From positions 1 to 43,843 of the IMG/VR virus record IMGVR_UViG_3300050821_002432: DNA of 43,843 bases; one strand, written 5' to 3'. The notes under the pieces were generated by a model that saw only the letters and a list, made by a program, of their open reading frames with translations, ran no database searches and was not told the DNA's origin. Origin of the DNA: a virus. The position numbers and the translations under genes are program-made. This document shows positions 1 to 43,843 of this stretch, piece after piece (position 1 is the first letter of the stretch; each line of letters opens with the position of its first letter).

Positions 1-308
1 CCCTTGTATATAAAGTTTATAGGTAACATCTTAGCATAATTAACCACGGCATTATCGCTATCCATGTATCCAATGGTATGTCCTCTGTTTTTTTTGGGCG
101 GAAGGATTATAACATCTTTGCCAAATACTGTCCTCCATACGGCATCATAATCAGATAGATATGGTTCTGCCACATCTGAGCAATTTTGATGAACTACTAT
201 ATAATTAAATTGGGACATGATTGAATAGTTATGTAACAACATACGATTCAATGTCTCTATGTCTTCTTTTTTACTTAAATGTCCTATACTACAATAACAG
301 TTATTCAT
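1..308 (-). CDS. Putative GT-A glycosyltransferase, N-terminal part (runs off window)
   Basis: The reading frame starts at ATG 308 and is still open at base 1, giving 102 residues. The start overlaps the stop of the upstream gene as ATGA. The translation has a Rossmann-like start and a segment reading NRGHTIGYMDSDN near residues 80-92, a pattern I associate with GT-A sugar transferases (inference from memory). The sugar-nucleotide DxD region would lie beyond the window edge. It is the last visible gene of a leftward glycan cassette, so a role in glycan transfer fits its neighbours. Donor and acceptor are unknown. Confidence 0.6.
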   Translation of the reverse strand, partial: MNNCYCSIGHLSKKEDIETLNRMLLHNYSIMSQFNYIVVHQNCSDVAEPYLSDYDAVWRTVFGKDVIILPPKKNRGHTIGYMDSDNAVVNYAKMLPINFIYK

Positions 309-1192
309 GCAATCTTATTTAAAATATATCTAGCCATTTCCTTGGTGGTACAGTGTTGTTTAAAATGTAAAAAACATTCATCCATTATATCATAATATTT
401 AGTAATGTCAAAGTCTTTGTTTATTAACTCATTACCACGCTTAATTGCATCTTTCGGTAAAGTAGTCAATGTATGTTCCGGACATTTATCTATGTCTAAG
501 AAATAAGGCATACAGTAATTACCCATTATCTCATAATGTCTCATGCAATCCCATCCTGCTTTTTTCATTGTAACTCCATAATATGAGTTATTATAATCTT
601 TGAAATAATCAGTTTCATTACTGAAAATATACGTTGATTTTTCTCCGGGAATCACAGTACCATAGGATTGAATCTTCTCTTTATTAGGAGTGGATATCTT
701 ACATGTTGGATATGAAAATGATATTGGAAATACATTAGAATGATATGAATAACACTCTCTTTTGAAATACGGATGAATATCAGATAAAGAATGAACATAA
801 CAATCATCATTGCCATCTAATAATACTATTTTCTTAGGATCGTATACTTTTTTTACAAGTTCAAAATAATCAAGACATCTTCTGGAAGCACCATACACTA
901 TTAAATCATAATATTTATTCTCGATTTTAGATTGTATATTAATTCTATTAGGATTGTCACCATCAATTAACCAAAAAGCCGTCATTCCTCCCCACAAACA
1001 TTGTTTTGGTATTTTGGATTGATTTTCTTTATATAATGATATGATCGGGGTGGAATCCACTATTTCATCTATAACACCATCTTTAAACAATTCATAGAAA
1101 CCATAGTAGGTTAAGTCATTTAAATAATCAGATATATAACCACCACTACATGCTGCAATAGAATTGTGATTTGTAATATACAATACTTTCAT
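305..1192 (-). CDS. Putative GT-B-type glycosyltransferase
   Basis: This 295-residue protein starts with a Rossmann-type strand (MKVLYITNH). Its C-terminal segment has the pattern KKAGWDCMRHYEIMGN followed by PYFLDIDKCPEHT, which I recognise from virus and phage glycosyltransferases of the exostosin/CgeB-like kind. There the conserved His and Glu would contact the nucleotide-sugar donor. There is no signal peptide or membrane segment, so it should act in the cytoplasm. It lies 1 base after the fucosyltransferase gene at 1194-2018 and overlaps the next gene by ATGA, so it is translated within the cassette. Substrate cannot be read from sequence. Confidence 0.6.
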   Translation of the reverse strand: MKVLYITNHNSIAACSGGYISDYLNDLTYYGFYELFKDGVIDEIVDSTPIISLYKENQSKIPKQCLWGGMTAFWLIDGDNPNRINIQSKIENKYYDLIVYGASRRCLDYFELVKKVYDPKKIVLLDGNDDCYVHSLSDIHPYFKRECYSYHSNVFPISFSYPTCKISTPNKEKIQSYGTVIPGEKSTYIFSNETDYFKDYNNSYYGVTMKKAGWDCMRHYEIMGNYCMPYFLDIDKCPEHTLTTLPKDAIKRGNELINKDFDITKYYDIMDECFLHFKQHCTTKEMARYILNKIA

Positions 1193-1193
1193 A

Positions 1194-2018
1194 TTATAAT
1201 GTTATCCATCCTTCTGGGAATAGAGTATCTATATTGGTTATATGAGTGACCGATTTACCGAACCAATGACTTTTTGGTGCCACTGTCATAGTGTCTTTGT
1301 TTTTGTTAAGATAAGCCGCCCACCAGCTAAATGTACTGTTACCTAATATATTATGATTGCATAGACTCATGAACACCAAATCGGATATGTTAGTTTCATT
1401 TTCTATAAAATTGACATTGTCTGGAAACATTCCCTTAGCAAAGGCGATATTGTCTGAAAAAACATTTATGTTTTGTATATCACGTAAATCGCATATCATA
1501 TTGATAGCTTCTTGATAATACTCGGATGGCACAATAGGAAACGAATCTCTTAAAAGATGTCTATCTCCGCCTACTCGTACATGGACAGCTATTGAATCGG
1601 GTATTATATTCTTATATTTATCCCGAACATAATTAACATGACTATCTCTGAACTTGTAATAATCATTCACAATTTTATATTTAATGTCGTTAAAATAACG
1701 ATCACTCTGGAAATAACCAGATATCAACATGTTGTCTTTGGCTTTAACCGGTTGATATGAAAAATTATATTCTGGATTAGTGGGATGAACTGCATCATTA
1801 TGATGATATGTATCATATCGCTGTGAAAACTCATTAACAAAATTGAATTTATGAGAAAATAGGTTAGGAATCTCTAATGGTCTATGATCGTTTGATATAT
1901 AACAATCACGAATCTTTAAGATTTCATAATTTGTTCCTAGTTTTTCCGTAAGAGACAAACAGTTGGCCAGTTGGAATAAGTTATTACCCAATTCTCCAGA
2001 AAACATGCATGATATCAT
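1194..2018 (-). CDS. GT11-family alpha-1,2-fucosyltransferase-like protein
   Basis: This 274-residue protein shows GT11 hallmarks: an N-terminal GELGNNLFQLA loop, a central HVRVGGDR motif (HxRxGD-like, GDP-fucose binding) and the C-terminal GNSTFSWWAAYL motif. GT11 enzymes transfer fucose from GDP-fucose to a sugar hydroxyl. It overlaps the SDR gene by ATGA. A second copy lies at 4469-5290; by eye about half of the residues match, so the two are paralogues in one cassette. A GDP-mannose dehydratase-like gene at 31022-32080 could help supply the donor. The exact linkage is unproven. Confidence 0.8.
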   Translation of the reverse strand: MISCMFSGELGNNLFQLANCLSLTEKLGTNYEILKIRDCYISNDHRPLEIPNLFSHKFNFVNEFSQRYDTYHHNDAVHPTNPEYNFSYQPVKAKDNMLISGYFQSDRYFNDIKYKIVNDYYKFRDSHVNYVRDKYKNIIPDSIAVHVRVGGDRHLLRDSFPIVPSEYYQEAINMICDLRDIQNINVFSDNIAFAKGMFPDNVNFIENETNISDLVFMSLCNHNILGNSTFSWWAAYLNKNKDTMTVAPKSHWFGKSVTHITNIDTLFPEGWITL

Positions 2019-2836
2019 AGACTATCATTATAAAGTATCGAAATACCTTTGTCGAGAGAAATCTTTGGTTCCCAGTAGTTTAATATATATGGATCAGGAT
2101 CATTTACCATGCCCATTTGAACATTATCTACCTTATCACCTTTTATAATTTCGCAACCAGATAGACCACTTATTACATTGGCAATATCCATGATGGAATT
2201 CCATTGAAAACTGGTGATATGATAATTTTTAGCTCTATCCAATGTGAAATAATTTTTAGCCAAGATTAATAGTGCTCTAGCACAATCCTCACCAAATAAG
2301 AATTGACGGACTTCATCTCCAGTAGTTCTCATTTTTATACTCTTATCTTTGATAGACATATTAATGAAATCGGTAATTACATGGGATTTCTCTTCATTGG
2401 TTTCATAACCATAAACATTCCAAAATTTAACGTTAATACCATTTAACGCGTCAGTGTGTCTCTCACCAATGGATTTTAATATACCATAAGTAGAGTGATG
2501 CATGTTTGACATCTGAGAGGACGCGAATATAAACGGTTTGTTTAAGGATTTGAGTAATTCAAATGTATTACTCATTATTCTCATGTTATTGTCTATGAAT
2601 TCATAGGTATTTTGGTATTTGGCCATATACTTTGATCCACCGATATCAAATGCCAGAAAATGAACGAAATCCGACTTAATTATCATGTCCGTAAGCAATA
2701 GATTGTTTCGAACTCGTAGATCATATAATCCATTATCCTCTATATCAAAGGTGAGTACCTCTTCATTTACAGATTTTAAATATTGAACCAAATATTGGCC
2801 AACTTGTCCTGACGATCCTAATACTAGATGTTTCAT
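2015..2836 (-). CDS. NAD(P)-dependent extended SDR (sugar epimerase/reductase-like)
   Basis: This 273-residue protein begins with a Rossmann NAD(P) motif (LGSSGQVGQYL, GxxGxxG) and has a YGILK sequence (YxxxK) preceded by FASSQ, the Ser-Tyr-Lys set of extended SDR enzymes. These enzymes epimerise, dehydrate or reduce nucleotide sugars. A GDP-fucose synthase (GMER) role would complete a pathway with the dehydratase at 31022-32080. However, similarity to GMER is not specific enough by eye, and a UDP-sugar 4-epimerase is equally possible. It overlaps both neighbours by 4 bases inside the glycan cassette. Confidence 0.75.
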   Translation of the reverse strand: MKHLVLGSSGQVGQYLVQYLKSVNEEVLTFDIEDNGLYDLRVRNNLLLTDMIIKSDFVHFLAFDIGGSKYMAKYQNTYEFIDNNMRIMSNTFELLKSLNKPFIFASSQMSNMHHSTYGILKSIGERHTDALNGINVKFWNVYGYETNEEKSHVITDFINMSIKDKSIKMRTTGDEVRQFLFGEDCARALLILAKNYFTLDRAKNYHITSFQWNSIMDIANVISGLSGCEIIKGDKVDNVQMGMVNDPDPYILNYWEPKISLDKGISILYNDSL

Positions 2837-3648
2837 ATTATTTTTGGGGTCTTATAGTAGTTTTTTAACGTTTCGATATTCTCATTCTTTAGTTTAACAT
2901 ATAACCTTTGATTTCTATCGGTGTATTCCTTGTATTTATTTTGTAATACTCTCTCATGCTGCACATGGAATACTGGCCCGTATACTCTTGTCATTTTGAT
3001 ATTAAATAGATTCATCTTAAAGATGTATTCAGAATCCTCATATCCCCAACCATTAAATTCTTCATTGAAATATACTAGATCACCAAGCAATCTCTTATTA
3101 ACTATCATACAAAATCCCGTAGCATAAGCAATTGGTGGATATCCATCCTCGATATGACGATGTAACATCATTTTTGGAGCAATCTTAAATTGAAGATTGT
3201 AAAAGTCATAATCCGTCTCAAATTCCTTAAAGTAATCACGCTCAATGTGATATTCTGGATTGGTATAAGGAAATACCAAAGGAAATTTATCCTGACACAA
3301 TTCCACACCTAATTCAATCTGTTCTTTTGGTAATAGAATATCACAGTCATATATTACACATATATCATTACTAGCAATCTTCAATCCTTCGTTGATTATC
3401 TTTGATCTATAATATGGGTCAGGCAAATCACAGGAAAATATGCGTATATTGCTCAATTCATATTCATGAAATAATTTAGTCAGATATTGTACGCAATTAA
3501 CCTCTTCGATTGGTGTGTTATTTTGTAATATCACTAAGTATTCAGCTTCATCTTTAAATTGGTAGGTGAGATAAATCAACGATCTCAATAGGTTCGTTAG
3601 TCTATCAACACTGTCGTATTTAAACTGAATTATAAACGTAAACTTCAT
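2833..3648 (-). CDS. GT-A glycosyltransferase, GT2/GT7-like with GWGxED motif
   Basis: This 271-residue protein has an N-terminal GT-A fold start (FTFIIQFKYDSVDRL) and a metal-binding DxD in YDCDILLP. Near the C-terminus is GWGYEDSEY followed by a His (HVQHER). GWGxED plus the trailing His is typical of the galactosyltransferase/chondroitin-polymerase type of GT-A enzymes. The donor may therefore be UDP-galactose or UDP-HexNAc, by family analogy only. It overlaps neighbours on both sides by 4 bases. No membrane segment is visible, so cytoplasmic action is expected. Confidence 0.75.
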   Translation of the reverse strand: MKFTFIIQFKYDSVDRLTNLLRSLIYLTYQFKDEAEYLVILQNNTPIEEVNCVQYLTKLFHEYELSNIRIFSCDLPDPYYRSKIINEGLKIASNDICVIYDCDILLPKEQIELGVELCQDKFPLVFPYTNPEYHIERDYFKEFETDYDFYNLQFKIAPKMMLHRHIEDGYPPIAYATGFCMIVNKRLLGDLVYFNEEFNGWGYEDSEYIFKMNLFNIKMTRVYGPVFHVQHERVLQNKYKEYTDRNQRLYVKLKNENIETLKNYYKTPKII

Positions 3649-4472
3649 AATAAGTAATTTTCGGCGATGTAATCATCAGCAACTGGAAATTCACAGGCGA
3701 TTTTAAAATTTTCTTCTATATATGGCATCATGGAATTATACAAATCATCAGTACAATCATTTAGATTGAAATTATCTGAGAATATTACACCTTTCGGATT
3801 GAAATACTGTTCCACAACTGATTTACTGCCCCTATATATTGGAACTGTATATGTTGTCATTGGACTGGTCAATCTCTCCGTAAAATATGCATCACTAACA
3901 TCATTTTCCATAGATACCGTGAAATTGTAGTTCTTATAGGCATCATCAGTTATTTTAGGTTCGTTTTCTTGTCCTCTCCCATATAAATTGAGTTTATTTT
4001 TATTATCAACCGCATATTCTACACGATATTTGTGTCCAGCCAACGTATAATTCTTAGAAACCAACATACTTATCATTCGGTACTTAGTGTGGCGTTTTCT
4101 ATTTTCGGATAATGTCCATGGCGCGGCATTGGATATAGCATAGTAAAATGGATGCCCAATCTGAACCAAATCCATCTGACAGGTGAATATAAATTTATAA
4201 TTATTCTGAAATTGTTGTAAATTTTTTAATATAACATCTATTACTCCCTGATTGTATCCTCGGGATTCCAATAACCACCCGTATTTGTTAGGGTTATTAT
4301 TCAACCCACTCAATATATTTCCGTCTATATACATATCAAAATCATAGTCACCGACATAATTTTTTGGTAACCATTGAATATGTTTAGATGTATTCATATG
4401 AGAAGAACACACTGAATCATTTTCATTTGGGGAAATACATCCCCCAATTGGTTTCATTTTTAGCTTACTCAT
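3645..4472 (-). CDS. GT10-family-like fucosyltransferase
   Basis: The 275-residue protein carries the GT10 donor-binding pattern: NFTVSMENDVSDAYFTERL followed by YTVPIYRGS and PKGVIFSD. This matches the known F-x-ENS-x4-DYVTEK...PVYxG signature of alpha-1,3/1,4-fucosyltransferases. An upstream RMISMLVSKN segment also fits the family. Enzymes of this family transfer fucose from GDP-fucose. With the two GT11 paralogues it makes three likely fucosyltransferases in about 4 kb. It is linked to both neighbours by 4-base overlaps. Acceptor unknown. Confidence 0.75.
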   Translation of the reverse strand: MSKLKMKPIGGCISPNENDSVCSSHMNTSKHIQWLPKNYVGDYDFDMYIDGNILSGLNNNPNKYGWLLESRGYNQGVIDVILKNLQQFQNNYKFIFTCQMDLVQIGHPFYYAISNAAPWTLSENRKRHTKYRMISMLVSKNYTLAGHKYRVEYAVDNKNKLNLYGRGQENEPKITDDAYKNYNFTVSMENDVSDAYFTERLTSPMTTYTVPIYRGSKSVVEQYFNPKGVIFSDNFNLNDCTDDLYNSMMPYIEENFKIACEFPVADDYIAENYLL

Positions 4473-5290
4473 AATTTAATCCATTCATCTAAAAACAAAT
4501 CTTTTATATCCAATTTCTTAAGTGATCCACCGAACCAATAGTTGGCTGGAGCAACGGTTATATGACCTTTATGTTTATTGAGATAAGCTGACCACCAACT
4601 AAATGTACTGTTACCTAATATATTGTGATTACACATACTCATAAATGTTAAATCTGTTATATTAGATTCATTCTCTATGAAGTTTACTGATTCTGGAAAT
4701 ATTTCTTTAGCTATGGACATTTTATCGGAAAATACATTAATATTCTGTATATTAGATGAATCATACACAATGGCCAATGCTCTTTCATAGTATTCACTAG
4801 GCACTAATGGAAATATATCAGAACACAGTGATCTATCGCCTCCACCTCTAAAATGAATAGCAATTGAATTAGGTAATATGGATTTATACTTATCATTTAT
4901 GTAATCAATGGTATCAGGATTAAAAGCGAAATAGTCATTGACAAGTTTATCTTTTATGTTCTCAAAGTATTTACCGCTCTGAAAATAACCATTCAATTTT
5001 ACGTTATCTTCATGGGGAATTGGTGAGTATGCAAATGTATAATAAGGACTATCTTGCTCGAATAGATCAGGGTGACGATAATGACCATACTCTTGAGAAT
5101 AACTATTAACGAAATTGAATTTATGAGAAAACAATTTACTTACCTCAATGGGACGGTCTTCATTGGAAATCCAACAATGTCTGGATGCTGATATTTCATA
5201 ATCAACATTTATAGCATCCTTTATAGAAAGACATGTGGCTAATTGAAACAAATTATTTCCTAACTCTCCATGTAATCTACTGGTTATCAT
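4469..5290 (-). CDS. GT11-family fucosyltransferase-like protein, second copy
   Basis: I place the start at ATG 5290, where it forms TAATG with the stop of the FkbM gene upstream. A start 30 bases further up is possible but would add residues absent from the paralogue. The resulting 273 residues match the length of the 1194-2018 protein (274). Shared landmarks are GELGNNLFQLA, HFRGGGDR, QNINVFSD, NFIENE and GNSTFSWWSAYLN. It likely transfers fucose from GDP-fucose. Variation between copies is concentrated in the N-terminal half outside these motifs, which may mean different acceptors. Confidence 0.8.
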   Translation of the reverse strand: MITSRLHGELGNNLFQLATCLSIKDAINVDYEISASRHCWISNEDRPIEVSKLFSHKFNFVNSYSQEYGHYRHPDLFEQDSPYYTFAYSPIPHEDNVKLNGYFQSGKYFENIKDKLVNDYFAFNPDTIDYINDKYKSILPNSIAIHFRGGGDRSLCSDIFPLVPSEYYERALAIVYDSSNIQNINVFSDKMSIAKEIFPESVNFIENESNITDLTFMSMCNHNILGNSTFSWWSAYLNKHKGHITVAPANYWFGGSLKKLDIKDLFLDEWIKL

Positions 5291-5847
5291 TATTTTAGTT
5301 TCCATCCTTCCCAGTCCCATTCATGATTATATGTCTGATCATGTGTAACACTTAGTAAATTTTGACAGGTTTTTCTTTCCTCGTCATGATTTTGTATTAC
5401 TTTATGGAATTGAATTTGAATAAATTTTATATTATCGGCATGTTTACTTGCACAGAGTGTTTTGATTATCTCAAATTCCCCGCCTTCACAATTTAATTCT
5501 AATAAATCTATAGATGTTATGGATTGATCTGAAATAAATTGTGATATATCCATAATATCAATAGATTCCGTTTTTCCTTTTGGACTGAATACCGATGTTC
5601 CTGCTCCGTTTATCTGGATATTTCTTTTTTCTGTTTTATTTCCTAACCCAAAATTATGGACTTTTATCTTGGGATTGTTTTGGTATTTATTGACCAATCC
5701 ATTGTAATAATCCCTTACTGGCTCAAAAATGTAAATATTGCAGTGATATGTGTCAAACATTTCTTGAGAGAATTCCCCAACGAACCCACCAACCTCAAAT
5801 ATTAGAGAATTTTCATTTAATGGGTGATTTTTTCTGTCATCTATCAT
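5290..5847 (-). CDS. FkbM-family SAM-dependent methyltransferase (copy 1)
   Basis: This 185-residue protein has an SAM-binding motif (IFEVGGFVGEFS), an acidic strand end in IFEP, and LLELNCEGGEFEII, the FkbM-type post-motif that normally reads KIDxEGxE. FkbM-family enzymes O-methylate sugars or polyketides. It is rather short for the family and lies directly next to a second FkbM-like gene, with which it overlaps by 4 bases. Sugar methylation of the glycan made by the flanking transferases is the natural inference. Confidence 0.75.
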   Translation of the reverse strand: MIDDRKNHPLNENSLIFEVGGFVGEFSQEMFDTYHCNIYIFEPVRDYYNGLVNKYQNNPKIKVHNFGLGNKTEKRNIQINGAGTSVFSPKGKTESIDIMDISQFISDQSITSIDLLELNCEGGEFEIIKTLCASKHADNIKFIQIQFHKVIQNHDEERKTCQNLLSVTHDQTYNHEWDWEGWKLK

Positions 5848-6494
5848 ATTTTCCTATAAAGTGTGTCGTATTTATATTTTTGCACAATCTCATAGTTTTT
5901 TGATAACATGAATGTGTGAAATTCATCTTCGTGTTTTATGTTGGATTCATATTGATGAAAATTAACAGTTTCGGTAAGTATGAACTTTACAGGCACATCA
6001 CCAATGCCATTGATGATATTTTTTTCATAGGATTGGGCGTCAATATGCATGTAATCAATATGTGTGATGTCATTTTCTTCACAAACTGTGTCCAATCGTT
6101 TCACTGTGACATCATATCCATTCATGTCAAACTTACATCTATCAAATTCAATTTGCTCATCTACAGTCCCGTTTTTTATAATGGGTTTGTTGATAGACCC
6201 TGCCTGTTTATGGTATCTACCCTCGATGGATAAACTTGGATAAAATTTCACCACATCATTTTTATCCCCGAGGGCATAAGGATAAGTATGTATTCCAGCA
6301 TCGATAGCAGAATTTCTATGATTTCTTATGTTTTCAATATCTGGTTCAAATGAATATACTTTGGCTTTTGGAAACCATTGCTTAAAATATATCCCAGTAA
6401 TGAAATCATATGCTCCCACATCAAATAATATTAAATCTGAGTGGTTTATACCTAGGTTACTTATTATAGTTTGTTCATCAGGCTCTTGTAACAT
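5844..6494 (-). CDS. FkbM-family SAM-dependent methyltransferase (copy 2)
   Basis: This 216-residue protein contains LILFDVGAYDFITGIYF (SAM motif I), YSFEPD (motif II) and YMHIDAQSYEKNII, the place where FkbM proteins carry KIDxEG. The Lys and Glu of the usual motif are replaced by His and Gln-Ser, so the active site is somewhat divergent. It is separated by 1 base from the GT2 gene upstream and overlaps copy 1 by ATGA. The pair is not closely similar, so this looks like an old duplication or separate acquisition rather than a recent repeat. Confidence 0.7.
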   Translation of the reverse strand: MLQEPDEQTIISNLGINHSDLILFDVGAYDFITGIYFKQWFPKAKVYSFEPDIENIRNHRNSAIDAGIHTYPYALGDKNDVVKFYPSLSIEGRYHKQAGSINKPIIKNGTVDEQIEFDRCKFDMNGYDVTVKRLDTVCEENDITHIDYMHIDAQSYEKNIINGIGDVPVKFILTETVNFHQYESNIKHEDEFHTFMLSKNYEIVQKYKYDTLYRKI

Positions 6495-6495
6495 G

Positions 6496-7164
6496 TTAGA
6501 TTTTAAATCCTTTATTTAGTTCGTCGCTAAAATCTTTATTATATCTTAGATTGGTGGCGACCTGTTTTTCTATAGTCTTATTATGGATTATTGATAATTC
6601 AAACTCCGATGGAAGTTTGGATGTTATCTTAGCACCCTCTATTTTTTCATGTAGAGGTCTTTCCCATTTTAAATGTGGAAGGTTCTTAAATAATCTAAAT
6701 TGATAATCCGGAAAATTTACAATGTTTCTTCCTTCGTATAAAGATAATTTCCATCCCCAATCCGCTGCATGTTTTTCATTGACTCCAATAAAATCATTTA
6801 TTCGAGGTATTAAAAAACAATCCACACTGGGATTGGACTCAATGATATCCTTTATATTAATCATTAATGTGTCAGTGGGAACTTCGTCATCATCCAATTG
6901 TAATATGTATTTACCAATACACAAGTCTTTTCCAAAATTTTTGTGCATGGAGTAATGGTTATCCAACGCATGTTTATATATAAAGAAGTTCTGTTTTTCT
7001 TTATATGAATCCAATAAATCCAAAGTGGTATCATTATCACTAAAGTCGTCTAATATGACACATTCGTTTCCATCTATGTACTTCTCAATACAATCTAACA
7101 AATCTTTTAATTGATTTGTTCCATTCTTGGTTGTAATTAGATAACTTATGAAAGGTGCATTCAT
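6496..7164 (-). CDS. GT2-family glycosyltransferase
   Basis: The 222-residue protein starts with FISYLITTKNGTNQL, has ILDDFSDNDT (nucleotide-binding Asp) and then GKYILQLDDDEVPT, the DxD that binds metal and sugar nucleotide. It ends in a segment with RPLHEKIE, as in WaaE/KdtX-like GT2 proteins. It should transfer a sugar in the cytoplasm as part of the same glycan pathway. It overlaps the GT4 gene upstream by 4 bases and is 1 base from the FkbM gene downstream. Confidence 0.8.
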   Translation of the reverse strand: MNAPFISYLITTKNGTNQLKDLLDCIEKYIDGNECVILDDFSDNDTTLDLLDSYKEKQNFFIYKHALDNHYSMHKNFGKDLCIGKYILQLDDDEVPTDTLMINIKDIIESNPSVDCFLIPRINDFIGVNEKHAADWGWKLSLYEGRNIVNFPDYQFRLFKNLPHLKWERPLHEKIEGAKITSKLPSEFELSIIHNKTIEKQVATNLRYNKDFSDELNKGFKI

Positions 7165-8498
7165 ACTACACTCTTGGATATATCATTTACTGGTTCCGAT
7201 TTCTTGAGTTTTGGTAACTCTATTTTTTTGAGCCGAGGAAGCACAATTTTTTGTTCTATGGAAAATTCCGGCACATACTTATCGAGTAATCCATGCAAGT
7301 GTTTGTCCATGGCTTGTAAACTAAACTTATCAGCATTTTCCAATCTCAACGCTTCAGCTTTATTAAGAGATTTTTCACTATAATTGTTAAATAAGCTTAT
7401 AATTTTCTCTTCCGCCAAACTGTAAGAAACATAGAACCAATTACCTTCTTTAATTAGCCATTGATTTGCAGAAGAAGGATCAATTTGTTTTACTGTCCCA
7501 TCTAACAATCCAGCATATTTCGCATTTAAGAAATCAATATGTCCACTCCAATTAGGAGCCAATATTGGTTTACCACTCAATGTAGCCAATAACAATGGGT
7601 GACCGAATCCTTCACCATGTGTAAAGCTAATGTGTACTTTGACTTTTTCATGATTAAGTAATGCGTTCATCTCGACATCAGAAAGTTCTCCGTGTAATAG
7701 ATAGACTTTTGGTAATTTACCAGATACACTGTCTTGGATTTCCTTGATTTTCTTTAACATGTCAGTTCTATCCGTGATACTGAAATTTACACCACTAGTT
7801 TTTAAAATCAAACATGGTTGTTTTTCTTTATCTTTAAAGGCATTGAGAAATGTCTTCACAAGATTTCCTATGTCTTTTCTGTCGTTGTATATTCCACCAT
7901 GTGTCCATTGACCTACAAACAAGAAAGCGAAATTCTCGGGGATAGATGACATAACACCTTCTATAGTTTGAATTTTTTCATCGGTCTTTTTATAAATGCT
8001 GGTGTTTGCTCCCCAAAAACATACTTCGATTGGTTTGATACACTTTAATGGTTCTTTTCTTCCATCCTGATGTTGTTTAGTGTAATTGGCATTCTCAAAA
8101 ACTTTTTTAACGAATGTAGAGGTAACTATACCTAAATTCATACGATTCATCCCCTCAATGAATTCCCCACTTGGTTTATCGACCTCGATACCAGCAGTTA
8201 TACCAACATTGTATTTCCCGACTGGTTGAAATTCATTTGGAATGGATATTTGAATAAACAAATCAGGTTGTTTATTCAAAGGTTGTCTCATAAAACAACT
8301 TAGAAGCTTTCTATCTTCGTCTGTGGCATTACTATCCTCGATAGTTTTTGGGGGACATCCTCCCCACTTAGTTGGCGCAATCAATAATTCATATTTATCA
8401 TAACGAAGAATCGATTTGGCAATATCAGTTGATAGATCACCATAACCGCTTCGACTATACACGGGACACTGCATCACACATAAAGGTTTGTTACTCAT
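7161..8498 (-). CDS. GT4-like GT-B glycosyltransferase
   Basis: This 445-residue protein has an N-terminal acceptor domain and a C-terminal donor domain containing FLFVGQWTHGG, VYLLHGELSD and HGEGFGHPLLLATLSGKPI. The first Glu of the GT4 E-x7-E motif is present, but the second is replaced by Leu, which is unusual. The domain resembles the C-terminal half of the 18860-20416 protein (EGFG...GHMDFLG versus GHIDFLN), so the two belong to one subfamily. A charged tail of about 45 residues follows. It overlaps dUTPase and the GT2 gene by 4 bases each. Confidence 0.8.
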   Translation of the reverse strand: MSNKPLCVMQCPVYSRSGYGDLSTDIAKSILRYDKYELLIAPTKWGGCPPKTIEDSNATDEDRKLLSCFMRQPLNKQPDLFIQISIPNEFQPVGKYNVGITAGIEVDKPSGEFIEGMNRMNLGIVTSTFVKKVFENANYTKQHQDGRKEPLKCIKPIEVCFWGANTSIYKKTDEKIQTIEGVMSSIPENFAFLFVGQWTHGGIYNDRKDIGNLVKTFLNAFKDKEKQPCLILKTSGVNFSITDRTDMLKKIKEIQDSVSGKLPKVYLLHGELSDVEMNALLNHEKVKVHISFTHGEGFGHPLLLATLSGKPILAPNWSGHIDFLNAKYAGLLDGTVKQIDPSSANQWLIKEGNWFYVSYSLAEEKIISLFNNYSEKSLNKAEALRLENADKFSLQAMDKHLHGLLDKYVPEFSIEQKIVLPRLKKIELPKLKKSEPVNDISKSVV

Positions 8499-9043
8499 AT
8501 ATTCTTTTCGCGTTCTTTCATTATTTCACTATACTTAACTTTTGGGTTTACTTCTTCTGAATGCTTCTTTACATACATTTCTGTCAATGCCGATTTAACA
8601 GCCTCTGGGATTTTTATGGTTTTATCGCTCATGTCCGTTGATCCAAATCCACTATTTCCTCTTTCGGTAATTGCCAAATCATCTACCACTAAAAACTCAT
8701 GAGCATACCAATGTTCAAATATTATTTGTGCAACTTTATCGCCAACTTTAATATCAAATGGTTCTTGACCTAGATTAACCAGTATTACCTTAACTTCACC
8801 AGTGTAATCGGGGTCTATAACACCACCTAATACTTCTATACCAGCTTTTAATGCATTACCACTTCTTGGTGCGATTCTTCCGTACTGATCGGTTGGAATA
8901 GAAAAACATACATCAGTTTTAAAGGCGTAACGTTCCAATGGTTTCAATTGATAATCAACGGTACTATATAAATCATAACCAGCCGCATATTTACTGCCTT
9001 TAGTTGGTTTCTTGGCTTTCTCACTAAGTAACTTAATATTCAT
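8495..9043 (-). CDS. dut: dUTPase (trimeric type)
   Basis: All five motifs of trimeric dUTPases are present in order: AAGYDLYS, GRIAPRSGNA, GGVIDPDYTGEV, GDKVAQIIFE and RGNSGFGST. The enzyme hydrolyses dUTP to dUMP and pyrophosphate, keeping uracil out of phage DNA and feeding dTMP synthesis. At 182 residues it is longer than the usual 145-155 because about 45 charged residues follow motif 5. The gene starts 7 bases after a TATAAT box with no ribosome-binding site, so its mRNA may be leaderless. It heads the run of overlapping glycan genes downstream. Confidence 0.95.
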   Translation of the reverse strand: MNIKLLSEKAKKPTKGSKYAAGYDLYSTVDYQLKPLERYAFKTDVCFSIPTDQYGRIAPRSGNALKAGIEVLGGVIDPDYTGEVKVILVNLGQEPFDIKVGDKVAQIIFEHWYAHEFLVVDDLAITERGNSGFGSTDMSDKTIKIPEAVKSALTEMYVKKHSEEVNPKVKYSEIMKEREKNI

Positions 9044-9050
9044 AACTTAT

Positions 9051-9079
9051 ATTATAATCCTTTATCAAAACAACCTCAA
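9051..9079 (-). promoter_or_regulatory. Sigma-70-like promoter for dut and the glycan cassette
   Basis: On the minus strand TTGAGG (9079-9074) is followed by a 17-base spacer and TATAAT (9056-9051). Only 7 bases separate the -10 box from the dut ATG at 9043, so the predicted transcript would begin at or next to the start codon. Confidence 0.65.
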
Positions 9080-9085
9080 GTTATT

Positions 9086-10081
9086 TTATTTAACAGCATG
9101 GTTATGTCCAAGCCTGATTAATTCCTCTTGAATTTTTGCTTTATCAATAACTGGTATTTCACCACCGATACTATCAAATGGTGGTCTTTGACCTCTAAAC
9201 TCCTCAGCGGTATGAATGCTAAAATGATTGCTTGGAACAAAGTTATCAAATACATACTTGGCACCCAATTTAAATTGTGCAGCCAAGTTCTTATGATTGA
9301 TACCACCTTCATTCATTGCCCATCTACGACCTTCTGAACCACAAATCTCACGTTGTTCATCGGTCATCAGATACCAGAACATGATAGCTTCTGCTACGTC
9401 TTCCCATTTACAAATATCATCAAATATATATGGAGTCGGTACACTTCCTTGAATATAACGTGCCGTCGGCCACACAGGTTTAGCCCATATACCATGTTTT
9501 TTATATTTACCTGTATGATTGCTTCCAAACGTTATACCAAATTCAAAATCAGCACCATTTTCACACTTCTGATCGATTTGATCTTGTAATCCACCAGTAA
9601 CATTAACAATGATTGGGGTTCCACTCATTATAGATTCAGCCGTACTTAGTCCAAACCCTTCATTGCTTGTTATATTAACGGTGATGTCAGCAATGTTATA
9701 ATTAAGATTCATTTCTTCTGGAGCACATTTAGCTTCGTCAAATATAACATTATATTTATTACATAATGCTTCTTTGACTGCCGGTAAATCCGTGCCAGCC
9801 TCTAATACTTTCTCAGTATGCATTAATAATACACATTTATCTGCTTGTTCTGGAGTCAAATTATCACAGAACGCTCTAAATGCTAAGATTAGATTACTGG
9901 TTCTCTTACGTTGAATATTACGACTGTTGTAAAATACAACAAATTCATATTCTTTATCACCAAACAGCTTGCGTCGGTGTGCTTTGAGAGCCTTGTCATC
10001 TTTTGGTAGAGGTCTAAACAAATCACTGTTTATACCATGGGGAACCAAGTGAATTAATGTTTTTCCGTTTTTTAGAGGCAT
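9086..10081 (-). CDS. GT4 glycosyltransferase, C-terminal (donor) half of a split gene
   Basis: This 331-residue protein begins just before the interdomain sequence LVPHGINSDLFRPL and contains VVFYNSRNIQRKR and SNEGFGLSTAESIMSG, with the full E-x7-E donor motif of GT4. It lacks the N-terminal acceptor domain. That domain is found in the gene at 10504-11064, with another gene between them. In related phage proteins I remember, both halves are one chain of about 500 residues (established knowledge from memory). The two products presumably associate. The gene begins 3 bases after the stop of the intervening gene. Confidence 0.75.
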   Translation of the reverse strand: MPLKNGKTLIHLVPHGINSDLFRPLPKDDKALKAHRRKLFGDKEYEFVVFYNSRNIQRKRTSNLILAFRAFCDNLTPEQADKCVLLMHTEKVLEAGTDLPAVKEALCNKYNVIFDEAKCAPEEMNLNYNIADITVNITSNEGFGLSTAESIMSGTPIIVNVTGGLQDQIDQKCENGADFEFGITFGSNHTGKYKKHGIWAKPVWPTARYIQGSVPTPYIFDDICKWEDVAEAIMFWYLMTDEQREICGSEGRRWAMNEGGINHKNLAAQFKLGAKYVFDNFVPSNHFSIHTAEEFRGQRPPFDSIGGEIPVIDKAKIQEELIRLGHNHAVK

Positions 10082-10084
10082 ATG

Positions 10085-10507
10085 TTATTCCTTAATGACG
10101 ATCTTATCAAATGATAGTTTTAATTGTATGATAGCAATATCAGTATGTCCTGCCCAATCCAAGTCAGGCCCAGTTAATTCCACAATGGCACAATCAGTGG
10201 CCACCCAAATTTCAGCAACTTCTCCAGTTGGATGCAATTCCTTAACCTCCAATTCAATTTTTGGGTATGTACCCATAGTATTGAACAACTTAAAATATGT
10301 ATTATATCCAAGAACTTCGTATATATTTATCACAATATTATTGGACTTATTATATTGGGTGATTTCTGGTCGCCCGATCCCCTTAATAATGTGACTGGGG
10401 ACAAATATTTTATCATCCAGAAATAATTTAGCAATAAACCTATTAGGCTGTTTAGGATTCCACGAGGTATTGTACACCTCAGATATGTTTATTTTGTTAC
10501 CGATCAT
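10085..10507 (-). CDS. Probable tail-tube-fold structural protein
   Basis: This 140-residue protein resembles T4 gp19-type tube proteins in outline. It has NRFIAKLFLDDKIFVP at the front (compare NLFQVEI in gp19), a middle strand pair, and a C-terminal region with a PTGEVAEIW segment, then LDWAGHTDIAIIQLKLSFD, which fits the LDWxS...I...L..DYW ending of tube proteins. The match is by eye and the chain is shorter than gp19. It sits between the two halves of a GT4 gene, overlapping the N-terminal half by ATGA. It could instead be an unrelated beta-barrel protein. Confidence 0.5.
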   Translation of the reverse strand: MIGNKINISEVYNTSWNPKQPNRFIAKLFLDDKIFVPSHIIKGIGRPEITQYNKSNNIVINIYEVLGYNTYFKLFNTMGTYPKIELEVKELHPTGEVAEIWVATDCAIVELTGPDLDWAGHTDIAIIQLKLSFDKIVIKE

Positions 10508-11064
10508 ACATTTTCCTTTTTTAGTAAGTTACCAACCATATCAAACTCGTTTCCATAAATATTACAACAATTTTCAGCACCAATAACATGTTTATGAATA
10601 TTGTTACTCTGTTTACTGATAGCAAATACTCCATCGCAACTCATATATCCCGGACGATTCCACATTGGATATGGAACATCGTCCCATAATGCCCAGTAGA
10701 CAATTGGGATTTTGGTTCTGATCTGTCTCTCAATCGAAAATAACCATCCATAGAATCTGGGATCGGTGATCATACATACCATGTCTGGTTTTTCTTGATT
10801 GATGATAGCAAACAGAAGATTCTCGTCACCATACCCATTAACTGGATAAAGTCTGACATATGCATCTTTTACTCCAGTCATTTGTCTTGTAGCTTCATCC
10901 AAATCAACAACTTTTCCAGCTTCAGGATGTTGGATAGCACCAGCCATACAACAAATATCATATTCGTCAACGAGTCCCAATACCAATTCTCTAAGTTGTG
11001 TTGCCACACCAGAATGCATTCGTAAGTCGTCTCCTATCCAAAGCATTTTCTTTTTCTTTGTCAT
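10504..11064 (-). CDS. GT4 glycosyltransferase, N-terminal (acceptor) half of a split gene
   Basis: I start it at ATG 11064 (MTKKKKMLWIGDD), 1 base after the upstream stop; a start 51 bases further up would overlap that gene. The 186 residues contain the acceptor-domain landmarks LWIGDDLRMHSGVATQ, TDPRFYGWLFS and PMWNRPGYMSCDG, then AISKQSNNI. The chain ends just where the interdomain linker should begin. The donor half is encoded at 9086-10081. The order and strand of the two halves match a single ancestral gene that has been opened by the gene at 10085-10507. Confidence 0.75.
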   Translation of the reverse strand: MTKKKKMLWIGDDLRMHSGVATQLRELVLGLVDEYDICCMAGAIQHPEAGKVVDLDEATRQMTGVKDAYVRLYPVNGYGDENLLFAIINQEKPDMVCMITDPRFYGWLFSIERQIRTKIPIVYWALWDDVPYPMWNRPGYMSCDGVFAISKQSNNIHKHVIGAENCCNIYGNEFDMVGNLLKKENV

Positions 11065-11065
11065 A

Positions 11066-11299
11066 TTATAATAAGCTTGATCCTGTAATAGTAAGTGAAG
11101 TGGTTTGTGCAGCACTACTTAATGTGGGCATAATACAATTATAAACTTTATCTCGAAATACCTCATCATTAACATATAACCACATGCTTCTAATGACTAA
11201 ATCTTTAAGATAAAACCTATGTCGGATATTTAATATTTTGAATTCGTTATAGAGTGAGTTCTCTATTTTTATTGTAGTGGTAGTTACTGTGTCATTCAT
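11066..11299 (-). CDS. Small protein, ribbon-helix-helix candidate
   Basis: I choose ATG 11299 (MNDTVTTTTIKI), giving 77 residues; the frame is open 39 bases further up. The start TTTTIKIENSLYNEFKILN fits a ribbon strand followed by a helix, and LKDLVIRSMWLYVND could be the second helix, as in Arc/CopG-type DNA-binding proteins. That fold is inferred from pattern only. The gene stands just upstream of the split GT4 genes and could regulate them. No clear ribosome-binding site is visible. Confidence 0.5.
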   Translation of the reverse strand: MNDTVTTTTIKIENSLYNEFKILNIRHRFYLKDLVIRSMWLYVNDEVFRDKVYNCIMPTLSSAAQTTSLTITGSSLL

Positions 11300-11343
11300 A
11301 ATTGTGCATATGTGTATATGTATAATTGAATGAGGCAATATAT

Positions 11344-11760
11344 TTATTTTATTTTATCAATAACACGGTCAATTACAATTTGGGCACGGTTGGATGGAAG
11401 TTTTGTTAGAAATGATCGGTATACGCCATTGGCGTATGGTGGAGTTAATCCTTTTGATGTATATTGTGCGGCGGTAATGTCCAATATTTCTTTTGAATCG
11501 TTCTGTAACCACCAGTGGGATATCCCACTGGAATCTTTGTTTTGGTAAGGACGATAATTTATATATTTATCACCAAACATCATTGTCCATATGAAATAGA
11601 AAGCTGTTTCAGATGCAACGTAACAATGACCGTACATTGGATTTGTTGTGTTTTCTTTTCTATATGTTGGTTTTAATAAATCTGGGGTAAGACAGTCTTG
11701 AATAACTAACACAAGATCATCCATGGATTTATTAAAAGTCAAGCTTGTCTGGTTTTGCAT
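11344..11760 (-). CDS. Conserved phage protein with possible Cys-His-Asp site
   Basis: The 138-residue protein (ATG 11760; a GTG lies one codon before) has three landmarks in order: GHCYVASETAFYF, GISHWWLQND and EILDITAAQYTSKG. I recognise this arrangement from a family found in many phages and bacteria without a known function. The Cys, His and Asp fall in the order used by papain- and transglutaminase-like enzymes, so a thiol hydrolase fold is a reasonable guess but unproven. Its 5' end overlaps the nuclease gene upstream by 29 bases. Confidence 0.55.
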   Translation of the reverse strand: MQNQTSLTFNKSMDDLVLVIQDCLTPDLLKPTYRKENTTNPMYGHCYVASETAFYFIWTMMFGDKYINYRPYQNKDSSGISHWWLQNDSKEILDITAAQYTSKGLTPPYANGVYRSFLTKLPSNRAQIVIDRVIDKIK

Positions 11761-12640
11761 CACAGTTTACTTTTTTATGTGGGCAATATGTGCAATTTTT
11801 CTTGTTCTTGCCCGGAATTTTTGGGTATTTACCATTTACATTATATTCGCCCTTCACTGTAAAACATTCATTGATGAAATTGGAAAAACTGTTAAGTGTT
11901 TCAGCCACGGCAGCATGAGTATGCGTTGGTCTATATAATTGTATGTGACTTTGTGGAAAATCAACATTCTCATAGAGTTTTCTCTTTAAAATAAAGAACT
12001 CAACTTCGATGTCATTAAGAGGAACACCGAATTTCTTGGAATAGAAAGCCTTATACAACAATATTTGTTCATAGGTGGCAGGGTCTTCCTTCTTACTATC
12101 TCTCCAACCTAGCGTAGATGTTTTAAAATCGTATATCTTGATTTTTCCCGTTGATTTCTCTTTCAATATCAAATCAACGTATGCCACAAACTCCACATTA
12201 TTCCTGAGTTTAGCATCTAGTGGTAATTCAGTACCGATGAATTCATATTTGTTATTTGGAAAATGTTTGATTCTGGTAGATGTATTAAGAAATGCTCTTA
12301 GAATGTCTTCGGAGTTATAAAAGAATTCGGTATATTCATCATCGGTATATGTGAAGTTTTTGTTTTGTTCCTTCGATTTGATAAGTTCTTCGTCAAATTT
12401 CTCTTTAAATAACTTATTTAAGTTAAGAGCATCAGCAACCTCAAATGATTCCTTATACAATTTCTCAATATAGGTTTGTAAGGCATAATGTATAGCTGTC
12501 CCGAAACAAGTATTCAAGCTTGGATCATATATCCGTTTGCCTTCTAAATAATTAAGTCTCCATGCATTAGGACATCGTGAATACATTGCGTATTGACTGA
12601 ATGATACCCTTTTCTTTCTTGTTTCGGATGTTTGTTCCAT
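11732..12640 (-). CDS. PD-(D/E)XK nuclease, Cas4/RecB-like with probable Fe-S cluster
   Basis: The start is ATG 12640, giving 302 residues. The RecB/Cas4 nuclease core is visible: GTAIH (His51), YVDLILK (Asp156), IYDFKTS (Asp171, Lys173) and YEQILLYK. Four cysteines are placed as in Cas4 and AddB: Cys23 near the N-terminus and C-x2-C-x6-C at 283-293. They would hold a 4Fe-4S cluster. Such enzymes act as 5' or 3' exonucleases in recombination or end processing, so a role in phage DNA metabolism is likely. It is transcribed divergently from the exported protein at 12667, only 26 bases away. Confidence 0.85.
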   Translation of the reverse strand: MEQTSETRKKRVSFSQYAMYSRCPNAWRLNYLEGKRIYDPSLNTCFGTAIHYALQTYIEKLYKESFEVADALNLNKLFKEKFDEELIKSKEQNKNFTYTDDEYTEFFYNSEDILRAFLNTSTRIKHFPNNKYEFIGTELPLDAKLRNNVEFVAYVDLILKEKSTGKIKIYDFKTSTLGWRDSKKEDPATYEQILLYKAFYSKKFGVPLNDIEVEFFILKRKLYENVDFPQSHIQLYRPTHTHAAVAETLNSFSNFINECFTVKGEYNVNGKYPKIPGKNKKNCTYCPHKKVNCDAKPDKLDF

Positions 12641-12648
12641 ATTTATAC

Positions 12649-12677
12649 ATACTAACATATATTACCATGAAAATCAA
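12649..12677 (-). promoter_or_regulatory. Possible sigma-70-like promoter for the nuclease gene
   Basis: On the minus strand TTGATT (12677-12672), a 17-base spacer and TAGTAT (12654-12649) lie 8 bases before ATG 12640. The -35 box would sit inside the first codons of the divergent gene. A TATAAATA string just before the ATG is an alternative T4-like late element. Confidence 0.35.
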
Positions 12678-13422
12678 TATATTATATTACCTTATAGTTT
12701 CGTTATCTCTATGCCTTAGTGTACATTCCCAACAATTTGGGTTTATTGATAGTAAAGGAAATCCCAACCTTGAAAATATAATAAACAACTCATTATCTGA
12801 GTCTCCTGTTCTAATCGGTAAGACATACAGTGTCAATCAAAACAATTATAATCTATCTACCAGCAATGATGTGGTGACACTCAAATTGTCATGTGATACC
12901 ACAATCAAATTAAATAATAACACATCTTTAAATTTCGATTCTTTTGATCAATTCACTATCATTACACCTTACCCACAACAAACTCAATATAATGATTTTA
13001 ATTGTAATTTATCATTATTAAATGGTGAAATTGAGATAATTAATGAATCTGTCACCAATGGACTTTATATAAACACTGAATTAGCCTGTATAATCCTTGG
13101 TGATGGTAGATTTGTTATAAAAAGTGACGGACACAGTAGCACATTTATTATAATTCAAGGCAATGCCACTATAATGGATAACATGGGGAAGAAATTATAC
13201 AAAGTCAAGGATAAAGATATTATTACAGTGACACCACGACCAATTTTATCAGGTAAAGCGGAGAATTCCATGAAAAAGCAGAATATTGTGACTACATCCA
13301 TTTTAGATGATATGGATGATGGAGTATTAGTGAATGAATTTAATATTTTGAATGTAGCACAACATCAATACATCTTTATAACAATTGATGGAATGAATAG
13401 GTTTGTTAAACTTAGAAATTAA
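12667..13422 (+). CDS. Exported protein with FecR-like domain
   Basis: I start at ATG 12667 because the next 20 residues form a clear signal peptide (MKINILYYLIVSLSLCLS, then VHS before QQ as likely cleavage site); the frame is open further up but without such a signal. The middle of the 251-residue chain reads LLNGEIEII...ELACIILGDGRFVIKSDG...IIIQGNATI...LYKVKDKDIITV, the beta-strand pattern of FecR domains. Such domains sense or bind at the cell surface. An exported protein is unusual in a phage and points to a job in the host envelope. Its 3' end overlaps the convergent gene by 11 bases. Confidence 0.6.
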   Translation: MKINILYYLIVSLSLCLSVHSQQFGFIDSKGNPNLENIINNSLSESPVLIGKTYSVNQNNYNLSTSNDVVTLKLSCDTTIKLNNNTSLNFDSFDQFTIITPYPQQTQYNDFNCNLSLLNGEIEIINESVTNGLYINTELACIILGDGRFVIKSDGHSSTFIIIQGNATIMDNMGKKLYKVKDKDIITVTPRPILSGKAENSMKKQNIVTTSILDDMDDGVLVNEFNILNVAQHQYIFITIDGMNRFVKLRN

Positions 13423-13693
13423 ACTGTAATTGGTTATCACCATCGTCATCAACGTAATCACTCCATGTCATTCTTAATGATGTTGGATCAATTTTCACAT
13501 ATTGAATGGCGTCATTTCTATGAAAATCTCCAAATGATGGCCCCCACGATTGATGGAATGTGTATTTCCTGCCGTCTTTTACAATATTTATAATAACGGA
13601 AACATTACTACATGCATCACGATAATCAACGTGTTCCGTGTAGTGATTAAGTTTACCGCTTTTACAGAATTTTATAAGTTCTTTTGGACTCAT
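13412..13693 (-). CDS. Hypothetical protein, 93 residues
   Basis: I do not recognise this protein. It begins MSPKELIKFCKSGKL, a short helix, then mixed strands rich in aromatic residues (KYTFHQSWGPSFGDFHRND) and an acidic loop (DYVDDDGD). There is no signal peptide or membrane segment. Its start overlaps the stop of the small coiled-coil gene upstream as ATGA, so the two are probably co-translated. It converges on the exported FecR-like gene, overlapping it by 11 bases. Confidence 0.55.
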   Translation of the reverse strand: MSPKELIKFCKSGKLNHYTEHVDYRDACSNVSVIINIVKDGRKYTFHQSWGPSFGDFHRNDAIQYVKIDPTSLRMTWSDYVDDDGDNQLQFNF

Positions 13694-13866
13694 GGTTGTA
13701 CCGCTGTATTTTGCTCATCAATAATGGCTTTGATCTCACTTTCGATGTCTTTAATTTCTTCGTTGTACGTATCATTAGCCTCTTTCTTCTGTCTCTTGAT
13801 TTCCAAGAGTTGTTCTTGCAATTTATAGGTTTTTTGTTCGGCTTGGGTTCTTGTAAGTGCTGGCAT
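13690..13866 (-). CDS. Small coiled-coil protein, 58 residues
   Basis: The frame runs from ATG 13866 to a TGA that overlaps the next start. The protein is almost wholly helical by composition: MPALTRTQAEQKTYKLQEQ, then LLEIKRQKKE and IKDIESEIKAIIDEQ with leucine or isoleucine at heptad spacing. This predicts a coiled coil. It is divergent from the DNA polymerase gene, 61 bases away. No function can be assigned. Confidence 0.6.
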   Translation of the reverse strand: MPALTRTQAEQKTYKLQEQLLEIKRQKKEANDTYNEEIKDIESEIKAIIDEQNTAVQP

Positions 13867-13891
13867 AAGTTTATTATTAATATATTATATC

Positions 13892-13920
13892 TTTACAAAA
13901 CGTGAGTTTTGGTTTACAAT
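13892..13920 (+). promoter_or_regulatory. Sigma-70-like promoter for DNA polymerase
   Basis: TTTACA (13892-13897), a 17-base spacer and TACAAT (13915-13920) are followed by only 7 bases before ATG 13928. No Shine-Dalgarno sequence is present. The predicted start of transcription falls on the start codon. Confidence 0.55.
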
Positions 13921-13927
13921 ATATAGT

Positions 13928-16537
13928 ATGTATAAATCGATTTATTACGATAAACTTAAAGGTCTTTTGCATCTTTGGGATGATGAGCTTGGATATGTCT
14001 GTAGAAAATACAGAAACTATGCCTTCATGAAAAGTGAATTCGGAAAATTCCAAACACTACATGGTGAAAAAGTTGATAAGATATATGATTTTAAATATGG
14101 TGACTACAATACATACGAATCCGATCTTACGGCTGAGACAAAAATTCTTGTAGATTTATATAGGGATCAAGATGATCCTCCAAAAAATTTAAAAACGATA
14201 ATAATCGATATCGAAACAGACACCACAGGAGGAAATCCAGATGTCAACATATTCAATAAAGAGATTACGGCTTTTTCTTATTATGAGAGGATGACCAATT
14301 TATATAAGTGTTTACTTTTAGATAAAGATGGTCAAGTTGATGGATATACAAAAGATAATACGGAAGTAATTACTTTTTCCGATGAAGAATCGCTGTTGAA
14401 TGGTATATTGACCGTTTTTGAACAAATACGGCCAGATATCGTAACAGGTTGGAACATTTGTTATAACGGATATTATGGTGATGGTGGAGGATTCGACATA
14501 AGATACATTTATGGTAGAATATGTAAGATACTTGGGGTTAATCAAGCAAATCGTTTGTCTGAAATCGGAAAATGTTATGTAAAAGAGCGAGATAAAACGG
14601 TTGTTATTGCGGGTGTAAACACATTAGACTATTTGTTATTATATAAGAAGTTTCGATTTGAACCTAGACAGAATTATACATTGGATCACATTGGCACAGT
14701 TGAATTTGGTCAAGGTAAAATTAAATACGAGGGATCATTGCATAAATTATACAAAGAAGATATAAAAAAGTTCATTGAATATAACCTTTGTGACGTTGAG
14801 ATCGTAAAAAAATTGGATGATCAGTTTAAATTCTTGGATTTGGCCGTTGGTGTAACTTCCATTGGGCATGTTCCATTTGAATGGTTTCATATGTCATCCA
14901 GATTCATTGAAGGGGCTATTATAACATATATGCGCAGAAATGGTAACATTGTTGCCCCAAATAAACCCATTGCAATTGATGATGAAGTAGAAGAACAAGC
15001 AATGGCTCATTATAACAAACTAATGAAAGAAAAAGGTGAGGAAGAGGAAGATGATGACGACAGTTTCGTTGGTGCGTATGTAAAAAATCCTGTTCCACAA
15101 TTATATTCATGGGTTTTCTCTGTTGATATAAATTCCCTATATCCGTCCACCATTAGGACACTAAACATTAGTCCTGAAACGTATATTGGGAGAATAGCTG
15201 ACTGGAGTGTGGAAAATTATGTCGGCAATAAACTCACCGAAGTAAAAATAGCTGGCGAGACTTATTCAGTAGACGAATTTAAAAATTTCATTAATACTGA
15301 ACAGATAAATGTTTCATCCATTGGTGCTATGTATGACGGAAAGAAAGCGGGAATCATACCAACAATATTGGATATGTGGTTTACTCAGCGTATTGAGTTC
15401 CAAGACTTAATGAAAAAGTATGGCAAAGAGGGAAACAAAGAAAAAGAGGAATATTATTCTCGCCGACAACACGTTCAGAAGATTTTCTTGAATTCTGTAT
15501 ATGGTATCTTGGGATTAAACAGTAGCAGATTCTATAGTAAGGATAATGCCGAATCAACAACTCTTACGGGGCAGACAATCATCAAAACTTCCGAAAAAAT
15601 AGTGATTGAATACTTTAAGGAGAAATATAACAAGTATAACAAGACTATTGATAATGTTGATAACGTTGTTCAGTATATTGATACGGACAGTTTGTATGTA
15701 TCCGTTGCCGCCCTTGGTGCCTTGGAAGGTATTAAGGAAGAGGATATGAAAGAATACACCAAAAAGGTTTGTAGCGAGATTGTGGAACGATTAAATGCTT
15801 TTTATCCTACAATAACCAAGAAAATGTTTAATTCAGATAATAACAAGATCAAAATCGCCGCAGACACAATAAATTCCACGGCATTATGGAAAAAGAAGAA
15901 AGCGTATGCTCTAAATCAAGTATATGACATGAGTAAGAATAAGGATGTCAGTAAAATGAAAGTTGTTGGATTGAGTAGCGTAAGATCAGACTTTCCACTC
16001 AAGTTTAAAACTTTCTATGAACAATTTTTGAAGGATATATTAAATAGACAAGGTTTAACTAATATAAATAAGAAGGTTCTTGAACTATGTGAGAATTTAA
16101 AGAATTGTACTATCGTGGAGTTGGCAAAGAATACATCTGTCAAGTTTTTTAGTGAGAAAAAGGGAATAAACTTCGATCCAAAGAAACGACAGAAGTTTGT
16201 TATTGAGGATGGAGCTACGGCACAATGTAAGGCAGCTTTGATGTATAATGATCTATTGGTTAAATTCAAATTGAACACCAAGGTTGAACCAATCTACTCA
16301 GGACAGAAAATTAAGTATGTATATTTGGCTGATAATCCATATGGAATTGATGCGTTGGCTTTTAAAAACGATGGAACCGATCCAAAAGAGATAATGGACA
16401 TAATCAATGAATATTGTGATAAAAACAGGATGTATACGTCTGTATTAGAGAATAAGATAGAGGATTTTTATAGAATATTGGGTTGGCAAATGCCATCCTT
16501 GGTGGAAGCCAAAGCTAGTGAGTTTTTTGAATTTTAA
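13928..16537 (+). CDS. 43: Family B DNA polymerase with 3'-5' exonuclease (T4 gp43-like)
   Basis: The 869-residue protein has all expected motifs. The exonuclease domain shows DIE at 94-96 (Exo I), GWNICYN...GFDIRYI at 174-193 (Exo II) and YNLCD near 285 (Exo III). The polymerase domain shows DINSLYPS at 400-407 (motif A), KIFLNSVYG at 518-526 (motif B), YIDTDSLYV at 583-591 (motif C) and a later KKKKAYAL. It is close in length to T4 gp43 (898) and should be the replicative polymerase working with the clamp at 17064. An acidic stretch (EEEEDDDD, about 371-378) precedes motif A. No intein or intron interruption is seen. Confidence 0.97.
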   Translation: MYKSIYYDKLKGLLHLWDDELGYVCRKYRNYAFMKSEFGKFQTLHGEKVDKIYDFKYGDYNTYESDLTAETKILVDLYRDQDDPPKNLKTIIIDIETDTTGGNPDVNIFNKEITAFSYYERMTNLYKCLLLDKDGQVDGYTKDNTEVITFSDEESLLNGILTVFEQIRPDIVTGWNICYNGYYGDGGGFDIRYIYGRICKILGVNQANRLSEIGKCYVKERDKTVVIAGVNTLDYLLLYKKFRFEPRQNYTLDHIGTVEFGQGKIKYEGSLHKLYKEDIKKFIEYNLCDVEIVKKLDDQFKFLDLAVGVTSIGHVPFEWFHMSSRFIEGAIITYMRRNGNIVAPNKPIAIDDEVEEQAMAHYNKLMKEKGEEEEDDDDSFVGAYVKNPVPQLYSWVFSVDINSLYPSTIRTLNISPETYIGRIADWSVENYVGNKLTEVKIAGETYSVDEFKNFINTEQINVSSIGAMYDGKKAGIIPTILDMWFTQRIEFQDLMKKYGKEGNKEKEEYYSRRQHVQKIFLNSVYGILGLNSSRFYSKDNAESTTLTGQTIIKTSEKIVIEYFKEKYNKYNKTIDNVDNVVQYIDTDSLYVSVAALGALEGIKEEDMKEYTKKVCSEIVERLNAFYPTITKKMFNSDNNKIKIAADTINSTALWKKKKAYALNQVYDMSKNKDVSKMKVVGLSSVRSDFPLKFKTFYEQFLKDILNRQGLTNINKKVLELCENLKNCTIVELAKNTSVKFFSEKKGINFDPKKRQKFVIEDGATAQCKAALMYNDLLVKFKLNTKVEPIYSGQKIKYVYLADNPYGIDALAFKNDGTDPKEIMDIINEYCDKNRMYTSVLENKIEDFYRILGWQMPSLVEAKASEFFEF

Positions 16538-16540
16538 AAT

Positions 16541-16804
16541 ATGAGAAAAGGAACATACATTTGTAGAAAACATAACAAGACTGCTAGGGGAGGTTTACAT
16601 ACACCACTTTGTCCCATATGTCGAGAGGAAATGGAAGGATTGGGGTTTAAGCAACGTATTGGACATTGTGGGCAGTTCGATAAGGTTGAGAGAAAAACAC
16701 GCAATCTTGATGGACAAAGAGAAGTTATGTCAAGCAGAGTAAGAAAGCTTAAACGGCAGGAATTAATGGAGCAATTTAAGAAAAGACAGAATTTTAGTAT
16801 ATAA
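16541..16804 (+). CDS. Small putative zinc-binding protein, 87 residues
   Basis: It starts 3 bases after the polymerase stop. The first half has CRKH at 8-11 and CPIC at 24-27, which can make a zinc site, plus HC at 42-43. The second half is strongly basic and helical (KLKRQELMEQFKKRQ). I recall related small proteins with an N-terminal zinc site next to replication genes of large phages, but none with a known role. Nucleic-acid binding is a guess from the charge. Confidence 0.65.
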   Translation: MRKGTYICRKHNKTARGGLHTPLCPICREEMEGLGFKQRIGHCGQFDKVERKTRNLDGQREVMSSRVRKLKRQELMEQFKKRQNFSI

Positions 16805-16808
16805 TAAC

Positions 16809-16836
16809 TAGACAATCATATAAAGTGTGTTATACT
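16809..16836 (+). promoter_or_regulatory. Sigma-70-like promoter for the small protein and clamp genes
   Basis: TAGACA (16809-16814), a 16-base spacer and TATACT (16831-16836) would start transcription near 16843. This gives a leader of about 34 bases that includes AAGGAA at 16863-16868, a good Shine-Dalgarno site 8 bases before ATG 16877. It contrasts with the leaderless-type promoters nearby. Confidence 0.55.
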
Positions 16837-16876
16837 AATTGAGTATTAGACAGTTATAAACTAAGGAAACTAAAAT

Positions 16877-17062
16877 ATGGAAACAAACTTAATAAATCGT
16901 AGTGCAGTAAAGAAGTTGGCATTAAAATATGCCACGGAAGCAAATAAACCCCAACTAACTCGTGTCAGTGCTGAATTTGCTGTTAGAGCCAACGCCGCAT
17001 TGAATGCATGGATTCGTAATGAAGTAAATGGTCACCCGACTGACGGTAAGACCATTAGGTAA
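16877..17062 (+). CDS. Small basic protein, possible truncated histone-like fold
   Basis: The 61-residue protein has the best ribosome-binding site in the replication block. After METNLINRSAVKKLALKYA (helix) comes LTRVSAEF and a long helix AVRANAALNAWIRNEV, ending in HPTDGKTIR. A short helix, a long helix and a terminal GKTI resemble the first two helices and second loop of a histone fold, without the third helix. I also recall short phage and bacterial proteins with TRVS and HPxxGKT. Strong expression next to the clamp would suit a DNA-binding protein, but this is inference. Confidence 0.6.
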   Translation: METNLINRSAVKKLALKYATEANKPQLTRVSAEFAVRANAALNAWIRNEVNGHPTDGKTIR

Positions 17063-17063
17063 T

Positions 17064-17807
17064 ATGAATAAAGTGTTGTTAGACACATTTATCAAAAAAT
17101 ACACTCTCGGTGGAAACGTTGAAAGTGTAAAAATGGTTGTTGATGATGTTGGTAAGACATTAAAGACATCAGCGATTACCGATGACAAATCGGTATTAAT
17201 AAATGTAGCATTGTCTGACTTTACAGCGACAAACTCCATATTATTTGGTGTATATAACACAACACAGCTAAAACAGATGGTAAGTGTGTTGGGTGATGAA
17301 ATTAATATTAGACCAAATATTAATGCCACCAATAATAAAGTAACGTCGTTGGTTTTCTATGACGATTCTACCGAAATCCAATATGTAACGGCGGATTTGG
17401 ATGTTATTCCCTCCGCTCCAAACATTAAAAAAATCCCACAGTTCAATCTTGAGATTGATTTTAAAGAATCGTTTATTACCAAGTTCATTAGAGCTAAAAA
17501 TGCTTTGAGTGATATCGATAACTTCACGTTATTGATGAATAAGAAGAATAAATTAGAATTGGTGATTGGACATAGCAAACTTAACAGAAATCGAATAACA
17601 TTGGATGTTATCACGAAGGTCGGACTAAATACGGTGGCTAAACCTATCAGTTTTAGTGCTAAATACTTAAAAGAAATATTTAACAGTAATAATGATTGCG
17701 ATGATGCTGTATTGAAGGTTAGTGATGATGGATTAGCGTTCATATCATTTACCAAGGATAATTTTACATCAAGTTATTATTTGGTGGAAATTAAAAATGT
17801 TGACTAA
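17064..17807 (+). CDS. 45: Sliding clamp (T4 gp45-like)
   Basis: I start at ATG 17064, one base after the stop of the small gene, with AGG just before it; an in-frame start 36 bases up would overlap that gene. The 247 residues match the T4 gp45 length (228) roughly. They show clamp-like strand repeats, such as LKTSAITDDKSVLINVALSDF and LKVSDDGLAFISF, the latter near the C-terminus. The ring would tether the polymerase to DNA; in T4 it is also needed for late transcription. Position between polymerase and clamp loader supports the call. A terminator follows. Confidence 0.85.
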   Translation: MNKVLLDTFIKKYTLGGNVESVKMVVDDVGKTLKTSAITDDKSVLINVALSDFTATNSILFGVYNTTQLKQMVSVLGDEINIRPNINATNNKVTSLVFYDDSTEIQYVTADLDVIPSAPNIKKIPQFNLEIDFKESFITKFIRAKNALSDIDNFTLLMNKKNKLELVIGHSKLNRNRITLDVITKVGLNTVAKPISFSAKYLKEIFNSNNDCDDAVLKVSDDGLAFISFTKDNFTSSYYLVEIKNVD

Positions 17808-17844
17808 CTGGAGAAAAAGCAAAACCTACAAAATATTCAACATT

Positions 17845-17877
17845 CCCCGTATGCTGTTCATACGGGGTTTTTATTTA
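17845..17877 (+). terminator. Rho-independent terminator after the clamp gene
   Basis: A perfect 9-bp stem (CCCCGTATG / CATACGGGG, 17845-17853 with 17859-17867) with a 5-base loop is followed by a T-rich tract TTTTTATTT. The next promoter begins 4 bases later, so the clamp loader is a separate transcription unit. Confidence 0.9.
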
Positions 17878-17880
17878 GTA

Positions 17881-17909
17881 TTGACTTTTATCTTTTTATA
17901 ACGTAAACT
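17881..17909 (+). promoter_or_regulatory. Sigma-70-like promoter for the clamp loader operon
   Basis: TTGACT (17881-17886), a 17-base spacer and TAAACT (17904-17909) lie only 6 bases before ATG 17916. The transcript should start at the start codon. It follows directly on the terminator. Confidence 0.65.
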
Positions 17910-17915
17910 ATTCGT

Positions 17916-18857
17916 ATGAACGATTTTATCGAATTTGAAACAGTACCAGAGAAAGAACATTTTATATTGGCCGAAAAATATCGCCCAACAAAAATTGAAG
18001 ATTATATTGGTAATGATCAGTTTAAAAATGAATTGAAACGCATTTTGGAGACGGGTCAATTACCACATTTGATGTTACACGGCAGTTCTCCCGGAACAGG
18101 TAAGACTTCAGCGGCTAAATTGATAGTATCAAATATAAAATGTGATCATTTATATATTAATGCATCGGACACCAACAGCGTGGATGATATTAGACTTAAA
18201 GTTAAGTCGTTTGCATCTACTATAGGATTCAGTGATCTTAAAGTTATCATTTTAGACGAAAGTGATTTCTTAACGCCGCAAGCACAGGGAGCATTGCGTA
18301 ATATCATCGAAACGTTCAGTGCCACCACCAGATTCATCTTTACATGTAACTATCTTGAAAAAATTACATCACCGATCCTATCTCGATGCCAAGTATTTGA
18401 AATTATACCCCCAAGTAAGAAAGAAATCGCTGTACACATCAAAAATATTCTAGAAAAGGAAACTATCAAGTTCGTGCCAGAAGATTTGGGTTATATAGTT
18501 AACACTTACTATCCAGATATTAGAAAGATGCTTAATTTTGCACAACAGAGCACAGTAAACAAAGTATTGACTATATACAAGAAAGATAATGTTGTATCCG
18601 ATTTAAAAAACAAAATCATAGAGTTGATTAAGAAGTGTGCCTTTATGGAGATTAGACAACTCATAGCTGATAATAATGTTAGATGCTATGAAGAGCTATA
18701 TCAATGTTTATATGATAAAGTGGGAGAATATGCCCCGAAGAATCCAGCTATTGTTATATTAATAATAGCTGAATATATGTATCAAAGCAATTTGGTAGTT
18801 AACAAGGAAATAACGTTCGCTGCGTGTATAGCAAAGATTATAGAAGAATTGAAATAA
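17916..18857 (+). CDS. 44: Clamp loader ATPase subunit (T4 gp44-like)
   Basis: The 313-residue AAA+ protein has EKYRPTKIEDYIG near the start (typical of clamp loaders), Walker A GSSPGTGKT at 56-64, Walker B VIILDESDFL at 110-119 and the arginine-finger motif SRC at 156-158. It would form the ATPase ring that opens and loads the gp45-like clamp. T4 pairs it with gp62 encoded directly downstream; here a glycosyltransferase gene follows 2 bases later and no gp62-like gene is recognisable in the window. The gene probably has a leaderless transcript. Confidence 0.95.
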   Translation: MNDFIEFETVPEKEHFILAEKYRPTKIEDYIGNDQFKNELKRILETGQLPHLMLHGSSPGTGKTSAAKLIVSNIKCDHLYINASDTNSVDDIRLKVKSFASTIGFSDLKVIILDESDFLTPQAQGALRNIIETFSATTRFIFTCNYLEKITSPILSRCQVFEIIPPSKKEIAVHIKNILEKETIKFVPEDLGYIVNTYYPDIRKMLNFAQQSTVNKVLTIYKKDNVVSDLKNKIIELIKKCAFMEIRQLIADNNVRCYEELYQCLYDKVGEYAPKNPAIVILIIAEYMYQSNLVVNKEITFAACIAKIIEELK

Positions 18858-18859
18858 CT

Positions 18860-20416
18860 ATGAGCCAAGATTATAAAAAAGACTTCATATTATCCAAATA
18901 TTGGGAATCATTAGAAACAAATTCGGATAATGGACTGCAATATAGGTGGACTAACAATAGTTCTACTATATACATAACAAATAGTACAAATTATACATTC
19001 TTGAAGGTGCGGTTGTATAACGGGGTAGATGCTTTTAATAAACGTATATTGAATATACTAGTTGATGGTATATTGTACAAGTCTTATATCTTCACAGAGA
19101 CAGCGGAATACATAGATGTCAAAATTGACATTAATGGAAAAAAATCTGTCACATTCTCAACCGATGATAGTTTCTGTCCGTCTAAATTAGATAAGCAGTC
19201 TAGGGACGTGCGTGTTTTAGGATTTAAAATATATGCTATCGTTATTGACAGTGACAATCACAAAGATGTATTAATACCTATTAGAGATTTGACAACGGAA
19301 AGCGAAGAAGAATTTTTCGTTGATGTTGATAATTATAGTTATAATGTATCTAGAATTGCACTAAAAAATGATAGAGACACCATCATGTATATAGGACAAT
19401 ATGGAACATCTGGATATGCCACTGCTGCCAAGGGATATGTATATAGATATTTCATCAATAATTACGATATCAAATGGGTTCCTTTGAGATTTGATGAAAC
19501 TGAGTTAAGTAAGGATTGTCCATATAACTTAATTGCTGAATCGACCATAAATAAGAATTATGCTGAGTATGACACATTCATATATCATACCACTCCTGAT
19601 TTATGGGAGTCTTTGAATCATCAGTATAGCAATATCAACAAAAACAAGAAAATATTTGGTTATGCCGCATGGGAAACCAGCAAGTTGCCACCAAAATGGA
19701 CGGAGTACATTAATGACAATGTTAATGAAGTGTGGTGTCCATCAAGTTACAATTATCATGTGTTTAAAGAGTCTGGAGTCACAATACCTATAAGCGTGGT
19801 GCCTCATGTATTCTTACAGAAGCCATTAATTGAAAAGAAGAACATTCAATTGATTAATATCAATGGACAACCCATAACATCAGTAGAAGGGGTATACACA
19901 TTCTATACTATAGGAGAATTTAATAATAGAAAGGGTATAGATGATATCATTAAAGTGTTTTGTAAGACATTTACTAAAAATGACAAAGTCAGACTGTTGA
20001 TTAAAACTCACTATAAGAATTATACACCGAATAACAAAAAATACTGCTTGGATAAGATAAGTGACCTCGTGAAAGATTATACCGATCTTCCTGAGATTCA
20101 TTACTTGATTGACAACGCTAGTGAACGAGATATTTTGGCCTTACATAGTTTAGGCGACTGTTATGTTAGTCTAACTAAATCTGAAGGGTTTGGTATACCT
20201 ATATTTGATGCGTTCAATTACAGAAAACCAATAATTGTTACGGGGTATGGTGGTCATATGGATTTCCTTGGTAAAACCTATAAAGGGTTGGTAGATTTTA
20301 AGATGGATTATATTAAAGACATGGAGAGTTTTTCCACTAATTATAGTAATGACACAGTTTGGGCATATCCGAATTTGGATACGGCTGGAGAATTAATGAA
20401 AAGTCATATAAAATAA
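18860..20416 (+). CDS. Beta-sandwich domain fused to GT4-like glycosyltransferase
   Basis: The start at ATG 18860 follows the clamp loader stop by 2 bases and gives 518 residues. Residues 25-130 form a beta-rich domain (GLQYRWTNN ... ILVDG ... SRDVRVLGFKIY) that also occurs in the middle of the 22041-23936 protein. Residues from about 175 make a GT-B enzyme with YAAWETSKLPPKW, FYTIGEFNNRKGIDD and KSEGFGIPIFDAF, where the second acid of E-x7-E is Asp. The N-terminal module may bind carbohydrate. The gene opens a second glycan cassette placed directly behind replication genes. Confidence 0.75.
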   Translation: MSQDYKKDFILSKYWESLETNSDNGLQYRWTNNSSTIYITNSTNYTFLKVRLYNGVDAFNKRILNILVDGILYKSYIFTETAEYIDVKIDINGKKSVTFSTDDSFCPSKLDKQSRDVRVLGFKIYAIVIDSDNHKDVLIPIRDLTTESEEEFFVDVDNYSYNVSRIALKNDRDTIMYIGQYGTSGYATAAKGYVYRYFINNYDIKWVPLRFDETELSKDCPYNLIAESTINKNYAEYDTFIYHTTPDLWESLNHQYSNINKNKKIFGYAAWETSKLPPKWTEYINDNVNEVWCPSSYNYHVFKESGVTIPISVVPHVFLQKPLIEKKNIQLININGQPITSVEGVYTFYTIGEFNNRKGIDDIIKVFCKTFTKNDKVRLLIKTHYKNYTPNNKKYCLDKISDLVKDYTDLPEIHYLIDNASERDILALHSLGDCYVSLTKSEGFGIPIFDAFNYRKPIIVTGYGGHMDFLGKTYKGLVDFKMDYIKDMESFSTNYSNDTVWAYPNLDTAGELMKSHIK

Positions 20417-21072
20417 TGTTTTATTATCACACATTTAAGGATTTAAATATACAAGGTATTTATGATCATGAACCTCTCTTGCAATATTATCATTTCCCCA
20501 ATGATGAATTACTTAAGGGGAAAAAAGTATTAGATGTGGGATGTGCCTCCGGATTCTTTTCAAAATATTTTGCCGAGAGAGGTGCCAATGTAGTTGCCAT
20601 TGATATTAATACTTCTGTTACTAATATGGTGAAGAATCAGACTAAATTGGAAATGGATATAGTGGAAGCAGATGTATTCAGTATTGATTCAATTGATACA
20701 TTTGATATTGTATTTTGTGGATCATTATTGATGCATGTAATTTATCCAATGGAATTACTGAAGATCATAAATAAAGCTTTGAAGCCTAATGGATTATTCA
20801 TATTATGTTCTGGTGGAATCGATTCGGTTGATCCCGTAATAAGAACCGAAAGATATTTAGGTAGGCAAAAATCGGCAATAGAGAAAGATGTTAATTCCGC
20901 GAATGAATCGTTGTGGTGGTTGTCTAAATCAGCGGGAGAAATAATGTTAAAGAACGTTGGATTTAATAATGTTAAGTATATGGATAGTTTCACCCTGACC
21001 TCAACGGAATTTGGTGTGAAAATAGGACATAACTTTTCAGCTTTACATCATGTTTGGCATTCTACGAAATAA
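20416..21072 (+). CDS. Class I methyltransferase, CmoB-like (Methyltransf_9 type)
   Basis: The start ATG 20416 overlaps the previous stop as TAATG, giving 218 residues. The start FYYHTFKDLNIQGIYDHEP followed by LKGKKVLDVGCASGFFSKYF and ANVVAIDI is the layout of CmoB-like SAM enzymes, which in bacteria modify tRNA wobble uridine. In glycan clusters, proteins of this kind are thought to methylate sugars. The context here (glycosyltransferases, radical SAM, sulfotransferase) favours the glycan role. No membrane segment is present. Confidence 0.75.
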   Translation: MFYYHTFKDLNIQGIYDHEPLLQYYHFPNDELLKGKKVLDVGCASGFFSKYFAERGANVVAIDINTSVTNMVKNQTKLEMDIVEADVFSIDSIDTFDIVFCGSLLMHVIYPMELLKIINKALKPNGLFILCSGGIDSVDPVIRTERYLGRQKSAIEKDVNSANESLWWLSKSAGEIMLKNVGFNNVKYMDSFTLTSTEFGVKIGHNFSALHHVWHSTK

Positions 21073-21077
21073 AAATT

Positions 21078-22031
21078 ATGAAAAATGGATTATATTGTGA
21101 TGGTGGTAAACGGTGGTTCAGTATTGGTAGTGAGGGCAGAGTATATACGTGTAATTCTCTCATCTACCACCCAAATGCATTTCTTGGAAATATAATAACT
21201 GAAGACATTAAACTAAGAACAGAAGAATGGAATAGATGTCCCGTTCAAAAGTGTTATCAGATTTGTGATAGGCATTGGTCTAAGAAACAAGTATATGAGG
21301 ATGATAAACTAATTGATAGTCAAGATGTAGTAAATCCTGACCCATATAAAGGTATAAAGAATCCAGCATCTATTCTTTTTGCGCCCACATGGAAATGTAA
21401 TTATTCTTGTGTGTATTGTGTATTACCTACCAAGAAAGTTTATCCGAATATTCCAGATGCATGTGATACGTTTCCTTATCAAACATGGATTGATGCATTT
21501 AAGAGATTTTTTACAACTAATGAGATTGGGGGAGGAATATGGCACACCAATGGTGGTGAACCATTGTTCTATGATGGTATTGAGCACTTATTTAAGTTTT
21601 TCAAGGAGCAAAACTTTACTATTGCTTTAACGAGCAATATTACCGCAGATGTTTACAAGAAAATTGTGGCAGTTGCTCCTCCATCGTCTTTCGGTATCAT
21701 AAATTGTAGTTTGCATCCATCTGATAAGAATTTTAGGTTGGATCAATTTAAAAGCAGAGTTCATTTATTAAAAGTTCTAGGATATCCGATATCTGTCAAT
21801 TTTGTTGGTCACCCCGATCAAATCATGCTTGCACCTGATTATGCTGAATGGTGTAAGAGTATCGGTGTTGGATTCTCATTAATTCCATTATTGGGAAACA
21901 ATGATGGTATTTTCTTTAAAACGATCAATGATTATCCAGAGGCATTGCGAAACATAATAAACAAATACTCAACTCCTGAATTAAAAGATGATAATAGATT
22001 TATCGATGGGGCAAGAGTGAACACTAAATGA
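21078..22031 (+). CDS. Radical SAM enzyme with N-terminal SPASM-like Cys cluster
   Basis: I start at ATG 21078, 5 bases after the previous stop; an earlier in-frame ATG overlaps that gene. The 317-residue protein has the radical SAM signature CNYSCVYC (Cys107, 111, 114) and GGEPLFY further on. Before it lies a SPASM-like region: Cys7, WFSIGSEGRVYTC (Cys25), FLGNI, then Cys54, Cys59 and Cys63. In known SPASM enzymes this domain follows the radical SAM barrel; here it precedes it. Such enzymes modify peptides or sugars by radical chemistry. The glycan context suggests a sugar substrate, but a peptide is possible. Confidence 0.85.
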   Translation: MKNGLYCDGGKRWFSIGSEGRVYTCNSLIYHPNAFLGNIITEDIKLRTEEWNRCPVQKCYQICDRHWSKKQVYEDDKLIDSQDVVNPDPYKGIKNPASILFAPTWKCNYSCVYCVLPTKKVYPNIPDACDTFPYQTWIDAFKRFFTTNEIGGGIWHTNGGEPLFYDGIEHLFKFFKEQNFTIALTSNITADVYKKIVAVAPPSSFGIINCSLHPSDKNFRLDQFKSRVHLLKVLGYPISVNFVGHPDQIMLAPDYAEWCKSIGVGFSLIPLLGNNDGIFFKTINDYPEALRNIINKYSTPELKDDNRFIDGARVNTK

Positions 22032-22040
22032 TAAGATACC

Positions 22041-23936
22041 ATGAAGAAGTTTCCGAGGACAATTTGTATATCATTGAAGGACGATATCAAACGGCGAGAG
22101 TTCATAACAACTCAAACCAAAAAATTGGGCATAGATATCACTTTTATAGACGCCGTGGACGGAATCCGCCTAAAAATGGCGGATAATCCATGTGGATTGA
22201 AAATAGGTGAGTTTGGCTGTGCTTTATCGCATTATTGTACATTAGCATCCATAGATTTACTTCCCGATGAAGAATTCTTGATTTTGGAAGATGATGCTAT
22301 TTTTTGTGAGGATTTTTTAAATAAATTTGAAAAGTTCTATGATAACTTACCAAGTGATTGGGAAATGGCATATTTGGGTTGGTTACAATGGGCCAAAGTA
22401 GTTGATGTCATCAATATCAATGAATATGTTGGTAAAATGAAATCACTTGAATTAACCCACCCATTTAAGTTCATGCTATCTAATCATGCCTACATGATTA
22501 AAAAACCTACAGCCAAAATTCTAAAAGAAGCTTTATATCCATTAAATATGGCACTTGATGTAGCTTTCATGCGGAAGATTTTACCGCATATAAAATATTA
22601 TATATCCACATCATTTCTTGTCAGTCAAGCATCGTTTGAATATGGTCATGGTAGGAACACTAAGTTCAGTGGTTGGGAATCAAAGACTTGGATTGAAAGA
22701 AACCCCGAAATTGACTCTACAGAAATAACCACTGGATATGGATTCTTTCAATTGGAGTCATTCGGGAAAACTCATTGGAAATGGACGGGTAATGAGTTTA
22801 AATTTTATATTACCGATGGAATTGCTAATATAGAAGTCGATTTTATTTCCCCCATAGCTAATGTTTTAACATTGGAGACTGATATCTCAAAGAAGGAATA
22901 TAACATTGTTTCGGGCGAGAATACAATACGTTTTGAACCACATGGACTATATCCTATTATCGGTAGATTGAAAAACGTTTATATCCCTGCCAAGAATGAA
23001 GATAAATCAAATGATATAAGGGAATTGGGTATAAGAATATTAAGAATGCGTACGGAATCAAATGGATCACTTAAAACATTTGAAATGAATACTATTCAAT
23101 GTTATCTTCCGGAAATAGTGTTAGAAAAGGAAGTAAACAAGATAAAGAATATAGGTGTGTTGTTTTTACCAAGAAGCGGTAGTCATTGGATAGCATATCA
23201 TCTTAATAATTTTAAAAATATATATTCATTAGATGGAGAAATGTTTAATAGTGATACTTGCTTTATCGACAAAGAATTGTATGAAAAATTGAAACCATAT
23301 TACAGTATTCCTAAGAATTTCTGTTTTGAAAGTCTAAACATACTTGCCGCTGAGTTATTGAAGGATAGAACGCGTTTTCTTACCATAGTAAAAACATTCT
23401 TACCGCAGGATAAAATGTTTGCCTTTAAATTGGGTTATCCTCATGTTAATATCGATGACAAAGTTTATAGGACACTTGATTATGTTGTTATATCATATAG
23501 ACGCAATGTGTTGGAACAATGGATCAGCTATAAAAATGCTGAAATAACAAACAAGTGGTGTTGCTCCACAGAATCTGATAAGTATCCAGTATCCAAGATA
23601 CAATGGAATTCTGAGGAGTTTTTAAAGTTCAGGGAAGAGATATATAATAAAACCAAGATTTACAAGAGAATAACAAAGAATGTACCGCATGTATTCATGG
23701 CGTATGAGGAATGGAACGTCGAAAATATCACGGTAGCGGAGCAAAATACAATATTGTATAATAAACTTAAAGAAATCCATATCGATTGTGGTGATATCAT
23801 TGACGATACATTTAAGAATAAGTTCATAAAACAATTAACGTATAAGACCTATGAAGAATGCTTCACTAATTATGATGATTTTGTCAATTTCGCTAACAAG
23901 GAATTGTTTATGTTAGAAATAGCTGATATCAGGTAA
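22041..23936 (+). CDS. Three-domain protein: GT25 + beta-sandwich + sulfotransferase
   Basis: The 631-residue chain has three parts. Residues 1-205 are GT25-like (ICISLKDDIKRREF, FIDAVDG, GCALSH at 59-64, LEDDAIF). Residues 230-340 repeat the beta-sandwich module of the 18860 protein (WKWTGNEFKFYI, SNDIRELGIRI). Residues from about 368 are sulfotransferase-like: VLFLPRSGSHWIAYHL matches the 5'-phosphosulfate loop for PAPS, and YRRNVLEQWISY the 3'-phosphate site. One polypeptide may thus add a sugar and sulfate it. It ends the second glycan cassette. Confidence 0.8.
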   Translation: MKKFPRTICISLKDDIKRREFITTQTKKLGIDITFIDAVDGIRLKMADNPCGLKIGEFGCALSHYCTLASIDLLPDEEFLILEDDAIFCEDFLNKFEKFYDNLPSDWEMAYLGWLQWAKVVDVININEYVGKMKSLELTHPFKFMLSNHAYMIKKPTAKILKEALYPLNMALDVAFMRKILPHIKYYISTSFLVSQASFEYGHGRNTKFSGWESKTWIERNPEIDSTEITTGYGFFQLESFGKTHWKWTGNEFKFYITDGIANIEVDFISPIANVLTLETDISKKEYNIVSGENTIRFEPHGLYPIIGRLKNVYIPAKNEDKSNDIRELGIRILRMRTESNGSLKTFEMNTIQCYLPEIVLEKEVNKIKNIGVLFLPRSGSHWIAYHLNNFKNIYSLDGEMFNSDTCFIDKELYEKLKPYYSIPKNFCFESLNILAAELLKDRTRFLTIVKTFLPQDKMFAFKLGYPHVNIDDKVYRTLDYVVISYRRNVLEQWISYKNAEITNKWCCSTESDKYPVSKIQWNSEEFLKFREEIYNKTKIYKRITKNVPHVFMAYEEWNVENITVAEQNTILYNKLKEIHIDCGDIIDDTFKNKFIKQLTYKTYEECFTNYDDFVNFANKELFMLEIADIR

Positions 23937-23965
23937 TAAAATGCTATTATCTATTAACTTCTTCA

Positions 23966-23977
23966 TATTTATATAAT
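23966..23977 (+). promoter_or_regulatory. TATTTATATAAT motif abutting a start codon (copy 1)
   Basis: TATTTATATAAT ends directly at ATG 23978. The same 12 bases occur at 25897-25908 and a near copy at 43304-43316, each abutting the ATG of a gene with a capsid-targeting-like N-terminus. It may be a late promoter element or another start-region signal; no -35 box is evident. Confidence 0.4.
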
Positions 23978-24637
23978 ATGAGAAAACCTTTAATGGAGAA
24001 ATTAATCAGAGAAAATGGTGATTTGGGAGATAGAATGATGCTCGGATTACCTATGACGGTTGGTGGAGGAGTGGTAAATCCCGGAGTTTCCACATTTTCC
24101 TCGCCAGATGTTAGTCAAGACCCCGATTCTTTTGATACTAAAGGTTTTCAAGATGCTGGCCCCGAAGGATACAAAAACGTAGAAGATACTGATGAAAAAA
24201 ATCCAGAATTGCCACAACCAGCTTCTGATGCAACTTACGCACCAAGTGTAGCGGGTTCCCAGACCAACGTTAATACTGGTATCCCAAGTGTGTCTAATAC
24301 CAAGCCAAATGTAGCAATGCGTTCCACGGATGTCATTCCTGATGAGAAGAAAGGTATTAATGCTATCAAGTTCAAAGTAACTCCTGATGAAATCATAGCA
24401 GGTATAGATGCTGAATTAAGAGACATGGTATTTAAAAGACCCGATGTGGCAAAAGCATTAGTCATTAAAAATTTACAGAAAGACCCAAAATTTTATAGCA
24501 AATTGAAATTTCTTAACATTGATGACAAATTGGACGAATCATTGAAGGGTAAAACTCCACAAGAAATCGCAATCATCAAAATTATGCGTGATTTGTATGA
24601 TAAGAAATATGCATCACGTGATAAGAAATTGATATGA
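23978..24637 (+). CDS. Conserved phage protein of unknown function, 219 residues
   Basis: The protein starts MRKPLMEKLIRENGDLGDR, where LIRE fits an (I/L)xE prohead-protease site as in T4 internal proteins. Residues 20-125 are low in hydrophobics and rich in Pro, Ser, Asp and Asn, so probably disordered. The C-terminal part (VTPDEIIAGIDAELRDMVFKRPDVAKALV) looks like a helical domain and seems familiar from other large phages, without a known role. A TATTTATATAAT motif abuts the start. A virion or capsid-interior protein is my inference. Confidence 0.6.
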   Translation: MRKPLMEKLIRENGDLGDRMMLGLPMTVGGGVVNPGVSTFSSPDVSQDPDSFDTKGFQDAGPEGYKNVEDTDEKNPELPQPASDATYAPSVAGSQTNVNTGIPSVSNTKPNVAMRSTDVIPDEKKGINAIKFKVTPDEIIAGIDAELRDMVFKRPDVAKALVIKNLQKDPKFYSKLKFLNIDDKLDESLKGKTPQEIAIIKIMRDLYDKKYASRDKKLI

Positions 24638-25059
24638 ATAAGGTAGAGCAATATACTGCATTTAAGAAATTTTTGGATTCTCTAGATGATACCAAATTAC
24701 AGTATTATTGGAACGATTTAATTCTCCCTTATATAAAAAATAGTGGAATCAGTGAAAGACAAGGATTTTTGTGGTGGGAATTGTATAAGTCCAAAAAATG
24801 GCCAACGACTTATAAATTAAAAGAAATTTTAAAACAGAAAGCCAATTGGAAAGTATTGGGGAATGGTAAATCGGATGAAACTGTTCGTAGCAATATGAAG
24901 GGTAAATGGACGATAAAATTTTCTAATACAGAAAAGCCATTGGCTGAATATGAGGAGATTGAGACGAATGATAGTTTAAATGTTTCCAGCAAAAGTAAAG
25001 GTGATCTTGATTATTTAAAAGAGAATCACATGAAATATAAAAGTCACTTTAGAATATAA
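24634..25059 (+). CDS. Hypothetical protein, 141 residues
   Basis: I do not recognise this protein. Its start overlaps the previous stop by 4 bases, so it is probably co-translated with the 219-residue protein. The first 60 residues look helical and aromatic-rich (LQYYWNDLILPYIKN, GFLWWELYKSKKWP). A basic middle follows, and the C-terminal 40 residues are acidic and then basic. There is no signal peptide or membrane segment. It is likely cytoplasmic or a virion protein. Confidence 0.6.
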   Translation: MNKVEQYTAFKKFLDSLDDTKLQYYWNDLILPYIKNSGISERQGFLWWELYKSKKWPTTYKLKEILKQKANWKVLGNGKSDETVRSNMKGKWTIKFSNTEKPLAEYEEIETNDSLNVSSKSKGDLDYLKENHMKYKSHFRI

Positions 25060-25090
25060 GCAGTGTGGGTAGATGAAGTAACTCTTCATT

Positions 25091-25882
25091 ATGAAGAAAT
25101 TCTTAACATTAATGCTTTGTTTGGGGAGTATATCAAATCCACTTAGTGGAATGGATCTCCCTAGCGGTATAATAGAAATCTCCTCTCCGTTAATAATAAC
25201 TCACAGCAATTTCTCCATAATTGGAAACAAAACCACCATACGAATAAAAGACAATGCTAATTGTCCAGCCATTATAATAGGTAACATTCGTGGTAAGCCT
25301 GTCACCAATATTCTCATAAAAGACATCACAATTGATGGTAATAAAAGCAATCAATCCAGAGAATTTTACAAATATACCAAAAAAGGTGTTATAAACAATG
25401 ATGGCATCCTTATACAAAACGCCAATCATGTAAATATAGAAAATGTCACAATAAGCAATTGTAAATCAGGAGGATTAGTTTCCACATTGGACTGTGATAC
25501 TTTATCTATAGATCATTTGACTTCTTATAATAATGAGTATGATGGTATAGCATGTTACGAGACAACAAATAGTACATTTAAGAATTTATGCTTAACCAAT
25601 AATGGTGCGGCAGGAATATCATTGGATAATCATTTTAATGATAATATGTTCTCAAATGTTGATATTAATAACAACCAGACTGGTATTTTCATGAGGAACA
25701 GTAACAATAATGTATTTTTGAATATAGCAATGAAGAATAATAAACTTGGTGCGTTCATATCACATATCGATAAGGACGAATCAACAGGATGTTCAAATAA
25801 CATAATCTTGGGTAAATTAGACAAGGTTATAATAAATAGAACAACTTGCATGGGCAATCTGATCAAAAATAATACGTTTTAA
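25091..25882 (+). CDS. Exported parallel beta-helix protein (pectate-lyase-like fold)
   Basis: The 263-residue protein begins with a signal peptide (MKKFLTLMLCLGSIS). The rest is a string of short beta-helix turns with Asn ladders: NILIKDITIDGN, NHVNIENVTISNC, GIACYETTNSTFKNLCLTNN, AAGISLDNHFNDNMFSNVDINNN, GIFMRNSNNNVFLN. This is typical of right-handed beta-helix proteins such as polysaccharide lyases and tailspikes. A tailspike would not normally have a signal peptide, so export to the host envelope is more likely. It is the second exported protein in the window. No catalytic residues can be assigned. Confidence 0.7.
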   Translation: MKKFLTLMLCLGSISNPLSGMDLPSGIIEISSPLIITHSNFSIIGNKTTIRIKDNANCPAIIIGNIRGKPVTNILIKDITIDGNKSNQSREFYKYTKKGVINNDGILIQNANHVNIENVTISNCKSGGLVSTLDCDTLSIDHLTSYNNEYDGIACYETTNSTFKNLCLTNNGAAGISLDNHFNDNMFSNVDINNNQTGIFMRNSNNNVFLNIAMKNNKLGAFISHIDKDESTGCSNNIILGKLDKVIINRTTCMGNLIKNNTF

Positions 25883-25896
25883 TCGATATATTGGTA

Positions 25897-25908
25897 TATT
25901 TATATAAT
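25897..25908 (+). promoter_or_regulatory. TATTTATATAAT motif abutting a start codon (copy 2)
   Basis: This is an exact repeat of the 12 bases at 23966-23977 and again ends directly at an ATG (25909). The upstream TTG at 25891 in the same frame is therefore an unlikely start. Confidence 0.4.
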
Positions 25909-26217
25909 ATGGAATATACCGATTTTTATAGCTATTTAAAAGAAGGCGATGTATCAGCATTGCAGAATCCTGCTAAAATCCAATATACAGATGATGTTGA
26001 TTGTACCAATTTCACCAATGATATAACTCCAAACAAAGATGTACCTAATTTCAATCCAAGTATTAATAGAAATGCGGTATTGGATAAGGATAAGGTTGTT
26101 GACTTAGGTAAATTCTTGGGTGGTAGCTCCGAAGTAAAGAGTGATAATCCAGCTATCAGTGTTCCTGATATTGTAAATCAGAAATTGGATATCGATGTCA
26201 CTGAACCAGAACTTTGA
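25909..26217 (+). CDS. Small protein with capsid-targeting-like N-terminus
   Basis: I choose ATG 25909 over an in-frame TTG. The 102-residue protein begins MEYTDFYSYLKEGDV. This resembles the T4 capsid-targeting sequence (MKTYQEFIAEA): Tyr and Phe at similar places, then LKE followed by Gly, a fit to the (L/I)xE cleavage rule. The remainder is polar, rich in Asn and Asp (DVDCTNFTNDITPNKD), and probably flexible. No catalytic motif is visible. It could be packaged in the head and processed, but this is inference. Confidence 0.55.
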   Translation: MEYTDFYSYLKEGDVSALQNPAKIQYTDDVDCTNFTNDITPNKDVPNFNPSINRNAVLDKDKVVDLGKFLGGSSEVKSDNPAISVPDIVNQKLDIDVTEPEL

Positions 26218-26219
26218 TA

Positions 26220-27074
26220 ATGAATCCGGAGAAAAAACAGAGAATCAAGGAAGTCCTTAAAAAAATTGTAACAAAAGAAACAATTTATAAAGGAAACCTC
26301 GGTATTGCCGAATTAATGAGGTTCTATGGAATCGCTGATCCAGATAGTCGTTCTAAAGTTGATTCATTGTTTGCTAAAAAGCAAGATAAGACTGCATGGC
26401 ATGTTGTGGTAGCATATTTAAAATCACACGGTATGTTAAAAGAAAATTGGAAAGGTGCATTGGCAGGATTAGGTATTGCTGGATTGTCAGCAATTACTCC
26501 CAACACAACACATGATCCTAAACCATTGACTGGGCCAATTCATGCTAAATCTACTGTAACAACTCATGTACATAGACCCCCTGTCTATCATAAACACAAG
26601 AATATCATTACTTTGATTAAACATTATGAGAATAACAAGGAAAATCCTAATAGTGGATATAATAAAGAAAAACAGAGATGGTATCCACACAAAAGTGTTG
26701 AGGGTGGTAGTGACACCATAGCGTATGGACATAAAATCCAACCACATGAGAATTTCAGCAAAGGATTATCGGATGTTGATGCTATCAGACTATTAAGAAA
26801 AGATATAGCTAGAAAGGAAGAAATAATAAGATCGGATATTCCAAATTTTGATAAGTTTCCCGAATATATAAGAAATGCATTGGTCAATGCGTTTTACAGA
26901 GGCGACATGGAACCTAATGTAATAAACCTTATTAATCGTGGACAATGGGACAAAGTGGCATCAGCATATTTGAATAATAAGAATTTTAAGAGTGGTGACT
27001 TTCAACAGATAAAAGATAGAATGCAAGACAATGCTAATGCGTTCATATCTTACGCCCAAGAGACTCAAAGATAA
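26220..27074 (+). CDS. Phage lysozyme-like protein with N-terminal extension
   Basis: I use ATG 26220, 2 bases after the previous stop, giving 284 residues. The C-terminal half has HYENNKENPNSGYN (Glu137), GGSDTIAYGHKI (165-173) and FSKGLSDVDAIRLLRKDI, the layout of phage muramidases (GH24-like, E and D-x-TIGYGH). It would cleave peptidoglycan. The N-terminal 75 residues are a helical domain, followed by a weakly hydrophobic stretch (ALAGLGIAGLSAI) and a His-rich linker. It could be a lysis enzyme or a virion-associated one; the N-terminal extension favours the latter slightly. Confidence 0.8.
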   Translation: MNPEKKQRIKEVLKKIVTKETIYKGNLGIAELMRFYGIADPDSRSKVDSLFAKKQDKTAWHVVVAYLKSHGMLKENWKGALAGLGIAGLSAITPNTTHDPKPLTGPIHAKSTVTTHVHRPPVYHKHKNIITLIKHYENNKENPNSGYNKEKQRWYPHKSVEGGSDTIAYGHKIQPHENFSKGLSDVDAIRLLRKDIARKEEIIRSDIPNFDKFPEYIRNALVNAFYRGDMEPNVINLINRGQWDKVASAYLNNKNFKSGDFQQIKDRMQDNANAFISYAQETQR

Positions 27075-27075
27075 T

Positions 27076-27291
27076 ATGAAAATAATCTATCAGTTCATAA
27101 AAGGATTATTTTTATTATTTACACCAAGGCCATCACCAGTTTCGTGTGCATATCGAGGAGTATCGGTGGCACCAGAAGATATTTGTAAACCACCTAATTC
27201 CGAATATAGAAAAGAATGGCTTCGACGTTTTCCTAATGCATATTGTGAATCATGTGGATTGAGAAAGCATTTGTTTTATCTACATAGATAA
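27076..27291 (+). CDS. Small protein with hydrophobic N-terminus and Cys pairs, 71 residues
   Basis: The start ATG 27076 follows the lysozyme stop by 1 base. The first 15 residues (MKIIYQFIKGLFLLF) could be a signal or membrane anchor. Cysteines follow at PVSCAYRG, ICKPP and YCESCGLRK, which could form disulfides or a zinc site. Position behind a lysozyme is consistent with a lysis accessory role such as a spanin-like protein, but there is no specific support. I do not recognise the family. Confidence 0.5.
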   Translation: MKIIYQFIKGLFLLFTPRPSPVSCAYRGVSVAPEDICKPPNSEYRKEWLRRFPNAYCESCGLRKHLFYLHR

Positions 27292-27365
27292 TTATAATAA
27301 TGTCCTCGTAAGTTAAAACACTATAGGAATACTACTTATAGGTTAAAGTAATATCATATAAAAAC

Positions 27366-27394
27366 TTGAAAATCACCAATTTATACTGTATACT
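27366..27394 (+). promoter_or_regulatory. Sigma-70-like promoter for the helicase operon
   Basis: TTGAAA (27366-27371), a 17-base spacer and TATACT (27389-27394) precede ATG 27407 by 12 bases. The 115-base gap upstream also holds two short AT-rich near-repeats around ACTATAGG and CTTATAGG, which may be operator-like or chance. Confidence 0.6.
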
Positions 27395-27406
27395 TTAGAC
27401 TAAGTT

Positions 27407-27706
27407 ATGAAATATTATATACAACACAACAAGTTAGGAACCAAACCTGTATTATTAAATACAATAAATGAAGTCGCCCAAAGATTGGGAGATTTATGTA
27501 AATCCACTAGTGGAATGAGTCGTTCAGCATTTATGCAGAACCGAGTTGATCTAGGTCATCCATCCGATGAATCTTCTGGAAGAACATTCATTGAGGCTAT
27601 GTCGGAAACAGTTAATATTGGATTAGTTAAAGATGGACAATTACTTAGATGTAATATCTGTGATGCGAATCACTATTCTAAGTACAAAGTTGAAATGGGT
27701 GACTAA
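27407..27706 (+). CDS. Hypothetical protein, 99 residues
   Basis: I do not recognise this protein. It is the first gene of the helicase operon, 5 bases before the helicase start. It contains a helical stretch (TINEVAQRLGDLCKS) and ends with CNICDANHYSKYKVEMGD, where Cys-x2-Cys plus a His could bind metal. There is no signal peptide. A role linked to the helicase is possible by position only. Confidence 0.55.
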   Translation: MKYYIQHNKLGTKPVLLNTINEVAQRLGDLCKSTSGMSRSAFMQNRVDLGHPSDESSGRTFIEAMSETVNIGLVKDGQLLRCNICDANHYSKYKVEMGD

Positions 27707-27711
27707 TTGAT

Positions 27712-29352
27712 ATGATAGCGGGATTCCAATTAATTTGGCAAGAACCGTATCTGTTTACAGAAGAAAATGGCAAATCTTCATGGAAAAGAGAGTGTTTAAT
27801 TCCTGTAAACGTTAGGGGTGCGTTTTTTGCTTATTGGAAATCTAAAAGCTTTCTAATCAAACAGAAAGGTTACAGTGTAACGAAAAAAGACCAAGATTGG
27901 TATCTAGTTCAAACGTCAAAAACTAAAGAATCTCTCACATCCACACAAAAACATCAGTCCAGTGTGGATAATTTTCAATTAACACCAGTTGTGGTTAAAG
28001 ACTCCAGTGGATTACGTCCATGGCAGGTTGACGCTGTTAGTAAAATATGCTCAGCTATAAATCATTGGGGTGCATCCATTGATGGATCAGATTTGGGTGT
28101 CGGAAAAACTTATACAGCATGTGGTGTTGCTAGAGAACTGAATATGGATATATTGGTAGTATGTCCTAAAGCAGTTATGGAAAGTTGGAAGCGTGTAATT
28201 AAGAATCACTTTAAAATGAATCATAAATTAGTCGGAGTCATTAATTATGAGTCATTAAGATTGGGTAAGACTGAAAGTGACATAGCTAGTTATGTTAAAC
28301 GTAGAGACACTAGACGTAAAGAGTTTATATGGAAGATACCAAAGAATACGTTGATTGTTTGGGATGAAAGTCAAAAACTTAAGAATGCCAAAACAAAAAA
28401 TAGTGAGACATGTGTATCCGCATTAAAACAGGGATATAAAATGTTATTCTGTAGTGCCACCAATGCAACCAATCCTTTGGAATTAAAGACGGTAGGCATG
28501 GCCCTTAATCTATTTAAGAATAGTAAAGATTATTATGGCTGGTTGTATGAACATGGTTGTAGCAAAGGTCGCTATGGATTAGAGTTCAATGGTAATAAGG
28601 ATGTTCTAAAAAAACTTCATAAAGATATATTTGTTAATAGAGGAGTACGTCTCACAAGAGATACTATACCAAATTTTCCAGAAACTGATTTGAATGCTGA
28701 GTGTTTTACAATAGAAGAAGAATCCACCGCTAAAATTAATCAGATTTATGCGGAAATGGCAAAAGAACTGGCTATCCTCAATAGAAAGATAAAAAAGGAA
28801 AGTAAAGATAGTATAAATAGACTCACGGCTATAATTAGAGCAAGACAGAAAGTTGAACTGTTAAAAATACCGATATTCGTTGAACTGATAGAAGAAGCGT
28901 TAGAGTCAAACATGAGTATTGTAGTGTTTCTAAATTTTGAAGATAGCATCAAGGCACTGTGTGAGAGATTTGATACCAATTGCGTTATCAAGGGTAGTAA
29001 TACAGATGAAGAGAGACAAAAGAACATAGATGATTTCCAAGCCGATAAACAAAGATTGATTATAGTTAATATCCAATCAGGGGGTGCAGGATTAAGCTTG
29101 CATGACATAAATGGTACATATCCTAGATTGGCGTTGATATCACCATGTTATAGTGCGGTATTAATGCGTCAGGCCACAGGACGTGTATGGAGAGATAGTG
29201 GTAAATCAAAATCCGTACAAAAGATAGTTTTTGTCGGCAATACCATCGAAGAAGAGGTATGTGAGAAAGTTAAATTAAAGTTGGAAAATTTGGATACATT
29301 AAATGATGGAGACTTACAAAACAATGAAAAAAGTAGTGGTATTATTGGATAA
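27712..29352 (+). CDS. SF2 helicase/translocase, SNF2/UvsW-like
   Basis: The 546-residue protein has an N-terminal domain of about 95 residues, then LRPWQVDAV (Q-like motif), Walker A SDLGVGKTY at 126-134, ILVVCPKAVMESWKRV (motif Ia), DESQ at 218-221 (motif II), LFCSATNATN (motif III) and a C-terminal RecA domain with GGAGLSLHD and RQATGRVWRDSG (motif VI). It is an ATP-driven DNA translocase of the SNF2 group. T4 UvsW (about 590 residues) has a comparable role in fork remodelling and recombination, but identity with UvsW is not certain. Confidence 0.9.
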   Translation: MIAGFQLIWQEPYLFTEENGKSSWKRECLIPVNVRGAFFAYWKSKSFLIKQKGYSVTKKDQDWYLVQTSKTKESLTSTQKHQSSVDNFQLTPVVVKDSSGLRPWQVDAVSKICSAINHWGASIDGSDLGVGKTYTACGVARELNMDILVVCPKAVMESWKRVIKNHFKMNHKLVGVINYESLRLGKTESDIASYVKRRDTRRKEFIWKIPKNTLIVWDESQKLKNAKTKNSETCVSALKQGYKMLFCSATNATNPLELKTVGMALNLFKNSKDYYGWLYEHGCSKGRYGLEFNGNKDVLKKLHKDIFVNRGVRLTRDTIPNFPETDLNAECFTIEEESTAKINQIYAEMAKELAILNRKIKKESKDSINRLTAIIRARQKVELLKIPIFVELIEEALESNMSIVVFLNFEDSIKALCERFDTNCVIKGSNTDEERQKNIDDFQADKQRLIIVNIQSGGAGLSLHDINGTYPRLALISPCYSAVLMRQATGRVWRDSGKSKSVQKIVFVGNTIEEEVCEKVKLKLENLDTLNDGDLQNNEKSSGIIG

Positions 29353-29650
29353 CGAAAAACACGAAGTGGAGATCGATTCCGACGTATTCACTGACTATGG
29401 TTTAGAGGCATGTACTAGAGTAATCGAAAGATTAGTCGGTGCAGGTGATGATGGATTGCCGGGATTTCTATTCTGTGAAGAAATAACAGAGGATAAATTA
29501 CCAGCAAGACTGAAATTCGGAACATATAACACTTATAAATTAATCATCAATGCAGGTTTTCACGAGAAGGCTGAAAACTTACGTGTTAGATTTTTAAAAG
29601 AAATGAATGTGGATTTGGCGGAAGAACCTATAAAAAGCAAATTTAATTAA
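29324..29650 (+). CDS. Hypothetical protein, 108 residues
   Basis: I start at ATG 29324, with GGAG at about 29310 as ribosome-binding site; two in-frame ATGs lie just upstream and cannot be ruled out. The gene overlaps the 3' end of the helicase. The protein is acidic at first (VVVLLDNEKHEVEIDSDVF) and then helical. No motif or family is recognised. Overlap suggests translational coupling to the helicase. Confidence 0.6.
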   Translation: MKKVVVLLDNEKHEVEIDSDVFTDYGLEACTRVIERLVGAGDDGLPGFLFCEEITEDKLPARLKFGTYNTYKLIINAGFHEKAENLRVRFLKEMNVDLAEEPIKSKFN

Positions 29651-29652
29651 TC

Positions 29653-30426
29653 ATGGATGATATCTTGTTACAGCAGTTACTTGAAAAAGTAAACAGTTTC
29701 CAAACCGAATTAGATAAAGTTAAAACTGAAAACGAATCTTTAAAAAAAGATGTTAATGAGGTTAAAACTTTAAATGATATTGGAAGAGATGTTGCCCAAG
29801 AGGTTGCTCAGGAAATTGATTTATTAAAACAAAATGGGGTAACAATACAACATTTGGAAAAGAAAGCGGCTAAATTACAGATCAGAGGCAAACGTGGTAA
29901 ACAAGCTAAACCTATAACCAAGGACGAGATATTGGATATTCAAAAGGTATCAGTATCTGGTCACGAATGTGCCCGTAAATTAGGAGTCACATACCAAACA
30001 TATAAAAAGTACGCAAAATTATATGGTGTTCATACCTTAATTCAATATCCATGGCCAAAGGGATACAAACCAAAAGGATTTTTAACTGATCCATACCTTG
30101 GTAAATATCCAATCGATGATATATTAGCCAATAAATTCCCAGACTTCCCTATCCATAGATTGAAGGATAAATTGATAAGAAGTGGTAAAAAAGAGTCATG
30201 CTGTGAGCAATGCGGTTTTAAAGAAAGACGAATCACAGACGGTAAGATACCACTGTTATTAAACTTTGATGATGGTAACAACAAAAATCATAGTTTGGAA
30301 AACTTGCGTATTTTGTGTTATAATTGTTCATTTACGTCAGGGACGGCTTATATAAGGATAGGAGCGAAGCGATTTGATCCTGATACACTTCAAGGTTCCG
30401 CAAAGATTCTCCCTGCCAGACATTAA
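29653..30426 (+). CDS. Coiled-coil, helix-turn-helix and HNH-like zinc-finger protein
   Basis: The 257-residue protein has three parts. Residues 1-80 form a coiled coil (LLEKVNSFQTELDKVKTENESL). Residues about 88-130 contain a helix-turn-helix (GHECARKLGVTYQTYKKYAKLYG). The C-terminal part has CEQCGF, then LNFDDGNNKNHSLENLRILCYNC, which is the HNH zinc-finger layout with both Cys pairs. The usual catalytic His residues (LxLHH and NCH) are replaced, so cleavage activity is doubtful. It is probably a sequence-specific DNA-binding protein. Small terminase or transcription factor roles are both conceivable. Confidence 0.6.
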   Translation: MDDILLQQLLEKVNSFQTELDKVKTENESLKKDVNEVKTLNDIGRDVAQEVAQEIDLLKQNGVTIQHLEKKAAKLQIRGKRGKQAKPITKDEILDIQKVSVSGHECARKLGVTYQTYKKYAKLYGVHTLIQYPWPKGYKPKGFLTDPYLGKYPIDDILANKFPDFPIHRLKDKLIRSGKKESCCEQCGFKERRITDGKIPLLLNFDDGNNKNHSLENLRILCYNCSFTSGTAYIRIGAKRFDPDTLQGSAKILPARH

Positions 30427-30464
30427 ATTAATTCAATTGCCACTCAGTCAAATATATATTTTAA

Positions 30465-31025
30465 ATGACTAAAAAGCTTGAACATCTATTATTGAAACAT
30501 GGTATATTGAAATCTCTCAGTATAGCCAAGAAGCCGAATTCTGATAATATAAAAAATCTAATGGAGCAGATTAAACCTATAGCCAAGAACAAAATCGACT
30601 TTAATAATAAGATGCGTGAGGCAATTGAGAAGGAGATCACAGAATCATTGTTAAACAATGATATTCCCGGCATTATCGTTAACAATAGTTTAGCAAGACC
30701 AACAGTTGCTAAAAATACAGTAAAACCTACTCCACCATCCCTAATACCCGATAAGTCTAAACCATTAGTGTATAAAACAAACAAAGAAAGATTAGCGGAA
30801 TTATATACATTGGCATCACAGTTCAATAGGGAAGCTTTACATAATAAGTTGACAAAAAATGACGTTTGCTTTACAATATATGTGATACTGAGTTTCCTTG
30901 AGATATCACAAGATGATTTCAAGAACTTTCATAATGACTTAACTGCCAGTAATGAAAAACCTGAAGAACCAACTGATGATGAAGATGATGACGATGATGA
31001 TACCAACGAAGGTGACTCAAAATGA
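30465..31025 (+). CDS. Hypothetical protein with strongly acidic C-terminus
   Basis: The 186-residue protein has a basic, helical first half (KLEHLLLKHGILKSLSIAKK), a Pro-rich linker (TPPSLIPDKSKP), a helical domain (LAELYTLASQFNREALHNKL) and an acidic tail (EEPTDDEDDDDDD). Acidic tails of this kind occur in DNA mimics and single-strand DNA-binding proteins, but no specific motif supports either. Its stop overlaps the start of the dehydratase gene by 4 bases. Family not recognised. Confidence 0.6.
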   Translation: MTKKLEHLLLKHGILKSLSIAKKPNSDNIKNLMEQIKPIAKNKIDFNNKMREAIEKEITESLLNNDIPGIIVNNSLARPTVAKNTVKPTPPSLIPDKSKPLVYKTNKERLAELYTLASQFNREALHNKLTKNDVCFTIYVILSFLEISQDDFKNFHNDLTASNEKPEEPTDDEDDDDDDTNEGDSK

Positions 31026-32080
31026 GTAATAATATTGCTGTCATAACTGGAGCAAATGGAATGGATGCCAAAACATTGGCCCATTTTCTATTAAGCAAGA
31101 ATTACAAGGTAATATTAACATACCGCCGAAATACTTACTTCGATGAATCTAAAATTAAAGAAATATTCTCAAATGACTTGATTAAATATCCAAAATCTGA
31201 ACTCCATTTACAAGTGTGTGATATAGCTTGTAATAACAGTGTTAAAGAAAGTATAAAGTCTATTTTAAAAGATCATAGTAGAATTGATGAATTATATTTA
31301 TTGGCGGCTAATAGTCATGTTGGTGAATCATTTAAAAACAAAGAATTATCAATTCAGACTAATGGACAGAGTGTTTATTACTTTCTCGATGTTCTTACAC
31401 AATTAAGTCCAAAAACTCGAACATATTTTGCAGCAACTAGTGAGTTAGTCGGAGGTATTAGAGAGGGATCATATAGTGAATCCGATCAATGGAATCCTAG
31501 AAGTCCGTATGCGATTGGTAAAGCATTGGGATGTAGATGGGTTAATTTTTACAGAGATAGTCTAGATTCTGGATTATTTTGTTGTTATGGTATATTATTT
31601 AATCACAGTAATATATACCGAGGAAAAGACTTCGTAATTCGTAAGATAACCAACGCAGCAGCCAGAATATCATTAGGACTTCAATCGGAATTAAAATTGG
31701 GGCATGTTCATTGGGCTAGAGACGAACATTGGTCTGAATTCGGATGCGAGATAATGTGGAAGATGTTACAATTAAATAAACCTGATAATTTTGTCATTGG
31801 AAATGGAGAAACTCATTGGGGAGAAGAATATTTACAGGAAGCCTTTGGTCATTTTAATTTAAAATGGCAGGATTACGTTAAATTTGATGAATCCTTAAAA
31901 AGACCAAATGAAGTGGTCAGATTGATAGCAGATTCAACAAAGGCTCAGAAAATACTTGGATGGAAGCCAAATAGAATACCATTTAAGGAACATATAAAAT
32001 TGTTATGCAATTTTGATTATGAATTAGAGGGTGGATTGGTCAAACCAGTCAAACCTAATGTATTTGAATTATATCCATAA
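31022..32080 (+). CDS. GDP-mannose 4,6-dehydratase-like SDR
   Basis: The 352-residue protein is close to E. coli Gmd in length (373). It shows VITGANGMDAKTL (NAD(P) site; Gmd reads GxxGxDG), LLAANSHVGESF, ATSELVG (Thr139, Ser140, Glu141) and SPYAIGKALG (Tyr163, Lys167), the catalytic set of Gmd. IYRGKDFVIRKITNAAARI matches the FVTRKIT segment of Gmd. The enzyme would convert GDP-mannose to GDP-4-keto-6-deoxymannose, the precursor of GDP-fucose and related sugars. This fits the three fucosyltransferases at 1194-5290. The RGxxFVxRKIT part is well kept; the dinucleotide loop differs slightly. Confidence 0.75.
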   Translation: MSNNIAVITGANGMDAKTLAHFLLSKNYKVILTYRRNTYFDESKIKEIFSNDLIKYPKSELHLQVCDIACNNSVKESIKSILKDHSRIDELYLLAANSHVGESFKNKELSIQTNGQSVYYFLDVLTQLSPKTRTYFAATSELVGGIREGSYSESDQWNPRSPYAIGKALGCRWVNFYRDSLDSGLFCCYGILFNHSNIYRGKDFVIRKITNAAARISLGLQSELKLGHVHWARDEHWSEFGCEIMWKMLQLNKPDNFVIGNGETHWGEEYLQEAFGHFNLKWQDYVKFDESLKRPNEVVRLIADSTKAQKILGWKPNRIPFKEHIKLLCNFDYELEGGLVKPVKPNVFELYP

Positions 32081-32109
32081 AAAATCCCCGTATAATTTAA
32101 TATACGGGG
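32079..32109 (-). terminator. Terminator between convergent gene blocks
   Basis: A 9-bp stem CCCCGTATA / TATACGGGG (32086-32094 with 32101-32109) has a run of T only on the minus strand (ATTTTTT), so it should stop the leftward transcripts. It sits right after the rightward dehydratase gene and may also weakly stop that transcript. The stem is almost the same as that at 17845-17867. Confidence 0.75.
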
Positions 32110-32126
32110 GCTTGATTATAGATACT

Positions 32127-32780
32127 TTATTTATAATTGACTAAGAACGGCATCCAAGATGGGTCTTTAGCTTCCGTTATCGTTTCAAACGCAAACATTG
32201 GTCTTGGAACGGTTGGCTGTCTTAGCAATTTCAAACCAATTTCGTGGTTAAGTTTGTTACCCTTTTTAAAGTTAACTTCCTTATCGCAAAGCACCATGTT
32301 CGTCCATTGATCTGGATCACCCTTGAACTTGCTTCGTGGTAAGACGTGGTCAACAGAAGCACTGTTTCTGTCAAGTTTCTTACCAGTGTATTGACATACA
32401 CCCTTGTCTCTCAACCAGATACCTTCTTTATTTGGCTTCTTGCGAAACAATTTAACGGGCATCTTTACGTAGTTGACGGCAACTGTTACGGTTGGAGCAC
32501 GAACGATCATTTTTGGACTGTGAATCTCAAAATCCCATTCACGCACTGGCAATTCACACCATTCCTTCCAAGCAACTGGTCTGATTGACTTTGCGTTATT
32601 AAAATCAGGAGTTCCATCAGCATTGAGTTCATAATCAATGTCCAATGCGAAACAGGAGTCGTCTCCCATTGACTCACTGGAGCAAAGGTCGGTCAATGCC
32701 GCACCAATGGTTCTCACGTTCACAGCTTGCCAGTTCTTGTTAAGGCACAAGCTTATAGGTTTATTAATTATGTTACTCAT
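32127..32780 (-). CDS. HNH endonuclease
   Basis: The 217-residue protein has the HNH layout GVCQYTGKKLDRNSASVDHVLPRS, then WTNMVLCDKEVNFKKGNKL, with Asp-His as the metal/catalytic pair and Asn further on. Enzymes like this nick or cut DNA and are often mobile or help packaging in phages. The C-terminal end (PSWMPFLVNYK) is familiar from stand-alone HNH genes in phages. It has its own promoter upstream and the strong terminator downstream, so it is a single-gene unit. Confidence 0.85.
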   Translation of the reverse strand: MSNIINKPISLCLNKNWQAVNVRTIGAALTDLCSSESMGDDSCFALDIDYELNADGTPDFNNAKSIRPVAWKEWCELPVREWDFEIHSPKMIVRAPTVTVAVNYVKMPVKLFRKKPNKEGIWLRDKGVCQYTGKKLDRNSASVDHVLPRSKFKGDPDQWTNMVLCDKEVNFKKGNKLNHEIGLKLLRQPTVPRPMFAFETITEAKDPSWMPFLVNYK

Positions 32781-32789
32781 ATTGAATAT

Positions 32790-32817
32790 ATAATACCATG
32801 GATATATAAAAAGTCAA
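32790..32817 (-). promoter_or_regulatory. Sigma-70-like promoter with extended -10 for the HNH gene
   Basis: On the minus strand TTGACT (32817-32812) is followed by 16 bases and TATTAT (32795-32790) preceded by TGG, an extended -10. The ATG lies 9 bases after the -10, leaving a leader of about 2 bases. Confidence 0.6.
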
Positions 32818-32818
32818 C

Positions 32819-33115
32819 TTATTTTTGCGTATATTCTTCAAGTTGTTCTTCAAGTCTGACCCTTGCCACCCCAAAATCGACTTCAAACCACTCATTTTTG
32901 GTGTTTTTGGCAAAAGGGCGCATGGATTCCTTGATTTTCTTCTCAGCTTCCTTGTATTCAGGATGATACAACGAGTAGATTAGTTTATAATCACGATAAG
33001 GACTGCTTGTCTGATATGTTTGTAATCTTTTCTCCAAATTATCAGTAATCCCAATTTTAAGCCAGTTTTCCCAAGCAGGATTCTGGATTATGTATAAATA
33101 ACCACTCTTCGTCAT
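32819..33115 (-). CDS. Small GIY-YIG family protein (T5orf172-like)
   Basis: The 98-residue protein reads GYLYIIQNPAWENWLKIGIT at the start, i.e. GYLYII...KIG-T in place of GIY...YIG, followed by LEKRLQTYQTSSPY. Such T5orf172/MUG113-type GIY-YIG domains occur singly in phages; their nuclease activity is mostly unproven. The conserved Arg (KRLQ) and a later Glu (KEAEKKI) of GIY-YIG enzymes are present. It is the gene before the HNH gene in the same direction. Confidence 0.8.
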   Translation of the reverse strand: MTKSGYLYIIQNPAWENWLKIGITDNLEKRLQTYQTSSPYRDYKLIYSLYHPEYKEAEKKIKESMRPFAKNTKNEWFEVDFGVARVRLEEQLEEYTQK

Positions 33116-33158
33116 ATATAATACGTATATGACGACTTTTATACAAAAACCGAAAGAT

Positions 33159-33782
33159 TTAATTTATTACGTCAACAACACCAAATTCAAGTGCTTGATC
33201 TGCCGTTAAAAACAAATCGTGCTTGAGTAAATCGTTTAATTGCTTTGATTTAAACTTGGTATGTTCCAAATACACCCTTTTTAGCACAGTCATGAACAAA
33301 TCCAAATTTTCGGTGGCATCTTTGATTTCTTCGAGTTTTCCAATGGCACCACCACTGACTTGATGAACCAAGATGTTGGAGTTTTTGGTGATGAAACGTT
33401 TTTTACCGACAACCGATACTAAAGTTGCGGCACTGGCGACTGCTCCTTCACAGAATGTGTAAACTGGAATTGGATTGGTTTTGATTTTATCAACCAAAGC
33501 TAAAGCGGGACTGACTTCACCACCATCACAACTGATATGCAATTCAATTGGGGGAGGTTCTGTCATATTATATATTAATTGCAATAACTTTAACTGTCTG
33601 GTTACTTCATCAATTTGCTTTGATATGGATAAAACCAACGAACGGTCAATATCGTCATATAAATAGATTCGGTTTCCTACAGGGGTTGCGTTGTTCAATA
33701 ATCCATCTGTTGAGAGAGTGATTATTTGTTGTTTATCGTTTGAATCGTCGTCGTCCGCTAGTTTTGGTTTCCAGTGTATCAT
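33159..33782 (-). CDS. ClpP-like serine protease
   Basis: The 207-residue protein has the ClpP core: oxyanion glycines in ISCDGGEV, Ser117 in EGAVASAATL, His140 in NILVHQVSGG and probable Asp189 in KHDLFLTADQA. ClpP works as a barrel-shaped peptidase, with an unfoldase or alone on short peptides. Phage copies may serve as prohead proteases or take over host proteolysis; context here (accessory block, not capsid genes) does not decide. A large inverted repeat precedes the gene. Confidence 0.9.
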   Translation of the reverse strand: MIHWKPKLADDDDSNDKQQIITLSTDGLLNNATPVGNRIYLYDDIDRSLVLSISKQIDEVTRQLKLLQLIYNMTEPPPIELHISCDGGEVSPALALVDKIKTNPIPVYTFCEGAVASAATLVSVVGKKRFITKNSNILVHQVSGGAIGKLEEIKDATENLDLFMTVLKRVYLEHTKFKSKQLNDLLKHDLFLTADQALEFGVVDVIN

Positions 33783-33788
33783 AAAAAT

Positions 33789-33837
33789 AATTAACGGTCA
33801 TCAATAAATATGCAACTCATTGATTAAACCGTTAATT
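33789..33837 (-). terminator. AT-rich inverted repeat upstream of the ClpP-like gene
   Basis: Arms AATTAACGGT (33789-33798) and ACCGTTAATT (33828-33837) are perfectly complementary, and inside them ATCAAT (33800-33805) pairs with ATTGAT (33819-33824). On the minus strand the hairpin is followed by a T-rich tract. It may end the metallophosphoesterase transcript, or act as an operator for the ClpP-like gene that begins 7 bases away. Confidence 0.5.
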
Positions 33838-33845
33838 ATTTGCGA

Positions 33846-34613
33846 TTACAAATCTTTTAAATCTTTAATGATCAATTTTCCATTTTTAATTAAAAGATAT
33901 TGACCTAAATGGCAGTCGATATTCAAATTATCACAAGTTGTCAAATCAAGATTACCATCAGCATGATGCCCAATGACTCTGTCACCTGATGTATGACCAA
34001 CAATCTGTTTTAATCCATCAATTGGTTCAAATTCGTGTTTAAAATCTTGCCACACGATTCCACCAACCTTATATCTTCCACCACGAGCACCACCACATCC
34101 ATATAACCAGTGACGACCACCGTTACAAAGATGCAATTCAGCTTGAATGATCTGTTCATCCAACCATTTGCTAATCTCTGATTTAATCGGATTGATTAAT
34201 GGAGGGAAATGATATGTGTTTATTCCAGCATGGGAACAAAACCAATCATCGATCCAAATATACCATTTGAATTTGTCTCTGATTGCTGGTAAAAAATTAC
34301 CTAAACAATCCATAATAAGAGTATTCTTGTCCTCTGTATATCCCGTACAAATAGTTGTGGTATTATCAAATAGATAATGAATGTCATGATTACCGAATAA
34401 GGTAATAAAGTTATCTTTAAATGTCAATTTCTTTAAAAAATTACATGTTGCTTCCACATCCCATGGTGAATTTCGAGAAAAACTGTCGAACCAATCACCG
34501 AGACACACCACTTGATCATAATTCTCTCTATTGAGAATATGCTCAACGTAATCAATGTTCTGATGTGGATCAGAAAACACCAATATTGTCTTGTTGTTGC
34601 TATTAATTTCCAT
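33846..34613 (-). CDS. Calcineurin-like metallophosphoesterase
   Basis: The 255-residue protein has ILVFSDPHQN (D-x-H, residues 15 and 17), VVCLGDWFDSF (GD), FITLFGNHDIHYL (GNHD) and VGHTSGDRVIGHH (GH-x-H-like). These bind two metal ions in phosphoesterases that act on nucleotides or phosphoproteins, such as the lambda PPase family. The substrate cannot be told. A near-consensus promoter places the -10 box 6 bases before the start codon, so the mRNA is probably leaderless. Confidence 0.85.
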   Translation of the reverse strand: MEINSNNKTILVFSDPHQNIDYVEHILNRENYDQVVCLGDWFDSFSRNSPWDVEATCNFLKKLTFKDNFITLFGNHDIHYLFDNTTTICTGYTEDKNTLIMDCLGNFLPAIRDKFKWYIWIDDWFCSHAGINTYHFPPLINPIKSEISKWLDEQIIQAELHLCNGGRHWLYGCGGARGGRYKVGGIVWQDFKHEFEPIDGLKQIVGHTSGDRVIGHHADGNLDLTTCDNLNIDCHLGQYLLIKNGKLIIKDLKDL

Positions 34614-34619
34614 TCACTG

Positions 34620-34647
34620 ATTATATCAGAAGATTATAAATAGTCAA
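34620..34647 (-). promoter_or_regulatory. Sigma-70-like promoter for the metallophosphoesterase
   Basis: On the minus strand TTGACT (34647-34642), 16 bases and TATAAT (34625-34620) lie 6 bases before ATG 34613. The TGA stop of the upstream gene (34646-34644) is part of the -35 box. Confidence 0.7.
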
Positions 34648-34841
34648 GATTTATCTTTGCCAGTTGGTCCTTGGCAAATATCGCATACTCGATGGAAGTG
34701 GTTGTGGCAGTCACATTTAGGTTTGGATATTGTCTTACGACGAGTTCCCCAATTGATTTTATCCCAACGCAATTGAACATTTTTGAAATTTTCAGGACGA
34801 CGTTTGCTTCCTTTGCCATTTTGTGGTGATTTATTTTTCAT
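34644..34841 (-). CDS. Small basic protein with Cys/His cluster, 65 residues
   Basis: The start MKNKSPQNGKGSKRRPE is a motif seen at the front of many short phage proteins (GKGSxPR). The C-terminal part has CDCHNHFHRVCDIC, which could hold a zinc ion. Total charge is strongly basic. Its start lies 11 bases inside the end of the upstream gene. Function is unknown. An overlapping frame at 34634-34819 is rejected because it lacks these features. Confidence 0.65.
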   Translation of the reverse strand: MKNKSPQNGKGSKRRPENFKNVQLRWDKINWGTRRKTISKPKCDCHNHFHRVCDICQGPTGKDKS

Positions 34842-35145
34842 ATTTTAAATTTAATAAATAATTCATCATTTCATTGGTTGCAAACACTATATGAACGTAA
34901 TTTAAACTCTCGTCCAATAATACACCCATATGCATACCTTTATATTCATCATTTTTATCATGTGGATATAACTGCCATAGATATTCTGGATTAGAACTAA
35001 AATGTTTTACCATTTCATCGGTAAGTTGTTCTTTTGATTTAAAACTTCCTGCAATTATTTTAGGTTTATCTGATTTTAGTAATCTATTAAGACAATCCTC
35101 TACTAATATTCTGTATGGAGGAGCGTGTGTCACATTATCATTCAT
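34831..35145 (-). CDS. Hypothetical protein, 104 residues
   Basis: I do not recognise this protein. It has a helical N-terminus (YRILVEDCLNRLLKS), a stretch KIIAGSFKSKEQLTDEMVKHF and a C-terminal beta/helix end (YVHIVFATNEMMNYLLNL). There is no membrane segment. Its start overlaps the stop of the 59-residue gene upstream by 4 bases (ATGA), which supports both genes. Confidence 0.6.
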   Translation of the reverse strand: MNDNVTHAPPYRILVEDCLNRLLKSDKPKIIAGSFKSKEQLTDEMVKHFSSNPEYLWQLYPHDKNDEYKGMHMGVLLDESLNYVHIVFATNEMMNYLLNLKYEK

Positions 35146-35321
35146 AATTGTTCTTTAATGTCATTTTTTGATACTATCCACATCTGAGCACTACCAACGT
35201 TTCTTCCTTCGGAAATATAAATTTTATCTTCGGTATCCTCCCTTAAATAAATATATCCATGATGTTCTTGTCCATTGTATGTAAATGTGACCCGTGGTGT
35301 ATTTTCTGGAAGTAACATCAT
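35142..35321 (-). CDS. Small hypothetical protein, 59 residues
   Basis: The frame starts at ATG 35321 (a second ATG follows at once) and ends in a TGA that overlaps the next start. An AGAGGAAAA stretch upstream can act as ribosome-binding site. The protein reads MMLLPENTPRVTFTYNGQEH, then alternating strands (YIYLRED, KIYISEG, QMWIVSK), which suggests a small beta-barrel. It is preceded by a promoter on the same strand. Function unknown. Confidence 0.6.
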   Translation of the reverse strand: MMLLPENTPRVTFTYNGQEHHGYIYLREDTEDKIYISEGRNVGSAQMWIVSKNDIKEQL

Positions 35322-35358
35322 ACCATTATTTTCCTCTGCTGTTCATTCATATGATATA

Positions 35359-35386
35359 ATTATAATATAAATATATATAATGTCAA
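35359..35386 (-). promoter_or_regulatory. Sigma-70-like promoter for the 59-residue gene operon
   Basis: On the minus strand TTGACA (35386-35381), 16 bases and TATAAT (35364-35359) lie 37 bases upstream of ATG 35321. This gives a leader that carries the ribosome-binding site. It overlaps the start region of the divergent GIY-YIG gene. Confidence 0.6.
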
Positions 35387-35436
35387 GATTTTTATTTTTT
35401 TATGACGTTTTATTCTATGACATACTATTTATTAAT

Positions 35437-36270
35437 ATGGGAAATGATATAAATATATGGGAAGAAAAAAACTTAACCGAACCAGAGAAGAATTGCTTGT
35501 CGCACAACGTTTGCGAGCAAAACGATATTATACACGTCACAAAAATAGACTTAATAAAGAATCGCTGCGAAAATATTGGGAAAATAAGTGGAATTTACGC
35601 AATAGTGAATAAATTAAATAATAAATATTACATTGGATCATCTAAAAATATTAAACGTCGGTGGGATCGACATATGTCTGAATTAAAGATGTATAAACAT
35701 GCTAATTTGAAATTACAAAATGCTTACAATAAATATGGGAGAAAATCCTTTGTTTGTGTTATTTTGAAATTGGTAAATCCAAATATTAAATCGTTGTTGA
35801 CAGAAGAGCAGAGATATTTAGATATGGCATTTAAACATGAAGAATTGGTTTATAATATATGCCCTATGGCACAAATTCCACCGAATTGGTCAAGAAAAAA
35901 ACATAAAGAGGAAACTAAGATAAAAATGAGGTTGCACAATCACAACTTAGGAAAACCACTTTCCAAAAAAACTAAAAAACTAATTAGTAAAAATAGAACA
36001 GGAAAATTTCATACGGAAGAATTTAAAAACAAAAGATCGATAAAATATACGGGGGTGAATAATCCTAATTATGGTAATCATAAAATAGCTGGAAAAAATC
36101 ACCCTCTATTTGACAATAAAAAATATGACTTTTATAATAAAAAATTAAATACACAAGAATTGTGTACTAGATATGAACTAAGAATTAAATATAATTTGGA
36201 TAAAGATGCGATATCGAAACTTATATATGGTGTATACAAATCCACCAAAGGTTGGGTTTTAAACAAATAA
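35437..36270 (+). CDS. GIY-YIG homing endonuclease (SegA/I-TevI-like) with NUMOD-like repeats
   Basis: This rightward gene is alone among leftward genes, a sign of a mobile insertion. The nuclease domain reads SGIYAIVNKLNNKYYIGSS, then KRRWDRHMSELK, NKYGRKSFV and LLTEEQRYLD, with the catalytic Arg and Glu. Downstream, short DNA-binding repeats follow (SKKTKKLISKNRTGKFHTEEFKNK, NPNYGNH), as in NUMOD3 modules. I place the start at ATG 35437, although an ATG at 35380 is also in frame. The first 50 residues look unlike protein of this family, because a different frame (35457-35612) carries the familiar sequence. The end overlaps the convergent kinase gene by 12 bases. Confidence 0.8.
   Translation: MGNDINIWEEKNLTEPEKNCLSHNVCEQNDIIHVTKIDLIKNRCENIGKISGIYAIVNKLNNKYYIGSSKNIKRRWDRHMSELKMYKHANLKLQNAYNKYGRKSFVCVILKLVNPNIKSLLTEEQRYLDMAFKHEELVYNICPMAQIPPNWSRKKHKEETKIKMRLHNHNLGKPLSKKTKKLISKNRTGKFHTEEFKNKRSIKYTGVNNPNYGNHKIAGKNHPLFDNKKYDFYNKKLNTQELCTRYELRIKYNLDKDAISKLIYGVYKSTKGWVLNK
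35457..35612 (+). CDS. Overlapping alternative-frame ORF, 51 residues
   Basis: In another frame than the GIY-YIG gene, ATG 35457 opens a 51-residue ORF that starts MGRKKLNRTREELLVAQRLR and continues with RYYTRHKNRLNKESLRKYWE. It is basic and helical and looks like sequences at the front of phage homing-endonuclease proteins. It stops inside the GIY motif. Either it is a small separate gene, or it is the true N-terminus and the GIY-YIG gene is reached by a +1 shift. Confidence 0.4.
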   Translation: MGRKKLNRTREELLVAQRLRAKRYYTRHKNRLNKESLRKYWENKWNLRNSE

Positions 36271-36723
36271 TATTTCCTTGAACCCTTCACTATGTGTGGG
36301 TCTTTTATATTTATTGAGCATACGATCTAAAATTTCATCAGGAACTCGTCTACCACCATTTGCTTTGCGTTTCTCTTGATTCTTAATTAATTGATCACGA
36401 GTTCGTTCGAATACATAAGCAATGGCGTCAACATTGTACTTACTGGCCGCAATTAAATAATCTTTACGTTCTTTTGCATTTAAACTGGTAGCATCTATCA
36501 TTACACTCTTACCAGCCTTCAAATATTCATCAAGATTTCTCTTAATTAAACCAAACACTTGTGGTGTGACAGTTTGGTCATCTTCGGATGTACCAAGAAT
36601 GCCGCGAATTTTATCACTGCTCAAATATTTAACATCAGGATGTTCAGCCAGATATTTATCGGCAAACGTAGATTTTCCAGCGCCACTGATGCCCACTAAT
36701 AATATTAATTGATTTTCACTCAT
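36259..36723 (-). CDS. Polynucleotide-kinase-like P-loop kinase
   Basis: The 154-residue protein has a P-loop (VGISGAGKST, 10-19), YLSSDKIRG (Asp pair as in T4 Pnk), SVMIDATSLNAKERKDYL and a lid region with RRVPDEILDRM, the layout of the T4 polynucleotide kinase 5'-kinase domain and related AAA_33 kinases. It could phosphorylate 5'-OH ends of RNA or DNA. The start overlaps the stop of the HAD phosphatase gene by 4 bases, and the pair equals the two domains of T4 Pnkp in separate genes. Confidence 0.8.
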   Translation of the reverse strand: MSENQLILLVGISGAGKSTFADKYLAEHPDVKYLSSDKIRGILGTSEDDQTVTPQVFGLIKRNLDEYLKAGKSVMIDATSLNAKERKDYLIAASKYNVDAIAYVFERTRDQLIKNQEKRKANGGRRVPDEILDRMLNKYKRPTHSEGFKEILFV

Positions 36724-37187
36724 ATATTTAAAATTTTAATTACTTTGTCAGCGTCGGCATCAGTCAATCCAAATACCGAATCCGTTCTAATAAATTGATT
36801 AGGATGAACTTCTTCAAACCCATAACATACATCATCTAAAATAGCATAAGCTTTTAATGTTTTTCTTAATAACCAAACAGAGACTTCATATTCTCTTTTG
36901 GTGGCACTAATATTCGGTGTAACATCAATAATTTTATTGGGATATAAAAAACCCTTGTCAACCATATATTTCTTCAAATTATTCAGTGAATATTCCGTTC
37001 TCCACGAGGATGAAATAACCACATCGCAATCGGTAGACTCTATTATTCTATTAAGAATATCTATCATTTTTGGTGATAGATAGTTAGCGGGATTCTCAAT
37101 ACCTTCACCATTATTAAAGGTTTGATGCCATAATGTTTTATTGTTTAAAACCCCGTCAATATCCGTAAATAATATTTTATCACTCAT
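36720..37187 (-). CDS. HAD-family phosphatase, Pnkp 3'-phosphatase-like
   Basis: The 155-residue protein begins with ILFTDIDGVLN (catalytic Asp9 and Asp11), continues with VVISSSWRTEY (motif II Ser) and has AILDDVCYGF (motif IV Asp pair). HAD proteins with SSSWR are widespread in phages and include nucleic-acid 3'-phosphatases and nucleotidases. Coupled by a 4-base overlap to the kinase gene, it probably provides the phosphatase half of an end-healing pair. A small nucleotide substrate cannot be excluded. Confidence 0.75.
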   Translation of the reverse strand: MSDKILFTDIDGVLNNKTLWHQTFNNGEGIENPANYLSPKMIDILNRIIESTDCDVVISSSWRTEYSLNNLKKYMVDKGFLYPNKIIDVTPNISATKREYEVSVWLLRKTLKAYAILDDVCYGFEEVHPNQFIRTDSVFGLTDADADKVIKILNI

Positions 37188-37293
37188 GTTTAAATGCCTT
37201 CATTATTGCTTGGATGGTTGTACGAACATTCACTCCAAATAAATCATTTTCATTTGGTGGAGTCATAAACCAATTTAAAATTTTTCTAATCAT
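37180..37293 (-). CDS. Possible very small gene, 37 residues
   Basis: A short frame from ATG 37293 fills the gap between two genes and overlaps both by 8 bases. It encodes MIRKILNWFMTPPNENDLFG followed by a short helix and a basic end. There is no clear ribosome-binding site. The neat fit in the gene string is the only support. Confidence 0.3.
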   Translation of the reverse strand: MIRKILNWFMTPPNENDLFGVNVRTTIQAIMKAFKHE

Positions 37294-37489
37294 ATGGAAG
37301 TAGCTCAATCATGAAACATAGAGCCTTTAATGGCCATACTAATGATATTATTAACGGTTGCCATTTCGTATAGGGAACTTCTGGAGTTTTACCCCATCCA
37401 CTATATAAAGTAATCCAATATGTAAACGGTATACCAATTAGATATAAGAATACTAATTCAGCCCATCCCAATACATCTATGTCATTCAT
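37286..37489 (-). CDS. Small two-helix membrane protein, copy A
   Basis: I start at ATG 37489, which overlaps the stop of copy B as ATGA; a much earlier start in the same frame would overlap that gene. The 67 residues hold two hydrophobic stretches, AELVFLYLIGIPFTYWITLY and the segment LIISLVWPLKALCFMIELL. The order YLIGIPFT...KWQP...WPL matches copy B (37486-37671). Such small inner-membrane proteins are common in phages; their roles are not known. Confidence 0.65.
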   Translation of the reverse strand: MNDIDVLGWAELVFLYLIGIPFTYWITLYSGWGKTPEVPYTKWQPLIISLVWPLKALCFMIELLPYD

Positions 37490-37671
37490 ACACTTACTAA
37501 TATTGCTCCGAATATAATTAGAATCAATATTGGCCAGAATATACACAATAATAATGGTTGCCACCACTTAAATGGTGTGACATTATCACCAGAAGCTCCT
37601 ACCATAACAATTCCAAATGTGATTGGAATTCCTATAAGGTAGATAATCAATATTATACATGCATCACTCAT
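37486..37671 (-). CDS. Small two-helix membrane protein, copy B
   Basis: The 61-residue protein has two membrane segments: ACIILIIYLIGIPITFGIVM and PLLLCIFWPILILIIFGAIL. They are separated by a polar loop with KWWQP. Alignment by eye with copy A (YLIGIP.T, K.WQP, WP) shows a tandem duplication. It precedes copy A with a 4-base overlap. Insertion in the host inner membrane is predicted; function unknown. Confidence 0.65.
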   Translation of the reverse strand: MSDACIILIIYLIGIPITFGIVMVGASGDNVTPFKWWQPLLLCIFWPILILIIFGAILVSV

Positions 37672-37676
37672 AATTT

Positions 37677-37859
37677 TTAAAAAAGGTCATTATAATTACA
37701 TTCACATTCCTGATGCGGTCTTTTTGGTTGAGCATCAGTCTGTTTTCTATATTTCCACGTTTTCAATACGGATGTGTGAATAATCAATCTTAATAGATTG
37801 AATACTGGTCTTGTTGTAATGGTTTCAACGGGCCATCCATATTTATCTCGTAATTTCAT
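37677..37859 (-). CDS. Hypothetical small protein, 60 residues
   Basis: The protein reads MKLRDKYGWPVETITTRPVF, then LLRLIIHTSVLKTWKYRK and ends with HQECECNYNDLF. It is basic with one moderately hydrophobic helix. It fits in the leftward string with gaps of 5 and 2 bases to its neighbours, which is the main support. No family recognised. Confidence 0.45.
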   Translation of the reverse strand: MKLRDKYGWPVETITTRPVFNLLRLIIHTSVLKTWKYRKQTDAQPKRPHQECECNYNDLF

Positions 37860-37861
37860 AA

Positions 37862-38068
37862 TTAATATGGCATCCTATACTTTTTACAAAAATCACAAAG
37901 TTTTTCACCCTCAAAATCATTGACATCCAGTGTCAATGATTCAACATTTCCTAAACCATCATAATAGTGTCTGCAACAAGGGCAAAAATACACCTTGCGC
38001 CGGCACGTTCCATATATAAAAAATAACACTATACAGACTACTATGATAATTAAAATTGTGGTTTCCAT
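37862..38068 (-). CDS. Single-pass membrane protein with zinc-binding Cys pairs
   Basis: The 68-residue protein starts with a membrane helix (TILIIIVVCIVLFFIYG) followed by a basic CRRK stop-transfer. The C-terminal part has CPCC near the beginning and CDFCKKY near the end, forming a probable four-Cys zinc site on the cytoplasmic side. It is part of a run of small membrane and Cys-rich proteins (37286-38799). Function unknown. Confidence 0.6.
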   Translation of the reverse strand: METTILIIIVVCIVLFFIYGTCRRKVYFCPCCRHYYDGLGNVESLTLDVNDFEGEKLCDFCKKYRMPY

Positions 38069-38072
38069 AAAA

Positions 38073-38585
38073 TTACCTTAAAGTTTCTCTTAATTGTTCT
38101 CTATTGTTTAATCTTGATTGCTCAACGGCATCATCGTGTTTCTTTTGATCTATTGGATCATAACATTCACAACCACATGAATGTTCAGGCCAATTATCAT
38201 AAACATGAATACCATCTAATGGTTTTTTTGGATCATCAGCCATAGCAAGACAAACACATGCCCATCCTTTTCTAACACCACAAACACATCTTCCTTCTGG
38301 CAATGGGTCTGGTTTAGGTAGAGTGCAACAGTGATGATGAACTGGTAAATGGTAAATGCAATTACAACAACATTGTATAAATGAGGGATCATCTCTTAAT
38401 CCACACCAGTCTATTTTTTCCCCATCATTAGCTTTTGCTTCTTCCACCAAACAGTTTTCATGTGCGAATTCTTTACCATAATTAAGAATAAATGGGTTAC
38501 CATTCGTAGCACTATGTGGTTCTTGGCAAATTCGGCACACACCTTTTAATTGTGCTTCGTTAACTGGTAATGATGGCTTATTCAT
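38073..38585 (-). CDS. Cysteine- and histidine-rich protein, 170 residues
   Basis: I start at ATG 38585, 1 base after the upstream stop. The chain has at least four Cys clusters: CRICQEPH near residue 17, CCCNC before LPVHHHCC, CVCGVRKGWACVC, and CGCEC. They would bind several zinc ions. Proteins with CVCG...GWAC are familiar in phages, without assigned function. A long charged helix ends the protein (DDAVEQSRLNNREQL). It may bind nucleic acid or protein. Confidence 0.6.
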   Translation of the reverse strand: MNKPSLPVNEAQLKGVCRICQEPHSATNGNPFILNYGKEFAHENCLVEEAKANDGEKIDWCGLRDDPSFIQCCCNCIYHLPVHHHCCTLPKPDPLPEGRCVCGVRKGWACVCLAMADDPKKPLDGIHVYDNWPEHSCGCECYDPIDQKKHDDAVEQSRLNNREQLRETLR

Positions 38586-38586
38586 C

Positions 38587-38799
38587 TTAATAGCGTGTAT
38601 CTTCACAAGGAGTTATTTCCGGTACGTTAGTTAAAAGATGACATTTAGTCATATATTTCCACATATCATTCCAGCAATCTATACAAATGTGAATTTTGTA
38701 CACCAAATCCATACCAGTATTATCAGGTAATGGTGGGGTAATAACTAATGCACCTTTTTCAGTCAGCTCATTTTTACATAGATTACATTTAATTTTCAT
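38587..38799 (-). CDS. Small zinc-binding protein, 70 residues
   Basis: The start ATG 38799 is set by GGGAGG, a strong ribosome-binding site 10 bases upstream; a start at 38820 would leave that site inside the gene. The protein has CNLCKNEL near its start and CIDCWNDM in the middle, a typical four-Cys zinc site. It opens the run of small genes down to 36259 and has its own promoter. Confidence 0.7.
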   Translation of the reverse strand: MKIKCNLCKNELTEKGALVITPPLPDNTGMDLVYKIHICIDCWNDMWKYMTKCHLLTNVPEITPCEDTRY

Positions 38800-38830
38800 A
38801 ATTATTGACCTCCCATACATTCATCTTTAT

Positions 38831-38859
38831 AATATACACTATATATCAGTAATTGTAAA
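38831..38859 (-). promoter_or_regulatory. Sigma-70-like promoter for the small Zn/membrane protein operon
   Basis: On the minus strand TTTACA (38859-38854), a 17-base spacer and TATATT (38836-38831) would begin transcription near 38824, leaving a 25-base leader with the GGGAGG site. Confidence 0.55.
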
Positions 38860-38863
38860 GTTA

Positions 38864-39973
38864 TTATAAAAACAATTTAGCTTCTTCCTTCGATGCAGGG
38901 GGTCCCACATATTCAAAAGCATGACAAAGTCGTTCAGATACCAGCCAGCCACTACTTTTATCACTGGGATGATCATTTCTGGCTTTTCTTGAATGTCTCG
39001 TTTGTATCCATAGTTCTGGATGTCTTATACGACTAGAAATCATGGCGGGGTGAGCAGTTTTACTAAAGAAACGACATCCATGTGCTTTAAATATACTTCC
39101 CATGTAATTACTCAATTTAACTCCGATTCCAAGACCTTGGTAATCGGGGAGTACAACGGTTCGGCTTTCTCTCCAAGCTTTTTTCACTATTGGGTGAGGA
39201 AATGATAAAATTGCGGTAAAAGCAATTGGAATTCCTTCCCATGTTGCCAGATAACACTTGGCACTCTTATTTAAACCAGCACTCAGATAGTGATGTGATT
39301 TAAACAAGTCCCATGCTTCATATTTAGAACGGAATACTTCGAGTTCGATATTAGGATGCCGAAGACTCCTTTCCGTGAAATATCGAGTTTCACCCTCAAT
39401 TGGATTATATGTCCAATCAGGTACTAACCACTCAATGATGTCACTATGGCACGAGGCCAATATAATTTTTTTGTTATGTTTTCTTATATATTTCTGAACA
39501 CTGTTGGCTGCGGACTTGGCAACATTCCTGTCAACAACGCTTGTAAATTCATCAATTAATATAATTTTATCTTTACCAATTAAACTCTTGGCAAGATTTG
39601 CTCTAAATTGTTCACCATTACTTAACGCCTTGTATGGTCTAATCCATGCTGGAACAGTTCCAAATCCAACACTACATAGAATTTCACTGGCTTCATGTGG
39701 AGTACATTCTTTAAAATTACTAATCATGGGAATGGTATTATCCCATTTATGTGTACGTATTTTACCAAATTCCTTTAATAATGTGGATTTACCCGCACCA
39801 CTATTGCCATATATCAAACCGATATTCCATTCAGTCGGTAATACAATATTGTTCTTGATAATAACGGTGCTTTTATTGGATATCGGGACATCAAACATTT
39901 TTCCAACAATGTCCGTATATTCATCCTTTATAATAGGAGAAGTTAATATAATTTCCTTATTTAACATGATCAT
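38864..39973 (-). CDS. ABC-type ATPase fused to GNAT acetyltransferase (COG2401-like)
   Basis: The 369-residue protein has an ABC ATPase first: Walker A GNSGAGKST (56-64), signature LSNGEQ (117-122), Walker B IILIDEFTS (137-145) and H-loop His176. From about residue 205 follows a GNAT fold with CYLATWEGIPIAFTAIL and VVLPDYQGLGIGVKL, the acetyl-CoA loop. This fusion is a known but uncharacterised family. No membrane partner exists, so it is not a transporter. It may modify a nucleic acid or protein; tRNA acetylation or anti-defence are both speculative. In-frame ATGs at 39973 and 39967 are alternative starts. Confidence 0.85.
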   Translation of the reverse strand: MIMLNKEIILTSPIIKDEYTDIVGKMFDVPISNKSTVIIKNNIVLPTEWNIGLIYGNSGAGKSTLLKEFGKIRTHKWDNTIPMISNFKECTPHEASEILCSVGFGTVPAWIRPYKALSNGEQFRANLAKSLIGKDKIILIDEFTSVVDRNVAKSAANSVQKYIRKHNKKIILASCHSDIIEWLVPDWTYNPIEGETRYFTERSLRHPNIELEVFRSKYEAWDLFKSHHYLSAGLNKSAKCYLATWEGIPIAFTAILSFPHPIVKKAWRESRTVVLPDYQGLGIGVKLSNYMGSIFKAHGCRFFSKTAHPAMISSRIRHPELWIQTRHSRKARNDHPSDKSSGWLVSERLCHAFEYVGPPASKEEAKLFL

Positions 39974-40037
39974 TTGCGACCCAGTAACCCGTTATATACT
40001 TTGTGAAGAAAATATGAAAAATTTATAAAAATAATTT

Positions 40038-40694
40038 CTAATTATGATGATGGTCAACAGTGATAATATTTTTCTTTTTCATTATTTCATTAATTTGATT
40101 AAATGATACAGGTTTTAGAAATATATCCCATGAAACGTCTAAAATTTTCCCTTTGGATGATTCGTTTGGTAATGATTGGGGTAAATTTCCATGACTATGT
40201 CCATGAATCATATATGCTCCATCCTTCATATAATTCCACACAGTTAGCGCATAATGCTGTAATACCATATATTGACCATCAATCAATATTTCTTGATAGT
40301 TGCCATGAAATACAAAATTTTTGTATCGCAAGGGGTAAATTTCCACATCCCTATCGATTATTTTCCTAACTTCTCTTTGATAAATTGCCCAACTTGGATT
40401 GTTATGATTACCGAAAAGTGAATAAATGTTTTGACATTTTATCTTGGATAAAAATTCCTCGAATTGTGTTTCCGTGCAATTTAATGTGATATCCCCAAGA
40501 TGCCACAAAACATCATCGGGTCTAACCATTGAATTAATCTGTAGTACTTGATCATCATTCATGTCAATATGACTATCATATCCCCTAGCTTTCCATAATG
40601 GAATTGTCCATGGAGGATTATGAAAATGATGCAAGTCACTAATGAAATAGTGTTTACAATCATCTGTCTGTTTAAATTTTAATAATTTATTCAT
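40038..40694 (-). CDS. Calcineurin-like phosphoesterase, second copy in window
   Basis: The 218-residue protein has YFISDLHHFH (D-x-H), DVLWHLGDIT (GD), IYSLFGNHNNP (GNH) and MIHGHSHGNLP (GHSH), the four metal-binding motifs of phosphoesterases. This form resembles phage proteins annotated as metallophosphatase rather than the lambda-type enzyme at 33846-34613, with which it shares only the motifs. Substrate unknown; nucleotides or 2',3'-cyclic phosphates are possible. It overlaps the upstream gene by 8 bases. Confidence 0.85.
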   Translation of the reverse strand: MNKLLKFKQTDDCKHYFISDLHHFHNPPWTIPLWKARGYDSHIDMNDDQVLQINSMVRPDDVLWHLGDITLNCTETQFEEFLSKIKCQNIYSLFGNHNNPSWAIYQREVRKIIDRDVEIYPLRYKNFVFHGNYQEILIDGQYMVLQHYALTVWNYMKDGAYMIHGHSHGNLPQSLPNESSKGKILDVSWDIFLKPVSFNQINEIMKKKNIITVDHHHN

Positions 40695-41343
40695 TTTCCC
40701 ACTCTTTATCTTTCTGTTTCAGAATTTCAATTCTTTTTGTTCTCAAAACGTTCCATTCTTCTTTTTCTTTTATATTCAATGACTGTGTGCCATACCAGTT
40801 TTCAAAACTAGGATCAAACATATTCATGTTATTCATTTTACAAAAACTGTCTAAACACACCAATACTTTTGTATCTTCAATATGTAAACGAGATTCCCCA
40901 ACAATACCTTTCACACCATCGGCAATTGAGGATATTTGTGCTTTTTCACTATCATCCTCGTTTAGTTTTATGAGGGATTTCTGAAGTGACTTGATATTCT
41001 CTCGCAACAGATATCTATCTGAAACGTATTTAATTCGGCCTTTATAACTTGGATTGTCAATCAATTTCTTTCCATATTCCCATGCTACGTTACTGATAAA
41101 TAATCCCACGAATTCATCATTGTTTGTTACATCGGGATGTACATTTCCCAAAAGTCTGCCATAATCATCATACTTTCCTTTATAAACATCTTTAATATAT
41201 GATTCTATGATGAATGTGGACATTTCACCGCAGGTAAAAATATCATCATTATCTTTTGGTTTATTCAAAACTAACAGAATACATTCTTCTTTGACAAGAA
41301 TGGGAGTCTTTGTTATACAACAAGTTACGTTAAATGATCCCAT
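40687..41343 (-). CDS. Hypothetical phage protein with N-terminal Cys motif
   Basis: The 218-residue protein begins MGSFNVTCCITKTPILVKEE, which I recall from phage proteins of unknown function that start G-x-x-N-V-x-C and continue with a beta-strand-rich domain. The middle is helical (LRENIKSLQKSLIKLNEDD), and the C-terminus is charged (KEKEEWNVLRTKRIEILKQK). No catalytic motif is seen. It lies 2 bases after the 57-residue gene and overlaps the phosphoesterase gene by 8 bases. Confidence 0.6.
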   Translation of the reverse strand: MGSFNVTCCITKTPILVKEECILLVLNKPKDNDDIFTCGEMSTFIIESYIKDVYKGKYDDYGRLLGNVHPDVTNNDEFVGLFISNVAWEYGKKLIDNPSYKGRIKYVSDRYLLRENIKSLQKSLIKLNEDDSEKAQISSIADGVKGIVGESRLHIEDTKVLVCLDSFCKMNNMNMFDPSFENWYGTQSLNIKEKEEWNVLRTKRIEILKQKDKEWENE

Positions 41344-41345
41344 AA

Positions 41346-41519
41346 TCAGACAATCTTTGCGTACATGTACCAGTCTGGTACTTCAGGTTCATTATTCTTT
41401 GAATTGTATTCATCCACAAACTTTTGTGCTTCTGATAATGTGTCAAAATTGCGGACATCGTCAACTTTCTGTCCCCAACCTCGCTCGGATTCAATGATTT
41501 CAACTTTAATCTTGCTCAT
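41346..41519 (-). CDS. Small acidic protein, 57 residues
   Basis: The frame runs from ATG 41519 to TGA at 41346, fills the gap between two genes and has a promoter directly upstream. It reads MSKIKVEIIESERGWGQKVD, then FDTLSEAQKFVDEYNSKN, ending in PDWYMYAKIV. The strand-helix-strand pattern with WYMYAKI resembles small phage proteins of the ssDNA- or tRNA-binding size class, but no family is assigned. The -10 box lies 6 bases before the ATG, so the transcript may be leaderless. Confidence 0.65.
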   Translation of the reverse strand: MSKIKVEIIESERGWGQKVDDVRNFDTLSEAQKFVDEYNSKNNEPEVPDWYMYAKIV

Positions 41520-41525
41520 ATTGAT

Positions 41526-41553
41526 ATATTATCAAATTATATGGTAAAGTCAA
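41526..41553 (-). promoter_or_regulatory. Sigma-70-like promoter with extended -10 for the 57-residue gene
   Basis: On the minus strand TTGACT (41553-41548), 16 bases and TAATAT (41531-41526) preceded by TGA lie 6 bases before ATG 41519. The -35 box follows the stop codon of the upstream gene by 2 bases. Confidence 0.65.
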
Positions 41554-41555
41554 TG

Positions 41556-42257
41556 TTAAAATAACACATCTTGGTTAATCTTATACTGATAAGGATGTTG
41601 CGTCTTGTGATATTGAAATCCCTCTCGTAAAGTATATTTATCGCGGACATTTTTATGTAAAACAACCATTTGGCAATTATCGGGATTGCCCCAAGTCTCA
41701 AATTCTTCCACCGTATTGTGAAACCATCGCATTATAAACAATCGCATTGTCATTCCATGTGTTACAATCAAACAGTTTCTTGGATATGTTTCTTTTTCAA
41801 AATCTCGGTGTAATGTATCCATGAAATCACTGACTCGGTCATAAACATCAGCACAACTCTCTCCACCAGCAAAACGATAATAGAAGTGACCATAGGTATC
41901 ACGTTCGTCTTCCATTTTCTGATTATATCCATCAACAGGAAGTTTACCATGCCATTCCTGTTCACGAATACGAGGTTCTTCCCTAACCCATCGTTTGTCA
42001 AATTTTATATTCCTCTCATGGGGAACCGACGCCAATCCATTAAACGTTTGGATGGTTCGGAAAAACGGCGAATAATATACCGCAAAATCATCAGAAAATC
42101 CAACATCGGTGAACAGGGTTTTGCCAGCATTTCTAGCTTGTTCCTTGCCTATCTCGGTGAGATTCAAGGCATAATCAGGTTTCTTGGAATAAATGAATTT
42201 ATCCACATTTCCTTCACTTTGCCCGTGCCGCAGTAAGATTATATTTTCCGGTTTCAT
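41556..42257 (-). CDS. Histidine phosphatase (phosphoglycerate mutase family)
   Basis: The 233-residue protein has IILLRHGQSEGN (catalytic His11 in RHG), LTEIGKEQARNAG, VYYSPFFRTIQT and LIVTHGMTMRLF, the second catalytic His. This is the histidine phosphatase superfamily, which dephosphorylates small molecules, nucleotides or proteins. RHGQSEGN followed by a Tyr- and Asp-rich insert suggests the phage/bacterial broad-specificity group. A strong promoter 6 bases before the ATG predicts a leaderless mRNA. Confidence 0.9.
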   Translation of the reverse strand: MKPENIILLRHGQSEGNVDKFIYSKKPDYALNLTEIGKEQARNAGKTLFTDVGFSDDFAVYYSPFFRTIQTFNGLASVPHERNIKFDKRWVREEPRIREQEWHGKLPVDGYNQKMEDERDTYGHFYYRFAGGESCADVYDRVSDFMDTLHRDFEKETYPRNCLIVTHGMTMRLFIMRWFHNTVEEFETWGNPDNCQMVVLHKNVRDKYTLREGFQYHKTQHPYQYKINQDVLF

Positions 42258-42263
42258 GCTGAT

Positions 42264-42292
42264 ATTATATGATATATTTTATAAAAAGTCAA
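42264..42292 (-). promoter_or_regulatory. Sigma-70-like promoter for the histidine phosphatase
   Basis: On the minus strand TTGACT (42292-42287), a 17-base spacer and TATAAT (42269-42264) lie 6 bases before ATG 42257. The TGA stop of the upstream gene (42291-42289) is inside the -35 box. Confidence 0.75.
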
Positions 42293-42759
42293 AGTTTAAA
42301 TGAATTATTATCTAAATTGGTTATTCTGGACATAAATTTTGGGTCAAGTTTAGTTTTCCAATGAAATTCCCATGCGATAATGTAAGTCTTAATTGATTTG
42401 AGAAATTCCGAATTCATGGGTTCAGACCAATTATCATACAAGTATGTGGCATGTTTCCACGCATTAAATTCAAGTTTTAATATGAATTTTGAGCATATGT
42501 TTTTTCCGTATCCGTATTCATATTTATTGCCTATTCTGTCCAAAAAATGTTCACTTTCATAAACGCTGTGGGCAAGTTCGTGTAGTGCTCCAGCAAAATC
42601 TCCAGCAGTTTTGATGTCTTTTAGATGAATCGTGCTTACTAATTCACATCCATTCCAATCTCGTACTAAACATGACTCGTTGTTATGTTTTTTATCGAAT
42701 TTAACCTTGGCTTTGTATTTTCTGGCAAGTTTTAAGAAAAGACGCTTATAATTAACCAT
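42289..42759 (-). CDS. Putative zinc metallopeptidase-like protein (HExxH)
   Basis: The 156-residue protein contains GALHELAHSVYESEHF, with HELAH as an HExxH zinc site, and a later Glu in KLEFNAWKHATYL that could be the third ligand. These are features of small zincin peptidases, including ImmA- and SprT-like proteins. The beta-strand before the helix (CELVSTIHLKD) fits that fold. A protease or anti-toxin function is possible, with no substrate evidence. It overlaps the upstream gene by 8 bases. Confidence 0.7.
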   Translation of the reverse strand: MVNYKRLFLKLARKYKAKVKFDKKHNNESCLVRDWNGCELVSTIHLKDIKTAGDFAGALHELAHSVYESEHFLDRIGNKYEYGYGKNICSKFILKLEFNAWKHATYLYDNWSEPMNSEFLKSIKTYIIAWEFHWKTKLDPKFMSRITNLDNNSFKL

Positions 42760-43210
42760 AAATATGATTATATACCCAGTTTAGTGAATTGAACGTTAAT
42801 TGGCTTCCTTTGGAATCTCGGATTTCTCGGTATAAATTATACGCGGTATTTGTTAATTCTGAATATGTTTTGAAATCAATATTCTGATGTTTTATTTCAT
42901 CCTCGTAGAATATCATAAAATAAGGTTGTAAAGTGTAATCAATATGGCCATCACTACCATAATTCTCGTAACATTCCATGGCAATTTGTTGATAATTCCA
43001 TTTGTATCCATGTCCATTGGCATCTTTTCCTTCGATGCGTTTTACTGGAAATCTCTTATATGGCAATCTATATGCAAATGCCTGTCTCAGACAATAATCC
43101 ATATTTCCAGTATATCGGCAAGGAATGACAATTTCTGTTGGTAAATAACAAACAAAGTATCTATCTCGCAAATCTTCCCCCGTTAAATCTTTTGATGGCA
43201 ATATTGTCAT
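42752..43210 (-). CDS. Hypothetical protein, 152 residues
   Basis: I do not recognise this protein. It is rich in Tyr (RYFVCYL, NMDYCLRQAFAYRLPYKRF) and has mixed strands followed by a C-terminal helix region (TYSELTNTAYNLYREIRD). There is no signal peptide or membrane segment. It is the first gene of the leftward accessory block and has a promoter with TTGACA. Its 3' end overlaps the zincin candidate by 8 bases. Confidence 0.6.
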   Translation of the reverse strand: MTILPSKDLTGEDLRDRYFVCYLPTEIVIPCRYTGNMDYCLRQAFAYRLPYKRFPVKRIEGKDANGHGYKWNYQQIAMECYENYGSDGHIDYTLQPYFMIFYEDEIKHQNIDFKTYSELTNTAYNLYREIRDSKGSQLTFNSLNWVYNHIYG

Positions 43211-43230
43211 GTGTTTTTGATACTTGTGAT

Positions 43231-43259
43231 ATATTATTATATTCTTTCATGAATGTCAA
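43231..43259 (-). promoter_or_regulatory. Sigma-70-like promoter for the leftward accessory block
   Basis: On the minus strand TTGACA (43259-43254), a 17-base spacer and TAATAT (43236-43231) lie 20 bases before ATG 43210. A short leader of about 13 bases is predicted. Confidence 0.6.
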
Positions 43260-43303
43260 GAAAAATCAGTGAAAATTTAATGGAATAATCATTTATATGC
43301 GTA

Positions 43304-43316
43304 TATTTATATTTAT
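43304..43316 (+). promoter_or_regulatory. TATTTATATTTAT motif abutting a start codon (copy 3)
   Basis: This 13-base string ends directly at ATG 43317 and shares its first nine bases with the copies at 23966 and 25897. The downstream protein again has an (I/L)xE N-terminus. Confidence 0.35.
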
Positions 43317-43772
43317 ATGAACAAAAATGAATTGAAACAATTAATCAGGGAAGCAATCTCGGAGATTGTTGATGAAAATAGTGAAGGGGGAAGTCCTCTA
43401 CTTGATATTAATAAAATTCATGATATTGAAGTTGATAATGTTAACAGAGGGGATTACCCAGATTTCGTGGATGCGTACCCAATTTCCGCCACAATCGAGT
43501 GTGATCCATCCCATTTAACAAGGGATGCTGTTTTAAATAATGGTAAATGGTACAGATCATTGACCGATGATGAATTGGAATGGTTAGGTAATGAACATCC
43601 TGATTTAATTCAAAAAGCGGCAATGGATTCTTTACATGAAGGTGGTAAAAAGAAGAAATGGATTCAGAAAGCTACGAATCCAAAACATGCAGGATATTGT
43701 TCACCTATGACTAAGTCAACGTGTACACCAGCTAGAAAAGCATTGGCTTTGAGATTTAAAAAAGGAATTTAA
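43317..43772 (+). CDS. Protein with capsid-targeting-like N-terminus and basic Cys motif
   Basis: The 151-residue protein starts MNKNELKQLIREAISEIVDE, a short helix with LIRE followed by Ala, which fits the T4 prohead protease rule (I/L)xE-A. The middle is acidic (GDYPDFVDAYP, DDELEWLGNEHPD). The C-terminal 40 residues are strongly basic: KKKWIQKATNPKHAGYCSPM, then STCTPARKALALRFKKG, a pattern I recall from phage proteins of unknown function. The stop overlaps the next ATG as TAATG. A DNA-associated head protein is my inference. Confidence 0.6.
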   Translation: MNKNELKQLIREAISEIVDENSEGGSPLLDINKIHDIEVDNVNRGDYPDFVDAYPISATIECDPSHLTRDAVLNNGKWYRSLTDDELEWLGNEHPDLIQKAAMDSLHEGGKKKKWIQKATNPKHAGYCSPMTKSTCTPARKALALRFKKGI

Positions 43773-43843
43773 TGAAAAAAACTGAATTATTGGGATTAAT
43801 AAAAGAAGTCATCCAAGAAGTCACTCAGGGTGAATTACAACAG
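43772..43843 (+). CDS. N-terminal fragment of a protein related to its neighbour (runs off window)
   Basis: The frame starts at ATG 43772, overlapping the previous stop as TAATG, and is open to the window end (24 residues). MKKTELLGLIKEVIQEVTQG aligns with the start of the upstream protein (MNKNELKQLIREAISEIVDE): same spacing, LI(R/K)E core. This suggests that both are targeted to the same place or share a common module. Nothing else can be said from the fragment. Confidence 0.6.
   Translation, partial: MKKTELLGLIKEVIQEVTQGELQQ

Follow-up and report, generated by a model that had tools for sequence, protein, structure and literature searches.

Auxiliary-cluster domains of radical SAM enzymes, SPASM and Twitch, are described in reviews as C-terminal extensions (PMC9012708). 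The SPASM domain, which has two auxiliary clusters, is defined by the pattern CX9-15GX4C-gap-CX2CX5CX3C-gap-C (PMC6231123). The usual order, a barrel followed by a C-terminal domain, is seen in BlsE (PDB 7vob) and BtrN (PDB 4m7t), both of which have sugar-like small-molecule substrates (general knowledge and PMC9012708). Two papers (PMC7029224, PMC5332604) report radical SAM cassettes in variable regions of SAR11 phages and a marine T4-like phage genome with 12 radical SAM genes. In the NCBIfam family NF033640 ('N_Twi_rSAM', twitch domain-containing radical SAM protein) Twitch precedes the barrel. We know of no functional characterisation of this family.

The window considered here is the whole virus record IMGVR_UViG_3300050821_002432, 43,843 nucleotides, a contig of a T4-like phage. 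The product of 21078-22031 (plus strand, ATG at 21078, stop at 22029-22031) is the only radical SAM protein found in it. This candidate permuted Twitch enzyme has 317 amino acids, the cluster motif CNYSCVYC (residues 107-114; 21396-21419, plus strand) and the SAM-binding GGE motif NGGEPL (residues 158-163; 21549-21566, plus strand). The CxxxCxxC and GGE motifs, set in a partial (beta/alpha)6 barrel, are those that characterise the radical SAM superfamily. As the original prediction had it, C7, C25, C54, C59 and C63, together with FSIGSEGRVYTC and LGNI (36-39), lie before CNYSCVYC, and the translated frame has all of them at exactly these positions; CDRHW (63-67) lies there as well. The Pfam matches, to SPASM at 7-45 (E 0.024) and to Radical_SAM at 106-190 (E 8e-4), stay under the curated cut-offs. 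Two orthologues pass these cut-offs, L276 for SPASM (22.7 > 21.5 bits, at 7-52) and L278 for Radical_SAM (34.7 > 29.5 bits, at 106-213).

The same protein with the same domain order is encoded in six further virus contigs (L275, L276, L277, L278, L279 and L280; L275 is on the same contig as L222, and L278 on the same contig as L223). These orthologues are 47-65% identical to the window protein (48-66% in the multiple alignment). C7, C25, C54, C59, C63, CDRHW, CNYxCxYC and GGEPL are invariant in all seven proteins. The orthologues surfaced only in pattern- and alignment-based searches; with a single sequence as the query, phages, viral contigs and genome contigs gave no relative.

The N-terminal iron-sulphur domain (residues 1-72; 21078-21293, plus strand; pLDDT about 85-93) is, as judged from sequence comparison, Twitch-like and homologous to the Twitch domains of phage enzymes. 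It scores 21.5 bits against a Twitch profile built from such enzymes. This score was reached by none of 2000 full shuffles of the 72 residues, by none of 1999 shuffles with cysteines fixed, and by one of 2000 with cysteines and glycines fixed. Alignment by hhalign with the C-terminal Twitch domains of phage enzymes gave a probability of 94.8 and E 4.8e-8, where the E-values of this and the other profile and hhalign comparisons refer to very small sets and the evidence lies in the contrast between profiles. The domain had been called SPASM-like. A cysteine domain is indeed present, and the first half of the SPASM pattern fits (C7-x12-G20-x4-C25). However, the remainder is absent: there is only C54-x4-C59-x3-C63, with neither CX2CX5C nor a seventh cysteine. 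What is found instead of the full seven-cysteine SPASM is a one-cluster, Twitch-like set, that is, a cysteine on each side of a beta-hairpin and two further cysteines (C7, strands 13-16 and 21-23, C25, C54, C59). The domain stands ahead of the barrel, and not at the C-terminus as in the usual architecture.

The closest relatives are phage enzymes of the usual order (L219 1651-4823, L177, L242), with about 300-400 amino acids and with a barrel and a Twitch homologous to those of the window protein. Their Twitch pattern, CxxGxxxxxIxxxGxvxxxxC...LGNI...CxxxxC, is common to the window protein. However, in these enzymes, which often form tandem arrays, the barrel comes first and Twitch last, and the window order is the reverse. 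One profile was built from 137 phage N_Twi proteins, another from 42 phage proteins with the barrel before Twitch. With the usual-order profile the window protein reaches 60.5 bits, with the N_Twi profile 6.5 bits. The match to the former is in swapped order: profile positions 254-315 align with residues 6-71, and positions 17-174 with residues 98-262. The partial barrel with its C-terminal tail (residues 95-317; 21360-22028, plus strand) aligns with the cores of the phage C-Twitch enzymes with hhalign probability 99.7, score 134 and, again for a very small set, E 1.4e-24. Thus the window protein is very probably a circular permutation of a usual-order, one-cluster Twitch phage enzyme, and the description of it as a permuted enzyme stands, the cluster domain being swapped to the front relative to the nearest kin. 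The final cysteines are mostly C-x4-C-x1-C in usual-order kin and C-x4-C-x3-C in the window protein, so ligation of the cluster may differ.

Support from an independently curated profile comes from NF038073 (STM4011 family), also of the usual order, since its pieces match in swapped order. Profile positions 200-251 match the window protein at 3-59, and positions 11-146 match the L278 orthologue at 105-238. The scores range within 22-42 bits (window protein 22.5, L278 41.5) and are under the cut-off of 200. NF038073 is the best-scoring named bacterial family for both L275 and L278, with both domains matched.

In the AlphaFold2 model (protein without iron; pLDDT 89.7, pTM 0.88) the chain starts with a Twitch-like part (strands 4-7, 13-16, 21-23 and 35-38, helix 62-67), followed by a predicted beta-hairpin that links it to the barrel (residues 70-82; 21285-21323, plus strand; E70-74 and E77-82 by DSSP on the model). 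The model supports the view that both domains fold and pack together. A model lacking a second cluster site had been named as evidence against the original prediction; here the N-terminal domain folds Twitch-like, iron being no part of the model. The alignment for the model consisted of proteins of the family itself and of usual-order relatives split into barrel and Twitch pieces. As this alignment presupposed the permutation, the model is not an independent proof of it. The barrel of the window protein compares with BlsE, NifB and PFL-AE at VIA Z scores of 12.8-13.7. The model of the usual-order relative L177 (pLDDT 90.2) aligns with BlsE over 11-301 (Z 18.9, rmsd 3.5, 264 residues), and the usual-order relative reaches Z 14.0 with BtrN; neither BlsE nor BtrN is closely related in sequence to the window protein. 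The window model aligns with BlsE only over 94-317 (Z 12.8, rmsd 3.9, 205 residues), as expected of a sequential aligner if Twitch is at the other end. The Foldseek and VIA lists contain no solved chain aligned across the whole window model in its order. No conclusion follows from this absence, as a permutation is beyond the reach of sequential aligners.

The permutation probably arose in a tandem gene array. In such an array the Twitch of one gene is already just before the barrel of the next, and fusion with truncation could yield a permuted protein. Three C-Twitch genes stand head to tail in L219, and three usual-order genes are in tandem in L119. Indeed, the pattern for permuted proteins matched L219 because the Twitch of one gene stands at the searched distance before the next barrel. 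Among the loci fetched from uncultivated viral contigs there are 107 barrel-then-Twitch frames, a count biased by the search patterns and including contigs that are near-copies. Two other groups have the same kind of Twitch before the barrel. One consists of L226/L273 and L270/L271 (320-345 amino acids). The other consists of ten proteins of 418-494 amino acids, with an insert in Twitch, encoded downstream of a usual-order gene. In the barrel tree without N_Twi, the long group and L226 form a supported clade (98/95), and three changes of order are needed. However, a constraint placing all permuted proteins in one clade is not rejected (p-AU 0.092), and the number of origins is thus between one and three.

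One possibility is that the window protein is a hybrid of two adjacent array genes, with Twitch taken from the upstream gene and joined to the barrel of the next, whose own Twitch was lost. Tandem arrays set a Twitch just ahead of the next barrel, and the nearest usual-order relatives of the two domains differ, L219 for Twitch and other proteins for the barrel, which makes a two-gene hybrid as possible as a permutation within one gene. On the other hand, the window family has a very long branch, and the barrel trees do not settle its nearest usual-order relative, so the difference may be noise. In the permuted L270, moreover, both domains are nearest to the same usual-order protein, L242/L243. 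The hybrid is a real possibility, although we lean against it.

The permuted gene lies in an island adjoining a T4-like replication block, which is marked by a gp44-like clamp loader gene (17916-18857, plus strand; phrog_168, E 6e-74; 52% identical in L009 and L010). The window also carries a family B DNA polymerase and related T4-like genes. The clamp loader gene is followed by a glycosyltransferase gene (18860-20416, plus strand) of GT1 type (PF00534, E 4e-11) with an N-terminal domain; residues 1-180 have no Pfam match. A homologue with 47% identity is at the same place in L222. Next comes a gene for a SAM-dependent methyltransferase (20416-21072, plus strand; Methyltransf_11 in Pfam, E 5e-18), directly upstream of the radical SAM gene. 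The gene on the other side (22041-23936, plus strand) encodes a 631-residue protein with a glycosyltransferase family 25 domain (PF01755, E 1.6e-17, at 7-174) and further domains without a Pfam match. Genes for a GDP-mannose dehydratase and an epimerase, as well as fucosyltransferase-type genes, are also present in the window.

The window and L222 share the gene order clamp loader, glycosyltransferase, methyltransferase, radical SAM, with two extra small ORFs in L222. Homologues of the methyltransferase, 61% identical in L222/L275 and 45% in the contig of L277, are encoded near or right before the radical SAM gene. Thus the methyltransferase family is just upstream in three of the seven contigs; it was not found in the other four, which may be fragments. 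L277 has a quite different genome context; here the methyltransferase gene runs into the radical SAM start, with a DXD glycosyltransferase encoded downstream. In L276, the radical SAM gene starts where the gene for a fused 739-residue glycosyltransferase ends. L278-L280 have, behind the radical SAM gene and on the other strand, a gene that by eye resembles a glycosyltransferase, with no library match.

Several other features of these loci were observed. A recurring domain of about 110 residues ('RWT...IxI...DxRxLGxxI') is part of the glycosyltransferase chain in the window (18860-19300), is encoded by a separate adjoining gene in L222 (2702-3067) and occurs in L009 within 11738-14875; the window copy has no Pfam match and the L222 copy no PHROG match. 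In the product of 22041-23936, the C-terminal part from about residue 378, 'LFLPRSGSHWIAYHL', after a middle domain, reads like a sulfotransferase P-loop. Elsewhere in the window, 38864-39973 (minus strand) encodes one protein in which a GNAT acetyltransferase domain comes after an ABC-type ATPase domain, and 35380-36270 contains a gene resembling GIY-YIG homing endonucleases, with a NUMOD3 motif. In L222, a 122-residue ORF between the methyltransferase and radical SAM genes (1628-1996, minus strand) has several cysteines as well as 'IGDLNIDSFESIWKDE' and is reminiscent of a free-standing Twitch; it has no convincing family match.

The best explanation as a whole, with a probability of about 0.55, is a phage family of permuted Twitch radical SAM enzymes acting beside glycan synthesis, with a sugar chemistry that we infer from the context. 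CNYSCVYC would bind the SAM-cleaving [4Fe-4S] cluster, and C7, C25, C54 and C59 would bind one auxiliary [4Fe-4S] cluster, while C63 could either stand in as a ligand or act in catalysis. The 5'-deoxyadenosyl radical may take hydrogen from a sugar, whether free, bound to a nucleotide or already transferred, with the auxiliary cluster as a possible electron acceptor, as proposed for BtrN. The product would be a keto- or epimerised sugar, then used by the partner methyltransferase and glycosyltransferases. Oxidation or epimerisation of a sugar is suggested by the glycan genes nearby, by the lack of room for a precursor peptide and by the precedent of BtrN, a known Twitch enzyme (PMC9012708). The chances of a sugar-type substrate are about even, and an oxidation specifically like that of BtrN is rather doubtful.

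The substrates of related Twitch enzymes include peptides (SkfB) and GTP (MoaA), which counts against the sugar reading. The window protein might modify a peptide or protein, as a RiPP-like maturase or as a modifier of phage or host proteins. Several of the solved SPASM/Twitch enzymes nearest in fold modify peptides (SkfB, SuiB, anSME, PqqE), and there are weak profile matches to peptide maturases. However, Pfam finds no precursor-binding (peptide-recognition) domain in the window protein or its orthologues, and the neighbours are glycan genes. The intergenic gaps around the radical SAM gene are 2, -4, 5, 9 and 41 bases, which leaves no room for a precursor gene. Thus neither of the features expected of a RiPP maturase, a precursor gene nearby and a peptide-recognition domain, is seen at the window locus. 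No equivalent of the cysteine-containing ORF of L222 is present at the corresponding place in the window. A peptide or protein substrate therefore appears unlikely. The original description of a glycan-gene setting with no obvious precursor peptide is borne out. For the sugar reading, a more extended scenario would be that Twitch radical SAM enzymes were permuted more than once in phage arrays and that one outcome was a virus-only family with a so far undescribed radical modification of a sugar made by the phage; we consider this combination speculative and, as a whole, unlikely.

Twitch ahead of the barrel is not new by itself. NF033640 already has this order and is abundant in uncultivated phages, so the novelty claimed for the order cannot be maintained. 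Wide presence of the order in a well-characterised family had been named as counter-evidence: the order is indeed widespread in NF033640, but that family is, to our knowledge, functionally uncharacterised, and the window protein falls outside it. A motif scan of uncultivated viral contigs found many NF033640-type proteins, mostly of 380-470 amino acids, with C-x17-CC-...-C-x2-C before CNxxCxxC; one phage member tested scored 331 bits, where the NF033640 cut-off is 170.

Membership of the window protein in NF033640 was the first idea and was dropped after profile tests. If it were a divergent N_Twi member, nothing would be permuted. The domain order is the same, residues 58-195 show a weak in-order match to NF033640 profile positions 68-220 (15.4 bits, also 13.1 bits), and one tree joins the protein with N_Twi, with support 49 and flagged as long branches meeting. 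However, these scores are far under the cut-off reached by the real phage member. The N_Twi Twitch profile gives -0.0 bits on the window Twitch (hhalign probability 1.2), and the barrel is nearer to the C-Twitch enzymes (hhalign score 134 vs 53). The cysteine patterns differ as well: NF033640 has CC after the hairpin and C-x2-C, whereas the window family has the single C25 and C-x4-C-x3-C. The barrel motif of NF033640 is mostly CNLKCRxC or CNFKCRxC, in proteins of about 380-470 amino acids, whereas the window protein has CNYSCVYC in 317. Membership is thus improbable.

The permuted proteins make up a small family, known to date from virus contigs alone, where it stands beside glycan-synthesis genes of T4-like and other phages. 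Searches of about 85,000 prokaryote genomes, of named phages and of plasmids, with limited reach for distant relatives, gave no relative of it. Near matches in named phages (Campylobacter phages, HTVC008M, a PqqE-like gene in an Acinetobacter record) turned out to be ordinary radical SAM proteins, not permuted where read. Relatives of the clamp loader have no such gene in the DNA around the match; of 43 whole records searched with Pfam, 10 have radical SAM frames, and the one frame read is not permuted. That the gene is decayed or an assembly chimera, as could be thought when the first loci scanned showed only one such protein, is practically dismissed, as independent contigs, six of them, have the same order, the cysteines are invariant, the neighbours are conserved, and both domains are under purifying selection (pN 0.14-0.30 vs pS 0.65-0.86), synonymous change being close to saturation among family members and amino-acid-changing differences being far fewer. 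Since the same rearranged protein adjoins sugar-transfer genes in other phage contigs, we consider it a real enzyme family. A permuted family with clear usual-order relatives is apparently undescribed; open-licence papers yielded nothing on circular permutation of radical SAM enzymes with SPASM or on an N-terminal SPASM. Because such relatives exist, the placement of the auxiliary cluster relative to the active site could be tested by comparing matched pairs.

Uncultivated phages thus appear to be rich in radical SAM enzymes that are still uncharacterised, and three domain layouts sometimes occur side by side in one array, within islands that build or alter glycans. L119 and L226 contain long tandem arrays in which Twitch-first and C-Twitch types are mixed. 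In L113, six radical SAM genes in a row (798-8388) have Twitch-like cysteines first and are followed by methyltransferase- and carbamoyltransferase-like genes. In L270, a usual-order gene right after the permuted one seems to be split, with the barrel and Twitch in overlapping frames (3895-4578 and 4571-4855), which may reflect a frameshift or two separate polypeptides.
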